A stretch of DNA of 46,439 nt from assembly GCA_029263115.1 (NCBI GenBank), contig JAJCYC010000006.1, positions 1 to 46,439 on the forward strand. Direction: 5' to 3'. The translations under genes were made by a program, and so were the position numbers. Below are positions 1 through 46,439 of this stretch, piece after piece; the first letter of the stretch is position 1; every line of letters begins with the position of its first letter. Below the pieces are notes generated by a model. The model searched no databases. It was not told where the DNA came from and saw only the letters and a list, made by a program, of their open reading frames with translations. This stretch comes from Pseudonocardia sp. (GTDB taxonomy: Bacteria; Actinomycetota; Actinomycetes; Mycobacteriales; Pseudonocardiaceae).

Positions 1-74
1 TCGGCTTCGAGCAGCTGCGCGATGCCCCGGCGCACGATCTCGTGGTCGTCGAGCAGGAACACCGAGATGCTCAC
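1..74 (-). CDS. devR: DevR/DosR-type NarL-family response regulator, N-terminus only (runs off window)
   Basis: A GTG start at 74 read on the minus strand gives MSISVFLLDDHEIVRRGI followed by AQLLEA before the window ends. Seen: the acidic Asp-Asp pair and hydrophobic first strand of a receiver domain, and the DDHEIVRRG signature typical of NarL/FixJ regulators. It closely resembles the start of mycobacterial DevR (DosR), the hypoxia/NO/CO-responsive regulator phosphorylated by DevS and DosT. Only 24 codons are visible, so the phosphoacceptor Asp and the HTH are outside the window. The call as DevR rather than another NarL regulator is supported by the neighbouring dormancy genes. It is divergent from the SHOCT-UspA-ATPase operon across about 230 bp. 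Confidence 0.7.
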   Translation of the reverse strand, partial: MSISVFLLDDHEIVRRGIAQLLEA

Positions 75-208
75 GCGAACCTCCAGCTCGTAGGTGACAC
101 CGAGGCTAGGTCCCGCGATCGGTCCGCGACTCCGGCCGAAGGTCCTCACCCCGCGGGACCTACCGACTCGGCGGGATCGAGTCCGGAGGACCTTCGCCAT
201 GGTCGCCG

Positions 209-222
209 GGGACCATAGGCCG
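209..222 (+). promoter_or_regulatory. Candidate DevR box upstream of SHOCT/UspA/ATPase operon
   Basis: GGGACCATAGGCCG matches the relaxed pattern GGGNCNWWNGNCCC at all but the last defined base. It lies about 83-96 bp before the SHOCT gene start, in the gap shared with the divergent devR. The mycobacterial DosR consensus core is GGGACTWWAGTCCC. Binding is inferred. Confidence 0.5.
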
Positions 223-304
223 CGGCCGGAACATCGGGCGGGCGACGACCATCGGCGGTGCCAACTAACAGGGTGGTGCCGTCGAACAGGGAGGTCGAGC
301 CGAG

Positions 305-553
305 ATGATGTGGGGATACGGGCCCGGGATGGGCGTATTGATGTCGATCGGCACCGTGTTGTTCTTGGCTGCAATCGCTGCCGGGCTGGTGGTCCTCGTC
401 TGTCAGCTCAGCCGGTCCGGCGCCGGACCGGCCGCCACCGCCGGGCCGGTTGCGGAGACGATCCTGGCCGACCGGTTCGCCCGAGGCGAGATCGACGTGG
501 ACGAGTATCGCGCTCGGCTGGCCACGCTCCGTACGCCCCGCCCAGCCTCGTGA
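305..553 (+). CDS. Small SHOCT-domain membrane protein
   Basis: The 82-residue product starts MMWGYGPGMG, has one transmembrane helix at about residues 11-34, and ends in a SHOCT motif (LADRFARGEIDVDEYRARL, about residues 55-73). SHOCT is a short oligomerisation-type C-terminal domain found on many small actinobacterial membrane proteins; its function is poorly known. The ATG has a GGAGG ribosome site about 10 bases upstream. Its TGA overlaps the GTG of the following UspA gene (GTGA), so the two are probably translationally coupled. A DevR-like box lies upstream, suggesting induction with the dormancy set. Confidence 0.82.
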   Translation: MMWGYGPGMGVLMSIGTVLFLAAIAAGLVVLVCQLSRSGAGPAATAGPVAETILADRFARGEIDVDEYRARLATLRTPRPAS

Positions 554-1059
554 TCGGGCCCCGATCCGCCTCCCGACGCTCAGGTGGGCAGCGTGGGCCG
601 GCCGCGCCGTGGGGGGTCGTCCTGGTCGGTCTCGATGGCACCCCGGAGTCTCGCGCGGCTCTGGAGTACGCCGTCACCGAGGCGATCCGACGCGCGGCCC
701 GTGTGCGGGTAGCGGTGGCCTTCGACAACTCCGTGGATCTGGTCCTCGGTCATGGACCGGTGCTGAGCTCGGAGATCGACGAGGAACTGCGGCGGCGGGC
801 ACGTCGACAGGTCGAGGAGGCCCTACCGGAGGGCACTCCGCTGCCTGAGCACGAGGTCGTCGTGTACTCGGGCCCGGCGGCGAGTGCCCTCATAGCCGCG
901 TCCGGCCGCGCCGATCTGCTCGTTGTGGGTCACCGCCGTCGCGGACCGGCCGATGGCACCACGATGGGCTCCGTGGCCGCGCAGTGTGTCGACTACGCCC
1001 ACTGCCCGGTAACCGTGATCACTGGACCGGCGGCCGACGTGCACGCCGGCATCTGCTGA
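550..1059 (+). CDS. Universal stress protein (UspA family), single domain
   Basis: A 169-residue protein from the GTG at 550, which overlaps the SHOCT stop. Seen: a first strand VVLVGLDGTPESRAALEYAV with the Asp that usually contacts nucleotide, and a C-terminal LLVVGHRRRG followed by TMGSVAAQCVDYAHCPVTVI, the Usp ATP-binding loop region. The G-2x-G part is altered (GHRR instead of GxRG), so ATP binding may be weaker. UspA proteins form dimers and act in stress and dormancy responses. An in-frame extension runs back to position 94, but it is low-quality sequence antisense to the promoter, so the coupled GTG is preferred. Only 4 bp separate it from the ATPase gene. Confidence 0.82.
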   Translation: MIGPRSASRRSGGQRGPAAPWGVVLVGLDGTPESRAALEYAVTEAIRRAARVRVAVAFDNSVDLVLGHGPVLSSEIDEELRRRARRQVEEALPEGTPLPEHEVVVYSGPAASALIAASGRADLLVVGHRRRGPADGTTMGSVAAQCVDYAHCPVTVITGPAADVHAGIC

Positions 1060-1063
1060 TCAG

Positions 1064-3766
1064 GTGGCCCACCCGGCAAGGACCCCGCCGCGGGGTGATG
1101 GGTCACGGTTGCCGCCACGCCGATCGCGGTCACCGCGTGTGCCGTGGGCCCGGCCGGTCGACGAGGTGCTCGCCGAGCTGGCCACCGACCCGACCGTCGG
1201 GCTGACCGGGGAACGGGCCGCCGCCCGGCTGGCCGCCAACGGGCCGAACGAGCTGCCCGCCGAACCGACCCGATCGCTCGCCCGCTCGGTGGCCGCCCAG
1301 CTGCGGGAGACGATGATCCTGGTTCTGCTCGGTGCTGCCGCGCTCACGGCCGCCACCGGTGATCTGGCGGACTGCGCGGTGATCCTGCTGGTGATCGCGG
1401 TGAACACCGTTGTCGGGGTGGCCCAGGAACGGCGGGCGGTCGGCGCCGTGGCCGCACTGCGCACGCTGGCCGCACCCACCGCGACCGTCCGGCGCCACGG
1501 CCATGAGTGTCGGGTGGACTCCCGCGAGGTGGTGGTGGGGGACCTCCTGCGGGTCGCCGAGGGTGACGTGGTGGCAGCGGATGCACGGCTGCTCGACGCG
1601 TACGAGCTCGAGGCCGACGAAGCCCTGCTGACCGGGGAGTCCCTGCCGGTGGAGCGGTACGCCTCCGGCCGCTGCCCGGGCGACGCCGCCGTCGGTGACC
1701 GTTCGACCATGCTGCACGCCGGCACACTGGTGGTGCACGGTGTGGGCACGGCCGTCGTCGTGGCCACCGGCGTCCGCACCGAACTGGGCCGCATCGCCGC
1801 CCTGCTCACCGCGCATGCCGCGCCCGCCACGCCGTTGCAGCGGCGCCTGGCCGCGCTGGGCCGACGGCTGTCCGTGCTGGCCGCGGTCAGTTGCGCGCTG
1901 GTGGTCGCCCTGGGGCTGCTGCGGGGGCAGCCGTGGGAGCTGACGGTGCTGTCCGGAATCAGCCTGGCCGTGGCCGCGATCCCGGAGTCGCTGCCGGCCG
2001 TGGTGGCATTGGCACTGGCCGGGGCGACCCGGCGGATGGCGGCCCTGGGAGCGGTGGTCCGGTCGTTGCCGGCGGTGGAGGCGCTGGGCTCGGTGACCGT
2101 GCTGGCCACCGACAAGACCGGGACCCTGACCGCGGAAAGTACCACCTGTGTGGCGTTGTGGACCCCATCCGAGGGCGAGGTGTCCGTCACCGATGTGCGG
2201 TTGGAGGGCGCCGAGTTGCTTGCTGGTGGCGCCGGGTCGCGGGCCCTGCTGGAGGCGGCCGTGTTGTGCAACAACGCCGAACCGGGCGCGGCCGGTACCG
2301 AAGGCGCGCTGGTCACGGTGGCCGCGGCGGTAGGCGTGCCGGTGCACGCGCTGCGTGGCCGGGCGCCGAGAGTGCACGAGGTGCCATTCGACTCGGTTCG
2401 CCGGGAGATGCGTACCCGTCACCGGGTGCTCGGGGGTGACCTGGAGGTGGTGAAGGGCGCACCTGAGGTGGTATTACCTGCGGTCGGTGCACCCGTGGTG
2501 GAGGTGCTCGACCGCTGGACCGCCGGGGCGTACCGGGTACTCGCGGTGTCCGCCGGGACGCCCGGCCGGTTGCGGCTGGTGGGGCTCTTGGCGCTCGCCG
2601 ACCCCGTGCGGGCGGAGGCGCGGGCAGCGGTCGTCGCCGCCCGCCGCGCCGGTATCCAGGTCGTGATGATCACCGGTGACCATCCGGGTACCGCCGAGGC
2701 GGTCGCCCGGGCCACCGGCGTGTTGGCGCGGGGAGAAGAGCCCGGCTCGCCCGACGATCCGCTGCGCGCGGTGTACGCCCGAACCGACCCGGACGGCAAG
2801 CTGGCCATCATCACAGCCTGGCGGGAAGCCGGGCATCTGGTGGCGATGACCGGCGACGGCGTGAACGACGCACCGGCGCTGCGGGCGGCCGACGTCGGAG
2901 TGGCGATGGGCCGGCGGGGCACCGAGGTGGCCAAGCAGGCCGCCGAGGTGGTGCTCACCGATGACAGCCTGGCCAGCGTGGTGGCGGCGGTGGCCGAGGG
3001 CCGGCGGGTGTTCGACAACGTGCGCCGATTCGTCCGATACGGGGTCTGCGGCGGGCTGGCCGAGATCCTGGTGATGCTGCTCGGGCCATTCCTCGGCCTA
3101 CCGTTGCCGCTGCTGCCCGCGCAGATCCTCTGGGTGAACCTGGTAACCCACGGTCTCCCCGGCGTGGCGATCGGGTCGGAGCAGGCAGAGCCGGACTTGC
3201 TCGACCGGCCGCCCCGGCCACCGGAGAGCGGTATCCTCACCCGTCGGTTGACCGCCGAGGTCGTGGCGCTGGGCGGCGTGGTGGCCGGCTGCTGCCTCGG
3301 CCTGGCGATCTGGGCACAGCAGAACGGCCATCCGTGGCAGACCATGCTGTTCGCCACCCTGGCCGTCAGCCAGCTCGGCATTGCGCTGGCCACCCGCTCG
3401 GACCGGGATCCGCTGTGGCGGCTGTCCCCGGCCGGTAACCCGTTCCTCTACGTAGCGGTCGCCAGCAGCGCCGGTGCGTTGCTCGGAACCATCTACCTGC
3501 CCGGCTTCAGTGGCCTGCTCGGTACGGCGCCGCTGACCACGTTCGAGCTGCTGGTGTCGCTCGCAGTGAGCGCTATACCGCTGCTGGCCGTCGAGGCAGC
3601 CAAGTCGGTGCTCCGGCGGCGAGCCGGTAGCCCGCCTATCCCGCCGCCGGCCCCGCCCAGCTCCGCTGCGCCTGGCGCCACTCCGCATCCCAGAGCCCGA
3701 GGTTGTGCCACAGCAGCAGCCGTTCGACCAGCAGCCAGAGCAGACCGAGCGCGACCCAGGCGGTGA
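1064..3766 (+). CDS. P-type cation-transporting ATPase (P2A-like, CtpF/PMA1-like)
   Basis: A membrane pump of about 900 residues. Seen in order: N-terminal cation-ATPase domain, actuator TGES at about residue 190, M4 motif PESLPA, phosphorylation site DKTGT with Asp at about 350, GDGVND at about 597, and C-terminal helices. The architecture matches Ca2+/Mn2+-type P2 ATPases. In mycobacteria ctpF belongs to the DosR regulon, which fits the neighbours. M6 reads WVNLVTHGLPG, with His where many Ca pumps have Asp, so the transported ion is uncertain. The GTG at 1064 lies 4 bp after the UspA stop with no clear ribosome site. The last 40 or so residues are Pro/Arg-rich and overlap the convergent gene by 131 bp, so the natural stop may have been lost. 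Confidence 0.88.
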   Translation: MAHPARTPPRGDGSRLPPRRSRSPRVPWARPVDEVLAELATDPTVGLTGERAAARLAANGPNELPAEPTRSLARSVAAQLRETMILVLLGAAALTAATGDLADCAVILLVIAVNTVVGVAQERRAVGAVAALRTLAAPTATVRRHGHECRVDSREVVVGDLLRVAEGDVVAADARLLDAYELEADEALLTGESLPVERYASGRCPGDAAVGDRSTMLHAGTLVVHGVGTAVVVATGVRTELGRIAALLTAHAAPATPLQRRLAALGRRLSVLAAVSCALVVALGLLRGQPWELTVLSGISLAVAAIPESLPAVVALALAGATRRMAALGAVVRSLPAVEALGSVTVLATDKTGTLTAESTTCVALWTPSEGEVSVTDVRLEGAELLAGGAGSRALLEAAVLCNNAEPGAAGTEGALVTVAAAVGVPVHALRGRAPRVHEVPFDSVRREMRTRHRVLGGDLEVVKGAPEVVLPAVGAPVVEVLDRWTAGAYRVLAVSAGTPGRLRLVGLLALADPVRAEARAAVVAARRAGIQVVMITGDHPGTAEAVARATGVLARGEEPGSPDDPLRAVYARTDPDGKLAIITAWREAGHLVAMTGDGVNDAPALRAADVGVAMGRRGTEVAKQAAEVVLTDDSLASVVAAVAEGRRVFDNVRRFVRYGVCGGLAEILVMLLGPFLGLPLPLLPAQILWVNLVTHGLPGVAIGSEQAEPDLLDRPPRPPESGILTRRLTAEVVALGGVVAGCCLGLAIWAQQNGHPWQTMLFATLAVSQLGIALATRSDRDPLWRLSPAGNPFLYVAVASSAGALLGTIYLPGFSGLLGTAPLTTFELLVSLAVSAIPLLAVEAAKSVLRRRAGSPPIPPPAPPSSAAPGATPHPRARGCATAAAVRPAARADRARPRR

Positions 3767-4223
3767 GCAGGGCGAATAGTCCGACGATGAACCCCACCGA
3801 GGTGGGGTGGTATGCGTCCGAGGTCTTGGGCTGGCCGGTGGAGTCCACCCGCACCGGGACCTGGGCGCCCATCGGGGCCGGTGTGTACAGCGGCATCGTG
3901 TAGTCGTGCCGCGTGCCGTCGGACTCGGTCCAGCTGACGGGCGTGAACCACGGCGAGTTCACCCCGTCGCCGGCCGGGCGCGGAGTGGAGTGGCCGCGGC
4001 CGGTCACCGTCGCGGTGACCGGGTGACTGGTGGCCACCCAAAGGCGCTCCCGCTCGCGCTCCCCGTCTGCGGTGGCGTTACCGATCCACAGCGCGACAAC
4101 GATTGCCGCCAGGCCGGCGGCCAGCAGAACCACGGCGACCAGTCCTTCCAGACGGTCCGATGCTCGTACCAGCTCGTTGCGCCGCGACCGCGGCACCCGG
4201 CCCCGGTGACTCCTGACGTCCAC
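3636..4223 (-). CDS. Rv1733c-like two-helix membrane protein
   Basis: A 195-residue protein from a GTG at 4223 with AGGAGG upstream. Seen: the N-terminal motif NELVRASDRLEGLV, a first membrane helix (about residues 27-47), an extracytoplasmic segment with VPVRVDSTGQP, and a second helix (about 142-166). This order and the NPLVRxxDRLE-type motif match the mycobacterial Rv1733c family, a strongly DosR-induced membrane protein and latency antigen of unknown molecular role. It is transcribed away from the Rv2004c-like gene, and a DevR-like box sits between them. Its 3' end overlaps the tail of the convergent ATPase gene. Confidence 0.8.
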   Translation of the reverse strand: MDVRSHRGRVPRSRRNELVRASDRLEGLVAVVLLAAGLAAIVVALWIGNATADGERERERLWVATSHPVTATVTGRGHSTPRPAGDGVNSPWFTPVSWTESDGTRHDYTMPLYTPAPMGAQVPVRVDSTGQPKTSDAYHPTSVGFIVGLFALLTAWVALGLLWLLVERLLLWHNLGLWDAEWRQAQRSWAGPAAG

Positions 4224-4280
4224 GGCTGCCTCCTCTTCCGGTTCTCGGTCAACGGTGCCGGTGGCAGGCCGAGATCTTCA

Positions 4281-4294
4281 GTGCCAAGAGTCCC
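4281..4294 (-). promoter_or_regulatory. Candidate DevR box in divergent Rv1733c-like / Rv2004c-like promoter
   Basis: On the plus strand GTGCCAAGAGTCCC, on the minus strand GGGACTCTTGGCAC: the left half matches the DosR core perfectly and the right half is degenerate. It lies 58-71 bp from the minus-strand start and 86-99 bp from the plus-strand start, so it could serve both genes. Binding is inferred. Confidence 0.45.
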
Positions 4295-4379
4295 GAGCCC
4301 TTGCGCCCATCGGCCCGACGACGTCGGGCGACCACAGGGGCACCCTCGGGGCAGTAGTGCGGAGGACCGGGAGGATTTG

Positions 4380-5921
4380 ATGAGCGCATTCACGGGCGCC
4401 GATGGTGTCCCGCCGAGCCCGTATGCGGGAGTCCACGAGACCCATGTCGGTGTGGTGTTCCTGGTCGGGGACCGGGCCTACAAGATCAAGAAGCCGGTGC
4501 GCAACGCGTTCCTGGACTTCAGTACCGCCGAACGTCGCCGCGAGGTCTGCCGGCGGGAGATCGAGCTGAACCGCCGGCTTGCTCCGGACGTCTACCTCGG
4601 TCTGGCCGAGATCACCGATCCCGCCGGGGGAGGGAGCGAGCCTGCGGTGGTGATGCGGCGGATGCCGCCGGAGCGGCGCCTGTCCACCCTCGTGCGCGGG
4701 GGCGCACCGGTGTCGGATGACCTGCGGGTACTGGCGCGGCAGCTGTCGGTCCTGCACGGGCGGGCCCGGCGTGCCCCGGAGATCGACGCCGAGGGCACCC
4801 GGGATGCACTCCGTGACCGCTGGACCAGCAGCTTCCGTGAGGTCACGCCGTTTCGCGGTGAGGTGCTCGACGAAGTGGTGACCGCCGACATCGAGCGGCT
4901 CACATTGCGGTTCCTGGCCGGTCGCAAGCCGCTGTTCGACGGGCGGATCGCCGCCGGCCGCGTCCTCGACGGACATGGCGACCTCATGGCCGACGACGTG
5001 TTCTGCCTGCCCGACGGGCCGAGGGCGTTGGACTGCCTGGAGTTCGACGACCGGCTGCGCTACGTCGATGGCCTGGACGATGCCTGCTTCCTGGCCATGG
5101 ACCTCGAACGGCTGGGGGCACGCCGGGCGGCGCGGGGGTTCCTGGCCGACTACGCGGAATTCACCGCGGATCCCGCGCCTGCCGCTCTGCGCCATCACTA
5201 CATCGCCTACCGGGCGTTCGTGCGGGCGAAGGTGGCGTGCCTGCGGCACCGCCAGGGCGACCAGGCGGCTGCGGCGGACGCGGCCGGATACGCCGACCTG
5301 ACCCACCGACACCTCGTCCGGGGTGCGGTCCGGCTGGCGCTGGTCGGTGGCCTGCCCGGAACCGGGAAGTCGACGCTCGCCGCCGGCCTGGCTGACCGCT
5401 TCGGAGCGGTGCTGCTGTCCAGCGACCGGTTGCGGAAGGAGGCGGCGGGGCTCGATCCGACCGCTCCGGCCGGCGCCGGGTACCGGCAGGAGCTCTACCG
5501 GCCGGAGACCACCTCGCGGGTGTACGCCGAGCTGCGCGCCCGGGCCGCCACACTGCTCGCTCAGGGCGAGTCAGTCGTGCTGGACGCGTCCTGGACCAGC
5601 GCCGAGGAACGGGCACACGCCGTGGAGCTGGCCGACCGCGCGGCCGCCGAGCTCGTGCGGATTCGCTGCGACGCCCCGGCCGCGGTGGCCGCCGCGCGGA
5701 TTCAGCACCGGGGTGTGACCGCGTCCGACGCCGACGCGGACATCGCCGCCGCCATGGCCCGCGACGCCGAAGCCTGGCCGGAGGCGGTCACCGTCCCGAC
5801 CGACATCCCCGAGGCCCGGTCCCAGGCGGCGGCCTGTGCAGCGTGGCGGACCGATCCCTGCGGTGGCGCGCACGGCCGGATCGCAGTGGGGAGCGGAATG
5901 GGCCTGCGGGCGTCCGGATGA
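4380..5921 (+). CDS. Rv2004c-like bifunctional APH-type kinase / P-loop ATP-binding protein
   Basis: 513 residues from the ATG at 4380, preceded by GGGAGGA; the frame is open further upstream, but that part lies under the divergent promoter and gene. The N-terminal half (about 1-310) is an aminoglycoside-phosphotransferase-like fold with AYKIKKPVRNAFLDF and the catalytic-loop variant GHGDLMADD, then LDCLEFDDRLRYVDGLDDA. The C-terminal half carries a Walker A, GLPGTGKST, at about residue 325, in a zeta-toxin/kinase-like P-loop domain. This two-domain layout is that of Rv2004c, a DosR-regulon protein of unknown substrate. It sits downstream of a DevR-like box and is followed by a strong hairpin. 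Confidence 0.82.
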   Translation: MSAFTGADGVPPSPYAGVHETHVGVVFLVGDRAYKIKKPVRNAFLDFSTAERRREVCRREIELNRRLAPDVYLGLAEITDPAGGGSEPAVVMRRMPPERRLSTLVRGGAPVSDDLRVLARQLSVLHGRARRAPEIDAEGTRDALRDRWTSSFREVTPFRGEVLDEVVTADIERLTLRFLAGRKPLFDGRIAAGRVLDGHGDLMADDVFCLPDGPRALDCLEFDDRLRYVDGLDDACFLAMDLERLGARRAARGFLADYAEFTADPAPAALRHHYIAYRAFVRAKVACLRHRQGDQAAAADAAGYADLTHRHLVRGAVRLALVGGLPGTGKSTLAAGLADRFGAVLLSSDRLRKEAAGLDPTAPAGAGYRQELYRPETTSRVYAELRARAATLLAQGESVVLDASWTSAEERAHAVELADRAAAELVRIRCDAPAAVAAARIQHRGVTASDADADIAAAMARDAEAWPEAVTVPTDIPEARSQAAACAAWRTDPCGGAHGRIAVGSGMGLRASG

Positions 5922-5939
5922 TCGGCCGGATCGCGAAGG

Positions 5940-5977
5940 AGGCCGGGACGCTGTCCCAGACACAGCGCTCCCGGCCT
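5940..5977 (+). terminator. Intrinsic terminator-like hairpin after the Rv2004c-like gene
   Basis: AGGCCGGGACGCTGT pairs with ACAGCGCTCCCGGCCT across a 7-base loop: 9 bp plus 6 bp with one bulged base. It starts 19 bp after the stop codon. There is no U-tract, as is common for high-GC actinobacterial terminators. Confidence 0.6.
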
Positions 5978-6057
5978 CTGCTCCACCGCCCGCTCCCCAG
6001 CGACGAGTGGAGCGCTCCCGCGCCGACGACTATCCCCGACCGGATCGCCACAGGACA

Positions 6058-6071
6058 GGGTCGAAAGTCCC
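6058..6071 (+). promoter_or_regulatory. Candidate DevR box (best match in the window)
   Basis: GGGTCGAAAGTCCC matches GGGNCNWWNGNCCC at every defined base, and 12 of 14 bases of the mycobacterial core GGGACTWWAGTCCC. It is 99-112 bp upstream of the GTG at 6170. Confidence 0.6.
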
Positions 6072-6120
6072 TAACCCGCCGCCGGCCGGGGAGGAGGCCG
6101 GACCTTCGCTCCAGAACAGC

Positions 6121-6134
6121 GGGACCAGCGACCC
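6121..6134 (+). promoter_or_regulatory. Second candidate DevR box in tandem
   Basis: GGGACCAGCGACCC differs from GGGNCNWWNGNCCC at one central base. It is 63 bp (about six helical turns) downstream of the box at 6058 and 36-49 bp before the start of the unknown gene. Paired boxes are common at strongly induced mycobacterial DosR promoters. Confidence 0.5.
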
Positions 6135-6169
6135 TGTCCGGTGGGGAAGCGCCGCGACAGATTGGCGGA

Positions 6170-6517
6170 GTGAACACGTCAACGGGACCAGCCCCCGGAA
6201 CCGCGCCGCTTCCCGACCTTGCCGCGATCGTGCTCGGACCGACGCTGACGGCCATCGGCTGGCTGCGCTCACTCGTCGCGCGCTCTGGAGCGCTGGACTA
6301 CTGCGAGACCGGTGGCTTCACCGTACGAGCGTGCGACAGCCGTGACGGCGACTTCGCGGTGACCAGCGGAGCCGACCCGCGCTTCAAACCCGCCGAACTG
6401 ACCGACCTGGCCGCGTCGCTGCGAGAAGCCGGCTACCTGGTGGAGTTGGCCCGGAACGACACCGAGCCGTGCGTCCTGGTGAGCGCTCCATCGCAGGGCG
6501 GCCGGATCGAACCGTGA
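6170..6517 (+). CDS. Small hypothetical protein (115 aa), predicted dormancy-regulon member
   Basis: I do not recognise the family. The frame is open from 5843, but the preferred start is the GTG at 6170 (VNTSTGPAPG), because the upstream portion covers the terminator hairpin and two DevR-like boxes. The N-terminus is Pro/Ala-rich. A compact region follows: LDYCETGGFTVRACDSRDGDF, then LTDLAASLREAGYLVELAR and a short final strand, resembling a small alpha/beta fold. No signal peptide and no clear membrane helix are seen. Its position behind two candidate boxes suggests strong induction by the DevR system. Confidence 0.55.
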   Translation: MNTSTGPAPGTAPLPDLAAIVLGPTLTAIGWLRSLVARSGALDYCETGGFTVRACDSRDGDFAVTSGADPRFKPAELTDLAASLREAGYLVELARNDTEPCVLVSAPSQGGRIEP

Positions 6518-6556
6518 CGCCATCCGGGCCTGGGCTGGCCGGGATGGCCTTCGCGC

Positions 6557-6730
6557 TGGTCTTTCGCCGCCACCATGGTGTTCCTGCCGCTGCTGCGTGC
6601 GGTGTTCGGCACCGCGTCCCCACCGGGCTGGGTATGGGTGCTGCTGTTGCCAATGCCGCTGCTGGTGTGGACGGTCGACGATGCCGTGCGGTGGCACCGT
6701 TGGCGCCGATGGCGAGGTCGGCCCGTGGTC
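6557..6730 (+). pseudogene. Remnant of a P-type cation ATPase C-terminus
   Basis: The translated stretch WSFAATMVFLPLLRAVFGTA followed by WVLLLPMPLLVWTVDDAVRW resembles the last two membrane helices of P2-type ATPases (…FGTAPL…, LLLP-P-LVW--DE--RW). No upstream ATPase domains remain, and the frame begins directly after the stop of the preceding gene. It may instead be a genuine small membrane protein starting at the ATG at 6575. The similarity is by eye only. Confidence 0.4.
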
Positions 6731-6758
6731 GGCGAAGGTCCAAGGGCAGGCATCAACC

Positions 6759-6772
6759 GGGTCGAGGGGCCC
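6759..6772 (+). promoter_or_regulatory. Candidate DevR box upstream of alcohol dehydrogenase
   Basis: GGGTCGAGGGGCCC fits GGGNCNWWNGNCCC except for one W position. It lies 99-112 bp before the GTG of the dehydrogenase gene, the same spacing as the box at 6058 has to its gene. Confidence 0.45.
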
Positions 6773-6870
6773 TGTCTCGCCCACCGGCCAGCTGGTGCTC
6801 TGGAAAACGACCAACGGGCTGCCCGGATCGGGCCGCCTACAACGAGATTTTACAAGATGAGAGGTCGGCT

Positions 6871-7926
6871 GTGAGAGCGCTCGTATACCACGGTCCCGGG
6901 CAGAAGAGCTGGGACGAGGTCCCGGACCCGACGATCCGCGACGCCACGGACGTGATCGTCCGGATGGACGCCACGACGATCTGCGGGACCGACCTGCACA
7001 TCCTCAAGGGCGACGTGCCCGCCGTGACGCCTGGCCACATCCTCGGTCACGAGGGCTTCGGAACAGTCACCGAGATCGGGCCGGCGGTGTCAACCCTCGT
7101 CCCCGGTGACCGGGTGATCATCTCCTGCATCACCTCGTGCGGGTCCTGCTCGTACTGCCACCAGCGGCTACCAGCCCACTGCCTCGCCTCAGACGGCGCA
7201 TCCGGCATCGGCTGGATCTTGGGGCACCTCATCGACGGCACGCAGGCCGAGTACGTCCGGGCCCCCTTTGCCGACAACTCGCTGCACAAGATCCCCGACG
7301 GGGTCAGCGACGACGCCGCCCTGACCCTGTCCGACATCCTGCCCACCGGCTTCGAGATCGGCGTTCGTAACGGGCGGGTCAAGCCGGGCGACGTGTTAGC
7401 GGTGATCGGTACCGGGCCGGTGGGGCTGGCGGCGACGATGACGGCGTCGCTCTACGGGCCGTCGCGGGTCATCGCGGTCGACATCGACGACAACCGAGTG
7501 GAGCAGGCCAGGCGCTTCGGGGCCACCGACGGGGTCAACAGCAGCAGGACGGGGTCCAAGGACCGCATCCTGGGCATGACCGACGGCCTCGGCGTGGACG
7601 TCGCGATCGAGGCCGTCGGGGTACCCGAGAGCTTCGAGCTGGCGACGGAGCTGGTCCGGCCAGGCGGCACGGTGGCGAACGTCGGCGTGCACGGCAGGTC
7701 GGTGGAGCTGAGGCTCCAGGATCTGTGGATCAAGGACATCGCGATCACCACCGGCCTGGTCAGCGCCACGACCACACCGATGCTGCTCAAGCTCGTCGCC
7801 CAGGGGATGCTACGGCCCGACCAGTTCGTCAGCCACCACTTCCGGTTCGACGCGATCCTCGACGCCTACGCGACATTCGCCCGCGCGGCGGACACCAAGG
7901 CGCTCAAGGTGGCCATCACCCGCTGA
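6871..7926 (+). CDS. Zinc-dependent alcohol dehydrogenase (MDR family)
   Basis: A 351-residue cytosolic enzyme predicted to interconvert alcohols and aldehydes or ketones with NAD(P)H. Seen: catalytic zinc ligands in TTICGTDLH and GHEGFG, the structural-zinc loop CGSCSYCHQRLPAHC, a Rossmann motif VIGTGPVGLAA, and the acidic end of beta-2 in VIAVDIDDNR. The short length and loop spacing resemble secondary alcohol/isopropanol-type dehydrogenases. The GTG at 6871 is preferred (RALVYHGPG is the usual N-terminus) with GAGAGG upstream; the frame runs further back without similarity. A candidate DevR box precedes it and a strong hairpin follows. Confidence 0.88.
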   Translation: MRALVYHGPGQKSWDEVPDPTIRDATDVIVRMDATTICGTDLHILKGDVPAVTPGHILGHEGFGTVTEIGPAVSTLVPGDRVIISCITSCGSCSYCHQRLPAHCLASDGASGIGWILGHLIDGTQAEYVRAPFADNSLHKIPDGVSDDAALTLSDILPTGFEIGVRNGRVKPGDVLAVIGTGPVGLAATMTASLYGPSRVIAVDIDDNRVEQARRFGATDGVNSSRTGSKDRILGMTDGLGVDVAIEAVGVPESFELATELVRPGGTVANVGVHGRSVELRLQDLWIKDIAITTGLVSATTTPMLLKLVAQGMLRPDQFVSHHFRFDAILDAYATFARAADTKALKVAITR

Positions 7927-7936
7927 CCCTTCGCTG

Positions 7937-7974
7937 CGACAACGGCCGGACCCGAACGGGTCCGGCCGTTGTCG
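7937..7974 (+). terminator. Strong rho-independent-type hairpin
   Basis: CGACAACGGCCGGACCC and GGGTCCGGCCGTTGTCG form a perfect 17-bp stem around a GAAC loop. It begins 11 bases after the dehydrogenase stop and lies just before the end of the convergent DUF1918 gene, so it can serve both directions. Confidence 0.8.
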
Positions 7975-7981
7975 CCTGAGG

Positions 7982-8176
7982 TCAGTTCGTCGCGGGGCTG
8001 CGCAGGTGGGCGTCCGGCGGTGGGAAGACCACCGACAGGTGCTCGTCCTCGAGCCAGCGCACTCGGTAGGGCGGGGTGCCGTCCGGGTGCAGCAGGGCCA
8101 CGATCTGCCCGCGCCGGCCGTGCGTGTCGTGCGGGCCGGGTGGGACGATCAGCCAGTCACCGACGTGTGCGTACAT
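7982..8176 (-). CDS. DUF1918 domain protein
   Basis: A 64-residue protein from the ATG at 8176 with GGAGGAAAGC upstream. Seen: MYAHVGDWLIV, then a Gly/His-rich turn (GPHDTHGRRGQIVAL) and PYRVRWLEDEHLSVVFPPPDA, the SH3-like small beta-barrel typical of DUF1918. The family is widespread in actinobacteria, often beside stress genes; its molecular role is unknown. Its start lies inside the 3' end of the upstream 61-aa ORF (20-bp overlap), suggesting one transcript from the divergent promoter at about 8.4 kb. It converges on the dehydrogenase terminator. Confidence 0.8.
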   Translation of the reverse strand: MYAHVGDWLIVPPGPHDTHGRRGQIVALLHPDGTPPYRVRWLEDEHLSVVFPPPDAHLRSPATN

Positions 8177-8342
8177 GCTTTCCTCCGTTGGTCGATCCGA
8201 ATCGTGCGGCGTCGAGGAGTAGCCGCCGTTCGGCGGCCGCAACGGCTTCGCGGGCGGTGTCGACGGCGTCGGGGTTGACCGAGATCGAGGTGATGCCGGC
8301 GGCCACCTCGGACAGCGAGCACACCTGCGGCAACGTGTTCAT
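8157..8342 (-). CDS. Small hypothetical protein (61 aa) upstream of DUF1918
   Basis: Family not recognised. The ATG at 8342 has GGGAGG about 6 bases upstream, giving a protein starting MNTLPQVCSLSEVAAGITSI, with an amphipathic helix (about residues 28-45, VDTAREAVAAAERRLLLDAA) and a basic tail HVRTRR. The frame is open to 8513, but that extension crosses the shared promoter. It overlaps the DUF1918 start by 20 bp. A DevR-like box lies about 100 bp upstream. It could be an adaptor peptide or a fortuitous leader ORF. Confidence 0.5.
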   Translation of the reverse strand: MNTLPQVCSLSEVAAGITSISVNPDAVDTAREAVAAAERRLLLDAARFGSTNGGKHVRTRR

Positions 8343-8437
8343 CGGAGCCTCCCTCGTCACCCGACGATGCCAGTGAGGTGGTCGCGGTAGCAGCTGCTCT
8401 CGGACCCCGTCGATGCGGCGAACGGCCCGCGGATCGC

Positions 8438-8451
8438 GGGTCGAAAGGCAC
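8438..8451 (+). promoter_or_regulatory. Candidate DevR box between divergent small-protein and PNPOx genes
   Basis: GGGTCGAAAGGCAC repeats the first ten bases of the best box at 6058 and fits GGGNCNWWNGNCCC with one mismatch. It is 96 bp from the minus-strand start and 65 bp from the plus-strand start. Confidence 0.5.
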
Positions 8452-8515
8452 TCCCCGGACGCCGCGCCGCCGCGCAGAGTAGGACCGGACAACCAGGCAC
8501 TGAGGGGGACCAACC

Positions 8516-8968
8516 ATGAGCGACTTGGACCGCCGGCTACTCACGCTGACCAGCGCGGAGTGCTACCGGTTGCTGGAGACCCAGCAGATCGGCCGGCTCG
8601 GGGTGATCGCCGAGCACTACCCGTTGATCTTCCCGGTGAACTATGCCCTCGACCAGCGGATCATCGTGCTCCGCTTCACCGAGGGAACGAAATTTCTGGC
8701 CGCCAACCACGCGAATGTCACCTTCGAGGTCGACCAGATCGACCAGCCGGCGCGGCGAGGCTGGAGTGTGCTGGTGCGTGGGCTGGCCGAAGAGGTCACC
8801 AGCCGCCACCGCGACGAGCTGATCGAGCGGACGCTGGCCAGCGGCCTGGAACCGTGGGCGCCCATCGAGCACGGGCACTGGATGCGGCTGATCCCGCACG
8901 CGATCAGCGGCCGCCGGATCGAACCGGGGCAGCTCCCCGAGGCCTTCGAGGCGGCCTCCTACCTCTGA
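8516..8968 (+). CDS. Pyridoxamine 5'-phosphate oxidase-like FMN-binding protein
   Basis: A 150-residue protein from the ATG at 8516 (GAGGGGGACC upstream). Seen: an N-terminal helix with LTSAECYRLLETQQIGRLGV, then PLIFPVNYALDQRIIVLRF and VTFEVDQIDQPARRGWSVLV, the beta-strand order of the split-barrel flavin-binding fold. Single-domain members commonly bind FMN, F420 or heme-related ligands; the ligand here is not fixed by motif. Such proteins recur in DosR-type regulons. It is divergent from the small-ORF/DUF1918 pair across a candidate DevR box and converges with the CBS gene. Confidence 0.83.
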   Translation: MSDLDRRLLTLTSAECYRLLETQQIGRLGVIAEHYPLIFPVNYALDQRIIVLRFTEGTKFLAANHANVTFEVDQIDQPARRGWSVLVRGLAEEVTSRHRDELIERTLASGLEPWAPIEHGHWMRLIPHAISGRRIEPGQLPEAFEAASYL

Positions 8969-8997
8969 CGGCCGCCTACCTCTGACTACCCGGCCTG

Positions 8998-9627
8998 TCA
9001 GGTCCACCAGCGAGCCTCAGGGACCTCGCGCGGCTCGTCCGCGCTGATCACTCGCGCGCTCTGCACTCCGGCCACCTGCTCGGCCAGAACCCGCGCGGTG
9101 TGCCACTGCGCGCGGTCGCCGAAGTTGTCGAGCAGCACGGCCTGCCCGTCATGCACCTCCACCTCGAAGTGCCCCGGCCGGCAGTACACGTGCAGTCGTT
9201 GGCGTAGATCAGCGACGATCCGGTCGTCCGCCCTGGCCACGAGCTCGATCAGGTCGTGCAGGGTGACCACGCCGACCACCAGGTCGCGGTCCCGGACCGG
9301 CATCGAGCGGACCCGGGACGCGCGCATCCGCCGGACCAGCGTGCGGACGTCCTCGCGCGGTTCGGTGGCCACGACCTCCCGGGTCATGACATCTCCCACG
9401 GTCGTCGCGGCCGGCACCCTCGCGGGTTCCGGGTCGGTCGTCGGGTGCGACGGGATCCGGTGCAACAGCAGGTCGCCTTCGCTGACGACGCCGACCAGTT
9501 CCAGGTTGCCGTCCACCACCGGCAGCACCGTGTACCCCCGCGACGCCATCACCGCCGCCGCCTCCTTGATCGGAGTTGCCGGATTGACGGTGACCGCCGG
9601 TGAACTCATCGCTTGTTCGACTCGCAC
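8998..9627 (-). CDS. CBS-pair protein with C-terminal BON-like domain
   Basis: 209 residues. Two CBS domains, starting MRVEQAMSSPAVTVNP and VGDVMTREVVATEP, form a Bateman module (about 1-130) that usually senses adenosine nucleotides. The C-terminal part (about 140-205) has the pattern of a BON domain: DDRIVADLRQRL, a short strand pair, and AEQVAGVQSARVIS. This two-part architecture is common in actinobacterial stress loci. The start is the GTG at 9627; an internal ATG (MSSP) is possible. It follows the single CBS-pair gene by 13 bp and is probably its operon partner. Confidence 0.82.
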   Translation of the reverse strand: MRVEQAMSSPAVTVNPATPIKEAAAVMASRGYTVLPVVDGNLELVGVVSEGDLLLHRIPSHPTTDPEPARVPAATTVGDVMTREVVATEPREDVRTLVRRMRASRVRSMPVRDRDLVVGVVTLHDLIELVARADDRIVADLRQRLHVYCRPGHFEVEVHDGQAVLLDNFGDRAQWHTARVLAEQVAGVQSARVISADEPREVPEARWWT

Positions 9628-9640
9628 AGCCGTCCCGCCC

Positions 9641-10051
9641 TCAGCCGGCCGGGCCGAGCATGACGGCCAGGACGTCCCGGATGGAGACCACGCCGATCGC
9701 CTCCCGGCCGTCCCCGACCGGGACGTGCCGGATGCCGGCCTCGAGCATCAGCTCGCCGACCTCGCGGATGCTGGTTCCCGGTGCCGCCCAGACCAGATCG
9801 GTGGTCATCGCCTCGGCGGCGGTCACCTCCTCGGGGTCGTTCCCGGCTGCGAGCACGTTCACCAGGTCACGCTCGGAGACCAGGCCGATCACCCCACGCG
9901 GGTCGTCCACCAGCACGACACCGACCTCGTCGGCGGCCAGCTCGGCGGCGATCTCGCGCAGCGTGAGGTGCGGTTTCACCTCGGCGATCGCGCCGACGGC
10001 GATCGAACGGACCGGGTCGCCCGGGCGGGCACGGTCGGTGGCGGCAGTCAT
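9641..10051 (-). CDS. CBS-pair protein (Hrp1/Rv2626c-like)
   Basis: 136 residues made almost wholly of two CBS motifs: VGAIAEVKPHLTLREIAAEL with VIGLVSERDLV, and VTAAEAMTTDLV with AIGVVSIRDVL. The size and layout are those of hypoxic response protein 1 (Rv2626c), a DosR-regulon protein that binds zinc; the zinc-linking cysteines of Hrp1 are not evident here, so the equivalence is by architecture only. The ATG at 10051 has AGGAGGAACCC upstream. A weak DevR-like box lies 58-71 bp upstream. Confidence 0.83.
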   Translation of the reverse strand: MTAATDRARPGDPVRSIAVGAIAEVKPHLTLREIAAELAADEVGVVLVDDPRGVIGLVSERDLVNVLAAGNDPEEVTAAEAMTTDLVWAAPGTSIREVGELMLEAGIRHVPVGDGREAIGVVSIRDVLAVMLGPAG

Positions 10052-10108
10052 GGGTTCCTCCTCGTTGCCTACGACGTCAAGGTTCGTCCGGACGCCGCGC
10101 CCGCGACA

Positions 10109-10122
10109 CGGACCAAAGCCAC
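10109..10122 (+). promoter_or_regulatory. Weak candidate DevR box upstream of the CBS genes
   Basis: CGGACCAAAGCCAC fits GGGNCNWWNGNCCC with two mismatches, keeping the central WW and the inner C/G pair. Its 58-71 bp distance to the CBS start equals the spacing of the 4281 box to its minus-strand gene. Confidence 0.35.
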
Positions 10123-10144
10123 GCTGTGCCCGGTTCCTTGGTCC

Positions 10145-10176
10145 CGCGCCCGGCGCGCCCGGCGCGCCCGGCGCGC
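10145..10176. repeat. 9-bp GC-rich tandem repeat
   Basis: Three exact copies of CGCGCCCGG (10145-10171) plus a partial fourth, in the gap between the DUF6544 gene and the CBS gene. Its arms can fold on themselves. It may be a simple slippage tract or act as a terminator after DUF6544. Confidence 0.6.
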
Positions 10177-10190
10177 ACGGTGGCGCGGCG

Positions 10191-10931
10191 TCAGCGGAAG
10201 GTGGCGCTGGTGATCGTGGCGCGGAAGAACTCGCCCCGGTTCTGGCGATCGGTGCCCCACCACCAGCCGGCTCGGAACGCCGAGGGGATGGTCACGCCGT
10301 CGAACGTGCGCTCAGCCTGGATCGAGACACCGAAGGGGTACCGCCCGTACGGTTCGCCGTCGGGATTACCCCAGCGGTCGATCAGGATCTCGCGGAGCCG
10401 CCCATCGGGGTCGATGCGCAGGTGCACCGCCTCGTCCTGATCACCGATCCGCCACGTCGCCACCGCTATGTCCGGATTCGGACCGGCAGTCCACACCGCC
10501 TCGGGGAAGGAGGTGGGCAGCAGGCTGACGCCCTCAGCGGCGAGCCGGCCGCCCGCGCTCCGGCTGATGTCCCGGCCCGATCCGTTCATGATCGGCAGCA
10601 TCCCGAGCAGTCGCCACCGCATCTCACCGCCAGGTGGGCCGTAGCGGTCGAAACCGGAGACCGGTAAGCCGGCGACGCGAGTGCGGGCGGCCCAGATGAA
10701 TCCGTGTGGCGGCGCGAGGACCTGCCACGCGCGGTACGGCCGCCAGCCGCGCAGCCGGATCTGCCCGTGCATGGTCAACTCCACCGACGACCACAGCGGT
10801 GTCCCCGGAGCCACCACGTGGCTCAGCCAGCGCCGCGCCGGCTGCGGCAACCCAGCTGCCAGCTCGGGGATGAACCGCTGTCCTGGAGTGGTGTCCGCCA
10901 CGCGGTTCCCGCCGGAGGGCACCGCGCTCAC
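10191..10931 (-). CDS. DUF6544 family protein
   Basis: 246 residues from the GTG at 10931, whose GTGA overlaps the UspA stop; an alternative GTG at 10967 would lie deeper inside the UspA gene. Seen: PARRWLSHVVAPGTPLWSSV, the strand-rich WRPYRAWQVLAPPHGFIWAA, then RTRVAGLPVSGFDRYGPPGG and EMRWRLLGMLPIM, a pattern I associate with DUF6544. The C-terminus (DGVTIPSAFRAGWWWGTDRQ) looks like the closing strands of an open barrel that could bind a lipid. No signal peptide. The function is unknown; position in the stress operon suggests a lipid or cell-envelope role. Confidence 0.68.
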   Translation of the reverse strand: MSAVPSGGNRVADTTPGQRFIPELAAGLPQPARRWLSHVVAPGTPLWSSVELTMHGQIRLRGWRPYRAWQVLAPPHGFIWAARTRVAGLPVSGFDRYGPPGGEMRWRLLGMLPIMNGSGRDISRSAGGRLAAEGVSLLPTSFPEAVWTAGPNPDIAVATWRIGDQDEAVHLRIDPDGRLREILIDRWGNPDGEPYGRYPFGVSIQAERTFDGVTIPSAFRAGWWWGTDRQNRGEFFRATITSATFR

Positions 10932-11596
10932 AGCGGCGGATACCTCGGTGCGAGGAGCACCGGGCACGGGGCGTGTTGCAGGGCGCAGTTGAGTACGAGC
11001 CCGGCCCGGTCACCGCTGTCCGCTCTCGGCCCGCCGATGACCAGGAGGTCGGCGTCCAACGCCTCGCCGACCAACTCGTGCGGCCGGATCCGGACGAGTC
11101 GGGAATGCACGTGAGAACCCCCGGACAGTCGGCTGGTGGCGGCTCGGATCGCGGTCGCCAGTTGCGTTCGCCCGCGCTCGACCGCCTCCTCAAGTGCCAC
11201 GCTGCGTTCGGCGAAGGATCTCGGTACCGCGTGGGCGACGGTCAACGTCGCGCCCAGGTGAGCGGCGGCGGCCGTGGCCTCGGCGAGCACCACCGAGTCG
11301 CCGGGCAGGTCGCGGAGGGCGGCGACCACCCTGGCGGGCCGGCTGTCGTTCTGGCTGCGGGCCACCCAGACCGTGCGTCCGGCGAGTTGGTTCACCGCAC
11401 GCACGAGACCGGGCGCGGCGAACAGCGGCCCGGCGTCGCGCGGCGACTCGTCAGGCCACGTCTCGAGTACCCGGCCGGTGGCCCCGCACATTTCCGACAG
11501 CCACGCCGGGGGACTCGAACCCAGTACGACCACCGGAAGGCGGCTCAGGCCATTGCGCAGGAGTACGTCCTCATCCAGCACCGGATGCCTAGACAT
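10928..11596 (-). CDS. Universal stress protein with atypical N-terminal half
   Basis: 222 residues from the ATG at 11596 (GGAGG upstream). The C-terminal 140 residues are Usp-like: VVAALRDLPGDSVVLAEATA, GATLTVAHAVP, and ADLLVIGGPRADSGDRAGLV ending in CPVLLAPR. The N-terminal 70 residues are not a full Usp domain: they look like a second copy that has lost its central strands. The loop after VIGG lacks the usual G-9x-GS(S/T) spacing, so nucleotide binding is doubtful. It overlaps the upstream ATPase-domain gene by 8 bp and the downstream DUF6544 gene by 4 bp, giving a tightly coupled operon. Confidence 0.78.
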   Translation of the reverse strand: MSRHPVLDEDVLLRNGLSRLPVVVLGSSPPAWLSEMCGATGRVLETWPDESPRDAGPLFAAPGLVRAVNQLAGRTVWVARSQNDSRPARVVAALRDLPGDSVVLAEATAAAAHLGATLTVAHAVPRSFAERSVALEEAVERGRTQLATAIRAATSRLSGGSHVHSRLVRIRPHELVGEALDADLLVIGGPRADSGDRAGLVLNCALQHAPCPVLLAPRYPPL

Positions 11597-12092
11597 GGCG
11601 AGCCTCCGAAACGCGAACTGCCGGCTGGCCGGTTCCGGCCGGCATCGGGCGACCGGGGACGCCCGGCGACAGCGGCACGGTCCAGCGGACCTCGGTGCCA
11701 CCTTCCGTCTGGACGTGCACCGAGTATCCGCCGTGCCACCGGCGCGCTGCGGCCGCGATGTCAGCGAGCCCGGTATCCGAGGCCGGTCCGCGCCGCACGT
11801 TCTGGCCGTCGTCACGCACCGCCAGGTGCAACTCGCCGGCTCCGAGGTCTGCGGCTACCTCTACGCTGAGTTCGCTGACGTGGGAGTGTGTGGCGACGTT
11901 GGCCAGTGCCGCGCGCAGGACGGCGTGCAGGTCGGTTGCGATCTCGTCGGGGACCAGGGTATCCAACGGACCGTCCAGCGTGAGCCGGGGTTCGACGCCC
12001 AGGTGGGCGGCTGTTCTCCGGACGGCCTGCTGCAATTGGCTGCGCAGGTATGACCTCTCAGTGAGTTCGGGCCCCGCCATCGTTTCGGACAT
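11589..12092 (-). CDS. Free-standing histidine-kinase ATPase domain (DevS C-terminus-like)
   Basis: 167 residues from the ATG at 12092, which overlaps the stop of the WS/DGAT gene (TGATG). Seen: a short helical lead (SYLRSQLQQAVRRTAAHLG), LTLDGPLDTLVPDEIATDLH, an N-box-like ALANVATHSHVSELSV, a G1-like DDGQN and a second box TGLADIAAAARRW, then GGTEVRWTVPL. This is the HATPase_c half of DevS/DosT-type kinases. There is no GAF domain and no phosphoacceptor His domain. The usual DxGxG is DDGQN and the N-box is degenerate, so catalysis is doubtful. A dominant-negative or scaffold role is possible; so is a decayed kinase. Coupled start and stop codons argue that it is expressed. Confidence 0.72.
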   Translation of the reverse strand: MSETMAGPELTERSYLRSQLQQAVRRTAAHLGVEPRLTLDGPLDTLVPDEIATDLHAVLRAALANVATHSHVSELSVEVAADLGAGELHLAVRDDGQNVRRGPASDTGLADIAAAARRWHGGYSVHVQTEGGTEVRWTVPLSPGVPGRPMPAGTGQPAVRVSEARHV

Positions 12093-13507
12093 CACCGGGG
12101 ACTCCTCACCCGTCGGTCCGGGAGCCTCGATGACCCAACTCGTCGTCGATTGCCCAGTGCTCGCAGGTCGTTCTCGATGCCGCTGCCTAGTACGTCGAGG
12201 TCGGTTGCCGAGTCGTCGCCGGTCAGCCCGAAGGTCACCCGATCCCGGTAACTGAAGATCGACACTCCGATCCGCATCCTGCTCGAGATCGGCACGTAGG
12301 GTACGACCTCGAGCAGCTCCCGACCCAGGCAGTAGAGCGGCTCGCGGGGTCCGGGGACGTTCGTGGTGACCGTGACGACCGCGTGCTGCGGGGCGTGCGC
12401 GGCGGCCCGAACCGGAGCGGCGATCAGCGGGAAGGGCTGGAACCGGGCCAGTGAGGTGAGCAGGGCCTCGGCCTCGGCCTCGCCTCCGGTCTTCAGTGAC
12501 GACAGCTCGGCGCGCACCGCCATGAGCCGGTCCAGCGGATCGTCTAGGTGTACCGGGAGCCGCGCCAGCAGTAGCGACACCTGGTTGTCGCGGACGCCCT
12601 CCGCGCCGGGGGCACGGACCGACACCGGCACCAGGGTGCGGATGGCCGTGGGGGTCGGCTGTTCGCCGCGTTCGAGCAGCAGCGCCCGGAAGCCACCGGT
12701 CACCGCCGCGAGGACGACGTCGTTGAACGTCCCGCCCGGTTCGCGCCGCGCCGTGTCGACGGTGTCCTTGCCGGTGCTCGCCCAGCTGTAGTGCCGGGGG
12801 CGGGCCAGCGGGCCGGTCAACGATGTACGCCTGGCGGGCCACATGCTGCCGGCCAGGGCCACCGACCCGCGCGCCGCCGCGACGAGCCGGGTCGGCCATC
12901 CCGACGGGCGCACCAGGATCCCGGCCAGGGCGCGGGCCTGGCGGGCCGGTAGTCGCACCACCTCGGCGACCGCATCGAGTACGAGACGCGCCGCGGACGG
13001 GTCGGAGTCGGGCAACCATTCGTCGGAAGGCACGACGCATGGGACCGGAGTCGGGTCCAGAACCGCTCGGTAGATGTCCGTGCCAGACACCCCGTCGACC
13101 ATGCAGTGGTGCACCTTCGAGATCAGCGCCCACCGGTCACGCGCCAAGCCTTCGACCAGCCAGTTCTGCCAGAGTGGCCGGTCCCGATCGAGTCGCGCCG
13201 ACATCACCCGGCCCATCAGCGCACGCAGCTCTGCGTCTCCTCCCGGCGACGGTAGGGCGGTCCGCACCAGGTGGCGGTCGATGTCGAATGACGGATCGTC
13301 CACCCACACCGGAGGCGCGAGGTCGAGCGGAACCTCCCGGACCTTCTGCCGGTAGCGGGGGATGAGCGGCAACCGCCCGATGAGGTGCGCGCGTAACTCC
13401 TTCAGGGTCGGTACCGGGCCGGCGAAGACCGCGATCGAGGCAATAGCCAGGGACAAGTTCGGCTCGGCGTCCTCGGCCAGCAGGAACACCGCATCCAGGG
13501 GTGTCAT
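12092..13507 (-). CDS. Wax ester synthase/diacylglycerol acyltransferase (WS/DGAT, Tgs1-like)
   Basis: 471 residues. It transfers acyl-CoA to diacylglycerol or long-chain alcohols to make storage triacylglycerol or wax esters. Seen: catalytic HHCMVDG (His133, His134, Asp138), N-terminal MTPLDAVFLLAE, the PLWQNWLVEGL motif, NDVVLAAVTGG, and the late SNVPGP-type motif TTNVPGPREPLYCLG. The length is typical of actinobacterial WS/DGATs. The start is the ATG at 13507 with GAGGTGAT upstream; a GTG at 13522 would add five residues. In mycobacteria tgs1 is DosR-induced and feeds dormancy lipid stores, matching this context. The last ten or so residues are Arg-rich and run to the overlapping ATPase-domain start. 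Confidence 0.9.
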   Translation of the reverse strand: MTPLDAVFLLAEDAEPNLSLAIASIAVFAGPVPTLKELRAHLIGRLPLIPRYRQKVREVPLDLAPPVWVDDPSFDIDRHLVRTALPSPGGDAELRALMGRVMSARLDRDRPLWQNWLVEGLARDRWALISKVHHCMVDGVSGTDIYRAVLDPTPVPCVVPSDEWLPDSDPSAARLVLDAVAEVVRLPARQARALAGILVRPSGWPTRLVAAARGSVALAGSMWPARRTSLTGPLARPRHYSWASTGKDTVDTARREPGGTFNDVVLAAVTGGFRALLLERGEQPTPTAIRTLVPVSVRAPGAEGVRDNQVSLLLARLPVHLDDPLDRLMAVRAELSSLKTGGEAEAEALLTSLARFQPFPLIAAPVRAAAHAPQHAVVTVTTNVPGPREPLYCLGRELLEVVPYVPISSRMRIGVSIFSYRDRVTFGLTGDDSATDLDVLGSGIENDLRALGNRRRVGSSRLPDRRVRSPR

Positions 13508-13586
13508 CCGATCACCTCGCACGCGTGTTCCTCCCTCGACATCGTCGGCAACCCTGCCCGCGCTCCCTGGGCCTCGGGCGAGGTGT

Positions 13587-14523
13587 TCACCGACTTCCGC
13601 TGGGGCCTGGCGTGTCGCCGCGGATCACCGCGACCGGGCAGTCGGCCCGGTGGATCAGCGCCTGGCTGGTCGAGCCGAGCAGTCGCCCGGAGATCTCGCC
13701 CCGGCCGCGAGAACCGACGACCAGCAGCCGGGCGCCCCGGCTCCGCTCGAGCAGGGCCCGCGCCGGACGCTTCCGCGGGAGCTCCCGGCGTACCTCGACG
13801 TCGGGGTACTTCTCCTGCCAGCCGGCCAGCCGCTCGGCCAGCAACCGGGTCTCCTCCTCGCGCACGTCGTCGGTGTACAGCAGGTTGACGATCTTCGGGT
13901 CGACCGCCATGTCCGCCCAGGCGTGCACCACGACCAGCGGGGCGGAGTGCCGGGACGCCCAGTCGTGGGCGAACGCCAGCGCCGCCTCGCTGGCCGGGGA
14001 CTCGTCGACGCCCACCACGACGGGGGCCGGGAGAACCGGCTGCTCGATTGGCCGCTCCCTCGGCGTCCCCGCGTACCACCACCACCGGGCATTTCGCGCG
14101 CGACACGACGCCCACCGCGACGGATCCGAGTAGCAGGCCGGTCAACCCACCCAGACCTCGGTCGCCGAGCACCACTAGTTCCGCGTCCACCGAGCGGTCG
14201 CTCAGCAGATCCACCGGCTGGGCCGTGCACAGGTCGGTCGTCACCTCGACATCGGGAGCCGCCGCACGGGCCTGCGCGGCGGCCTGTCGCAGGCAGTCCC
14301 GGGCCCACCCGAGAACGGTGTCTCGGTAGCCGGTGACAACACCCGGAGCGGGGTCCGCGCCGCCCCAGTCGTAGGCGTACACCAAGGTCAGGGGAACGCC
14401 CCGGACAGCGGCCTCCCGGGCGGCCCAGCGGGCGGCCCGCTCGGCGGACATCGAACCGTCGATCCCGACCAGGATCGGCGGCCTCTGTACTGTGGACGAC
14501 GGTGGCGTGTCGGACATGGTCAT
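13587..14523 (-). pseudogene. Tandem-domain universal stress protein with a frameshift between domains
   Basis: The ATG at 14523 (GAGAGGAG upstream) begins MTMSDTPPSS and a full Usp domain: ILVGIDGSMSAERAARWAAR, LVVLGDRGLGGLTGLLLGSV, CPVVVVRG. The second Usp domain continues in another frame: VVVGVDESPASEAALAF to VVGSRGRGEISGRLLGSTSQ and CPVAVIRG, stopping at 13587. Removing one base from the CCCC run (plus strand 14067-14070) joins both halves into a normal protein of about 300 residues, like mycobacterial Rv2005c/Rv2623. Either it is a sequencing or assembly error, a recent mutation, or a frameshift site. Unshifted reading runs to 13504 as low-complexity sequence. It heads the WS/DGAT operon. 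Confidence 0.8.
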
Positions 14524-14593
14524 CGTCTCCTCTCTGGTGACCAGCTCACCCGAGCGGCGTCTCCGGGAGCAGAGGCGTACGTCCCGGGACGGT

Positions 14594-14607
14594 TCGCCAT
14601 CAGTCCC
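14594..14607 (-). promoter_or_regulatory. Weak candidate DevR box upstream of the tandem UspA/WS-DGAT operon
   Basis: On the minus strand GGGACTGATGGCGA: the left half is a perfect DosR half-site GGGACT, the right half is poor (three mismatches to GGGNCNWWNGNCCC). It is 71-84 bp before the UspA start. Confidence 0.3.
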
Positions 14608-14689
14608 GCCTCGATCGAGACCCGAAACACCGACAGCGCATCGCATCGGGCCAGGGGTGCCCCGGTGCGATGCCTCGTACGGGAGAGCG

Positions 14690-15128
14690 AGTCGGTGCGC
14701 CACGGCCTGCTCGGCGCCGAGCACGGTCAGCGAGCGCACCTCCATCTCCGGGTAGAGCCTCTCGAACGTGCGGTCCTTGCTGAGCACAGTGCCTAGGTAG
14801 CCGAGCAGGAAGGACAGAGGGATCGACAACAGGCCCGGGTTGTCCGGCGGGAACCAGTGGAAGTCGACGCCCTGCGACGGGCTTTCCCGGTCACCGCGTC
14901 CACCGGCCTCCCGGACCGGCACCACCGGAGAGAAGACGATCAGCAACACCATGACCGCTAGCTGTTCTGCCGATAGATGCTCCACAGCGCCCCGGCGGTG
15001 TTGAACCGCTTCCAGAACAGCGAGTAGACGATGGTCGGCAGGTTCGCCGACGCGGCGACCAAAGAGGCGAGCGCTACCAGGAAGGCGATTTTCTGGCCGT
15101 TGGCCAGGATGCCGCCGGCGAAGATCCC
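14690..15128 (-). pseudogene. Truncated, frameshifted cation/acetate symporter (ActP-like)
   Basis: Two frames together read like the C-terminal third of ActP-type solute:sodium symporters: [20 protein letters not shown] and [16 protein letters not shown] in one frame (to a stop at 14958), then VMVLLIVFSPVV, HWFPPDNPGLLSIPL, FLLGYLGTVLSK and MEVRSLTVLGAEQAVAH in another. The shift is one base at about 14965. The N-terminal two thirds are missing; similarity stops abruptly at about 15128, where an unrelated SDR fragment begins on the other strand. No natural stop is evident. Clearly inactive. Confidence 0.8.
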
Positions 15129-15215
15129 GACAGGCTGGCTCGGCGAGCCCGACGAGGTCGCCCGGTTGTGGAGGTCCTCGCGAATCCCGACTCGGCCTTC
15201 ATCACCGGGCAGATC
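15122..15215 (+). pseudogene. C-terminal scrap of a short-chain dehydrogenase
   Basis: [15 protein letters not shown] in one frame followed one base out of frame by [16 protein letters not shown] matches the conserved end of SDR enzymes (R-GEP-EVA--V-FLAS--ASFITGQ). Nothing upstream of it is SDR-like. It abuts the symporter remnant, marking a recombination junction next to the integrase gene. Confidence 0.6.
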
Positions 15216-15312
15216 CACTCCGGTCTGTCCCACGGCGCTGTGTGCTGTCAGGCCGGTTTCTCGAGGCCGGCAAGCCGAAACTGCCAGATGATTGTGCTCG
15301 AGGATCTATCGG

Positions 15313-16545
15313 TTATGTATCTAGCCAGGCCGCGTCCATCACGGCTGCTGCCTTCGGATGTAGCTCGCCTCTCGCTACGTAGATGTCGGTGAGCGTGCTG
15401 ATCTTCGCGTGGCCGGTGAGATCGGCCTTCTGACGGTCGGTGAGCTCACCGGAGTCGTGCCAGATGGTGGCGGCCGTCTTGCGGAACGTGTGGCTGGTAA
15501 CCGGCCAGTCCATGCCGGCGGCCTTTCGGGCTTCGCGGATGTAGCCGGACATGTTGTTGGGGTCCTTCCAGGTCAAGCCGTCGCCGATGCTGCTGGAAGC
15601 GGGGAACACCGGAGCGTCCTTACCCGGGGCATCCCGAGCGGCGAGCATGGCTACGACGAACTGGGGGAGCGGAACGATTCGCAGCGAGGTTGCGGTCTTG
15701 CCGGCGTGCCGGTGCAGGCCCTTGCCCCGGTGTCGGACGATGTTGCCGGTGATGGCCACGATCGGCACCAGGCGGATGTCGTTGCAGTCGACGACTGGTA
15801 CGCCCTCCAGGTCGACGTCGTCCCAGCGCACGGCTAAGGCTTCTCCGATGCGGACTCCGGTACCGAGCATGAAGGTGACGATGTCGGGCAGGTCGCGCCG
15901 GCGGGCGTTCGCCTGAGCTCGAGATTCCTCGGGATCGTCGGATCGGCCGGTCATCCAGGCGAGGAAACGCTGACGTTCCTCTCGGGTGAGCGCTCGCGGC
16001 TTGCGGCCGCCGGCTTCGATGGGATCGAGGTGCTTGACGGGGTTGTTCGACATGGCCTCGTGCTGGATCGCCAGCCGGAAGATCAGCGACAACACGGTCC
16101 GGATGGTCTTGCGGGATTGGGCGCCCTGAGACGAGGCGAGTTCGGTGAAGAAGGTGTCGAGGCGGGGGACGGTGCACTCCCGCAGCCGCCACTGGCCCAT
16201 CGCGGGCAGGATCACTGAGTTCAGCCGCTGCCGGTAGGTGTCGGCGGTGGTCATCGTTCGGGTTCCCTCGGCGACCTGGGTGTTGAGCTTGGCCAGCCAC
16301 ATCTCGGCCGCCCGTTCGATGGTGTGCTCCCCGCGCAGCGGTGACTTCGGGCTGCCGGTCCGCGAGCGGATCTCGTCTTGCAGTGCGGTCAAGGCGATCG
16401 TCTTGGTCGGTCCCCGGCGCGCCAGCGTGCGAGTTACACCGTCGAAATCGCGGAACCGGCAGCGGGCGATGAAGCTTCGCTCGCCCGCCGGCTTGGTCAC
16501 CCGGATGCTGCCATGTGTACCCATGTTCAACGGTGGTCTTGCCAT
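15313..16545 (-). CDS. int: Tyrosine recombinase / phage-type integrase
   Basis: 410 residues, apparently intact. Seen: an N-terminal AP2-like DNA-arm domain (SIRVTKPAGERSFIARCRFR), a SAM-like core-binding domain (about 75-180, AAEMWLAKLNTQ), and the catalytic domain with Arg in GTGVRIGEALAVRW, SHTFRKT (His-x-x-Arg), TGHAK, and the nucleophile Tyr in LTDIYVARGE. It catalyses site-specific integration and excision. The ATG at 16545 lies about 105 bp from the 3' end of a tRNA gene on the same strand, the classic layout in which the tRNA 3' end is the attachment site. No excisionase or replication gene is seen beside it. Confidence 0.92.
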   Translation of the reverse strand: MARPPLNMGTHGSIRVTKPAGERSFIARCRFRDFDGVTRTLARRGPTKTIALTALQDEIRSRTGSPKSPLRGEHTIERAAEMWLAKLNTQVAEGTRTMTTADTYRQRLNSVILPAMGQWRLRECTVPRLDTFFTELASSQGAQSRKTIRTVLSLIFRLAIQHEAMSNNPVKHLDPIEAGGRKPRALTREERQRFLAWMTGRSDDPEESRAQANARRRDLPDIVTFMLGTGVRIGEALAVRWDDVDLEGVPVVDCNDIRLVPIVAITGNIVRHRGKGLHRHAGKTATSLRIVPLPQFVVAMLAARDAPGKDAPVFPASSSIGDGLTWKDPNNMSGYIREARKAAGMDWPVTSHTFRKTAATIWHDSGELTDRQKADLTGHAKISTLTDIYVARGELHPKAAAVMDAAWLDT

Positions 16546-16650
16546 CCGCAGCCGCCTCCGCTGTGAGCGTATCCGCGTCGTTTCCGCGCAGTTCGATCAC
16601 TAGACGGTAGCGTACGGGTCCGACACAAGGCTCTGAGCTGCAACTATGTG

Positions 16651-16725
16651 GGGCGGGTGGGGCTCGAACCCACGACCTGACGGATTATGAGTCCGCTGCT
16701 CTGACCAGCTGAGCTACCGCCCCTT
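16651..16725 (-). tRNA. tRNA with CAT anticodon (elongator Met or Ile2)
   Basis: The minus strand begins GGGGCGGTAGCTCAGCTGGT. The acceptor stem GGGGCGG pairs with CCGCCCC plus discriminator A; the anticodon loop is CTCATAA between GCGGA and TCCGT (one G-U pair); the T arm is GTGGG-TTCGAGC-CCCAC. The CCA end is not encoded. A CAT anticodon decodes Met or, if modified to lysidine, Ile AUA; sequence alone does not settle which. Its 3' end faces the integrase gene. Confidence 0.93.
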
Positions 16726-16837
16726 CGGCGCAGAGACTACCGGGACCACCTGATGCAGAGGCGGAAGTGGGCGCCCGCCGCGGCAGGGGTCACGACCCCG
16801 GCGACCGGTACCGGAGCCAGGCTGGTAGCAATGCCGG

Positions 16838-18601
16838 GTGCCCGAGAACCTCCAGGACCCGGTGGGGCTGGTGGCCGGCACCGAGGACTCCACCCCGCTG
16901 CAGTTCACCGTTGCGCTCCATCCGGAGCAGTACCTGCAGCTCGACGACGTGGTGGTCACCGTGCGGGGGGTGCCCGGGGTCGGGCCGGTGTCGACCGCCG
17001 GAGTGGTGACCCAGGTCCGGGCCCGGCATGAGGGCGCCAGTTTCGCCTCGGACGCGTTCCTGATCGGCGAGGGGGTGTTGCCCGCCCAGGTGCAGGAGAT
17101 CGCCGAGGTGGCCACCACCCGGGTGGACCCGGAGTGCTATGTGCCGCCGCGCCCCGGTGAACCCGTGCGGCGGGCCACCGGCGAGGAGCGGGCCCGCGCG
17201 CTGTACTTCGACCGGATGGACCACAAGGTGGCGGTGGGCCTGGGCCGCGACGGCGAGCCGATCTATCTGAACCTGGAGTTCCTGGACGGCACCCGCGGCG
17301 GGCACGTCTCGATCAGCGGCGTCTCCGGGGTGGCCACCAAGACCAGCTTCGCGCTGTTCCTGCTGCATTCGATCTTCCGTGGCGGGGCGCTGGGCAACCG
17401 CGCGGTGAACGCCAAGGCGCTGATCTTCAGTGTGAAGGGCGAGGACCTGCTGTTCCTCGACCACGCCAACCGCCGGCTCGCCGACCCCGAGGAGGGCCCC
17501 GAGCTCAGGGAGTGCTACGCCACGTTGGGGCTGCCGGCCGAGCCGTTCGCCTCGGCCGGGTTCTACGCCCCGCCGACCCCGGACGACCCGACCGGGCGCC
17601 CGCACGTCACCGGGCGGACCAGCGGGATCACCCCGTTCTGGTGGACGCTGAACGAGTTCTGCGCGCTGGAGTTGCTGCGCTACGCGTTCGCCGACGCCGA
17701 GGACGAGCGCAACCAGTACACCTCGGTGATCCACCAGGTGGCCACCCGTCTGCGGTTCGAGGCGCTGCCGGTCGGTTTCGACGGGGCGGTCGCCATCGAG
17801 GGCCGGCACCTGCGCAGCTACGACCAGCTCGTGGAGTTCCTCTCGGAGAAGCTCACCGACGAGGACGCGGCCGTGCGGGCGCCGTGGGCCGGTCCGGTCA
17901 CCGGCACCGGCACGATCAACGCGTTCCTGCGCCGGCTGCGGTCCAGCCTGAAAGCGCTGCGCACCGTCGTGCGCGGCGACCTGCCGGACACCCCGGGCCG
18001 GCGGATCAGTACCGAGGGCCAGCAGGTGACGGTGGTAGACCTGCACAACCTCCCGGAGCGGGCGCAGCGGTTCGTGGTGGGTGTGGTGCTCGCCGCCGAG
18101 ACCGCCCGCAAGGAGGCCGCGGGTCCGGGCGGGCTGCTGTTCACCATGATCGACGAGCTGAACAAGTACGCCCCGCGCGAGGGCACCAGCCCGATCAAGG
18201 AAGTGCTGCTGGACATCGCCGAACGTGGCCGCTCGCTCGGCATCATCCTGATCGGCGCCCAGCAGACCGCCAGCGAGGTGGAGCGCCGGATCGTGGCCAA
18301 CTCGTCGGTGAAGGTGGTCGGCCGGTTGGACCCGGCGGAGGCAGGGCGGCCCGAGTACGGGTTCCTGCCGGCCACCCAGCGCGGCCGGGCCACCCTCGCC
18401 CGGCCGGGCACCATGTTCGTCTCCCAACCGGAGATCCCGGTGCCGCTCGCGGTGGAGTTCCCGTTCCCGGCCTGGGCCACCCGGCTGTCGGAGAGCGCGG
18501 GGCCCCCGGTGGGGCCGTCCACGGGCAACGGCGCCGTGGCGTCGGTCCAGTCCTCGGCCCTGCACCGGCTGCCGCCGGTGCACAACGACCCGCCGTTCTA
18601 G
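16838..18601 (+). CDS. HerA-like DNA-translocating ATPase
   Basis: 587 residues. Seen: an N-terminal beta-rich HAS-barrel-like region (about 1-110), then an FtsK/HerA-type ATPase core with a P-loop-like SGVSGVATKTS (Lys168), a Walker B-like MIDELNKY (Asp439-Glu440), and GIILIGAQQTASEVERRIVA, typical of the HerA hexameric helicase/translocase family. The P-loop is non-canonical: no Gly precedes the Lys and the loop seems one residue longer than GxxxxGK(T/S). HerA partners with the NurA nuclease and Mre11-Rad50 in DNA end resection in archaea; homologues of all three lie 1.4-6.5 kb downstream. The start is the GTG at 16838, with no clear ribosome site. Confidence 0.82.
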   Translation: MPENLQDPVGLVAGTEDSTPLQFTVALHPEQYLQLDDVVVTVRGVPGVGPVSTAGVVTQVRARHEGASFASDAFLIGEGVLPAQVQEIAEVATTRVDPECYVPPRPGEPVRRATGEERARALYFDRMDHKVAVGLGRDGEPIYLNLEFLDGTRGGHVSISGVSGVATKTSFALFLLHSIFRGGALGNRAVNAKALIFSVKGEDLLFLDHANRRLADPEEGPELRECYATLGLPAEPFASAGFYAPPTPDDPTGRPHVTGRTSGITPFWWTLNEFCALELLRYAFADAEDERNQYTSVIHQVATRLRFEALPVGFDGAVAIEGRHLRSYDQLVEFLSEKLTDEDAAVRAPWAGPVTGTGTINAFLRRLRSSLKALRTVVRGDLPDTPGRRISTEGQQVTVVDLHNLPERAQRFVVGVVLAAETARKEAAGPGGLLFTMIDELNKYAPREGTSPIKEVLLDIAERGRSLGIILIGAQQTASEVERRIVANSSVKVVGRLDPAEAGRPEYGFLPATQRGRATLARPGTMFVSQPEIPVPLAVEFPFPAWATRLSESAGPPVGPSTGNGAVASVQSSALHRLPPVHNDPPF

Positions 18602-18858
18602 TGCCTCGGGGTTCGGGTACCCGGGGGCTGCCCGTCGCAGGGGTGGACCGGGTGCGTGGGTCCTGGGTCGTCGCCCTGGTCACCGACGCCGGGGAGGTCA
18701 GCTGGTCCCACTGCGCCGGAGCCCGGGAGGTGCTCGCGGGCCCGGTGGACCGGGTCAGCGGCCGAAGTCGACGGACGCGGCGGGGTCCTGCTGGATCTCC
18801 AGCCTGGTGGGACGCCTGCGCCCCGGTCATCTCCTCGACGGCGCCGACGACCGCGTAG
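18601..18858 (+). pseudogene. Truncated DUF429-like ORF
   Basis: A GTG at 18601 shares its first base with the HerA stop (TAGTG). The first 45 or so codons (VAGVDRVRGSWVVALVTDAG) resemble the RNase H-like start of DUF429 proteins (GVDGCRGGWV). The similarity ends at about 18735; the rest is Arg/Pro-rich and antisense to an SDR scrap. DUF429 proteins are about 200-250 residues, so this is a remnant, although it may still be translated by coupling to HerA. Confidence 0.5.
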
Positions 18859-18917
18859 CCCGCGTTGTTGACCACGGTGTCCACCGGTCCGGACCGCAAA
18901 AATGTCCGGATGATCAC
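18800..18917 (-). pseudogene. Short-chain dehydrogenase fragment
   Basis: The minus-strand reading GPVDTVVNNAGYAVVGAVEE matches the NNAG strand region of SDR oxidoreductases (G-VDVLVNNAGY---G--EE). Neither the Rossmann start nor the Tyr-Lys active site is present nearby. It is a second, independent SDR scrap after the one at 15.1 kb. The rest of 18735-19014 holds nothing else I recognise. Confidence 0.6.
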
Positions 18918-19014
18918 GTCCTCGACGTCGGCCGGCCGGGTGAGTCGAGGGTCTCGGCGGCCATTCGATCGGAGACCGGCGCCGGAGGAACCGCGGGTGG
19001 CCCAGCGGCCCGGC

Positions 19015-19797
19015 TCAGGTCGGGCCGAGAAGCGGGACCCGGGCCCGGGCGGCGTCGACCACGTTGGTGTCGATCTCCCCGATCAGCATCCCGGGTTCGC
19101 CGCCGAGTCGGGCCCGGGCCGCGCCCCAGGGGTCGGCGAGCACGCTGCGGCCGATACCCAACGGTGCCCTGCCGCACGGCGGGGCCCAGGCCTGGTCGCA
19201 GGCCAGCAGCCAGGCCTGGGCGTCCGCCGCGCGGGCCCGGGTGAGCAGGTCCCACTGCTCGGCCTTGCCCGGGCCCTCGCCCCAGCTGGCCGGCAGCACG
19301 ACCAGGGTCGCGCCGGCCCGGGCGAGCCCGGTGAACTGGTCGGCGAACCGCACGTCGTAGCAGGTGGCCAGCCCGACGGTCACCCCGTCCACCGGCACCG
19401 TGACCAGCTCGTCCCCGGGCGCGACCGTGTCGGACTCGCGCACGCCGAACGCATCGTAGAGGTGGATCTTCCGGTATCGGGCCAGGTCGCCGTCCGGACC
19501 GACCACCAGCAGCGTGTTGTACACCCGCCCGTCCGGCGCGGGTTCGAACATGCCGACCACCGCGGTGATCCGGTGCTCGCGAGCCGCCGCCCGGACCGCC
19601 CCGGCCCACGGGCCGTCCAGTGGCTCGGCCGCGACGGCCAGGTCGGACCCGAAGCAGGTCATGCTGGCCTCGGGGGTGACCACCAGCCGGGCGCCCCGCT
19701 CGGCGGCCGCCGCGACGGCCGCGACGACCTGGTCGCGATTGGCGGCCGGGTCGGGGCCGCAGGCCAGCTGGGCGGCGGCGACGGTCAGTGTGGTCAC
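19015..19797 (-). CDS. Carbon-nitrogen hydrolase (nitrilase superfamily)
   Basis: 260 residues from the GTG at 19797 (GGGGAG upstream). The Glu-Lys-Cys triad is visible: Glu in VVTPEASM, Lys in YRKIHLYDAFG, Cys in GLATCYDVRFADQF. The YRKIHLYDAFG motif recalls omega-amidase/deaminated-glutathione amidase (Nit1-type) members, which hydrolyse small amides; the exact substrate is not determined. It is cytosolic. It lies on the opposite strand between herA and sbcD, splitting that functional set, and appears coupled to a 39-codon ORF just upstream. Confidence 0.87.
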   Translation of the reverse strand: MTTLTVAAAQLACGPDPAANRDQVVAAVAAAAERGARLVVTPEASMTCFGSDLAVAAEPLDGPWAGAVRAAAREHRITAVVGMFEPAPDGRVYNTLLVVGPDGDLARYRKIHLYDAFGVRESDTVAPGDELVTVPVDGVTVGLATCYDVRFADQFTGLARAGATLVVLPASWGEGPGKAEQWDLLTRARAADAQAWLLACDQAWAPPCGRAPLGIGRSVLADPWGAARARLGGEPGMLIGEIDTNVVDAARARVPLLGPT

Positions 19798-19913
19798 GGA
19801 TGCTCCCCGGGGCGGTGGCGCCGGACGGTGTCCTCGAAGTCGGCGAACAGCGACTCCAGTTCGGTGACCGGCCTCCGGGGGGACAGTAGCTGCCAGCCGG
19901 TGCGGATGGTCAT
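19794..19913 (-). CDS. Possible 39-aa protein coupled to the nitrilase gene
   Basis: An ATG at 19913 opens a short frame beginning MTIRTGWQLLSPRRP, with an acidic helix (TELESLFADFEDTV) and a basic end. Its TGA overlaps the GTG of the nitrilase gene (GTGA), the arrangement used by real coupled genes across this window. No strong ribosome site is visible. It may be a small regulatory protein, a leader peptide or chance. It also covers most of the gap before the divergent sbcD. Confidence 0.4.
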   Translation of the reverse strand: MTIRTGWQLLSPRRPVTELESLFADFEDTVRRHRPGEHP

Positions 19914-19983
19914 GCCCGGGACGGGGGTCCGTGGTGAGGCCGCCTCGGAACCCGTCGGAGGTGGCGCCTACCGTGGTCGGCTG

Positions 19984-21153
19984 ATGAAGCTGCTGCACAC
20001 CTCCGACTGGCACGTCGGAAAGACGCTCAAGGGCCACAGCCGGTTGGCCGAGCAGGAATCGGTGCTGCGCGAGATCGTCGCGGTGGCCCGCGCCGAGCAG
20101 CCGGACCTGGTGCTGGTCGCCGGCGACCTCTACGACAGCGCGGCGCCCGGCGCGGCCGCCCAGCAGCTGGTGGTGCGGGCCCTGCTGGCGCTGGCCGGGA
20201 TCGGCGCCCGGGTGGTGGCGATCGCCGGCAACCACGACCACGGACCCACCCTCGATGCCTACCGCCCGCTGGCCGGCGCCTCCGGGATCACCCTGGTCGG
20301 GTCCTACCGGCCGGCCGCCCAAGGCGGGTTGATCGAGTTCGAGGCGCGTTCAACCGGGGAGCCGGTCCGGCTGGCGGTGCTCCCTTTCCTGTCCCAGCGC
20401 TTCGCGGTGCGCGCCGCCGAGCTGGTCGCCGCCACCCCGGCGGAGAACGCCGGCCGCTACGACCAGCAGGTCCGCGACGTGCTCGACGAGCTGACCGTCG
20501 GCTTCGGCGACGACTCGGTCAACCTGGTGATGGCGCACCTGACGGTGACCGGAGGGGCGTTCGGCGGCGGTGAGCGGATGGCCCAGTCGATCTTCGAGTA
20601 CCACGTGCCGGCCACCGTGTTCCCGGCGCACACGCACTACGTCGCGCTCGGTCACCTGCACCGCCGGCAGAGCCTGCCCGCGCCGTGCCCGGTGCACTAC
20701 TGCGGGGCGCCGCTGGCGGTCGACTTCGGCGAGCAGGACAACACCGCCGCGGTGTGCCTGGTGGAGGCCGCCCCGGGAGTGCCGGCGAAGGTCCGGGACG
20801 TCCCGATCACCGCCGGACGGCGGCTGCGCACCCTGCGCGGCAGCGTCGACGAGCTGGCCGCGCGGGCGGGCGAGGTGGGCGATGCGCTGCTGCGGGTGTG
20901 GGTCCGCGAACCGGCGCGGGCCGGGCTGCGGGAGCGGGTGCTGGAGCTGCTGCCGAACGCGCTGGAGATCCGGATCGACCCCGACTTCGCCGGCCCGGTC
21001 ACCGGGTCACGCCCGGCCGGCGGGACCGGCGGCGTGGAGCGGTCGCCCGGTGAGCTGTTCGGTGACTACTGCGCGACGCAGGGGATGGCCGACCGTCGGG
21101 TCGAGGCCCTGTTCGCGCGGTTGCACGACGAGGTCACCGGAGGTCCGGACTAG
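19984..21153 (+). CDS. sbcD: SbcD/Mre11-type nuclease subunit
   Basis: 389 residues. All metallophosphoesterase motifs are present: SDWHVGKT (Asp8, His10), GDLYD (Asp48), GNHD (Asn83-His84-Asp85), MAHLTV and GHLHRR, so two-metal (Mn2+) nuclease activity is expected. The C-terminal 90 residues are the capping and Rad50-binding region. With SbcC it opens hairpins and processes double-strand breaks and blocked ends. The ATG at 19984 is the usual MKLLHTSDWH start; the long upstream open frame is not similar. The stop is directly adjacent to the sbcC ATG. Confidence 0.94.
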   Translation: MKLLHTSDWHVGKTLKGHSRLAEQESVLREIVAVARAEQPDLVLVAGDLYDSAAPGAAAQQLVVRALLALAGIGARVVAIAGNHDHGPTLDAYRPLAGASGITLVGSYRPAAQGGLIEFEARSTGEPVRLAVLPFLSQRFAVRAAELVAATPAENAGRYDQQVRDVLDELTVGFGDDSVNLVMAHLTVTGGAFGGGERMAQSIFEYHVPATVFPAHTHYVALGHLHRRQSLPAPCPVHYCGAPLAVDFGEQDNTAAVCLVEAAPGVPAKVRDVPITAGRRLRTLRGSVDELAARAGEVGDALLRVWVREPARAGLRERVLELLPNALEIRIDPDFAGPVTGSRPAGGTGGVERSPGELFGDYCATQGMADRRVEALFARLHDEVTGGPD

Positions 21154-24100
21154 ATGCGCCCGATCCAGCTGGATCTGCACGGCTTCGCCGCCTTCCGGGA
21201 ACCCACCCGGGTCGACTTCGCCGGGGCGGAGTACTTCGCGCTGGTCGGGCCCACCGGGTCCGGCAAGTCCACGGTGATCGACGCGATGACGTTCGCCCTG
21301 TACGGCTCGGTGCCCCGCTGGGACGACCGGAAGATCGTGCACCTGGCGCTCGCGCCGACCGCCACCCGGGGGACCGTTCGGCTGGTGTTCGAGGTCGGCG
21401 CCACCCGCTACGTGGTCGCCCGCGAGCTTCGGCGCGGGGCCAACGACAAGGTGACGGTGCGCAACGCCCGGCTCGAGCGGCTGCTGGACCCGGCCGACCC
21501 GGAGGGCGAGACCGAGCCGGTCGCCACCGAGTCCGGCGTCAGCAGGCACGTCGAGGAACTGCTCGGGCTGCCGTTCGACCAGTTCTGCCAGTGCGTGGTG
21601 CTCCCGCAGGGCGACTTCGCCGCGTTCCTGCACGCCAAACCCGCCGACCGGCAGGAGACCCTGACCCGCATCCTCGGGTTGGGGATCTACCGGTCCATCC
21701 AGCAGCGGGCCGGCACCGAGGCAGCCACCGCGCGGCAGCGGGCCGAGGTCATCACCGGCGAACTGGGCCGCTACACCGACGCGGACCAGGCGGCGCTCGA
21801 CGCAGCCTGGCGCCGGGCCGACGCGCTGTCCGCGCTGGCCGAGCGGGTGGCCGTCGCGGTGCCGGCCCTGGCCGACGCCGAGCGGTCCGCCCTCGAGGCC
21901 ACCCGGGCGGCCGAGCGGGTGCGCACCGAGATCGGCGTGCTCGCCGGGTTGCGCCCGCCGGTCGGGCTCGCCGCGCTGGCCGCCGACGCCCGGCTGGTCG
22001 GTGAGCGGGTCGGCGCGGCACGGGCCGTCGTGACCGCGGCCGAAGCGGCAGACACCGGGGCGCGCGCCGCGCTGGCCGCCGCGCCCGATCCCGGCCCGTT
22101 GCGGCAGCTGCGCCGCGACCACGCCGAACTGACCGGGCTGCGGGCCGAAGGCCCCGGGCTGGGCGCCGCGCTCGCCCGGGCCCGGGACGCGGTCGTCGCC
22201 GCGCACACCCGGACCGCTGCCGCCGCCGCCGCGCTGGACGGCGCCCGCGCCGCCGAAGCCGCGGCGGCCACCGCGCGCGACACCGTGCACGCCGAGGCGG
22301 CCCGGCTCGCCGACGAGCTGGCCCGGCTGGCCGTCATCCGGATGCCCACCGAGGTGACCGGGCTGACCGGCGAGCTGAGCGCGGCGGCCGAGCGGTCGGC
22401 CGGGGCCCGGGCGGCCGCTGCGGCGGCCGAGGACACCGTCGACCAGGCCCGCGTCGACCAGGCCGGCGCCGCCCGCGCGCTGACCGCCGCCCGCGCCGAG
22501 CTCGACCAACTCGTCCGCCTCGACCAGGCCGCCGCGCTGCGCGCCGAACTGGTCGCCGGCCACGACTGCCCGGTATGCGAGCAGCCGGTGCGCGTCGTGC
22601 CGCCGATCCCCACCACCAGCGAGCTTCCGGCGGCGCGGCAGGTGCTGGCCACCGCCACCGTCGAGCACGACCGGCTGGCTGCGGCCGTGGACGATGCCAC
22701 CGCGGCGCTGGCCGGGGCACGGGTCGCCGCGCAGCGGGCCGACGTCGCGCACACCGAACTGGTCGCCCGGGTGCAGCGGCTGGCCGCCGACCTGCGCGCG
22801 GCCCGGGATCCGCTGGTGGCGCTCGGCGCACCCGCATCGGGCACCGACCTGATGGAGTCGTGGACCGAGCTTGTCGGCTGGACCGGATCCGCCGCGGCGG
22901 AACGGTCCCGGCAACTGGCCGGGCTCGACCGGGACGGCGCCGACGCGGCCCACACCAGCGCGGTGCGGGCCGTGCGGGAGGCGGCCGGGGCCGTGGAGAG
23001 GTGTCGCGGCGCGGAGACCGGGGCGGTGCGCGCCGAGCACGACGCTCGGCGGGCCGCCGAGCGCGCCGAGACCCGGTCGGTCGAGCTGGTTGCGGCGCTG
23101 GCCGGTGCGCCCACCGACGCCGAGGCCGCCGACCGGCTCGACGAGCTGGCCGAGCTCAGGGTGCGTGCGACCGCCGCCGACACCGCCCTGCGCGACGCCC
23201 GGGCCAGGCTGACCGAGGCCGCGTCCGGGGCCGAGCGGGTCGGCGCGGCGCTGCGCACGGGGTGGCGGGAGCTGGACGCCGCGCGGGATCCGCTGGTCGG
23301 GCTGGGCGCCCCGGCGCTCGACGACCAGGCCATCGCCGGCCGCCGGGCGGAGGCCGCCGGCGCGGCCGCCGCGCTGGTCGACGGGTGGCGGGCGCTCACC
23401 GACTGGGCCGCGCGCGTGGCGGGGGAACGCCGGGCCGGGCTGCCGGCGGCCGAGGCCGCCGTGCGCGCCGCCGCTGCCGCGGTGTCCGCGGCCGAGCAGT
23501 CGTTGATCGGCGACCTGCGGGCGCACGAGCTGCGACTCGGCGACGGCCGTCCGTTGGCCGCCGAGGCGCCGGTGCTGGTCGCCGCCGCCTACGCGCGGGC
23601 CCGGGCCGGTGCCGAACGGCTGGCGGAGCGGTGGGACGAGGCGCGACGGTTGGCGGAGCAGCACGACGACGCCCAGCAGGCCCACCAGGTGGCGACCACG
23701 CTGGCCCGGTTGCTGCGTAGCAACGAGTTCCCGCGCTGGCTGGTGGCCTCGGCGCTGGACACCCTGGTCGCCGATGCCTCGAGCCGCCTCGCCGAACTCT
23801 CCGGCGGACAGTTCGAGCTCACCCACGAGGCGGGCGAGTTCCTGGTGGTCGACCACGCCGACGCGGACACCCGCCGGCCGGTCAAGACGCTGTCCGGCGG
23901 CGAGACGTTCCAGGCCAGCCTCGCGCTCGCGCTGGCGCTGTCCGAGCAGCTGTCCACCCTGGCCGCTGCCGGCGCCGCCCGGCTGGACTCGATCTTCCTG
24001 GACGAGGGGTTCGGCACCCTGGACGAGGCCAACCTGGAGATCGTCGCCGCGACGCTGGAGAACCTGGCCGCGGTCGGAGACCGGATGGTCGGGGTGGTCA

Positions 24101-24192
24101 CCCACGTGCCGGCACTGGCCGAGCGGGTGCCGGTGCGGTTCGTGGTCAGCCGCGACCAGCGCACCTCATCGATCGTGCGGGAGGGCGGGTGA
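21154..24192 (+). CDS. sbcC: SbcC/Rad50-type SMC ATPase
   Basis: 1012 residues. Seen: Walker A GPTGSGKS (residues 32-39), the Q-loop/FCQCVVLPQGDFAAFL region, long Ala/Glu/Arg-rich coiled coils (about 180-460 and 490-850), a zinc hook CPVC (Cys472, Cys475), ABC signature LSGGE (913-917), and Walker B IFLDEGFGTLD (Asp950-Glu951). It partners SbcD in an ATP-controlled DNA-end nuclease. The gene begins immediately after the sbcD stop and its TGA overlaps the GTG of the NurA-like gene. The coiled coil is so Ala-rich that its antisense frames stay open over 3 kb. Confidence 0.95.
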   Translation: MRPIQLDLHGFAAFREPTRVDFAGAEYFALVGPTGSGKSTVIDAMTFALYGSVPRWDDRKIVHLALAPTATRGTVRLVFEVGATRYVVARELRRGANDKVTVRNARLERLLDPADPEGETEPVATESGVSRHVEELLGLPFDQFCQCVVLPQGDFAAFLHAKPADRQETLTRILGLGIYRSIQQRAGTEAATARQRAEVITGELGRYTDADQAALDAAWRRADALSALAERVAVAVPALADAERSALEATRAAERVRTEIGVLAGLRPPVGLAALAADARLVGERVGAARAVVTAAEAADTGARAALAAAPDPGPLRQLRRDHAELTGLRAEGPGLGAALARARDAVVAAHTRTAAAAAALDGARAAEAAAATARDTVHAEAARLADELARLAVIRMPTEVTGLTGELSAAAERSAGARAAAAAAEDTVDQARVDQAGAARALTAARAELDQLVRLDQAAALRAELVAGHDCPVCEQPVRVVPPIPTTSELPAARQVLATATVEHDRLAAAVDDATAALAGARVAAQRADVAHTELVARVQRLAADLRAARDPLVALGAPASGTDLMESWTELVGWTGSAAAERSRQLAGLDRDGADAAHTSAVRAVREAAGAVERCRGAETGAVRAEHDARRAAERAETRSVELVAALAGAPTDAEAADRLDELAELRVRATAADTALRDARARLTEAASGAERVGAALRTGWRELDAARDPLVGLGAPALDDQAIAGRRAEAAGAAAALVDGWRALTDWAARVAGERRAGLPAAEAAVRAAAAAVSAAEQSLIGDLRAHELRLGDGRPLAAEAPVLVAAAYARARAGAERLAERWDEARRLAEQHDDAQQAHQVATTLARLLRSNEFPRWLVASALDTLVADASSRLAELSGGQFELTHEAGEFLVVDHADADTRRPVKTLSGGETFQASLALALALSEQLSTLAAAGAARLDSIFLDEGFGTLDEANLEIVAATLENLAAVGDRMVGVVTHVPALAERVPVRFVVSRDQRTSSIVREGG

Positions 24193-25190
24193 CCAGCACG
24201 TCGGCCGCGCAGGCGTCCGGGACGGCCTGGCGGATCGAGAGCTGGGACCCCGGGTACGGGGCGAGCACCGAGGAGCAGCCCGGTCAGTCCCTGATCGAAC
24301 CGGTACTGGACGTGGAGCTTCCCCCGCACGCGTGGCGGCCGGTGGATTCCGGCTCGGCGGCCTGGCCGGGCGCGCTGTTCGTGGACGGGGTGCGTCGGAT
24401 CGACGCGATGGGCTGGGGCGGCGCGTCGGAGAGTGCGGCGGACGGCACGCCTTCGCTGGGGTTGTTCGCCTCGTACGCCGCCGGAGTTGTGCGGTGCCGA
24501 CCGGGGCACGCCGGGCTGATCGACGCGCAGGTGCACCGGGGGCTGTTCAGCGGGGCGGCCCCGGTACTCGACGTGCACACCTCCGCCGGGCGATACGCCG
24601 GGATCGGGGTCGCGCTACGGGGGGAGTCACCGCCACCGATGCAGCAGCTCGGTGAGCGGGTCCAGGAGCGGATGCGAGCCCTCGAGCTGGAGGTGTCCCA
24701 GCGGGCCCGGACCACCTGCGCGGACTCCGACGTGCTGGTGGTGGACGGGCCGCTGCACAACCAGGTCCGGTTGCCGCGCACCCTCGGCTACGCCAAGACC
24801 CACGCCACCCACTACCTGCCGGCCGAGCTGAACCGCCTGGTGGGTCGGCTCGCCGCCGGGCAGCGGACGCCGGTGTTCGGCCTGCGCGACCGCTTCTCCT
24901 GGTACCTGAAGCTGCCCGGCGGTTCCGGGGCGCCGTGGGCGGGGGTGGTCCGGGTCGAGTGCTGGGCGGACCAGCCGGCGGGAGAGCCCACCGCCAGCTC
25001 GATCGACACGGCGATCGAGCTGGCCTCGGCCAGCCAGCCCACGCTCTGCCGCTACGCCTCGTGCGAGTACAAGGACACCCGGGCCCCGCAGAACCTCTAC
25101 CCGATCGCCGGACTGGAACGGGAGCTGCGCCGCCGCCTCGGCGACCAGCGGCTGCTGCACCGGGCGATCCGCCGCGCCGCCAGAGGGTGA
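24189..25190 (+). CDS. NurA-like nuclease
   Basis: 333 residues, GTG start overlapping the sbcC stop (GTGA). The spacing of acidic motifs fits the RNase H-like NurA fold: FVDGVRRID (Asp66), LVVDGPL (Asp186), GYAKTH (Lys203), VRVECW (Glu258), and the late NLYPIAGLEREL. NurA is a 5'-3' nuclease that works with the HerA motor in archaea and some bacteria; the HerA-like gene 5.6 kb upstream and the coupled Mre11-Rad50 pair support the same role here. Assignment is by motif order and context, not overall similarity. Confidence 0.75.
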   Translation: MTSTSAAQASGTAWRIESWDPGYGASTEEQPGQSLIEPVLDVELPPHAWRPVDSGSAAWPGALFVDGVRRIDAMGWGGASESAADGTPSLGLFASYAAGVVRCRPGHAGLIDAQVHRGLFSGAAPVLDVHTSAGRYAGIGVALRGESPPPMQQLGERVQERMRALELEVSQRARTTCADSDVLVVDGPLHNQVRLPRTLGYAKTHATHYLPAELNRLVGRLAAGQRTPVFGLRDRFSWYLKLPGGSGAPWAGVVRVECWADQPAGEPTASSIDTAIELASASQPTLCRYASCEYKDTRAPQNLYPIAGLERELRRRLGDQRLLHRAIRRAARG

Positions 25191-25246
25191 GCACGACCAC
25201 CCGACGGCGGCGGCACTGCTCTGGACCTCAACAGTATGGTGGTCGG

Positions 25247-26158
25247 GTGACTGACATTTCCTTCAGCGACCGGGTGGCCATCGTGACCGGCGCGGGTGGC
25301 GGTCTGGGCCGCACCTACGCGCTCGACCTCGCCGCCCGGGGCGCGTCGGTGGTGGTCAACGACCTGGGCGGGGCCAAGGACGGTAGCGGCGGCGACGCCT
25401 CCGCCGCGCAGAAGGTCGTCGAGGAGATCGAGGCCAAGGGCGGCCGCGCCATCGCCTCGCACGACTCGGTGGGCACCCCGGAGGGCGGCCAGGCGATCGT
25501 CGACGCCGCGATGAACGCCTTCGGCAAGGTCGACATTGTGATCAACAATGCCGGTATCCTGCGCGACCGCACGTTCGCCAAGCTGAGCGTGGACGACCTG
25601 GAGGCGGTGCTGACCGTGCACCTCAAGGGTGCGTTCTACGTCAGCCAGCCGGCGTTCCGGGTGATGAAGGAGAACGGTTACGGCCGGTTCGTCTTCACCT
25701 CGTCCAACGCCGGGGTCTTCGGCAACTTCGGCCAGTCCAACTACGGCGCGGCGAAGTCCGGCCTGGTCGGGCTGTCCAACGTGCTGGCCATCGAGGGCGC
25801 CAAGGCCAACATCAAGAGCAACGTGATCTGCCCGATGGCCGCCACCCGGATGACCGAGGACCTGCTCGGTCCGCTGGCCGACAGCCTGCAGCCGGAGTGC
25901 GTCGCCCCGATGGTCGTCTATCTGGTCAGCGAAGCCTGCGAGTACACCCACGAGGTGTTCTCCGCCGGCGGCAACCGGTTCGCCCGGGTGTTCACCGGCC
26001 TGGTGCCCGGCTGGTACGCGGGCAAGGACGCGGGGGTGTCCGCCGAGGACATCGCCGCCAACATCGACCGGATCCGCGACGAGCAGGGCTACATCGTGCC
26101 GATGTCGGTCTCCGACGAGATCGGTGTCCTGAGCGAGGTGCTCAAGAGCGACCGCTGA
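25247..26158 (+). CDS. SDR dehydrogenase, MFE-2/(3R)-hydroxyacyl-CoA dehydrogenase-like
   Basis: 303 residues from the GTG at 25247. Seen: TGAGGGLG nucleotide site, VVVNDLGG with Asp after beta-2 (NAD preference), NNAGILRD, FTSSNAG with the catalytic Ser, YGAAK (Tyr-Lys), and a long C-terminal part with GGNRFARVFTGLVPGWY, which is typical of the dehydrogenase unit of peroxisomal-type multifunctional enzymes acting on (3R)-hydroxyacyl-CoA in beta-oxidation. No ribosome site; CAGTATGGT just upstream could be a -10 element of a leaderless transcript. It stands 56 bp after the NurA-like gene. Confidence 0.85.
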   Translation: MTDISFSDRVAIVTGAGGGLGRTYALDLAARGASVVVNDLGGAKDGSGGDASAAQKVVEEIEAKGGRAIASHDSVGTPEGGQAIVDAAMNAFGKVDIVINNAGILRDRTFAKLSVDDLEAVLTVHLKGAFYVSQPAFRVMKENGYGRFVFTSSNAGVFGNFGQSNYGAAKSGLVGLSNVLAIEGAKANIKSNVICPMAATRMTEDLLGPLADSLQPECVAPMVVYLVSEACEYTHEVFSAGGNRFARVFTGLVPGWYAGKDAGVSAEDIAANIDRIRDEQGYIVPMSVSDEIGVLSEVLKSDR

Positions 26159-26207
26159 CCCGTGAGCGGGGCGTAGCGCTCCGGCACTGCTGCCCACTCA
26201 CCAGGGC

Positions 26208-26501
26208 TCAGCCGACCCCGAGCGCGGCGCCGATCTCCGGGTAGCCGGCGCCGGCCTGGCCGGCGTAGAAGATGTCGGCCTCCGCGCGGGCCCCGGCGCT
26301 GCGCCGGAGCTGGGTGAGCACGTAGAGCCGGGCCAGGTGCGCGGCGGGGCGTTGTTCCTCGGCGATGCGTGGGTCGACCGGCCCGTGGGGTGCCTGGTCG
26401 GCGGACAGCCCGGTCAACCGCCGGGCCCACCGCCAGGCCAGTTCCGCCACGTCCCGGTCGAGCTCGTCGAGTTCGGCTCCGGTGAACTCCCGCCGCTGCA
26501 T
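26208..26501 (-). CDS. Hypothetical protein, possibly a truncated HTH protein
   Basis: 97 residues from the ATG at 26501 (MQRREFTGAELDELDRD). Mostly helical: ELAWRWARRLTGL, then ARLYVLTQLRRSAG and YPEIGAALGVG at the end. The last motif looks like the first helix-turn of an HTH that is normally followed by a recognition helix (…GVSRQAA…), but a stop follows, so the C-terminus may be cut. Function unknown; it is oppositely oriented to the mce remnants. Confidence 0.5.
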   Translation of the reverse strand: MQRREFTGAELDELDRDVAELAWRWARRLTGLSADQAPHGPVDPRIAEEQRPAAHLARLYVLTQLRRSAGARAEADIFYAGQAGAGYPEIGAALGVG

Positions 26502-26615
26502 GGGTCCACTCTGGCGACAGCCGGCGAACCGGGCAAGGCCGATCGGCAACGGCGCGGATACGACTTCAGTACGGTCGTGCGCCGCATTCCCGCAGGTCGG
26601 CCGGCTTCGGCGGCT

Positions 26616-26814
26616 CCCAACACCAGGGAGATCGCACCGCTGGTCGCCGCCGTGGCGTTCGCCGCCCAGGCCGGCTGCCGGTACACCGCGCAGCTGGGTG
26701 CGATGCGGATCGCCGAGGAGGTGGACGCGCTGGAGTCGATGGCGATCCAGCCGCTGCCGTACCTGGTCACCACCCGGATGCTGGCCGCGTTCATCGCCAT
26801 CGTGCCGCCCTACA
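26616..26814 (+). pseudogene. YrbE/MlaE permease fragment (mce locus)
   Basis: REIAPLVAAVAFAAQAGCRY, then AMRIAEEVDALESMAIQPLP and YLVTTRMLAAFIAIVPPY match the conserved core of YrbE permeases of MCE lipid importers (EIGAMRISEEIDALE-M---P). Only about 65 residues remain of about 260. It is fused in frame to an Mce-protein segment. Confidence 0.78.
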
Positions 26815-26816
26815 CC

Positions 26817-27220
26817 GCGACCCTGCGGGAGGTCGATCCCACCGTGCGTGAGCTGCTCATCGACAGCCCGGAGTCGCTGGCGCTGATCCGGGACGTGGTG
26901 CGGGACAACGGCCCGTCGGTGGCCGCACTCCTCGGTGACCTGGGGACGACCACCGACGTGGTGGCCTTGCGGCTGCCCGCGCTCGGGGAGTTCCTGCCGG
27001 GACTCCTGCTGCTCGGACCGGCACGCCCCGGCGCGCGCCGACCATCGGTGGCAGCCCTGCGCCCTGGATCAACCGCCACTGCGAGCACACCGGACCCCGC
27101 TTGCAGCAACGCGGGTCGGCCAACGTGCCCCGGCCGCGCGGCGGCGACGGCGCCGTTCCACGGCCGGGGGCGGACCCGGAGCAGCGGGCCCGGGCGCCGA
27201 AGGATACTGGCGGGCGATGA
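26817..27220 (+). pseudogene. Mce-family substrate-binding protein remnant
   Basis: In frame after the YrbE scrap, VRELLIDSPESLALIRDVVR and LLGDLGTTTDVVALRLPAL resemble the late helical part of Mce proteins. A second frame then gives LQQRGSANVPRPRGG, the signature RGSxNVPRP tail of actinobacterial Mce proteins, ending in a TGA that overlaps the ATG at 27217. So the native gene boundary with the downstream Mas gene survives, while most of the Mce coding sequence is gone. Confidence 0.7.
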
Positions 27221-27597
27221 CGACCGACGACGAATCCGACCGCACCGCTCCCCGGACGCCGGACCCGCTGGCACCGGACCCGCCCGCGACGGGACCCGGG
27301 CGGCCCGACGTCGGCCGAGCCGACCGATGGCGGTGCTGACGGTTCAAGAACCAGTACGCCGGAGCCAGCCAGACCCTGCGCCAGCTGATCACCGATGCGA
27401 AGGCGAGCTCCCAGGGCACCGTGCTGGACGCAGCGGTGCGTTCCGCGAGCACCGACGAGGTGGTGGTGCTGCTGTTCGTCGACCAGACGATCACCAACGC
27501 GACCGTCCCGGCGCCGAGGCTGGACCGCAACCGGGTGGTGATGACCCTGACCCCGCACGACGGTCGCTGGCTGGTCGGCTCCCTGGAGCTGACGTGA
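27217..27597 (+). pseudogene. Mce-associated (Mas) membrane protein remnant with in-frame stop
   Basis: The ATG at 27217 (ATGA overlap with the Mce remnant) opens an acidic, Pro-rich cytoplasmic N-terminus, stopped by TGA at 27337. The same frame continues as FKNQYAGASQTLRQLI, VRSASTDEVVVLLFVDQTIT and RVVMTLTPHDGRWLVGSLEL, the conserved C-terminal domain of Mce-associated proteins. The transmembrane segment and about 80 residues are missing, consistent with an internal deletion. The final TGA overlaps a GTG of the next open frame. Confidence 0.72.
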
Positions 27598-27665
27598 GTA
27601 CGCTCCGCACCCGGGTGATGATCACCGGCGTGATCGGGGACGGTCGTACACAGACTGGAGTGGGC

Positions 27666-28421
27666 ATGACAGTTCCATCCGACGGCCCGACCCTGGTGCG
27701 GGGACTGCTGGATTCGACCCGGCTGGACCGCGAGCCCGCCGACGGTGGGGGTTACCTCGACCTGCTGTCCGCCGACCCGGGCCAGCCGCGCACCCTGGCC
27801 CAGGCGGCCATGCACAGCGGCCTGCTCGCGTCGGTCTACCAGCGCTGGTGGCGTCCGACGTTCACCGCCGGGCTCGGCCTGGGCTCGATGGACGGCGAGC
27901 GGACGAACGCCCTCGCCGCGCTGGAACTCGGTGGCGAGCAGCGGGTGCTCGACGTGGCCTGCGGCCCGGGGAACTTCACCCGGGTGTTCGCCGAGGCGCT
28001 GACCGGTGACGGGGTCGCGGTCGGGCTGGACGTCTCGGCGCCGATGCTGGCCCGCGCGGTGCGGGACAACGCGGTACCCCACGCCGGCTACCTGCGGGCG
28101 GACGCCCGCCGGCTGCCGTTCGCGGACGCCAGCTTCGACGCCGTGTGCTGTTACGCCGCGCTGTACCTGGTTCCCGAGCCGTTCACGGTGCTCAACGAGT
28201 TGCTCCGAGTGCTCGGTCCGGGCGGCCGGATCGCGGTGATGACCAGCTACCGGGCCGACCGCGAGCCGCTGCGCACCGCGCAGACCGCCGCGGGGTGGAC
28301 CGCCGGCCTGCGGATGTTCGACCGTGACGAGATCACCGGCGTGCTCCGCTCGGCCGGCCTGGTCGATGTCCGCCAGCGGGTCACCCGGCTGGCGCAGTCC
28401 GTCGCCGCCCGGCGCCCCTGA
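27666..28421 (+). CDS. Class I SAM-dependent methyltransferase
   Basis: 251 residues from the ATG at 27666 (GGAGTGGGC upstream); a coupled GTG at 27594 would add 24 residues. Seen: YQRWWRPTFTAGLGLGSMDG, motif I VLDVACGPGNFTRVF, the acidic end of beta-2 VGLDVSAPML, LPFADASFDAVCCYAALYLV, and LLRVLGPGGRIAV. This is the UbiE/Coq5-like methyltransferase fold, with the N-terminal lead common in mycobacterial-type enzymes. The substrate is unknown; it directly follows the mce remnants. Confidence 0.85.
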   Translation: MTVPSDGPTLVRGLLDSTRLDREPADGGGYLDLLSADPGQPRTLAQAAMHSGLLASVYQRWWRPTFTAGLGLGSMDGERTNALAALELGGEQRVLDVACGPGNFTRVFAEALTGDGVAVGLDVSAPMLARAVRDNAVPHAGYLRADARRLPFADASFDAVCCYAALYLVPEPFTVLNELLRVLGPGGRIAVMTSYRADREPLRTAQTAAGWTAGLRMFDRDEITGVLRSAGLVDVRQRVTRLAQSVAARRP

Positions 28422-28447
28422 CCCGCCAACTCGGATGCGTCCTGCAG

Positions 28448-28744
28448 GTGATCGCCGCCGCGGGGTTCCTGTTCTCCGGGGTGATGAAGTTCGTCGGGCC
28501 GGCCGAGATCGTCACGCTCTACGACCAGATCGGTATCGGGCAGTGTTTCCGCCACCTCACCGGGATCCTCGAGGTCGTCGGCGCGCTCGCGGTGCTGGTG
28601 GCCCCGGCTGGCCGCGCACGGCGCGGTGCTGCTCGCCGCGGTGATGGTCGGCTCGGCGGCAGCGCGGTGGCCGCGCTGGCCTTCCTGGCGGTCTCGCTGG
28701 TGATCGCCTGGGGCTGGCGGGACAAGGCGCTGGGCCTTACGTAG
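28448..28744 (+). pseudogene. DoxX-like membrane protein with two compensating frameshifts
   Basis: The first half FLFSGVMKFVGPAEIV and ILEVVGALAVLV and the end AVAALAFLAVSLVIAW are DoxX-like. Between them the listed frame gives Arg-rich GRARRGAARRGDG, whereas the next frame gives hydrophobic LAAHGAVLLAAVMVGSAA, which fits the missing third helix. Two indels (about 28607 and 28668) would restore a four-helix protein. It is a decayed gene or carries sequence errors. No clear start signal. Confidence 0.55.
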
Positions 28745-28788
28745 TCGTAGGGATGTGGCCGGGCGGGGCGACGGCGAGGCTGGTGACC

Positions 28789-30149
28789 ATGACGCAGACC
28801 TCTCCGTGCCCGCCCGGCGCCGCCGACCTGCTGGCCGCGACCCCGCCCGACCGCGACCGCTACGCCGACCTGCTGTGGCTGTTCTCGATCGGCGTGGTCG
28901 TGGTCGGGCACTGGGTGGTCGCGCTGCTGACCCTGCACGGGCCCGGCGAGGTCAGCAGCTCGCGGCCGACGCAGCTGTCCACCTGGCTCTGGCAGGTGAT
29001 GGCGTTGTTCTTCTTCGTCGGTGGTTTCGCGCACGCCCAGGCATTCCGTTCAACCCGCCCCGCCGGCCCCGCCGGCTTCCGTCCCCCGGGGCACCGGCCG
29101 GCGACGGGTGCGTTCGTCCGGGCCCGCGCCGCCCGGCTGCTGCCCCCGGCCGTGGCGATGGTGGCGATCTGGACCGGGCTCACCGGGCTGTTGGCGGCGG
29201 CCGGGCTGACCGACGGGGTGTTCGCGCTCGGCCTGCACACGATCACCGTGCCGCTGTGGTTCCTCGCGGTGTACCTGGTGATCGGGGCTGGCCGCGCCGA
29301 CCATGATGCGGCTGCACCGGCGGTTCGGGCTGTGGCCGGTGGTGGGCGCGCTCGCCGCCGCGACCGCCTTGGTCGACGTCGCGGCGCTGGGGGTCGGGTC
29401 GCGCCCGCTGGGGTACGCGAACCTGCTGTTCGTCTGGCTGGCGGTGCACCAGCTGGGATACGGCTACGCGACGGCACGCTGCTTGCCGGGGGCCGCCGGT
29501 TGGCCGCCGGCCTGGCCGGGGCCGGCCTGGGTACGAACGTGTTGCTGGTGTTCGGCCTGCCCCTGGTCCTCGGTGGGCGGGTCTGCCCGGTGCTGATGGT
29601 CGGGCAGCCCGGCAACGAGATCTCGAACACCTCGCCGCCCACCCTGGCGCTGCTCGCGCAGGGGCTGTTCCTGGTCGGGCTGGCGCTGCTGCGCCCGGCC
29701 GGCACGGCGTGGGCGGCCGGTCGCCGGACCTGGCTGGTGGTGGTCGGTGGCAACTCGGTGGTCATGACGATGTTCTGCTGGCACCTCACCGCCTGCTACC
29801 TGGTGCAGGTCGCGCTGCTGGCCGCCGGGGTCCGGCTGCCGGCCGCCGACACGCCGTGGTGGTTGGTGGTGCTGCCGGTGTGGCTGGCCGGCTGTGCCGG
29901 GGTGTGCGCCGTCCTGGTGCGGGCGCTGCGCCGCTTCGAGGCGTCCCGCGCGAGCGGCAATGGGTCCGCGGCGGTGGCGTCGGCCGGTGTGGTGTGCGCC
30001 GTGGTCGGGTTGTTCGGGGTCTCCCGGGTGGGGCTGGACGGTCTGGTAGCGGGCCGGCCAGCGGCCGCCGCGCTCGCCCTGGTCCTGCTGGGGTGGGCTA
30101 CCCGCTGCTCCACGGCCCAGCCTCCCGGCGCGCCCGGGTCACGGCTTGA
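28789..30149 (+). pseudogene. Acyltransferase-3 family membrane protein with three frameshifts
   Basis: The ATG at 28789 begins MTQTSPCPPG. Membrane helices include WLFSIGVVVVGHWVVALL and VMALFFFVGGFAHAQAF, then ARLLPPAVAMVAIWTGL, as in OafA/acyltransferase-3 proteins. At about 29287 the reading must move to the frame FGLWPVVGALAAATALVDVA with YANLLFVWLAVHQLGYGYA, and return at about 29470 to LLAGGRRLAAGLAG; a third shift at about 30095 gives VGYPLLHGPASRRARVTA and a stop at 30149. Each shift is one base. The unshifted frame reads on to 30324. It is either inactive or affected by homopolymer errors. Confidence 0.65.
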
Positions 30150-30153
30150 TGGC

Positions 30154-30440
30154 TCACGGCGCGAGTGCGGGCACCAGCAGTTCGGCCAGGAACCACCTCC
30201 ACCGGCCCCGGCGGTTCGATCAGGATCAGTGAGCCGACGATCCGGACCAGCCACTGGGCCAGGATCGCCGGATCCCGGTTGGCCAGCACCTGGACCACGG
30301 TGTCCGGCCCCACCGGCGCGGTGATCCGTGCCGGCAGCGTGCTGAGCGACCGGTGGGTGTCCCGGACCGCCAGCAGCACGGCCTGCTGTTCGATGGCCGG
30401 CGGCACCGAGCAGTACTGTTGCACTGTCGTTGGGTCGTTC
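30154..30440 (-). pseudogene. TetR-family regulator C-terminal remnant
   Basis: On the minus strand, AVLLAVRDTHRSLSTLPARI, VVQVLANRDPAILAQWLVRI and VGSLILIEPPGPVE, followed one base out of frame by FLAELLVPALAP and a stop, resemble the ligand-domain end of TetR regulators. The N-terminal HTH is absent: similarity stops near 30440, where the promoter of the plus-strand SDR begins. The sequence between here and 30520 shows no other gene. Confidence 0.5.
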
Positions 30441-30520
30441 GTGCGCCGCCGCCGGCCGGAACCCGATCTCCGGGGCCCGGGCCTCGGGGGCAGGCGTGCC
30501 GGAGCGCAAGGAACTGGGAC

Positions 30521-31354
30521 ATGCGGAACTTCGACGGTCGAGTCGCGGTGATCACCGGGGCCGGTTCGGGCATCGGTCGCGCACTCGCTCTGGAACTCGC
30601 CGGACGGGGTGCCCGGCTGGCGGTGTCCGACGTCAACCCGGTCGCGGTCGCGGACACGGCGGCCAGCTGCGAGAAGCTCGGCGTCCAGGCCAAGGGCTAC
30701 GCGCTCGACGTGGCCGACCGGGCCGCGGTGACCGCGCACGCCGAGGAGGTGCTCGCCGACTTCGGCGGGGCGAACCTGGTGGTCAACAACGCCGGGGTGG
30801 CGCTGATGGCAGGAGTGCAGGAGATGAGCTACGACGACCTCGACTGGATCGTCGGGGTCAACTTCTGGGGCGTGGTGCACGGGACCAAGGCCTTCCTGCC
30901 GCACCTGATCGCCTCCGGCGACGGGCACCTGGTCAACGTCTCCAGCGTGTTCGGCCTGGTCGGCGTGCCCACCCAGAGCGCCTACAACGCGACCAAGTTC
31001 GCGGTGCGCGGATTCACCGAGTCGCTGCGCCAGGAGATGCGGATCGAGGGACGCCCGGTCGGGGTGAGCTGTGTGCACCCGGGCGGGATCCGCACCAACA
31101 TCGCCCGCGACGCGCGCGGCGGCGAGAACCGCACCCCGGATCGCAAGGCCGCCGACTTCGCCAAGATCGCCCGGACCACGCCGGAATCGGCCGCGAAGAC
31201 CATCGTGCGCGGGGTCCAACGCAACAGCGCCCGGATCCTGATCGGCCCGGACGCCTACCTCATCGACGCCGCGCCGCGGGTGTTCGGCTCGGGCTACCAG
31301 TCGCTGAACGTGGCCGGGGTGAAGCTCGCCAAGCGCTTCGGAGTGGATCTCTGA
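30521..31354 (+). CDS. SDR family oxidoreductase
   Basis: 277 residues from the ATG at 30521 (RNFDGRVAVITGAGSGIG). Classical SDR: TGAGSGIG cofactor loop, VSDVN (Asp, NAD preference likely), NNAGVALMAG, VSSVFGLVGVP with catalytic Ser, YNATK, and HPGGIRTNIARDARGG. Mycobacterial relatives of this length are annotated as fatty-acid or xenobiotic dehydrogenases; the substrate is not known. The preceding TetR scrap may once have been its divergent regulator. A hairpin follows the stop. Confidence 0.88.
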   Translation: MRNFDGRVAVITGAGSGIGRALALELAGRGARLAVSDVNPVAVADTAASCEKLGVQAKGYALDVADRAAVTAHAEEVLADFGGANLVVNNAGVALMAGVQEMSYDDLDWIVGVNFWGVVHGTKAFLPHLIASGDGHLVNVSSVFGLVGVPTQSAYNATKFAVRGFTESLRQEMRIEGRPVGVSCVHPGGIRTNIARDARGGENRTPDRKAADFAKIARTTPESAAKTIVRGVQRNSARILIGPDAYLIDAAPRVFGSGYQSLNVAGVKLAKRFGVDL

Positions 31355-31377
31355 CCGGCACCGGTCACGGCCGGTCA
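31352..31377 (+). terminator. Possible terminator hairpin after the SDR gene
   Basis: TGACCGGC and GCCGGTCA form a perfect 8-bp stem around a 10-base loop, beginning at the SDR stop codon. Modest stem and no U-tract. Confidence 0.4.
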
Positions 31378-31497
31378 CCTCGGTCCGTAGGCGGGGCTGT
31401 AACGATTCGCTCCGTAGTCCGTTCATACCACCATGTTCATTCGATCGCTGCACGTGATGAGCGCCGCCGGACAGACCCGGCCTGGTATCAAGTCACC

Positions 31498-32469
31498 ATG
31501 AGCGCGGCGGTGATCAGATGGGCGGCCTCGGTGGTCGTCCTGGTCGTCACCATGGGGGCCTGCTCTGCGGCAGTGCCGCCGCCTCCGGTGCCGGAGGCAG
31601 TGCCGCCGCCTCCGGTGCCGGAGGCGGTTCCGGCTGCGCCGGGTGGATACACCCGGACGATGTCCCTGCACACCGAGGCCGGGGAACGCACAGCGGTCGT
31701 GCACCGCCCCGGTGGGTTGCGCGCGGGCATGCCGCTGGTCGTGGTGCTGCACGGCGCCTTCGGCAGCGGCGAGCACACCCGCACCGCGACCGGATGGGAC
31801 GCGCTGGCCGACCGTGAGGGCTTCATGGTGGCCTACCCCAACGGCCACGGGCGCACCTGGAACGCCGGCAAGTGCTGCGGCCCGGCGTTCAACCGCAAGG
31901 TCGACGACGTCGAGTACCTGCACCGGTTGACCGAGCATCTGGCGCAGGCCGAGGGGGTCGACCGCGAGCGGGTGTACGCGGTCGGCATGTCCAACGGCGC
32001 GATGATGGCCTACGCCTGGGCCTGCCGCCGCCCGGAGGACCTGGCCGGCATCGGACCGGTCGCCGGAGCCATGGTGTCGGATTGCCAGCCGAAGTCTCCG
32101 GTGAACGTGGTCGCAGTGCACGGCACCGCGGACCGCAACGTGCCGATCTCCGGCGGCGTCGGCCCGCGCAGCGTCACCCGGTACAACTATCCGTCGCTGG
32201 CGACCTCGCTGACCCCCTTCGTGAACGCCGACCGGTGCACCCCGGCGCCCAAGCGCAATGACCGCGCACCGCTGCACGTCAGCACCTTCAACTGCGTCTC
32301 CGGTGCCGGGGTGACCGTCGCGGTGGTCGACGGCCTGGGCCATGAGTGGCCGGGAGCCCGCCCGAGCGACCCCGTCCGCAAGCTGATCAGGGACAAGATG
32401 TCACCGGCTCCCCTGGACGCCACCACGTTCCTGTGGTCGCACCTGCGGGGTGCCTCGGCGATCAGCTGA
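31498..32469 (+). CDS. LpqC-like esterase / PHB depolymerase-family lipoprotein
   Basis: 323 residues from the ATG at 31498. A hydrophobic signal with lipobox VTMGAC (Cys22) predicts a membrane-anchored extracytoplasmic lipoprotein. A Pro-rich linker (two copies of VPPPPVPEA) leads to an alpha/beta-hydrolase: VVVLHGAFGSGEHT with the oxyanion hole, nucleophile GMSNGAMM, acid HGTADRNVP, and His in GLGHEWPG. It matches LpqC/feruloyl-esterase/PHB-depolymerase-type enzymes that cleave esters outside the cell. The upstream open frame is antisense noise. Confidence 0.87.
   Translation: MSAAVIRWAASVVVLVVTMGACSAAVPPPPVPEAVPPPPVPEAVPAAPGGYTRTMSLHTEAGERTAVVHRPGGLRAGMPLVVVLHGAFGSGEHTRTATGWDALADREGFMVAYPNGHGRTWNAGKCCGPAFNRKVDDVEYLHRLTEHLAQAEGVDRERVYAVGMSNGAMMAYAWACRRPEDLAGIGPVAGAMVSDCQPKSPVNVVAVHGTADRNVPISGGVGPRSVTRYNYPSLATSLTPFVNADRCTPAPKRNDRAPLHVSTFNCVSGAGVTVAVVDGLGHEWPGARPSDPVRKLIRDKMSPAPLDATTFLWSHLRGASAIS
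31573..31626 (+). repeat. 27-bp tandem duplication in the LpqC linker
   Basis: Two adjacent 27-bp copies (31573-31599 and 31600-31626) differ at the last base and encode VPPPPVPEA twice. A slippage-prone Pro-rich spacer between the lipidated Cys and the catalytic domain. Confidence 0.85.
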
Positions 32470-32521
32470 CCCCGCCCGTGTCGGCTTTGCCGCGGCCGCC
32501 GGGCAGGGCCATGATCTGGGT

Positions 32522-33763
32522 ATGACTTCCGAAACCGGGTTGGATTCCGCGAGCTCCGGGACGGTGCTTCCGCTGGCCGGCATGCGGGTCGTGGAGGTGT
32601 CGTCGTTCGTGGCGGCCCCGCTGGGTGGGATGACGCTGGCCCAGCTGGGCGCCGAGGTCATCCGGGTCGACCCGATCGGCGGGGCGCCGGACAATCACCG
32701 CTGGCCGCTTGCCGAGTCCGGCACCAGCCTGTACTGGGCCGGGCTGAACAAGGGCAAGAAATCGGTCACCGTCGACCTCCGCTCCCCGGAAGGCCAGCAA
32801 CTGGTCACCCGGCTGGTCACCGAGTCCGGCCCGGACGGCGGCATCGTGCTCACGAACTCGGTCGGGCGGACCTGGCTGGAGTACGACCGGCTGCGCGAGC
32901 ACCGCCCGGATCTGGTGCACGTGCAGATCGAGGGCCACCACGACGGCACTCCCGCGGTCGACTACACGGTCAACGCCGCCGTCGGGTTTCCGATGGTCAC
33001 CGGTCCGGAGGGGCACGCCGACCCGGTCAACCACGTGTTACCGGCCTGGGACATCGCCTGCGGCCTCTACGCCGCGCTGGGAATCCTCAGCGCCGACCGC
33101 CGCCGCCGGATCACCGGTGAGGGGCAGCGGATGAGCGTCGCGCTCTACGACGTCGCGCTGGCGATGGCCGGCAACCTCGGGTTTCTGGCCGAGGCTCAGG
33201 TCAACAAGGTGGTCCGCAAGCGGCTGGGCAACTACCTCTACGGCGGGTTCGCCCGGGACTTCGCCACCCGCGACGGTGGTCGGGTGATGGTCTGCGCGTT
33301 GACCAAGCGGCACTGGCTCGATCTGCTCGCGGTGACCGAGCTCACCGATGTGGTCCGGGCACTGGAGACCAGCCTCGGCGTGGACTTCACCCTGGAGGAC
33401 GACCGGTTCGAGTACCGCGAGGTGGTGGCCGGGCTGTTCACCCGCTGGTTCGCCCGGCGCCGCCTGGCGGACGTGCAGGCCAAGCTCACCGGCACCCAAC
33501 TGCTGTGGTCGACCTACAACACCTTCACCGACCTGGTGGCCGACGACCTGATGGCGGCCAACCCGATGATGGCCGAGATCGACCAGCCCGGTGTCGGCCG
33601 GCACCTGGCGCCGGGGCTGCCGATGGCGCTCGGGGTGGGGCCACGCGTACCGGTCGGCCGGGCGCCGGTGCTGGGTGAACACACCGCCGAGGTGCTGGGC
33701 GACCGGCTGGGCCTGTCCGAGGCGGACGTCGCGGACCTGCAGGCCCGAGCCGTCGTCGCCTGA
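32522..33763 (+). CDS. CaiB/BaiF family III CoA-transferase, mesaconyl-CoA isomerase-like
   Basis: 413 residues from the ATG at 32522. Seen: MRVVEVSSFVAAPLGGMTLA, LGAEVIRVDPIGGAPD, WAGLNKGKKSVTVDL, and LPAWDIACGLYAAL with the Asp expected to form the acyl-CoA intermediate. The N-terminal block with DPIGG and RWPLAESGTSLYWAGLNKG recalls 2-methylfumaryl-CoA isomerase (Mct), which moves CoA within mesaconyl-CoA, rather than formyl-CoA transferases. Cytosolic. Whether a mesaconate or methylaspartate pathway exists cannot be judged from this window. Confidence 0.82.
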   Translation: MTSETGLDSASSGTVLPLAGMRVVEVSSFVAAPLGGMTLAQLGAEVIRVDPIGGAPDNHRWPLAESGTSLYWAGLNKGKKSVTVDLRSPEGQQLVTRLVTESGPDGGIVLTNSVGRTWLEYDRLREHRPDLVHVQIEGHHDGTPAVDYTVNAAVGFPMVTGPEGHADPVNHVLPAWDIACGLYAALGILSADRRRRITGEGQRMSVALYDVALAMAGNLGFLAEAQVNKVVRKRLGNYLYGGFARDFATRDGGRVMVCALTKRHWLDLLAVTELTDVVRALETSLGVDFTLEDDRFEYREVVAGLFTRWFARRRLADVQAKLTGTQLLWSTYNTFTDLVADDLMAANPMMAEIDQPGVGRHLAPGLPMALGVGPRVPVGRAPVLGEHTAEVLGDRLGLSEADVADLQARAVVA

Positions 33764-33765
33764 GC

Positions 33766-33809
33766 CGGCGAGTCCCGCACTTCGCGTCGGCGAGTCCCGC
33801 ACCTCGCGT
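33766..33809. repeat. 22-bp intergenic tandem repeat
   Basis: Two adjacent 22-bp units (33766-33787, 33788-33809) starting CGGCGAGTCCCGCAC, differing at one base, with a 5-base start of a third copy. It fills the gap after the CoA-transferase gene and codes for nothing evident. It may belong to a dispersed actinobacterial intergenic repeat family. Confidence 0.8.
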
Positions 33810-33872
33810 CGGCGCCTGATCGGGGTCAGTCCTGCTCCGTCCGCGGATCATGCGGGCTCCGGGCGCGCGCCC

Positions 33873-34262
33873 TCAGATCCCGGGGCGGCTGCGCAGCGGG
33901 TGGTCCTCGGGTATCTCCACCACGGCAATCCGCACACCGTCCGGGTCGATGATCCACATCTCGTCCAGTCCCCAGGGCTCGCGCTTGGGCTCCCGCAGCA
34001 CCGGTACCCCGCGTTCGGCCAGCTCGCGATGCGTGGCGGCCAGGTCGCGGACCTGCAGCCACAGCGCGACCGCCGGCCCGGGTGGTTCGTCGGCCTGCCC
34101 GGACAGCTCGAGCAGCCCGTTGCCCAGCAAGAACACCGTGCCGCGCGCGCGGCCGGTACCGAACTCGCGATAGATGGCCAGACCGAGCGTGTCGCGGTAG
34201 AACACCCGGCTGCTTTCCGGGTCGGTAGGGCGCAGCAGTACTCGGCTGGTCAAGACCTCCAC
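33873..34262 (-). CDS. VOC (glyoxalase/bleomycin-resistance) family protein
   Basis: 129 residues from the GTG at 34262. One full VOC module in two beta-alpha-beta-beta-beta units: LTSRVLLRPTDPESSRVFYRD, LGLAIYREFGTG, LQVRDLAATHRELAERGVPV, and DEMWIIDPDGVRIAVVEIPE. His, Glu and acidic positions suggest metal binding by a homodimer. The substrate is unknown. The frame extends to 34682, but that part is antisense to argS; the GTG at 34271 is an alternative. It is divergent from argS with about 50 bp between. Confidence 0.82.
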   Translation of the reverse strand: MEVLTSRVLLRPTDPESSRVFYRDTLGLAIYREFGTGRARGTVFLLGNGLLELSGQADEPPGPAVALWLQVRDLAATHRELAERGVPVLREPKREPWGLDEMWIIDPDGVRIAVVEIPEDHPLRSRPGI

Positions 34263-34314
34263 GCCGAGCACGGTACCGCCGGGAGCCCGCGCGCGCCCGA
34301 CTACGATCGGTGCC

Positions 34315-36093
34315 GTGGACGAAGTGGGAGAACCAGCGGTCGGGGTGCGCGCGCTGCGGGAAGTCGCCGCCGACGCGGTGACCCGGGCGATGCGGGCCAC
34401 GCTGCCGCCCGAGCTGCGCAGTGCCGACCCGCTGGTCCGCCGTTCCGACCATGCCGACTTCCAGTCCAACGTGTCGCTGTCGCTGGCCAAGCGGGCGGGC
34501 CGCAAGCCCCGCGAGCTGGCCGAACAGCTCGCCGGCGCCCTTGATGGCGGGATCGGGGTGGAACTCTCCGGTCCGGGCTTCCTGAACCTCACCGTCACCG
34601 ACGAGACGCTGTGGCGCCAGGTGGCCGCCCGGCTGGCCGACGATCGGCTCGGGGTGGGCAGCCCGGAGCTGGGCCGCCGCACGGTGATCGACTACTCCGG
34701 CCCGAACATCGCCAAGGAGATGCACGTCGGCCACCTGCGCACCACGATCATCGGTGACGCGCTGGCCCGGTTGCTCGACCACCTCGGCGCGGTGGTGATC
34801 CGGCAGAACCACCTGGGCGACTGGGGCACCCAGTTCGGCATGCTGATCGAGTACCTGGACACCCACCCCGAGGCCAGGTGGCGCGCGGCCGATCTGGCCG
34901 AGGGTGAGGCGGCGACCACCTCGGCGCTCGATGCGCTGTACAAGCTCGCTCGCGCGGAGTTCGACGCCGACCCCGAGTTCGCCGACCGGGCGCGGCAGAG
35001 AGTGGTCGCGCTGCAGGCCGGCGACGAGGCCACCCTGGCCTCCTGGCACGAGCTGGTGGCCGAGTCGCAGAAGGCGTTCCAGGCCATCTACGACTACCTC
35101 GGCGTGCTGCTCACCGCCGAGGACTCGGCGGGGGAGTCCAGCTACAACCGCTACCTGGACGAGGTCGCCGTCGAGGTCGAGCGCGCCGGGGTCGCCCAGG
35201 ACAGCGACGGCGCGCTCTGCGTGTTCTTCGACGACGTCACCGGCCCGGACGGCGACCCCGTGCCGCTGATCGTGCGCAAGAGCGACGGCGGCTACGGCTA
35301 CGCCACGACCGATCTGGCCACCATCCGCTACCGGATCCAGGAGCTCAAGGCCAGCCGGATCCTGTACGTGGTGGACACAAGGCAGGCGCTGCATTTCCGG
35401 ATGGTGTTCGACACCGCGCGGCGGATGGGCTGGCTGACCGACGACGTATCGGCCGAACACATCGGCTTCGGCACCGTGCTCGGTCCGGACGGCAAACCGT
35501 TCAAGACCCGCTCCGGCGGCACGGTCCGGCTGGTCGAGCTGCTCGACTCGGCCGTCGAGCGGGCCCGCGTGGAGATCGAGACGAAGCCGCACACGCTCGC
35601 GCCCGACGAGCTGGGGACAGTGGCCCGACAGGCCGGCATCGGCGCGGTCAAGTATGCCGACCTGTCCACCTCCCGCATCAAGGACTACGTCTTCGACCCC
35701 GTGCGGATGGTCTCGTTCTACGGCAACACCGGGGTGTACCTGCAGTACGCGCACACCCGGATCCGGTCCATCCTGCGCAAGCTGCCGCCGGGTACCTCCG
35801 ACACGGTCGTCGGGGACGGCCCCGTGCTGCCGGCCGAGCGGGCGCTGGCGCTGCTCAACGACGAGTACGCCGCCACCCTGGCCGACGTGGCCGCCACCCT
35901 CGAGCCGCACCGGCTGTGCGGGTACCTGTTCTCGCTGGCCAAGGCGTTCACCGAGTTCTACGAGTCGTGCCCGGTGCTGAACGCCGAGTCCGACGCCGTG
36001 CGGGCCAACCGGGTGGCGCTCTGCCGGCTCACCGGGACGACCCTCGGCCAGGGTCTCGGACTGCTCGGCATCGAGACGCCCGACCGGATGTGA
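34315..36093 (+). CDS. argS: Arginyl-tRNA synthetase
   Basis: 592 residues from the GTG at 34315. Seen: an N-terminal Add-1 domain, the class I HIGH motif as HVGHLR within IDYSGPNIAKEMHVGHLRTT, the QNHLGDWGTQFGMLIEYL block specific to ArgRS, YATTDLATIRYR, LGPDGKPFKTRSGGTVRL in place of KMSKS, and the C-terminal DALR anticodon-binding domain (SFYGNTGVYLQYAHTRI). It charges tRNA-Arg. It is not next to lysA or hom, the common neighbours of argS in actinobacteria, so it could be a second copy. Its stop overlaps the start of the pseudouridine synthase gene. Confidence 0.95.
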   Translation: MDEVGEPAVGVRALREVAADAVTRAMRATLPPELRSADPLVRRSDHADFQSNVSLSLAKRAGRKPRELAEQLAGALDGGIGVELSGPGFLNLTVTDETLWRQVAARLADDRLGVGSPELGRRTVIDYSGPNIAKEMHVGHLRTTIIGDALARLLDHLGAVVIRQNHLGDWGTQFGMLIEYLDTHPEARWRAADLAEGEAATTSALDALYKLARAEFDADPEFADRARQRVVALQAGDEATLASWHELVAESQKAFQAIYDYLGVLLTAEDSAGESSYNRYLDEVAVEVERAGVAQDSDGALCVFFDDVTGPDGDPVPLIVRKSDGGYGYATTDLATIRYRIQELKASRILYVVDTRQALHFRMVFDTARRMGWLTDDVSAEHIGFGTVLGPDGKPFKTRSGGTVRLVELLDSAVERARVEIETKPHTLAPDELGTVARQAGIGAVKYADLSTSRIKDYVFDPVRMVSFYGNTGVYLQYAHTRIRSILRKLPPGTSDTVVGDGPVLPAERALALLNDEYAATLADVAATLEPHRLCGYLFSLAKAFTEFYESCPVLNAESDAVRANRVALCRLTGTTLGQGLGLLGIETPDRM

Positions 36094-36824
36094 GCCACAG
36101 CTGGGCTGAGCTGCGCTCCAGGGCGTTGGTGGAGACCGACGACTACCTGGTGCTGGACAAACCCGCCGGGATCTCGGTCACCGGCGAGCGGCACGACACC
36201 GACCTGGTGCGGATCGCCGCTGACGCGGGGGAGCGGGTCATCCCGGTGCACCGGATCGACAAGGTCACCTCCGGGGCGGTGCTGCTGGCCCGAAGCACCG
36301 ACGCACACGGCCCGCTGACCCGGCAGTTCGCCGTGCGGACCGTGGCCAAGACCTACCTGGCCATCACCGCGTCCATCGGGCTGCCGGACGTGGGCACCGT
36401 GGACCTGCCGTTGTGCACCGGCCGGAAGAACCGGGTGCGGGTGGCCGCCCCGCGCGAAGAGATCCGGTGCGCCGACGGACGGTGGACCGTTCCCGGATCA
36501 GTCGTGCGGGCGGGGAGCTTCGCCTCGACGACCGTGCTGCGTCGGCTCTGGGAGGGCGCCGGGCACACCTTGGTGGCCGCGGAGCCGCACACGGGTCGCC
36601 GTCACCAGATCCGGGTGCACCTGGCCTGGATCGGCCACCCCATCGCCGGTGACCCGCTGTTCGGGACCGCCAGCGGCCGGAGAACCAGTCTGCACGCCTG
36701 GCGGCTCGCCTTCGACGACGCCGACGGCCGTCGGGTCGAGGTCCGCGCTGAGCCCGAGGTGGCGTTCTGGGACCCGGTCGCGACGGTGCTGGCTGCGCCG
36801 GACCGGGCCGCCCTGCTCGGGTGA
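36090..36824 (+). CDS. RluA-family RNA pseudouridine synthase
   Basis: 244 residues from the GTG at 36090, which overlaps the argS stop (GTGA). Seen: YLVLDKPAGISVTGE, the catalytic VHRIDKVTSGAVLLAR with the essential Asp, KTYLAI, TGRRHQIRVHLAWIGHPIAG and DPLFG, all signatures of RluA-type enzymes that isomerise uridine in rRNA or tRNA. There is no S4 domain. The target cannot be assigned. Coupling to argS suggests a shared transcript and a translation role. Confidence 0.9.
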   Translation: MSHSWAELRSRALVETDDYLVLDKPAGISVTGERHDTDLVRIAADAGERVIPVHRIDKVTSGAVLLARSTDAHGPLTRQFAVRTVAKTYLAITASIGLPDVGTVDLPLCTGRKNRVRVAAPREEIRCADGRWTVPGSVVRAGSFASTTVLRRLWEGAGHTLVAAEPHTGRRHQIRVHLAWIGHPIAGDPLFGTASGRRTSLHAWRLAFDDADGRRVEVRAEPEVAFWDPVATVLAAPDRAALLG

Positions 36825-36891
36825 CGGTCAGTCGAGGACACCTGCTCCGGGAGCCGGCAGCGACTCGAGCGTCCGGCGCTCGGACCGACCG

Positions 36892-36925
36892 GTGCGGATC
36901 TGCGTGTCCGGAATGGCGTCCGCAC
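36892..36925. promoter_or_regulatory. Inverted repeat upstream of the desaturase fusion gene
   Basis: GTGCGGA (36892-36898) and TCCGCAC (36919-36925) are perfect 7-bp arms, 20 bp apart, ending 24 bp before the desaturase ATG. It could be an operator or simply the end of the preceding transcript. Confidence 0.3.
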
Positions 36926-36949
36926 GTCATGGCCCGCATGCTGTAGTTC

Positions 36950-38965
36950 ATGACCGTCGCCGCCTCACCCAGCACACCCACCACACGTGGCGTTCCGGAC
37001 CCGGGCGAGCCGGTGCCCGGGCTGGCGCTGCCCACGCTCGGGCTGTTCGTGGCCTGCCTGGTCGTGGAGGGGCTGGCCCTGTACGCGGCGCTCGGGCTCG
37101 GCTGGTCGGCCTGGATCACGCTGCCGGTGTTCACCGCCGTCAGCTTCGTGATGTTCACCGTGCTGCACGACGCCGTGCACTACTCGATCAGCCGGCGGCG
37201 CTGGGTGAACGCGCTGCTCGGCCGGCTGGCCATCCCGTTCGTGGTGCCCTACGCGGCGGCCCCGCTGTTCGGTTTCGTGCACATCGAGCACCACCGCAAC
37301 ACCAACGAGCACCGCGACTTCGATCCGGACACCTGGGCCAGCCACGGCCCGGCGTGGCAGCTGCCGTTGCGTTGGCTCACCATCGACGCCTGGTACGCGA
37401 TCTTCTACGTGCGCAACCTGCGGCGGCGCACCGGTCGGGAGGTCGTCGAGGTCGTCGGGGTGATCGCGCTGTTCGTGGCCGGCATCGTGCTGGCGGCGGA
37501 CGCGGGCGTGCTGTGGACGGTCGCGCTGGTCTACCTGATCCCGGCCCGGATCGGGCTGGCGCTGCTGGCGTGGTGGTTCGACTGGCTGCCCCACCACGGC
37601 CTCACGGTGACCCAGCGGGAGAACCGCTACCGGGCCACCCGGGTGCGGGTCGGCATGGAATGGCTGCTCACGCCGGGGCTGCTCTATCAGAACTACCACC
37701 TGGTGCACCACCTGCACCCGTCCATCCCGTTCTACCGCTACATCGCGGCGTGGCGGCGCAACGAGGACGCCTACCTGGAGCGCGACGCCGCGATCATGAC
37801 GGCGTTCGGCCGGGACCTCACGCCGGACGAGTACCGGGTGTGGCGGGAGCTCGACTCCTCGCTGGACCGGGTCCGGACCACCCCTCGGCCGGTGGACGTG
37901 CCGAGCGGCTCCAGCGCCAGCCACGGGGAGTTCCACCGGTTGCCGGTGGCCGCGCTCGACCGGCTCACCGCGGACAGCGTGACGGTCACCTTCGCGGTGC
38001 CCGGTGAGCTCGCCGAGCGGTTCCGCTTCCAGGCAGGCCAGCACGTCACGGTACGCACCGACCTCGGTGGTGCGGGTGTGCGGCGGATCTACTCGATCTG
38101 CGCACCGGCCACCGACGGACCCCTGCGGATCGCGGTCAAGCGGATCCCCGGTGGGGCGTTCTCGTCGTTCGTGGCCGACCGGTTGCGCGTCGGGGACGAG
38201 CTGGAGCTGATGACGCCGACCGGCAGGTTCGGTCCTCCGCTGGATCCGGCCCGGGCCCGCGGCTACGTGGCGGTCGCCGCCGGCAGCGGGATCACCCCGA
38301 TCCTGTCCATCCTGGCCACCGCGCTGGAGGTCGAGTCGGACAGTCGGGCCGTGCTGGTCTACGGAAACCGCACCCGGTCGGAGACGATGTTCGCCGTCGA
38401 GCTCGCCGAGCTGGAGTCGCGGTACTCCGACCGGCTGGAGATCGTGCACGTGCTCTCCCGCGAGCGGGGAACCAGCGCGCACCACGGCCGGATCGACGGG
38501 CCGCTGCTGCGTCGGCTGCTCGACGACCGGATTCCGCCGTCCGCGGTGGACGAGTGGTTCGTGTGCGGGCCGTCCGGTCTGCTGGAGACCACCCGCGAGG
38601 TGCTCGCCGGGCACGGGGTGCCGGCAGAGCGGGTGCATGCCGAGCTGTTCCACGTCGCGCCCGCCGGACCGCCCCGAACCCTCGGAGTGGCCGGCACGGT
38701 CACCGCGCTGCTGGGTGGCCGGGCCAGCGTCGTCGACGTGGTCGCCGGCCAGTCGGTGCTGGACGGGGTGCTCGCGGCCCGGCCGGAGGTGCCGTACGCG
38801 TGCATGGGCGGCGCCTGTGGCACCTGCCGGGCCAGGCTGGTCAGCGGCACGGTGGAGATGGAGCACAACCACGCCCTGTCCGGGGCGGACGTGGCCGCCG
38901 GCTACGTGCTCACCTGCCAGGCCCAGCCGACCTCGCCCGAGGTGACGGTCGACTACGACGGCTGA
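36950..38965 (+). CDS. Membrane fatty-acid desaturase/hydroxylase fused to a PaaE-like ferredoxin reductase
   Basis: 671 residues. The N-terminal 300 are a membrane di-iron desaturase/hydroxylase: helices at about 28-50 and 55-72, His boxes HDAVH (73-77), HIEHHRNTN (111-119, plus His121) and HLVHHLH (250-256). The C-terminal half is an electron-transfer chain: FAD-binding RRIYSIC, NAD-binding GSGITPILSIL and VCGPSGLL, and a plant-type [2Fe-2S] domain with Cys618, 623, 626, 656. One polypeptide therefore holds oxidase and its reductase, which would let NAD(P)H drive O2-dependent hydroxylation or desaturation of a lipid. The substrate is unknown. The ATG at 36950 has no strong ribosome site. 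Confidence 0.9.
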   Translation: MTVAASPSTPTTRGVPDPGEPVPGLALPTLGLFVACLVVEGLALYAALGLGWSAWITLPVFTAVSFVMFTVLHDAVHYSISRRRWVNALLGRLAIPFVVPYAAAPLFGFVHIEHHRNTNEHRDFDPDTWASHGPAWQLPLRWLTIDAWYAIFYVRNLRRRTGREVVEVVGVIALFVAGIVLAADAGVLWTVALVYLIPARIGLALLAWWFDWLPHHGLTVTQRENRYRATRVRVGMEWLLTPGLLYQNYHLVHHLHPSIPFYRYIAAWRRNEDAYLERDAAIMTAFGRDLTPDEYRVWRELDSSLDRVRTTPRPVDVPSGSSASHGEFHRLPVAALDRLTADSVTVTFAVPGELAERFRFQAGQHVTVRTDLGGAGVRRIYSICAPATDGPLRIAVKRIPGGAFSSFVADRLRVGDELELMTPTGRFGPPLDPARARGYVAVAAGSGITPILSILATALEVESDSRAVLVYGNRTRSETMFAVELAELESRYSDRLEIVHVLSRERGTSAHHGRIDGPLLRRLLDDRIPPSAVDEWFVCGPSGLLETTREVLAGHGVPAERVHAELFHVAPAGPPRTLGVAGTVTALLGGRASVVDVVAGQSVLDGVLAARPEVPYACMGGACGTCRARLVSGTVEMEHNHALSGADVAAGYVLTCQAQPTSPEVTVDYDG

Positions 38966-39001
38966 GCCGACCAACAAGGCTGACCGGGGGACCGGCGGGT
39001 T

Positions 39002-40009
39002 TCAGGGGCCGCCGCCGGGCCTCGGCCCCCGGTAGCCACGCTCGGACGAGTCGTCCATGCCGACCTCGTAGCCGACCGCCGGGTCGATCTTGTTGCGGCT
39101 GACCCTGGCGCCGAACGAGTCGTTGGTGAACGCGAACGCCTTGTCCAGCTCGCCGACGATCTCGTTGCCGGTGACCGTGACGTTCTCGATGTCGTCGAAG
39201 TAGAAGGCCTGGCCCGCGCCGCTCTCGCAGTAGTTGTTGCTGACCACGAAGTTGGCCGAGTTGCCCTCGCCGGTGCCGTCGCCCGCCTTGCTGTCCGGGC
39301 CCTCCGCGATGAGGCAGATGTTGTCGATCTTCTCGCAGCGGTTGCCGTCGATCAGCACGTTGTTGCTCGGGCCGAGCTTGTCGGTGGTGGCGAAGGTCTG
39401 CATGCAGTCGGCGTGCTTCTCGTCCCGGCCCCGGGTGTCCGAGATCGTGTTGTGCAGGATCTTGATGTTGTTGCCCCAGAACCGGATGCCGTCGCCGTCG
39501 CCGCCACGCGGGCTGATCGACGTGGAGTTCCGCACGGTGATGTTGGTGCCCCGGATCGAGATGCCGGGCGCGTGCGGCTGCCGCGCGGCGACCCCGTCGA
39601 CCACCACGTTGTCCGCCTCGACCGTGATGCCGGCGGTGCGGGTCGTCCCGCCGCCGAGGATCACGATCGGCGCCTCGGACGTGCCCGAGCGGCCGATCTC
39701 CAGGCGGGTGTCGTTCATGTCGCCGGTCAGGCAGATCCGGTCTCCGGGCGAGGCGCCACTCAGCGCCAGTTGCATGCCTCTGGCGTCGGACGCGCGGCGG
39801 GTGCAGTTCGTCTGGGCCTCCGGGCGGCCGACGCCGGGGCCACCGGTCGGCGCCGGGATCATCTGCACACCCGGAGCCGTCTCGGCCCTGGGCGCGTCCG
39901 GGGTGCCGTCGTCCGAGGTGCCGTCGTCCGAGGTGCCACAGCCGGCGATCACCATGACCGCCGCGAGGCCGCACGCGAACACCGACAGCCACAGACCTGA
40001 TCGGAGCAT
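39002..40009 (-). CDS. Right-handed beta-helix lipoprotein
   Basis: 335 residues from the ATG at 40009 (MLRSGLWLSVFACGL). A lipobox VIAGC (about Cys23) predicts a lipid-anchored extracytoplasmic protein. An acidic linker with GTSDDGTSDDGT leads to repeated short strands such as VVVDGVAARQPH, ITVRNSTSIS, IKILHNTISDTRG, FVVSNNYCESG and VTVTGNEIVG, the pattern of parallel beta-helix (NosD/PbH1) proteins. Such folds often bind or cleave polysaccharides, but no catalytic residues are recognised. It converges with the desaturase fusion gene. Paired CTCAGG repeats lie upstream. Confidence 0.82.
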   Translation of the reverse strand: MLRSGLWLSVFACGLAAVMVIAGCGTSDDGTSDDGTPDAPRAETAPGVQMIPAPTGGPGVGRPEAQTNCTRRASDARGMQLALSGASPGDRICLTGDMNDTRLEIGRSGTSEAPIVILGGGTTRTAGITVEADNVVVDGVAARQPHAPGISIRGTNITVRNSTSISPRGGDGDGIRFWGNNIKILHNTISDTRGRDEKHADCMQTFATTDKLGPSNNVLIDGNRCEKIDNICLIAEGPDSKAGDGTGEGNSANFVVSNNYCESGAGQAFYFDDIENVTVTGNEIVGELDKAFAFTNDSFGARVSRNKIDPAVGYEVGMDDSSERGYRGPRPGGGP

Positions 40010-40079
40010 CGACAGACGCTGTTCCACCACATGGAGGTTAACGACGCGGGATTCATGCCCGACCGCTCCCCGGAAGACC

Positions 40080-40097
40080 CTCAGGATTTTCTCAGGG
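40080..40097. promoter_or_regulatory. CTCAGG direct repeats with 11-bp periodicity upstream of the lipoprotein gene
   Basis: CTCAGG at 40080-40085 recurs at 40091-40096, exactly 11 bp (one helical turn) apart around GATTTT, about 71-88 bp upstream of the lipoprotein start. OmpR/PhoB-type response regulators bind direct repeats with this spacing. The rest of the 270-bp gap 40010-40279 shows nothing else I recognise. Confidence 0.35.
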
Positions 40098-40279
40098 CTG
40101 CCCGAACGGCGTAACCGGCGGTGCTCCAGGAGTGTCACGCAGGGTGGCCGGTCCGACACGCCCAGCCGTCACCCTGGCGTGCCGGCCCGGTCTCCGGCAG
40201 ACTGCGGACAGCTGCACAGCTTCGCGTGGCGATGAGGGCGTTGGGGAAGACGATCCTCGTCGAGATGCGGAGGTCAGCA

Positions 40280-40762
40280 GTGAGCACACGTGGAGTGATC
40301 TACGTCCACTCGTCGCCGGCTGCGGTTTGTCCGCACGTCGAGTGGGCGCTGTCAGGCGTCCTCGGAACCCGGGTGACGTTGAACTGGAGCGCGCAACCCG
40401 CCGCCGGCGGTCAGTTGCGTGCCGAATGCCCGTGGACCGGACCGTCCGGTGGCTCTGGCGCCATCGCGGGCGCCCTGCGGGCCTGGCCGGTGATCCGTTT
40501 CGAGGTCACCGAGGAGCCCGGCCCCGGCGTGGACGGCCAGCGGTTCTGTTACGCCCCGAGCCTGGGGTTGTGGTGCGGTCGGACGAGCGCCAACGGCGAC
40601 ATCGTGATCGGTGAGGACCAGCTGCGGTCGGTGATGGCGGGGCGGGGCCAGATGCGTGGGCGCCTGCACCAGTTGCTCGGCACGGCCTGGGACGAGGACC
40701 TCGAGCCGTACCGCTGCGGCGGTGACGGTGCTCCGGCGACCCTGCTCCACCAGGTCGGCTGA
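40280..40762 (+). CDS. DUF3145 protein
   Basis: 160 residues from the GTG at 40280 (GGAGG upstream), starting STRGVIYVHSSPAAVCPHVE. The conserved actinobacterial DUF3145 blocks are visible: EWALSGVLGTRVTLNWSAQP, IRFEVTEEPGPGVDGQRFCY, and WDEDLEPYRCGGDGAP. The function is unknown. It is a signature actinobacterial family; in Streptomyces it is a neighbour of the fabD-fabH-acpP-fabF cluster, as here, hinting at a link to fatty-acid or envelope physiology. Soluble, no signal peptide. Confidence 0.9.
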   Translation: MSTRGVIYVHSSPAAVCPHVEWALSGVLGTRVTLNWSAQPAAGGQLRAECPWTGPSGGSGAIAGALRAWPVIRFEVTEEPGPGVDGQRFCYAPSLGLWCGRTSANGDIVIGEDQLRSVMAGRGQMRGRLHQLLGTAWDEDLEPYRCGGDGAPATLLHQVG

Positions 40763-40862
40763 GTTGCCGACGAGTCAGCGTCGCCGGCGGACCGTGGATG
40801 TGGAGCCGCGGCCACGCCCACCGGCCGGGAATTCGGTAGCGGGTATGTGACAGTCTTCCCCC

Positions 40863-41426
40863 GTGGTCACAGCGGCGAACCGCGGCAGCCGGCGGTGGTT
40901 GGTGACGTTGGCCGTGGTGCTGGTGGTCGCGCTCGGTGCGGCGCTGGGCTTGGCCGGGCTCCGACTCGCCGAGCTGCGCTCGGTGCCGCTGGCCGCGCCG
41001 AGGGCGCTGCCCACCCAGGGGGCCGGCGCCACCACCGTCGAGGTCAGCGCCGACGCGTGGGCGCACTCCTCGGGAGCGGCGGTCCGTGACCTGCTCGCCC
41101 GGCACTTCGGGGCGATCAACACCAAGGACTACGGGCAGTGGACCGCGACCGTGGTGTCGGCCCGGGTCGCCCAACAGCCGGAGGCGGCGTGGCAGCAGGC
41201 CTACGCGAGCACGGTGGACGGCACGATCCGGATCAGTCGGATCGTCGAGGATGCCCCCGGTCGGCTGATCGCCCTGGTGTCCTTCGTCAGCACCCAGCGT
41301 CCGGAGAGCGCGCCGGACGACCTCAAGGCGCCCCGGATCTGTTGGCGCACCGCGTTCACCCTGGTCGGGGAGCCGCCGCTGATCGACGTCAGCCGCAGCG
41401 GCAGCCTCCTGCGCGGCGCCTGCTGA
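40863..41426 (+). CDS. Hypothetical membrane-anchored protein
   Basis: 187 residues from the GTG at 40863. One N-terminal helix (about 12-33, WLVTLAVVLVVALGAALGLA) anchors an external domain: HFGAINTKDYGQWTATVV, ARVAQQPEAAWQQAYASTVD, TIRISRIVEDAPGRLIALVS and ICWRTAFTLVG. The pattern is like NTF2-like or Mce-associated extracytoplasmic domains, but I cannot assign a family. It lies between DUF3145 and the convergent fabF. Confidence 0.68.
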   Translation: MVTAANRGSRRWLVTLAVVLVVALGAALGLAGLRLAELRSVPLAAPRALPTQGAGATTVEVSADAWAHSSGAAVRDLLARHFGAINTKDYGQWTATVVSARVAQQPEAAWQQAYASTVDGTIRISRIVEDAPGRLIALVSFVSTQRPESAPDDLKAPRICWRTAFTLVGEPPLIDVSRSGSLLRGAC

Positions 41427-41473
41427 TCGGCGCCTGCTGATCGACGACGGTCGAGCGGTCCGGGTCGGGAGGG

Positions 41474-42709
41474 TCAGCCGGCGGTGAAGGCGAGCGCCAC
41501 GTTGTGCCCGCCGAAGCCGAACGAGTCGTTCAGCGCGGCGGTGAGCTCGACCTTGCGGGCCTCACCGGCCACCACGTCCAGCTGAACCTTCGGGTCGAGG
41601 TTGTCCAGGTTGGCGGTCGGCGGGATGATCCCGTCCCGGACCGCCAGCAGCGCGGCGATCCCCTCCACCGCGCCGGCCGCTCCCAGCAGGTGACCGAGGC
41701 TCCCCTTGGGTGCGGTGAGGATCGGGTGGTCGCCGATCGCCTTGCGTACCGACACCGCCTCGCCCACGTCGCCCACCGGGGTCGAGGTGGCGTGGCAGTT
41801 CACGTGGCCGATGTCCGCCGGGTCCAGCCCGGCGGTGCGCAACGCGGCCGTCATCGCCCGGGCCTGGCCGCTGCCCTCGGGGTCGGGGGCGGTGATGTGG
41901 TAGGCGTCGGCCGACGTGCCGATGCCGGCCAGTTTGCCGTGCACGGTGGCGCCCCGGGCGGCGGCGAACTCGGCCCGCTCGAGCACCATGATCCCGGCGC
42001 CCTCGCCGAGCACGAATCCGTCGCGGGCGGAGTCGAACGGCCGGGAGGCGTGCTCCGGGTCGTCGTTGTGGCTGACGCACATGGCGCGCATCTGGGCGAA
42101 CCCGGCCAGCGGGATGCCGATGATGCAGGCCTCCGCGCCACCGGCGATCACCACGTCGACCTCGTTCGCCTTGAGCATCCGCCAGGCCCAGGCCAGCGCC
42201 TCGGCACCGGACGCGCACGCCGAGACCGGCGCGTGCACCCCGGCCCGGGAGCCGAACTCCAGCCCGACGTGCGCGGCCGGACCGTTGGGCATCAGCATCG
42301 GGATGGTCAGCGGGCTGACCTTGCGCACCCCGCCGCTCTCCATGATGTCGTCCTGGGTCAGCAGGGTGACCGCCCCGCCGATGCCGGTGCCGACCACGAC
42401 CGCGAGCCGTTCGGGCTCCACCACGCTGCCCGGCTCGCCGAGACCGGCGTGCTGCCAGGCCTCCCGGGCGGCGATGATCGCGACCTGTTCGCAGCGGTCC
42501 AGGCGCCGGGCCTCGACCCGCTTGAGCACCTCGGACGGGTCCACCGCGAGCTGGGCCGCGATCTTGACCGGTAGCTCGTACCTGTCCACCCAGTCGGCTT
42601 CGATCCGGGACACCCCGGAACGGCCGGCGAGCAGGCCCTCCCAGGTGGACGCGACGTCCCCGCCGAGCGGTGTGGTCGCGCCGAGTCCGGTGACGACGAC
42701 GTCAGACAT
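41474..42709 (-). CDS. fabF: 3-oxoacyl-ACP synthase II (KAS II)
   Basis: 411 residues from the ATG at 42709 (GAGGGGA upstream). Condensing enzyme of FAS II elongation. Seen: nucleophile Cys in PVSACASGAEAL, His in NCHATSTPVGD, the second His in SLGHLLGAAG, and the GFGGHNV C-terminal loop. It is the last gene of fabD-fabH-acpP-fabF, separated from acpP by 68 bp. In mycolate producers the equivalent is KasA; no accD6 gene follows, as convergent genes begin instead. Confidence 0.95.
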   Translation of the reverse strand: MSDVVVTGLGATTPLGGDVASTWEGLLAGRSGVSRIEADWVDRYELPVKIAAQLAVDPSEVLKRVEARRLDRCEQVAIIAAREAWQHAGLGEPGSVVEPERLAVVVGTGIGGAVTLLTQDDIMESGGVRKVSPLTIPMLMPNGPAAHVGLEFGSRAGVHAPVSACASGAEALAWAWRMLKANEVDVVIAGGAEACIIGIPLAGFAQMRAMCVSHNDDPEHASRPFDSARDGFVLGEGAGIMVLERAEFAAARGATVHGKLAGIGTSADAYHITAPDPEGSGQARAMTAALRTAGLDPADIGHVNCHATSTPVGDVGEAVSVRKAIGDHPILTAPKGSLGHLLGAAGAVEGIAALLAVRDGIIPPTANLDNLDPKVQLDVVAGEARKVELTAALNDSFGFGGHNVALAFTAG

Positions 42710-42777
42710 GCGGTTTCCCCTCTACCGGCCCTGGTGGCGCCGGGTTCGGCGGTCGTGGTCGGCGGTGTCGCCGGGGA

Positions 42778-43017
42778 TCAGGAGCGGCTGGCGATGTAGC
42801 TCACCGCGTCGCCGACCGTCTTGAGCTCGGCGAGCTGATCGTCGGGGATCTTGACGCCGAACTTGTCCTCGGCCTGGACGGCGATCTCGACCATGGACAG
42901 TGAGTCGATGTCGAGGTCGTCCACGAAGGACTTGTCCGAGGTGACCTCGCCGGCGTCGACACCGGCGATCTCCTCGACGATCTCGGCGAGGCCCTGGAGG
43001 ATCTCTTCGTTGCTCAC
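42778..43017 (-). CDS. acpP: Acyl carrier protein
   Basis: 79 residues from the GTG at 43017 with AAGGGA upstream. The phosphopantetheine Ser is in DIDSLSMVEIAVQAEDKFG; the acidic four-helix profile (EEILQGLAEIVEEIAG) is typical. It carries growing acyl chains between the FAS II enzymes of this operon. The Asp-Ile-Asp-Ser variant of the DSL motif is as in mycobacterial AcpM, but it lacks AcpM's long C-terminal extension. Confidence 0.95.
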   Translation of the reverse strand: MSNEEILQGLAEIVEEIAGVDAGEVTSDKSFVDDLDIDSLSMVEIAVQAEDKFGVKIPDDQLAELKTVGDAVSYIASRS

Positions 43018-43107
43018 AGGTATATCCCTTTCGTTCGTCGATGATGGGGGTCCCGCGTGCTGCGGCTGGTGGGTCCGGCTGCTCGGTGGAGTTCGGTGCT
43101 GGCGGTG

Positions 43108-44106
43108 CTAGGGACAGATCACGACCTGGCCGGCGTAGCTCAGGCCGGCGCCGAAGCCGACCAACAGCATGACGTCCCCGCGGGAGATCTGCCCGGCGGC
43201 GCGCATGTGGTCGATGGCCAGGGGGATCGAGGCGGACGAGGTGTTGCCCGAGTGCACGATGTCCTGGGCGACCCGCATGTCCTCGCGGGCACCTTCCTTG
43301 CGCAGCCGCTTGGTGACGGCGTCGATGATGCGCAGGTTGGCCTGGTGCGGGATGAACACGTCGATGTCCTCGGGTGCCAGCCCGGCACGCTCGATCGCGC
43401 GCAACGCGATCGGGGCGACCTGGGTGGTGGCCCAGCGGAACACCGCCTGACCCTCCTGGTGGAGCAGGCCACTCTCCCCGGGTTCGCCGAGGATCCGGAT
43501 CAGCGGGTACTGCGAGCCGTCGCTGCCCCAGACCAGCGGCCCGATGCCGGCGTCGTCGGTGGTGGGCGCCGGACCGACCACCGCTGCGCCGGCCCCGTCG
43601 GCGAAGATGATGCAGGTGGCGCGGTCGTCCCAGTCGAGCCAGTGCGAGAGCTTCTCCGCTCCGATCACCAGGACGTGCCGCGAGGACCCGGCCCGGACCA
43701 GGTCCGAGGCGATGCCCAGGCCGTAGCAGAAACCGGCGCATGCGGTGTTGATGTCGAAGGCGCCCGGCGCGGCCAGCCCGATCCGGGTGCCGACCTGGGC
43801 GGCCGCGTTGGGGATCGGGTTGGGCATGGTGCAGGTGGCCACGATGATGCTGTCCACATCGGTCGGGCTCAGGCCGGCGTCGGCGACCGCCTTGGAACCG
43901 GCGTCGGCGGCGATCTCCACCAGCGGCGTCTCGGGGTCGGCGATCCGCCGGCTGACGATGCCCACCCTCTCGCGAATCCAGTTGTCGTTGGTCGCGACCC
44001 GCTCTGCCAGCTCGTCGTTGGTGACCACCCGCTGGGGCTGCGAGCTGCCCCAGCCGAGCACCCGGGCCCCGGGGGCGCCCGGGGACGGTCGCAGTGTGGG
44101 TGTCAT
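43108..44106 (-). CDS. fabH: 3-oxoacyl-ACP synthase III (KAS III)
   Basis: 332 residues from the ATG at 44106, whose ATGA overlaps the fabD stop. It starts fatty-acid synthesis by condensing an acyl-CoA primer with malonyl-ACP. Seen: catalytic Cys in NTACAGFCYGL, His in IPHQANLRI, Asn in HSGNTSSASIP, and the C-terminal GFGAGLSYAGQVV. The primer preference (acetyl or branched) is not evident from sequence. It is 90 bp upstream of acpP. Confidence 0.95.
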   Translation of the reverse strand: MTPTLRPSPGAPGARVLGWGSSQPQRVVTNDELAERVATNDNWIRERVGIVSRRIADPETPLVEIAADAGSKAVADAGLSPTDVDSIIVATCTMPNPIPNAAAQVGTRIGLAAPGAFDINTACAGFCYGLGIASDLVRAGSSRHVLVIGAEKLSHWLDWDDRATCIIFADGAGAAVVGPAPTTDDAGIGPLVWGSDGSQYPLIRILGEPGESGLLHQEGQAVFRWATTQVAPIALRAIERAGLAPEDIDVFIPHQANLRIIDAVTKRLRKEGAREDMRVAQDIVHSGNTSSASIPLAIDHMRAAGQISRGDVMLLVGFGAGLSYAGQVVICP

Positions 44107-45062
44107 GAGTCGCCTCCGATGATGCCGCGGACGAGGGCCACGACGGCGTCCAGGTCCTCCGGCTTCTTGACCGCGATCGTCCTGGTGCCTTTGAGTTCCC
44201 GTTTGACGAGTCCGGTCAGGGTGCCGGCCGGGGCCAGTTCAACGGCCGCGGCGATGCCCCGCTCGGCGAGGGTAGCCATGCAACTGTCCCAGCGCACCGG
44301 CAGCGTCACCTGGGCGACCAGTCGGCGGCGGAGCTCGCCGCCGTCGCCGACCACGCCGCCGTCGGCGTTGGACAGCAGAGCGCCCGACGGGTCGGTGAAG
44401 TCCAGCCTGTCCGCGTGCCCGCGCAGCGCTTCCTCGGCCGGGGCCATGAACCGGGTGTGGAACGCCCCGGCGACCGCGAGCGGGATCACCCGGGCCCGCT
44501 CGGGCGGCTCGGCCGCCAGCGTCGTCAATGCCGGGAGGCGGCCGGCGGCCACCACCTGGCCCGCGCCGTTGCGGTTGGCCGGGTCCAGGCCCAGCTCCTC
44601 GAGCCGGGCCAGCACCACGTCGACGGCACCGCCCAGCACGGCGGACATCCCGGTATCGGCCAGGGCACAGGCCGCAGCCATCTCGCGGCCCCGGACGGCG
44701 GCCAGTTCGACTGCGGCGTCGGCGGACAGCGCCCCGGCGACCGCGGCCGCGGCGATCTCACCCACCGAGTGACCGGCGGTGACGGTCGGGACGTCGGCGA
44801 GCCCGGCGTCGGCCAGCGCGTCGAGCAGCTGCCGGTGCACCAGCAGCGAGGTCGCCACCACGAGTGGCTGGGTGACCGCGGTGTCCTTGATCTCGTCGGC
44901 CCCGGCGGTGGTGCCGAGGCGGGCCAAGTCCAGTCCGGTCGCCTCCGACCAGCGGGCGAGGGTGGCCTCGGCCTCGGCCCGTTCGGCCCGGGGCCCGCTG
45001 AGCCACGGGTCGAGCATGCCGGGGGTCTGGGAGCCCTGTCCTGGGGCGAGCACGGCAATCAT
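44103..45062 (-). CDS. fabD: Malonyl-CoA:ACP transacylase
   Basis: 319 residues from the ATG at 45062. Seen: N-terminal APGQGSQTPGM, active-site GHSVGEIAAAA, AGAFHTRFM with the catalytic His, and a C-terminal VELAPAGTLTGLVKRE motif. It loads malonate on ACP for FabH and FabF. It is the first gene of the FAS II operon. The 182-bp gap to fasR holds a 17-bp inverted repeat and the likely operon promoter. Confidence 0.95.
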   Translation of the reverse strand: MIAVLAPGQGSQTPGMLDPWLSGPRAERAEAEATLARWSEATGLDLARLGTTAGADEIKDTAVTQPLVVATSLLVHRQLLDALADAGLADVPTVTAGHSVGEIAAAAVAGALSADAAVELAAVRGREMAAACALADTGMSAVLGGAVDVVLARLEELGLDPANRNGAGQVVAAGRLPALTTLAAEPPERARVIPLAVAGAFHTRFMAPAEEALRGHADRLDFTDPSGALLSNADGGVVGDGGELRRRLVAQVTLPVRWDSCMATLAERGIAAAVELAPAGTLTGLVKRELKGTRTIAVKKPEDLDAVVALVRGIIGGDS

Positions 45063-45130
45063 CCCGGTCAGCCAACACGGTCGGTGGGGGTATCGGGCAT
45101 GTCGACACGGATGAATCCTGACGCCAGAAA

Positions 45131-45147
45131 TTAGAGGGTTCCTCCAA
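45131..45147 (-). promoter_or_regulatory. Candidate FasR operator / fabD promoter region
   Basis: TTAGAGGGTTCCTCCAA is a 17-bp inverted repeat, TTnGAGG-N3-CCTCnAA, with one non-matching arm position. It is the only AT-containing palindrome in the 182-bp fasR-fabD gap, 69-85 bp before the fabD start. Adjacent minus-strand TCTAAT could be a -10 element. In Streptomyces the PucR-type FasR activates the fabD promoter; use of this site is inferred. Confidence 0.45.
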
Positions 45148-45244
45148 TGGCTGGTGCGAAAGGTGCAGAGTCAGAGGTAAACCTTTGTCGGTGTCGCCAC
45201 CGACTGCGCCGCTGGTAGCCGCAGCTCAGCGGGTCGGCGGCAGC

Positions 45245-46432
45245 TCAGTCGTCGGCCGGACCGGGATCCAGCCGGCCCAGGATCAGCGCCAGTCGGAGCA
45301 CCAGGGCATCCCGGGGATCGGTCGGATTGCGGCCGGTGACTTCGCTCACCCGACGCAGTCGGTAGCGCACGGTGTTGGGATGCACGAACAGACTCCGCGC
45401 ACACTGCTCCAGCCCGCCGCCGCCGTCGAGGTAGCTCGCCAGCGTGCGGGCGAGCTCGCCGCCGGCCGCGTCCAGCGGGTCGACCACCTCGCCCATGAGT
45501 TGTGACCGGGCGTGCGGGTCGCCGGCCAGTACCCGCTCCGGCAGCAGCTCCCCGGCGGTCGCCGGGCGTGGAGCATCCGGCCAGCCGGGCGCGGCGCGCA
45601 ACCCGGCGAGCGCGTCGCGCGTGCTGGAGTGGGCGCCGGCCAGGTCCGGCGCGGTCGGGCCGAGCACGGCGGGACCCGGCCCGAACGACTCGACGAGCAG
45701 GGTGGCGGTCGGGGCCGGTACGGCGCCGGACACCAGCGCCACCAGCTGCCGACCCTGCACGCCGAGCAATACCGACCGGTTCTCCCGCGCCGCCGCCGAC
45801 CGGATCGCGGCCAGTGGCTCCGCGCGGGAGTCGGCCGGGGCAGCGCCGACCAGGGCGGTCACCGGGCGCCCGGCGTCCCAGCCCAACGCGGAGGCCCGGG
45901 ACACCAGCATGTCGGTCGGCTCGCCGCGCACTACGCTGTCCACCACCAGCGCCTCGAGTCTGGTGTCCCAGGCACCCCGGGACTCGGCGGCCCCGGCGTA
46001 GACCGTGGCCGCGGCGAATGCGATCTCCCGGCCGTAGCGCAGCACGCCCTCCACCAGCAGCCGGCGCTCGCGTTCGTCGGTGGCCAGCAGTGGCAGCTGC
46101 TGCTCGAACACGTCGGTTGCCACCCGGACCAGCTCCACGGTCTGGCGCAGGCTGACCCGGCGGGCCAGATCCCGTGGGGCGTTGCGGAACGCCTCGGCGG
46201 TGAGCGGGATGGTCTCGTCCGGCTCACCGAGCCAGGCCACGAAGTTCGCCACCCCGGTCTGGGTGACCAGCAGGACCCCGGCCCGCTGGTCGGCGGACAG
46301 CCGGCGGAACCACGGGAAGCGGTCCGACATGGCGGCCATGCAGGCGGTGGCCAGGCCCCCGGAGGCCTGCTCCAGCCGGCGCCGGGTCCGGGCGGACACC
46401 GACGGCTGCAACCGGAACCGGGCCGTGCTCAC
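45245..46432 (-). CDS. fasR: PucR-family activator of fatty-acid synthesis (FasR-like)
   Basis: 395 residues, GTG at 46432, complete just inside the window edge. The N-terminal two thirds carry a helical domain (MSDRFPWFRRLSADQRAGVL, WLGEPDE) and a GGDEF-like middle; the C-terminus is a PucR-type HTH: LEQCARSLFVHPNTVRYRLR, RVSEVTGRNPTDPRDALVLR. The order fasR-fabD-fabH-acpP-fabF is that of Streptomyces, where FasR binds upstream of fabD and activates the operon. Effector (possibly acyl-CoA) unknown. Same strand as the operon it would control. Confidence 0.88.
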   Translation of the reverse strand: MSTARFRLQPSVSARTRRRLEQASGGLATACMAAMSDRFPWFRRLSADQRAGVLLVTQTGVANFVAWLGEPDETIPLTAEAFRNAPRDLARRVSLRQTVELVRVATDVFEQQLPLLATDERERRLLVEGVLRYGREIAFAAATVYAGAAESRGAWDTRLEALVVDSVVRGEPTDMLVSRASALGWDAGRPVTALVGAAPADSRAEPLAAIRSAAARENRSVLLGVQGRQLVALVSGAVPAPTATLLVESFGPGPAVLGPTAPDLAGAHSSTRDALAGLRAAPGWPDAPRPATAGELLPERVLAGDPHARSQLMGEVVDPLDAAGGELARTLASYLDGGGGLEQCARSLFVHPNTVRYRLRRVSEVTGRNPTDPRDALVLRLALILGRLDPGPADD

Positions 46433-46439
46433 GTAGGGC

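Follow-up and report, generated by a model that had tools for sequence, protein, structure and literature searches.

The four genes herA, sbcD, sbcC and nurA found in the window, by which we mean the whole stretch of 46,439 nucleotides from Pseudonocardia sp. analysed here, are likely to form a bacterial module for the end resection of double-strand breaks, of the Deinococcus HerA-NurA kind, with an SbcCD of its own and inducible by DNA damage in relatives. In fact, all four components named in a preliminary description of this DNA, namely a HerA-like ATPase, SbcD, SbcC and a NurA-like nuclease, are confirmed with intact reading frames, and the nuclease motifs of SbcD, the zinc hook of SbcC and the coupling of nurA to sbcC were found as described there.

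Layout of the gene set

The features of the region are listed here with their coordinates and strands.

16838..18601, + strand: herA, HerA motor ATPase of the Deinococcus type, 587 aa with a GTG start (family profile against PDB 7f6d_B, E 1.4e-183)
about 19015..19790, - strand: carbon-nitrogen hydrolase (nitrilase-like), start codon not settled, outside the set (PF00795, E 1.8e-40)
19953..19974, + strand: promoter motif of the RecA-NDp/PafBC kind, ahead of sbcD by 31 bases (TGTCRG-N10-TANNNT with one mismatch)
19984..21153, + strand: sbcD, Mre11-like nuclease, 389 aa (TIGR00619, 175 bits, cut-off 77.65)
21154..24192, + strand: sbcC, Rad50-like ATPase, 1012 aa (TIGR00618, E 1.5e-72, 245 bits, below the cut-off of 478.5)
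24189..25190, + strand: nurA, NurA-like nuclease, 333 aa (family profile against 7f6d_H, E 9.6e-37)

The true start of sbcD is the ATG at 19984, the longer frame from 18865 running antisense to another gene, and the start of nurA shares a GTGA overlap with the stop of sbcC. The four-gene operon of the preliminary description stands in part: the genes are present and sbcD, sbcC and nurA adjoin, but herA is cut off by the nitrilase-like gene, which lies on the opposite strand, 413 bases past herA and about 190 ahead of sbcD. Because this predicted gene intervenes, the set does not form a single operon in the window. It has no counterpart in 80 related loci (tblastn, 1e-5), and such a splitting of herA from sbcD by an unrelated gene counts against a resection module.

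Upstream of herA there are a tyrosine integrase (15313-16545) and a tRNA-Met (16648-16723). An integrated element at this place was considered and is not demonstrated, as no direct repeats of at least 20 bases occur within 9000-17000 and a tRNA is absent from all 22 related loci scanned (of 80).

The four proteins and their inheritance

HerA is 49.8% identical to the HerA of D. radiodurans, with 9 of 11 mapped ATPase and DNA-contact residues kept. K168, T169, K200, D203, D439, E440, R447, R465 and R504 are invariant in the 15 relatives; these comprise Walker A (K168/T169), Walker B (D439/E440), the catalytic acid D203, the trans-acting arginine R465, and R447 and R504, which correspond to the pore arginines for DNA translocation R495 and R552 of D. 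radiodurans. Two points weigh on the other side: the equivalents of R154 and R96 of D. radiodurans HerA are not kept, and of the acidic patch that contacts NurA in Deinococcus 1 of 3 positions is kept here. The preliminary description had spoken of an archaeal-like machine, which does not hold, since the HerA family profile matched no archaeal HerA chain in the PDB at E <= 1 and is nearest to the Deinococcus protein; judged by sequence, the window HerA is of the bacterial Deinococcus type and not archaeal, and for the same reason an archaeal acquisition of the set is rejected.

NurA is harder to recognise. Alone, it scores 14.9 bits against the Pfam NurA model, whose cut-off is 21, and a scan of the genome with this model, which does detect Deinobacterium and Thermotoga, gave no match. 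The predicted structure (pLDDT 87.8), by contrast, matches three NurA structures in Foldseek with E 5.8e-18 (to 7f6d_G), 1.5e-12 and 1.2e-4, and gives Z 24.0 and 24.1 to the Deinococcus and Thermotoga proteins and 15.3 to that of Sulfolobus, the next unrelated family standing at 10.3. Endonuclease V and Argonaute rank below the NurA structures and have no more than the broad RNase H-like fold in common with the model, TdpAB comes near to it in structure (Z 14.0), and no second HerA-independent family stood out in the comparison. Moreover, D66, K203 and R298, equivalent to the catalytic D53, K201 and R309 of D. radiodurans, are present in 10 of 10 sequences compared and invariant in a 47-row alignment. 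The protein encoded at 24189-25190 thus has, in its predicted structure, the RNase H-like NurA fold on which the preliminary description had staked its reading.

SbcD has all five phosphodiesterase motifs (SDWH, GDLYD, GNHD, MAHLT and GHLH), and SbcC has Walker A, the CPVC zinc-hook motif, the LSGGE signature and Walker B. A genome search gave one SbcC and one SbcD only, the window SbcC being the sole SbcC-like match over both ends. In a tree of SbcD, from which Oceanithermus was left out, the SbcDs of the module, from Actinomycetota and two cyanobacterial plasmids, are placed apart from 13 of 16 stand-alone SbcDs of one family.

The co-conservation of herA with the set, another point on which the preliminary description depended, is borne out. 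In the class, 16 of 246 genomes carry NurA, and these are also the ones with a strong HerA; herA is found with nurA in 64 of 66 cases in a phylum sample; at the family level the occurrence is 6/100. The pair is accompanied by sbcDC across the phylum in two gene orders, and the four genes are contiguous in many relatives. Of 40 further loci, 32 have the complete set together, the remainder being incomplete stretches with one exception, and in 76 of 80 named loci sbcD follows herA in the same orientation. The pairwise distances of the four proteins correlate at 0.93-0.96 (88 loci), and by this measure HerA, NurA, SbcD and SbcC have one common history. The flanks of the module are conserved on the chromosomes of Micromonosporaceae, while plasmid copies are found in one Streptomyces and in two cyanobacteria; the Streptomyces copy adjoins TIGR02680/TIGR02678/DUF2397 genes, which we take to be Wadjet.

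Promoter signal and defence context

The published RecA-NDp/PafBC core (tTGTCRgtg-8nt-TannnT) was searched ahead of the genes. It occurs exactly ahead of herA in 21 of 81 loci, whereas the opposite strand gives 1 of 81 and a control set of neighbouring genes 8 of 604; its absence from the other 60 herA upstream regions speaks against the resection reading. The window has no exact match: sbcD has a one-mismatch copy, and herA is without even a one-mismatch motif, which likewise counts against that reading. A wider motif, TGTCR-N11-YANNNT, is seen before herA in 53 of 81 loci, in 12 of 604 controls and before nurA in 6 of 60, and since it was chosen after viewing Micromonospora sequences it is not used as evidence. 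For the LexA SOS-box there is no clear signal before herA (3.87 mismatches on average, mononucleotide shuffles giving 4.48). The genome encodes a PafB-PafC pair, and in relatives the module is probably induced by DNA damage via a PafBC-type promoter; the motif there points to repair.

Defence against phages or plasmids merits attention as the first alternative, in which HerA-NurA would destroy foreign DNA ends recognised by SbcCD, in the manner of HerA-Sir2, HerA-DUF4297 and TdpAB. The patchy spread in class and family, the plasmid copies, of which the Streptomyces one lies beside putative Wadjet genes, and the structural nearness of TdpAB to the NurA model are all in its favour, and an antiviral role has been proposed for archaeal HerA-NurA (PMC12977600). 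However, the RecA-NDp-type motif ahead of the first gene in relatives and the conserved chromosomal flanks in Micromonosporaceae argue against it, no Sir2 or DUF4297 partner was found with the window HerA, and PADLOC gave weak matches for HerA, none for NurA and no system. Of the 119 proteins that flank 15 loci, few are of a defence type, a count that holds among the families listed (the first 25 of 120) and has no control set beside it. That the four genes are a phage gene set is rejected, the search having yielded 2 phage records (25-26% identity) and 1 distant viral-contig locus (27%). For the defence role raised in the preliminary description there thus remain the single plasmid copy beside the putative Wadjet genes and the defence links of other HerA proteins, and we consider such a role unlikely.

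A dual-purpose machine resembling RecBCD, which would degrade DNA from unprotected ends until a signal switches it to resection, so that repair and defence would both be outputs, may reconcile the damage motif with the plasmid carriage, and modes dependent on end structure were proposed in a Sulfolobus study, as cited in PMC12977600; but no switch signal is known for the HerA-NurA module family, and this reading seems to us quite improbable. That herA and sbcDC-nurA form no joint machine here, having separated after insertion of the nitrilase gene and possibly decaying, would fit the antisense gene and the herA without promoter motif, but can hardly be maintained given four intact frames with their catalytic residues, and given Pseudonocardia loci in which herA and sbcD likewise stand apart, by as much as about 9.4 kb, some with the motif at the same -30/-31 position before sbcD.

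Proposed resection mechanism and known systems

In the resection reading, which is drawn by analogy, SbcCD (Mre11-Rad50) would locate ends and trim or open blocked ones, the HerA hexamer would then pump duplex DNA to a NurA dimer, and this dimer would split the duplex and digest it, so that RecA would be given a 3' single-stranded tail. The PafBC-type promoter would bring induction upon DNA damage in relatives, the window having the weaker motif copy for sbcD-sbcC-nurA and none for herA. An AdnAB-like pair of UvrD-PDDEXK proteins is encoded elsewhere in the genome, in agreement with the preliminary description, and the module may act beside this enzyme while providing the only SbcCD found there. 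The genes, the NurA fold, the catalytic residues, the joint inheritance and the promoter motif of relatives are observed here, whereas the formation of the complex, the polarity of resection, the induction and the role in repair are inferred.

HerA-NurA has already been published for Actinobacteria, and the set of four for Oceanithermus; a phylum-wide four-gene module with a promoter signature was not found in the literature searched. The NurA-HerA of D. radiodurans (PDB 7F6D, 7WRW, 7WRX; PMC9960219) resembles the window set in HerA, NurA fold and catalytic residues, whereas the latter is linked to sbcD-sbcC and keeps little of the NurA-binding acidic patch. In Oceanithermus profundus the same four gene kinds adjoin as nurA-hepA-sbcD-sbcC, and a later recruitment of SbcCD was proposed (PMC5448004); the clade of the window has the order herA-sbcD-sbcC-nurA, and the module SbcDs group apart from most stand-alone ones in the tree described above. 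The archaeal HerA-Mre11-Rad50-NurA operon has the same four functions and the common NurA fold, but the window HerA is of bacterial type and its genes are not contiguous. TdpAB and other HerA-type defence systems share the HerA motor family, and TdpAB also the NurA-like partner fold, while differing in their partners, in the missing PADLOC assignment here and in the damage-type motif of the module's relatives. Two reports speak against the resection reading: a 2026 archaeal study found that HerA-NurA cuts both strands and argued against resection (PMC12977600), and D. radiodurans without nurA or herA was not visibly less resistant to radiation (PMC5448004).

More tentatively, and with a confidence somewhat short of even, we suggest a mobile four-part resection machine, in which HerA-NurA and a dedicated SbcCD lineage are inherited as a unit in Actinomycetota and on plasmids, wired to the PafBC damage response and able to replace the ordinary SbcCD, as in this genome, whose sole SbcCD found is that of the module. 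If this is true, the HerA-NurA pairs of Deinococcus and Thermus would be reduced forms of the machine and not its origin.

It is a matter of dispute if the task of HerA-NurA is to resect breaks or to destroy foreign DNA, and the partnership with SbcCD in bacteria is left open in print, its relation to HerA-NurA in Deinococcus being called unresolved (PMC4663267 and PMC12977600, the latter statement from PMC4663267). Mesophilic actinobacteria, some of them culturable, inherit the set as a whole and often have a damage-type promoter ahead of it, so that both questions can be tested there directly, without hyperthermophiles.

Gene set and identity of its proteins

The preliminary description had recognised herA, sbcD, sbcC and nurA as a four-gene set with a GTGA overlap joining sbcC to nurA; the set was correctly spotted, the overlap is real, and all four frames are intact in the window.

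16838-18601, plus strand: herA, intact frame
about 19015-19790, minus strand: carbon-nitrogen hydrolase (nitrilase-like) gene, between herA and sbcD (PF00795, E 1.8e-40)
19984-21153, plus strand: sbcD, intact frame
21154-24192, plus strand: sbcC, intact frame
24189-25190, plus strand: nurA-like gene, intact frame

Because the minus-strand hydrolase gene sits between herA and sbcD, the set forms at least two transcription units in the window; no gene similar to it was found in 80 related loci, and the herA-sbcD gap in Pseudonocardia relatives is variable, up to about 9.4 kb. nurA was found in 58 related loci, and in 33 of these sbcC and nurA have the same four-base overlap, with the start codons as chosen here. 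Directly upstream of herA lie a tyrosine integrase gene and a tRNA-Met gene (15313-16723, both minus strand), and no direct repeat flanking this region was found. At 26337-28421, a single 694-aa frame combines a match to MlaE permease with a methyltransferase domain, and is possibly two genes read as one.

Taken alone, the HerA of the window is nearly silent against Pfam and NCBIfam. A profile of 15 relatives searched against solved structures has D. radiodurans HerA as its top match (E 1.4e-183); all other chains have E values of 0.0017 or more, and none of those listed at E <= 1 is an archaeal HerA, so that the label "archaeal-like" in the preliminary description is wrong. The two HerA proteins share 49.8% identity over 554 aligned positions, and of 14 positions that PMC9960219 names, 10 are the same in both and unchanged in 15/15 rows; these include the Walker residues, the acidic D220, the trans-acting R513 and both pore arginines, R495 and R552 (D. 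radiodurans numbering). Four positions differ: two in the patch that binds NurA (E80, D81), R154, and R96; mutating R96 had no effect in the same paper (PMC9960219).

Against the Pfam NurA model the NurA-like protein scores 14.9 bits, below the cut-off of 21, and a scan of the whole genome with that model finds no match. A NurA profile of 10 relatives reaches D. radiodurans NurA (E 9.6e-37) and Thermotoga TM1739 (3.1e-4). With the AlphaFold2 model (47 aligned relatives; mean pLDDT 87.8, pTM 0.87), Foldseek gave three matches below 0.001, all NurA (7f6d, 5.8e-18; 1zup, 1.5e-12; 2ygk, 1.2e-4), and VIA-align gave Z of 24.1 for Thermotoga, 24.0 for Deinococcus and 15.3 for Sulfolobus NurA, followed by TdpAB (14.0) and other archaeal NurA; Endonuclease V is the next family, at 10.3. 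The catalytic D53, K201 and R309 of D. radiodurans NurA are D66, K203 and R298 here, invariant in 47 rows; likewise invariant is W19, a tryptophan near the N-terminus, which by alignment via cyanobacterial NurA probably corresponds to W8 of Deinococcus NurA, a residue important for function. In one genus (g67; L011-L015, L017-L021) the NurA-like match falls into two pieces within one open frame, which suggests an insert near residue 175.

Occurrence, gene order and history

Among 246 sampled genomes of the class, the NurA-like protein is present in 16, and strong HerA matches (E 8.2e-168 or better) come from exactly those 16 genomes; a further 23 HerA matches are weak (7.9e-9 or worse). In the phylum sample, HerA at 1e-60 is found in 66 of 296 genomes and NurA at 1e-8 in 64 of those 66, and in the remaining two HerA lies on a short contig; in the window's family, 6 of 100 genomes have HerA. 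The 80 named loci are the best 80 of at least 455 relatives matching the HerA profile: in 76, sbcD lies on the same strand downstream of herA, and in 58 nurA too. The remaining four are L083 and L113, which break off immediately, and L065 and L091, which show no sbcD over 10 kb and 6 kb respectively. From the 66 phylum genomes with HerA, 40 further loci were taken, and 32 have all four genes in the order herA-sbcD-sbcC-nurA or nurA-herA-sbcD-sbcC; L165 is partnerless in the 4.6 kb covered, and the other seven are cut by the contig or the examined stretch. The herA of L199 appears broken, and the 39 further loci with HerA divide into 22 of the first order and 17 of the second, loci without nurA being counted as herA-first. 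In Micromonosporaceae the loci have flanks in common and the site is therefore inherited there; outside that family, the four genes alone are what many genera have in common. The set is present in Mycobacterium gastri and a Mycobacterium MAG (L086, L088), and a herA remnant with an in-frame TAG (L038, G011:C44:31766-32064) lies in a genome without a NurA match.

Pairwise distances of the four proteins correlate at 0.93-0.96 (88 loci, all four complete; 0/999 permutations reach the observed value, three pairs tested), and these correlations fit joint transfer as well as shared descent, the two being not separated. In an SbcD tree of 67 rows, built by a quick method and with long branches that make finer points unsafe, a starred branch (99) has on one side 13 of the family's 16 stand-alone SbcD and six of seven other SbcD, and on the opposite side all 42 SbcD encoded with HerA-NurA (module SbcD) and both cyanobacterial plasmid SbcD. 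The module side also has the stand-alone L214-L216 and one Streptomyces plasmid SbcD (L238); L214-L216 belong to genomes without strong HerA, and L238 has no annotated HerA nearby. The 29 herA-first rows form one starred clade.

Six plasmid records have HerA matches. A Streptomyces linear plasmid (L205, NZ_CP134205.1) has the full set, adjoining an ImmA/IrrE-family metallopeptidase gene and TIGR02680/TIGR02678/DUF2397 genes, which we take to be Wadjet; a Nonomuraea record of 11.85 Mb may be a chromosome; two cyanobacterial plasmids (L207; L245 and L247), one of them typed conjugative, have nurA-herA-sbcD-sbcC, with one set spanning the record origin; and the remaining two matches are at 28%. 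Matches in phages (two) and viral contigs (one) are all distant.

A 2021 review (PMC8708640) places NurA and HerA homologues in Actinobacteria and Cyanobacteria, nurA-hepA followed by sbcD and sbcC is described in Oceanithermus (2017, PMC5448004), and whether SbcCD and HerA-NurA are linked in Deinococcus is called open (2015, PMC4663267), in contrast to a 2026 statement that D. radiodurans is without Mre11-Rad50 (PMC12977600). No phylum-wide account of the actinobacterial set was found in the open-access literature, as far as its excerpts go.

Promoter motif and role of the set

The published RecA-NDp consensus is tTGTCRgtg-8nt-TannnT (PMC5656591) and its activator is PafBC (PMC8223512). With at most one mismatch, the core TGTCRG-N10-TANNNT occurs in 25/81 herA upstream regions, versus 1.4 expected from shuffles and 17/620 neighbouring genes (Fisher 5.5e-15, uncorrected for relatedness). 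The exact published core is present in 21/81 herA regions (12 genus labels) and absent in 60/81, with 1/81 on the opposite strand and 8/604 at neighbouring genes. In other classes it precedes the first gene in 11/22 herA-first and 7/17 nurA-first loci (opposite strand 2/17), and it is found at none of 17 inner herA or 16 last nurA genes, but at 9/37 sbcD genes. Upstream of the window's herA there is no motif copy (best, four mismatches), and the exact published core is at neither its herA nor its sbcD; sbcD in the window and in eight Pseudonocardia loci is preceded, at a distance of 30 or 31 bases, by a copy with at most one mismatch. The motif suggests that the module would be damage-induced.

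In the window's genome only one SbcC and one SbcD were found. The genome also encodes two neighbouring proteins that each combine a UvrD with a PDDEXK_1 domain, the architecture expected of AdnAB, and an adjacent pair made up of a PafC-like protein and a second WYL protein. Three sampled genomes of the genus (G519, G565, G597) have no SbcD at 1e-20, and HerA is absent too; among the six family genomes with HerA, module SbcD is the only SbcD in two (G595 and the window's genome) and is accompanied by another in four. SbcCD would act first at a DNA end; if the set works like its Deinococcus counterpart (PMC9960219), HerA would drive duplex DNA into a dimer of NurA, which would split the duplex and digest the 5' strand.

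The set might instead destroy foreign DNA, as argued for archaeal HerA-NurA (PMC12977600) and for other HerA systems. PADLOC gave weak matches only for HerA and none for NurA. A scan of the flanks covered 119 proteins from 15 loci, out of 260 in 38 loci. Among the 25 families listed, out of a total of 120, there are single cases of a Type I methyltransferase, a specificity subunit and a Type II methyltransferase, and the others listed appear to resemble ABC ATPases, kinases and a TnpB-like protein; this survey, having no control set, neither shows nor excludes defence islands. The set is of a known kind, and the repair reading is favoured over destruction; the evidence from relatives, on the damage promoter and on shared history, lifts it above routine annotation.
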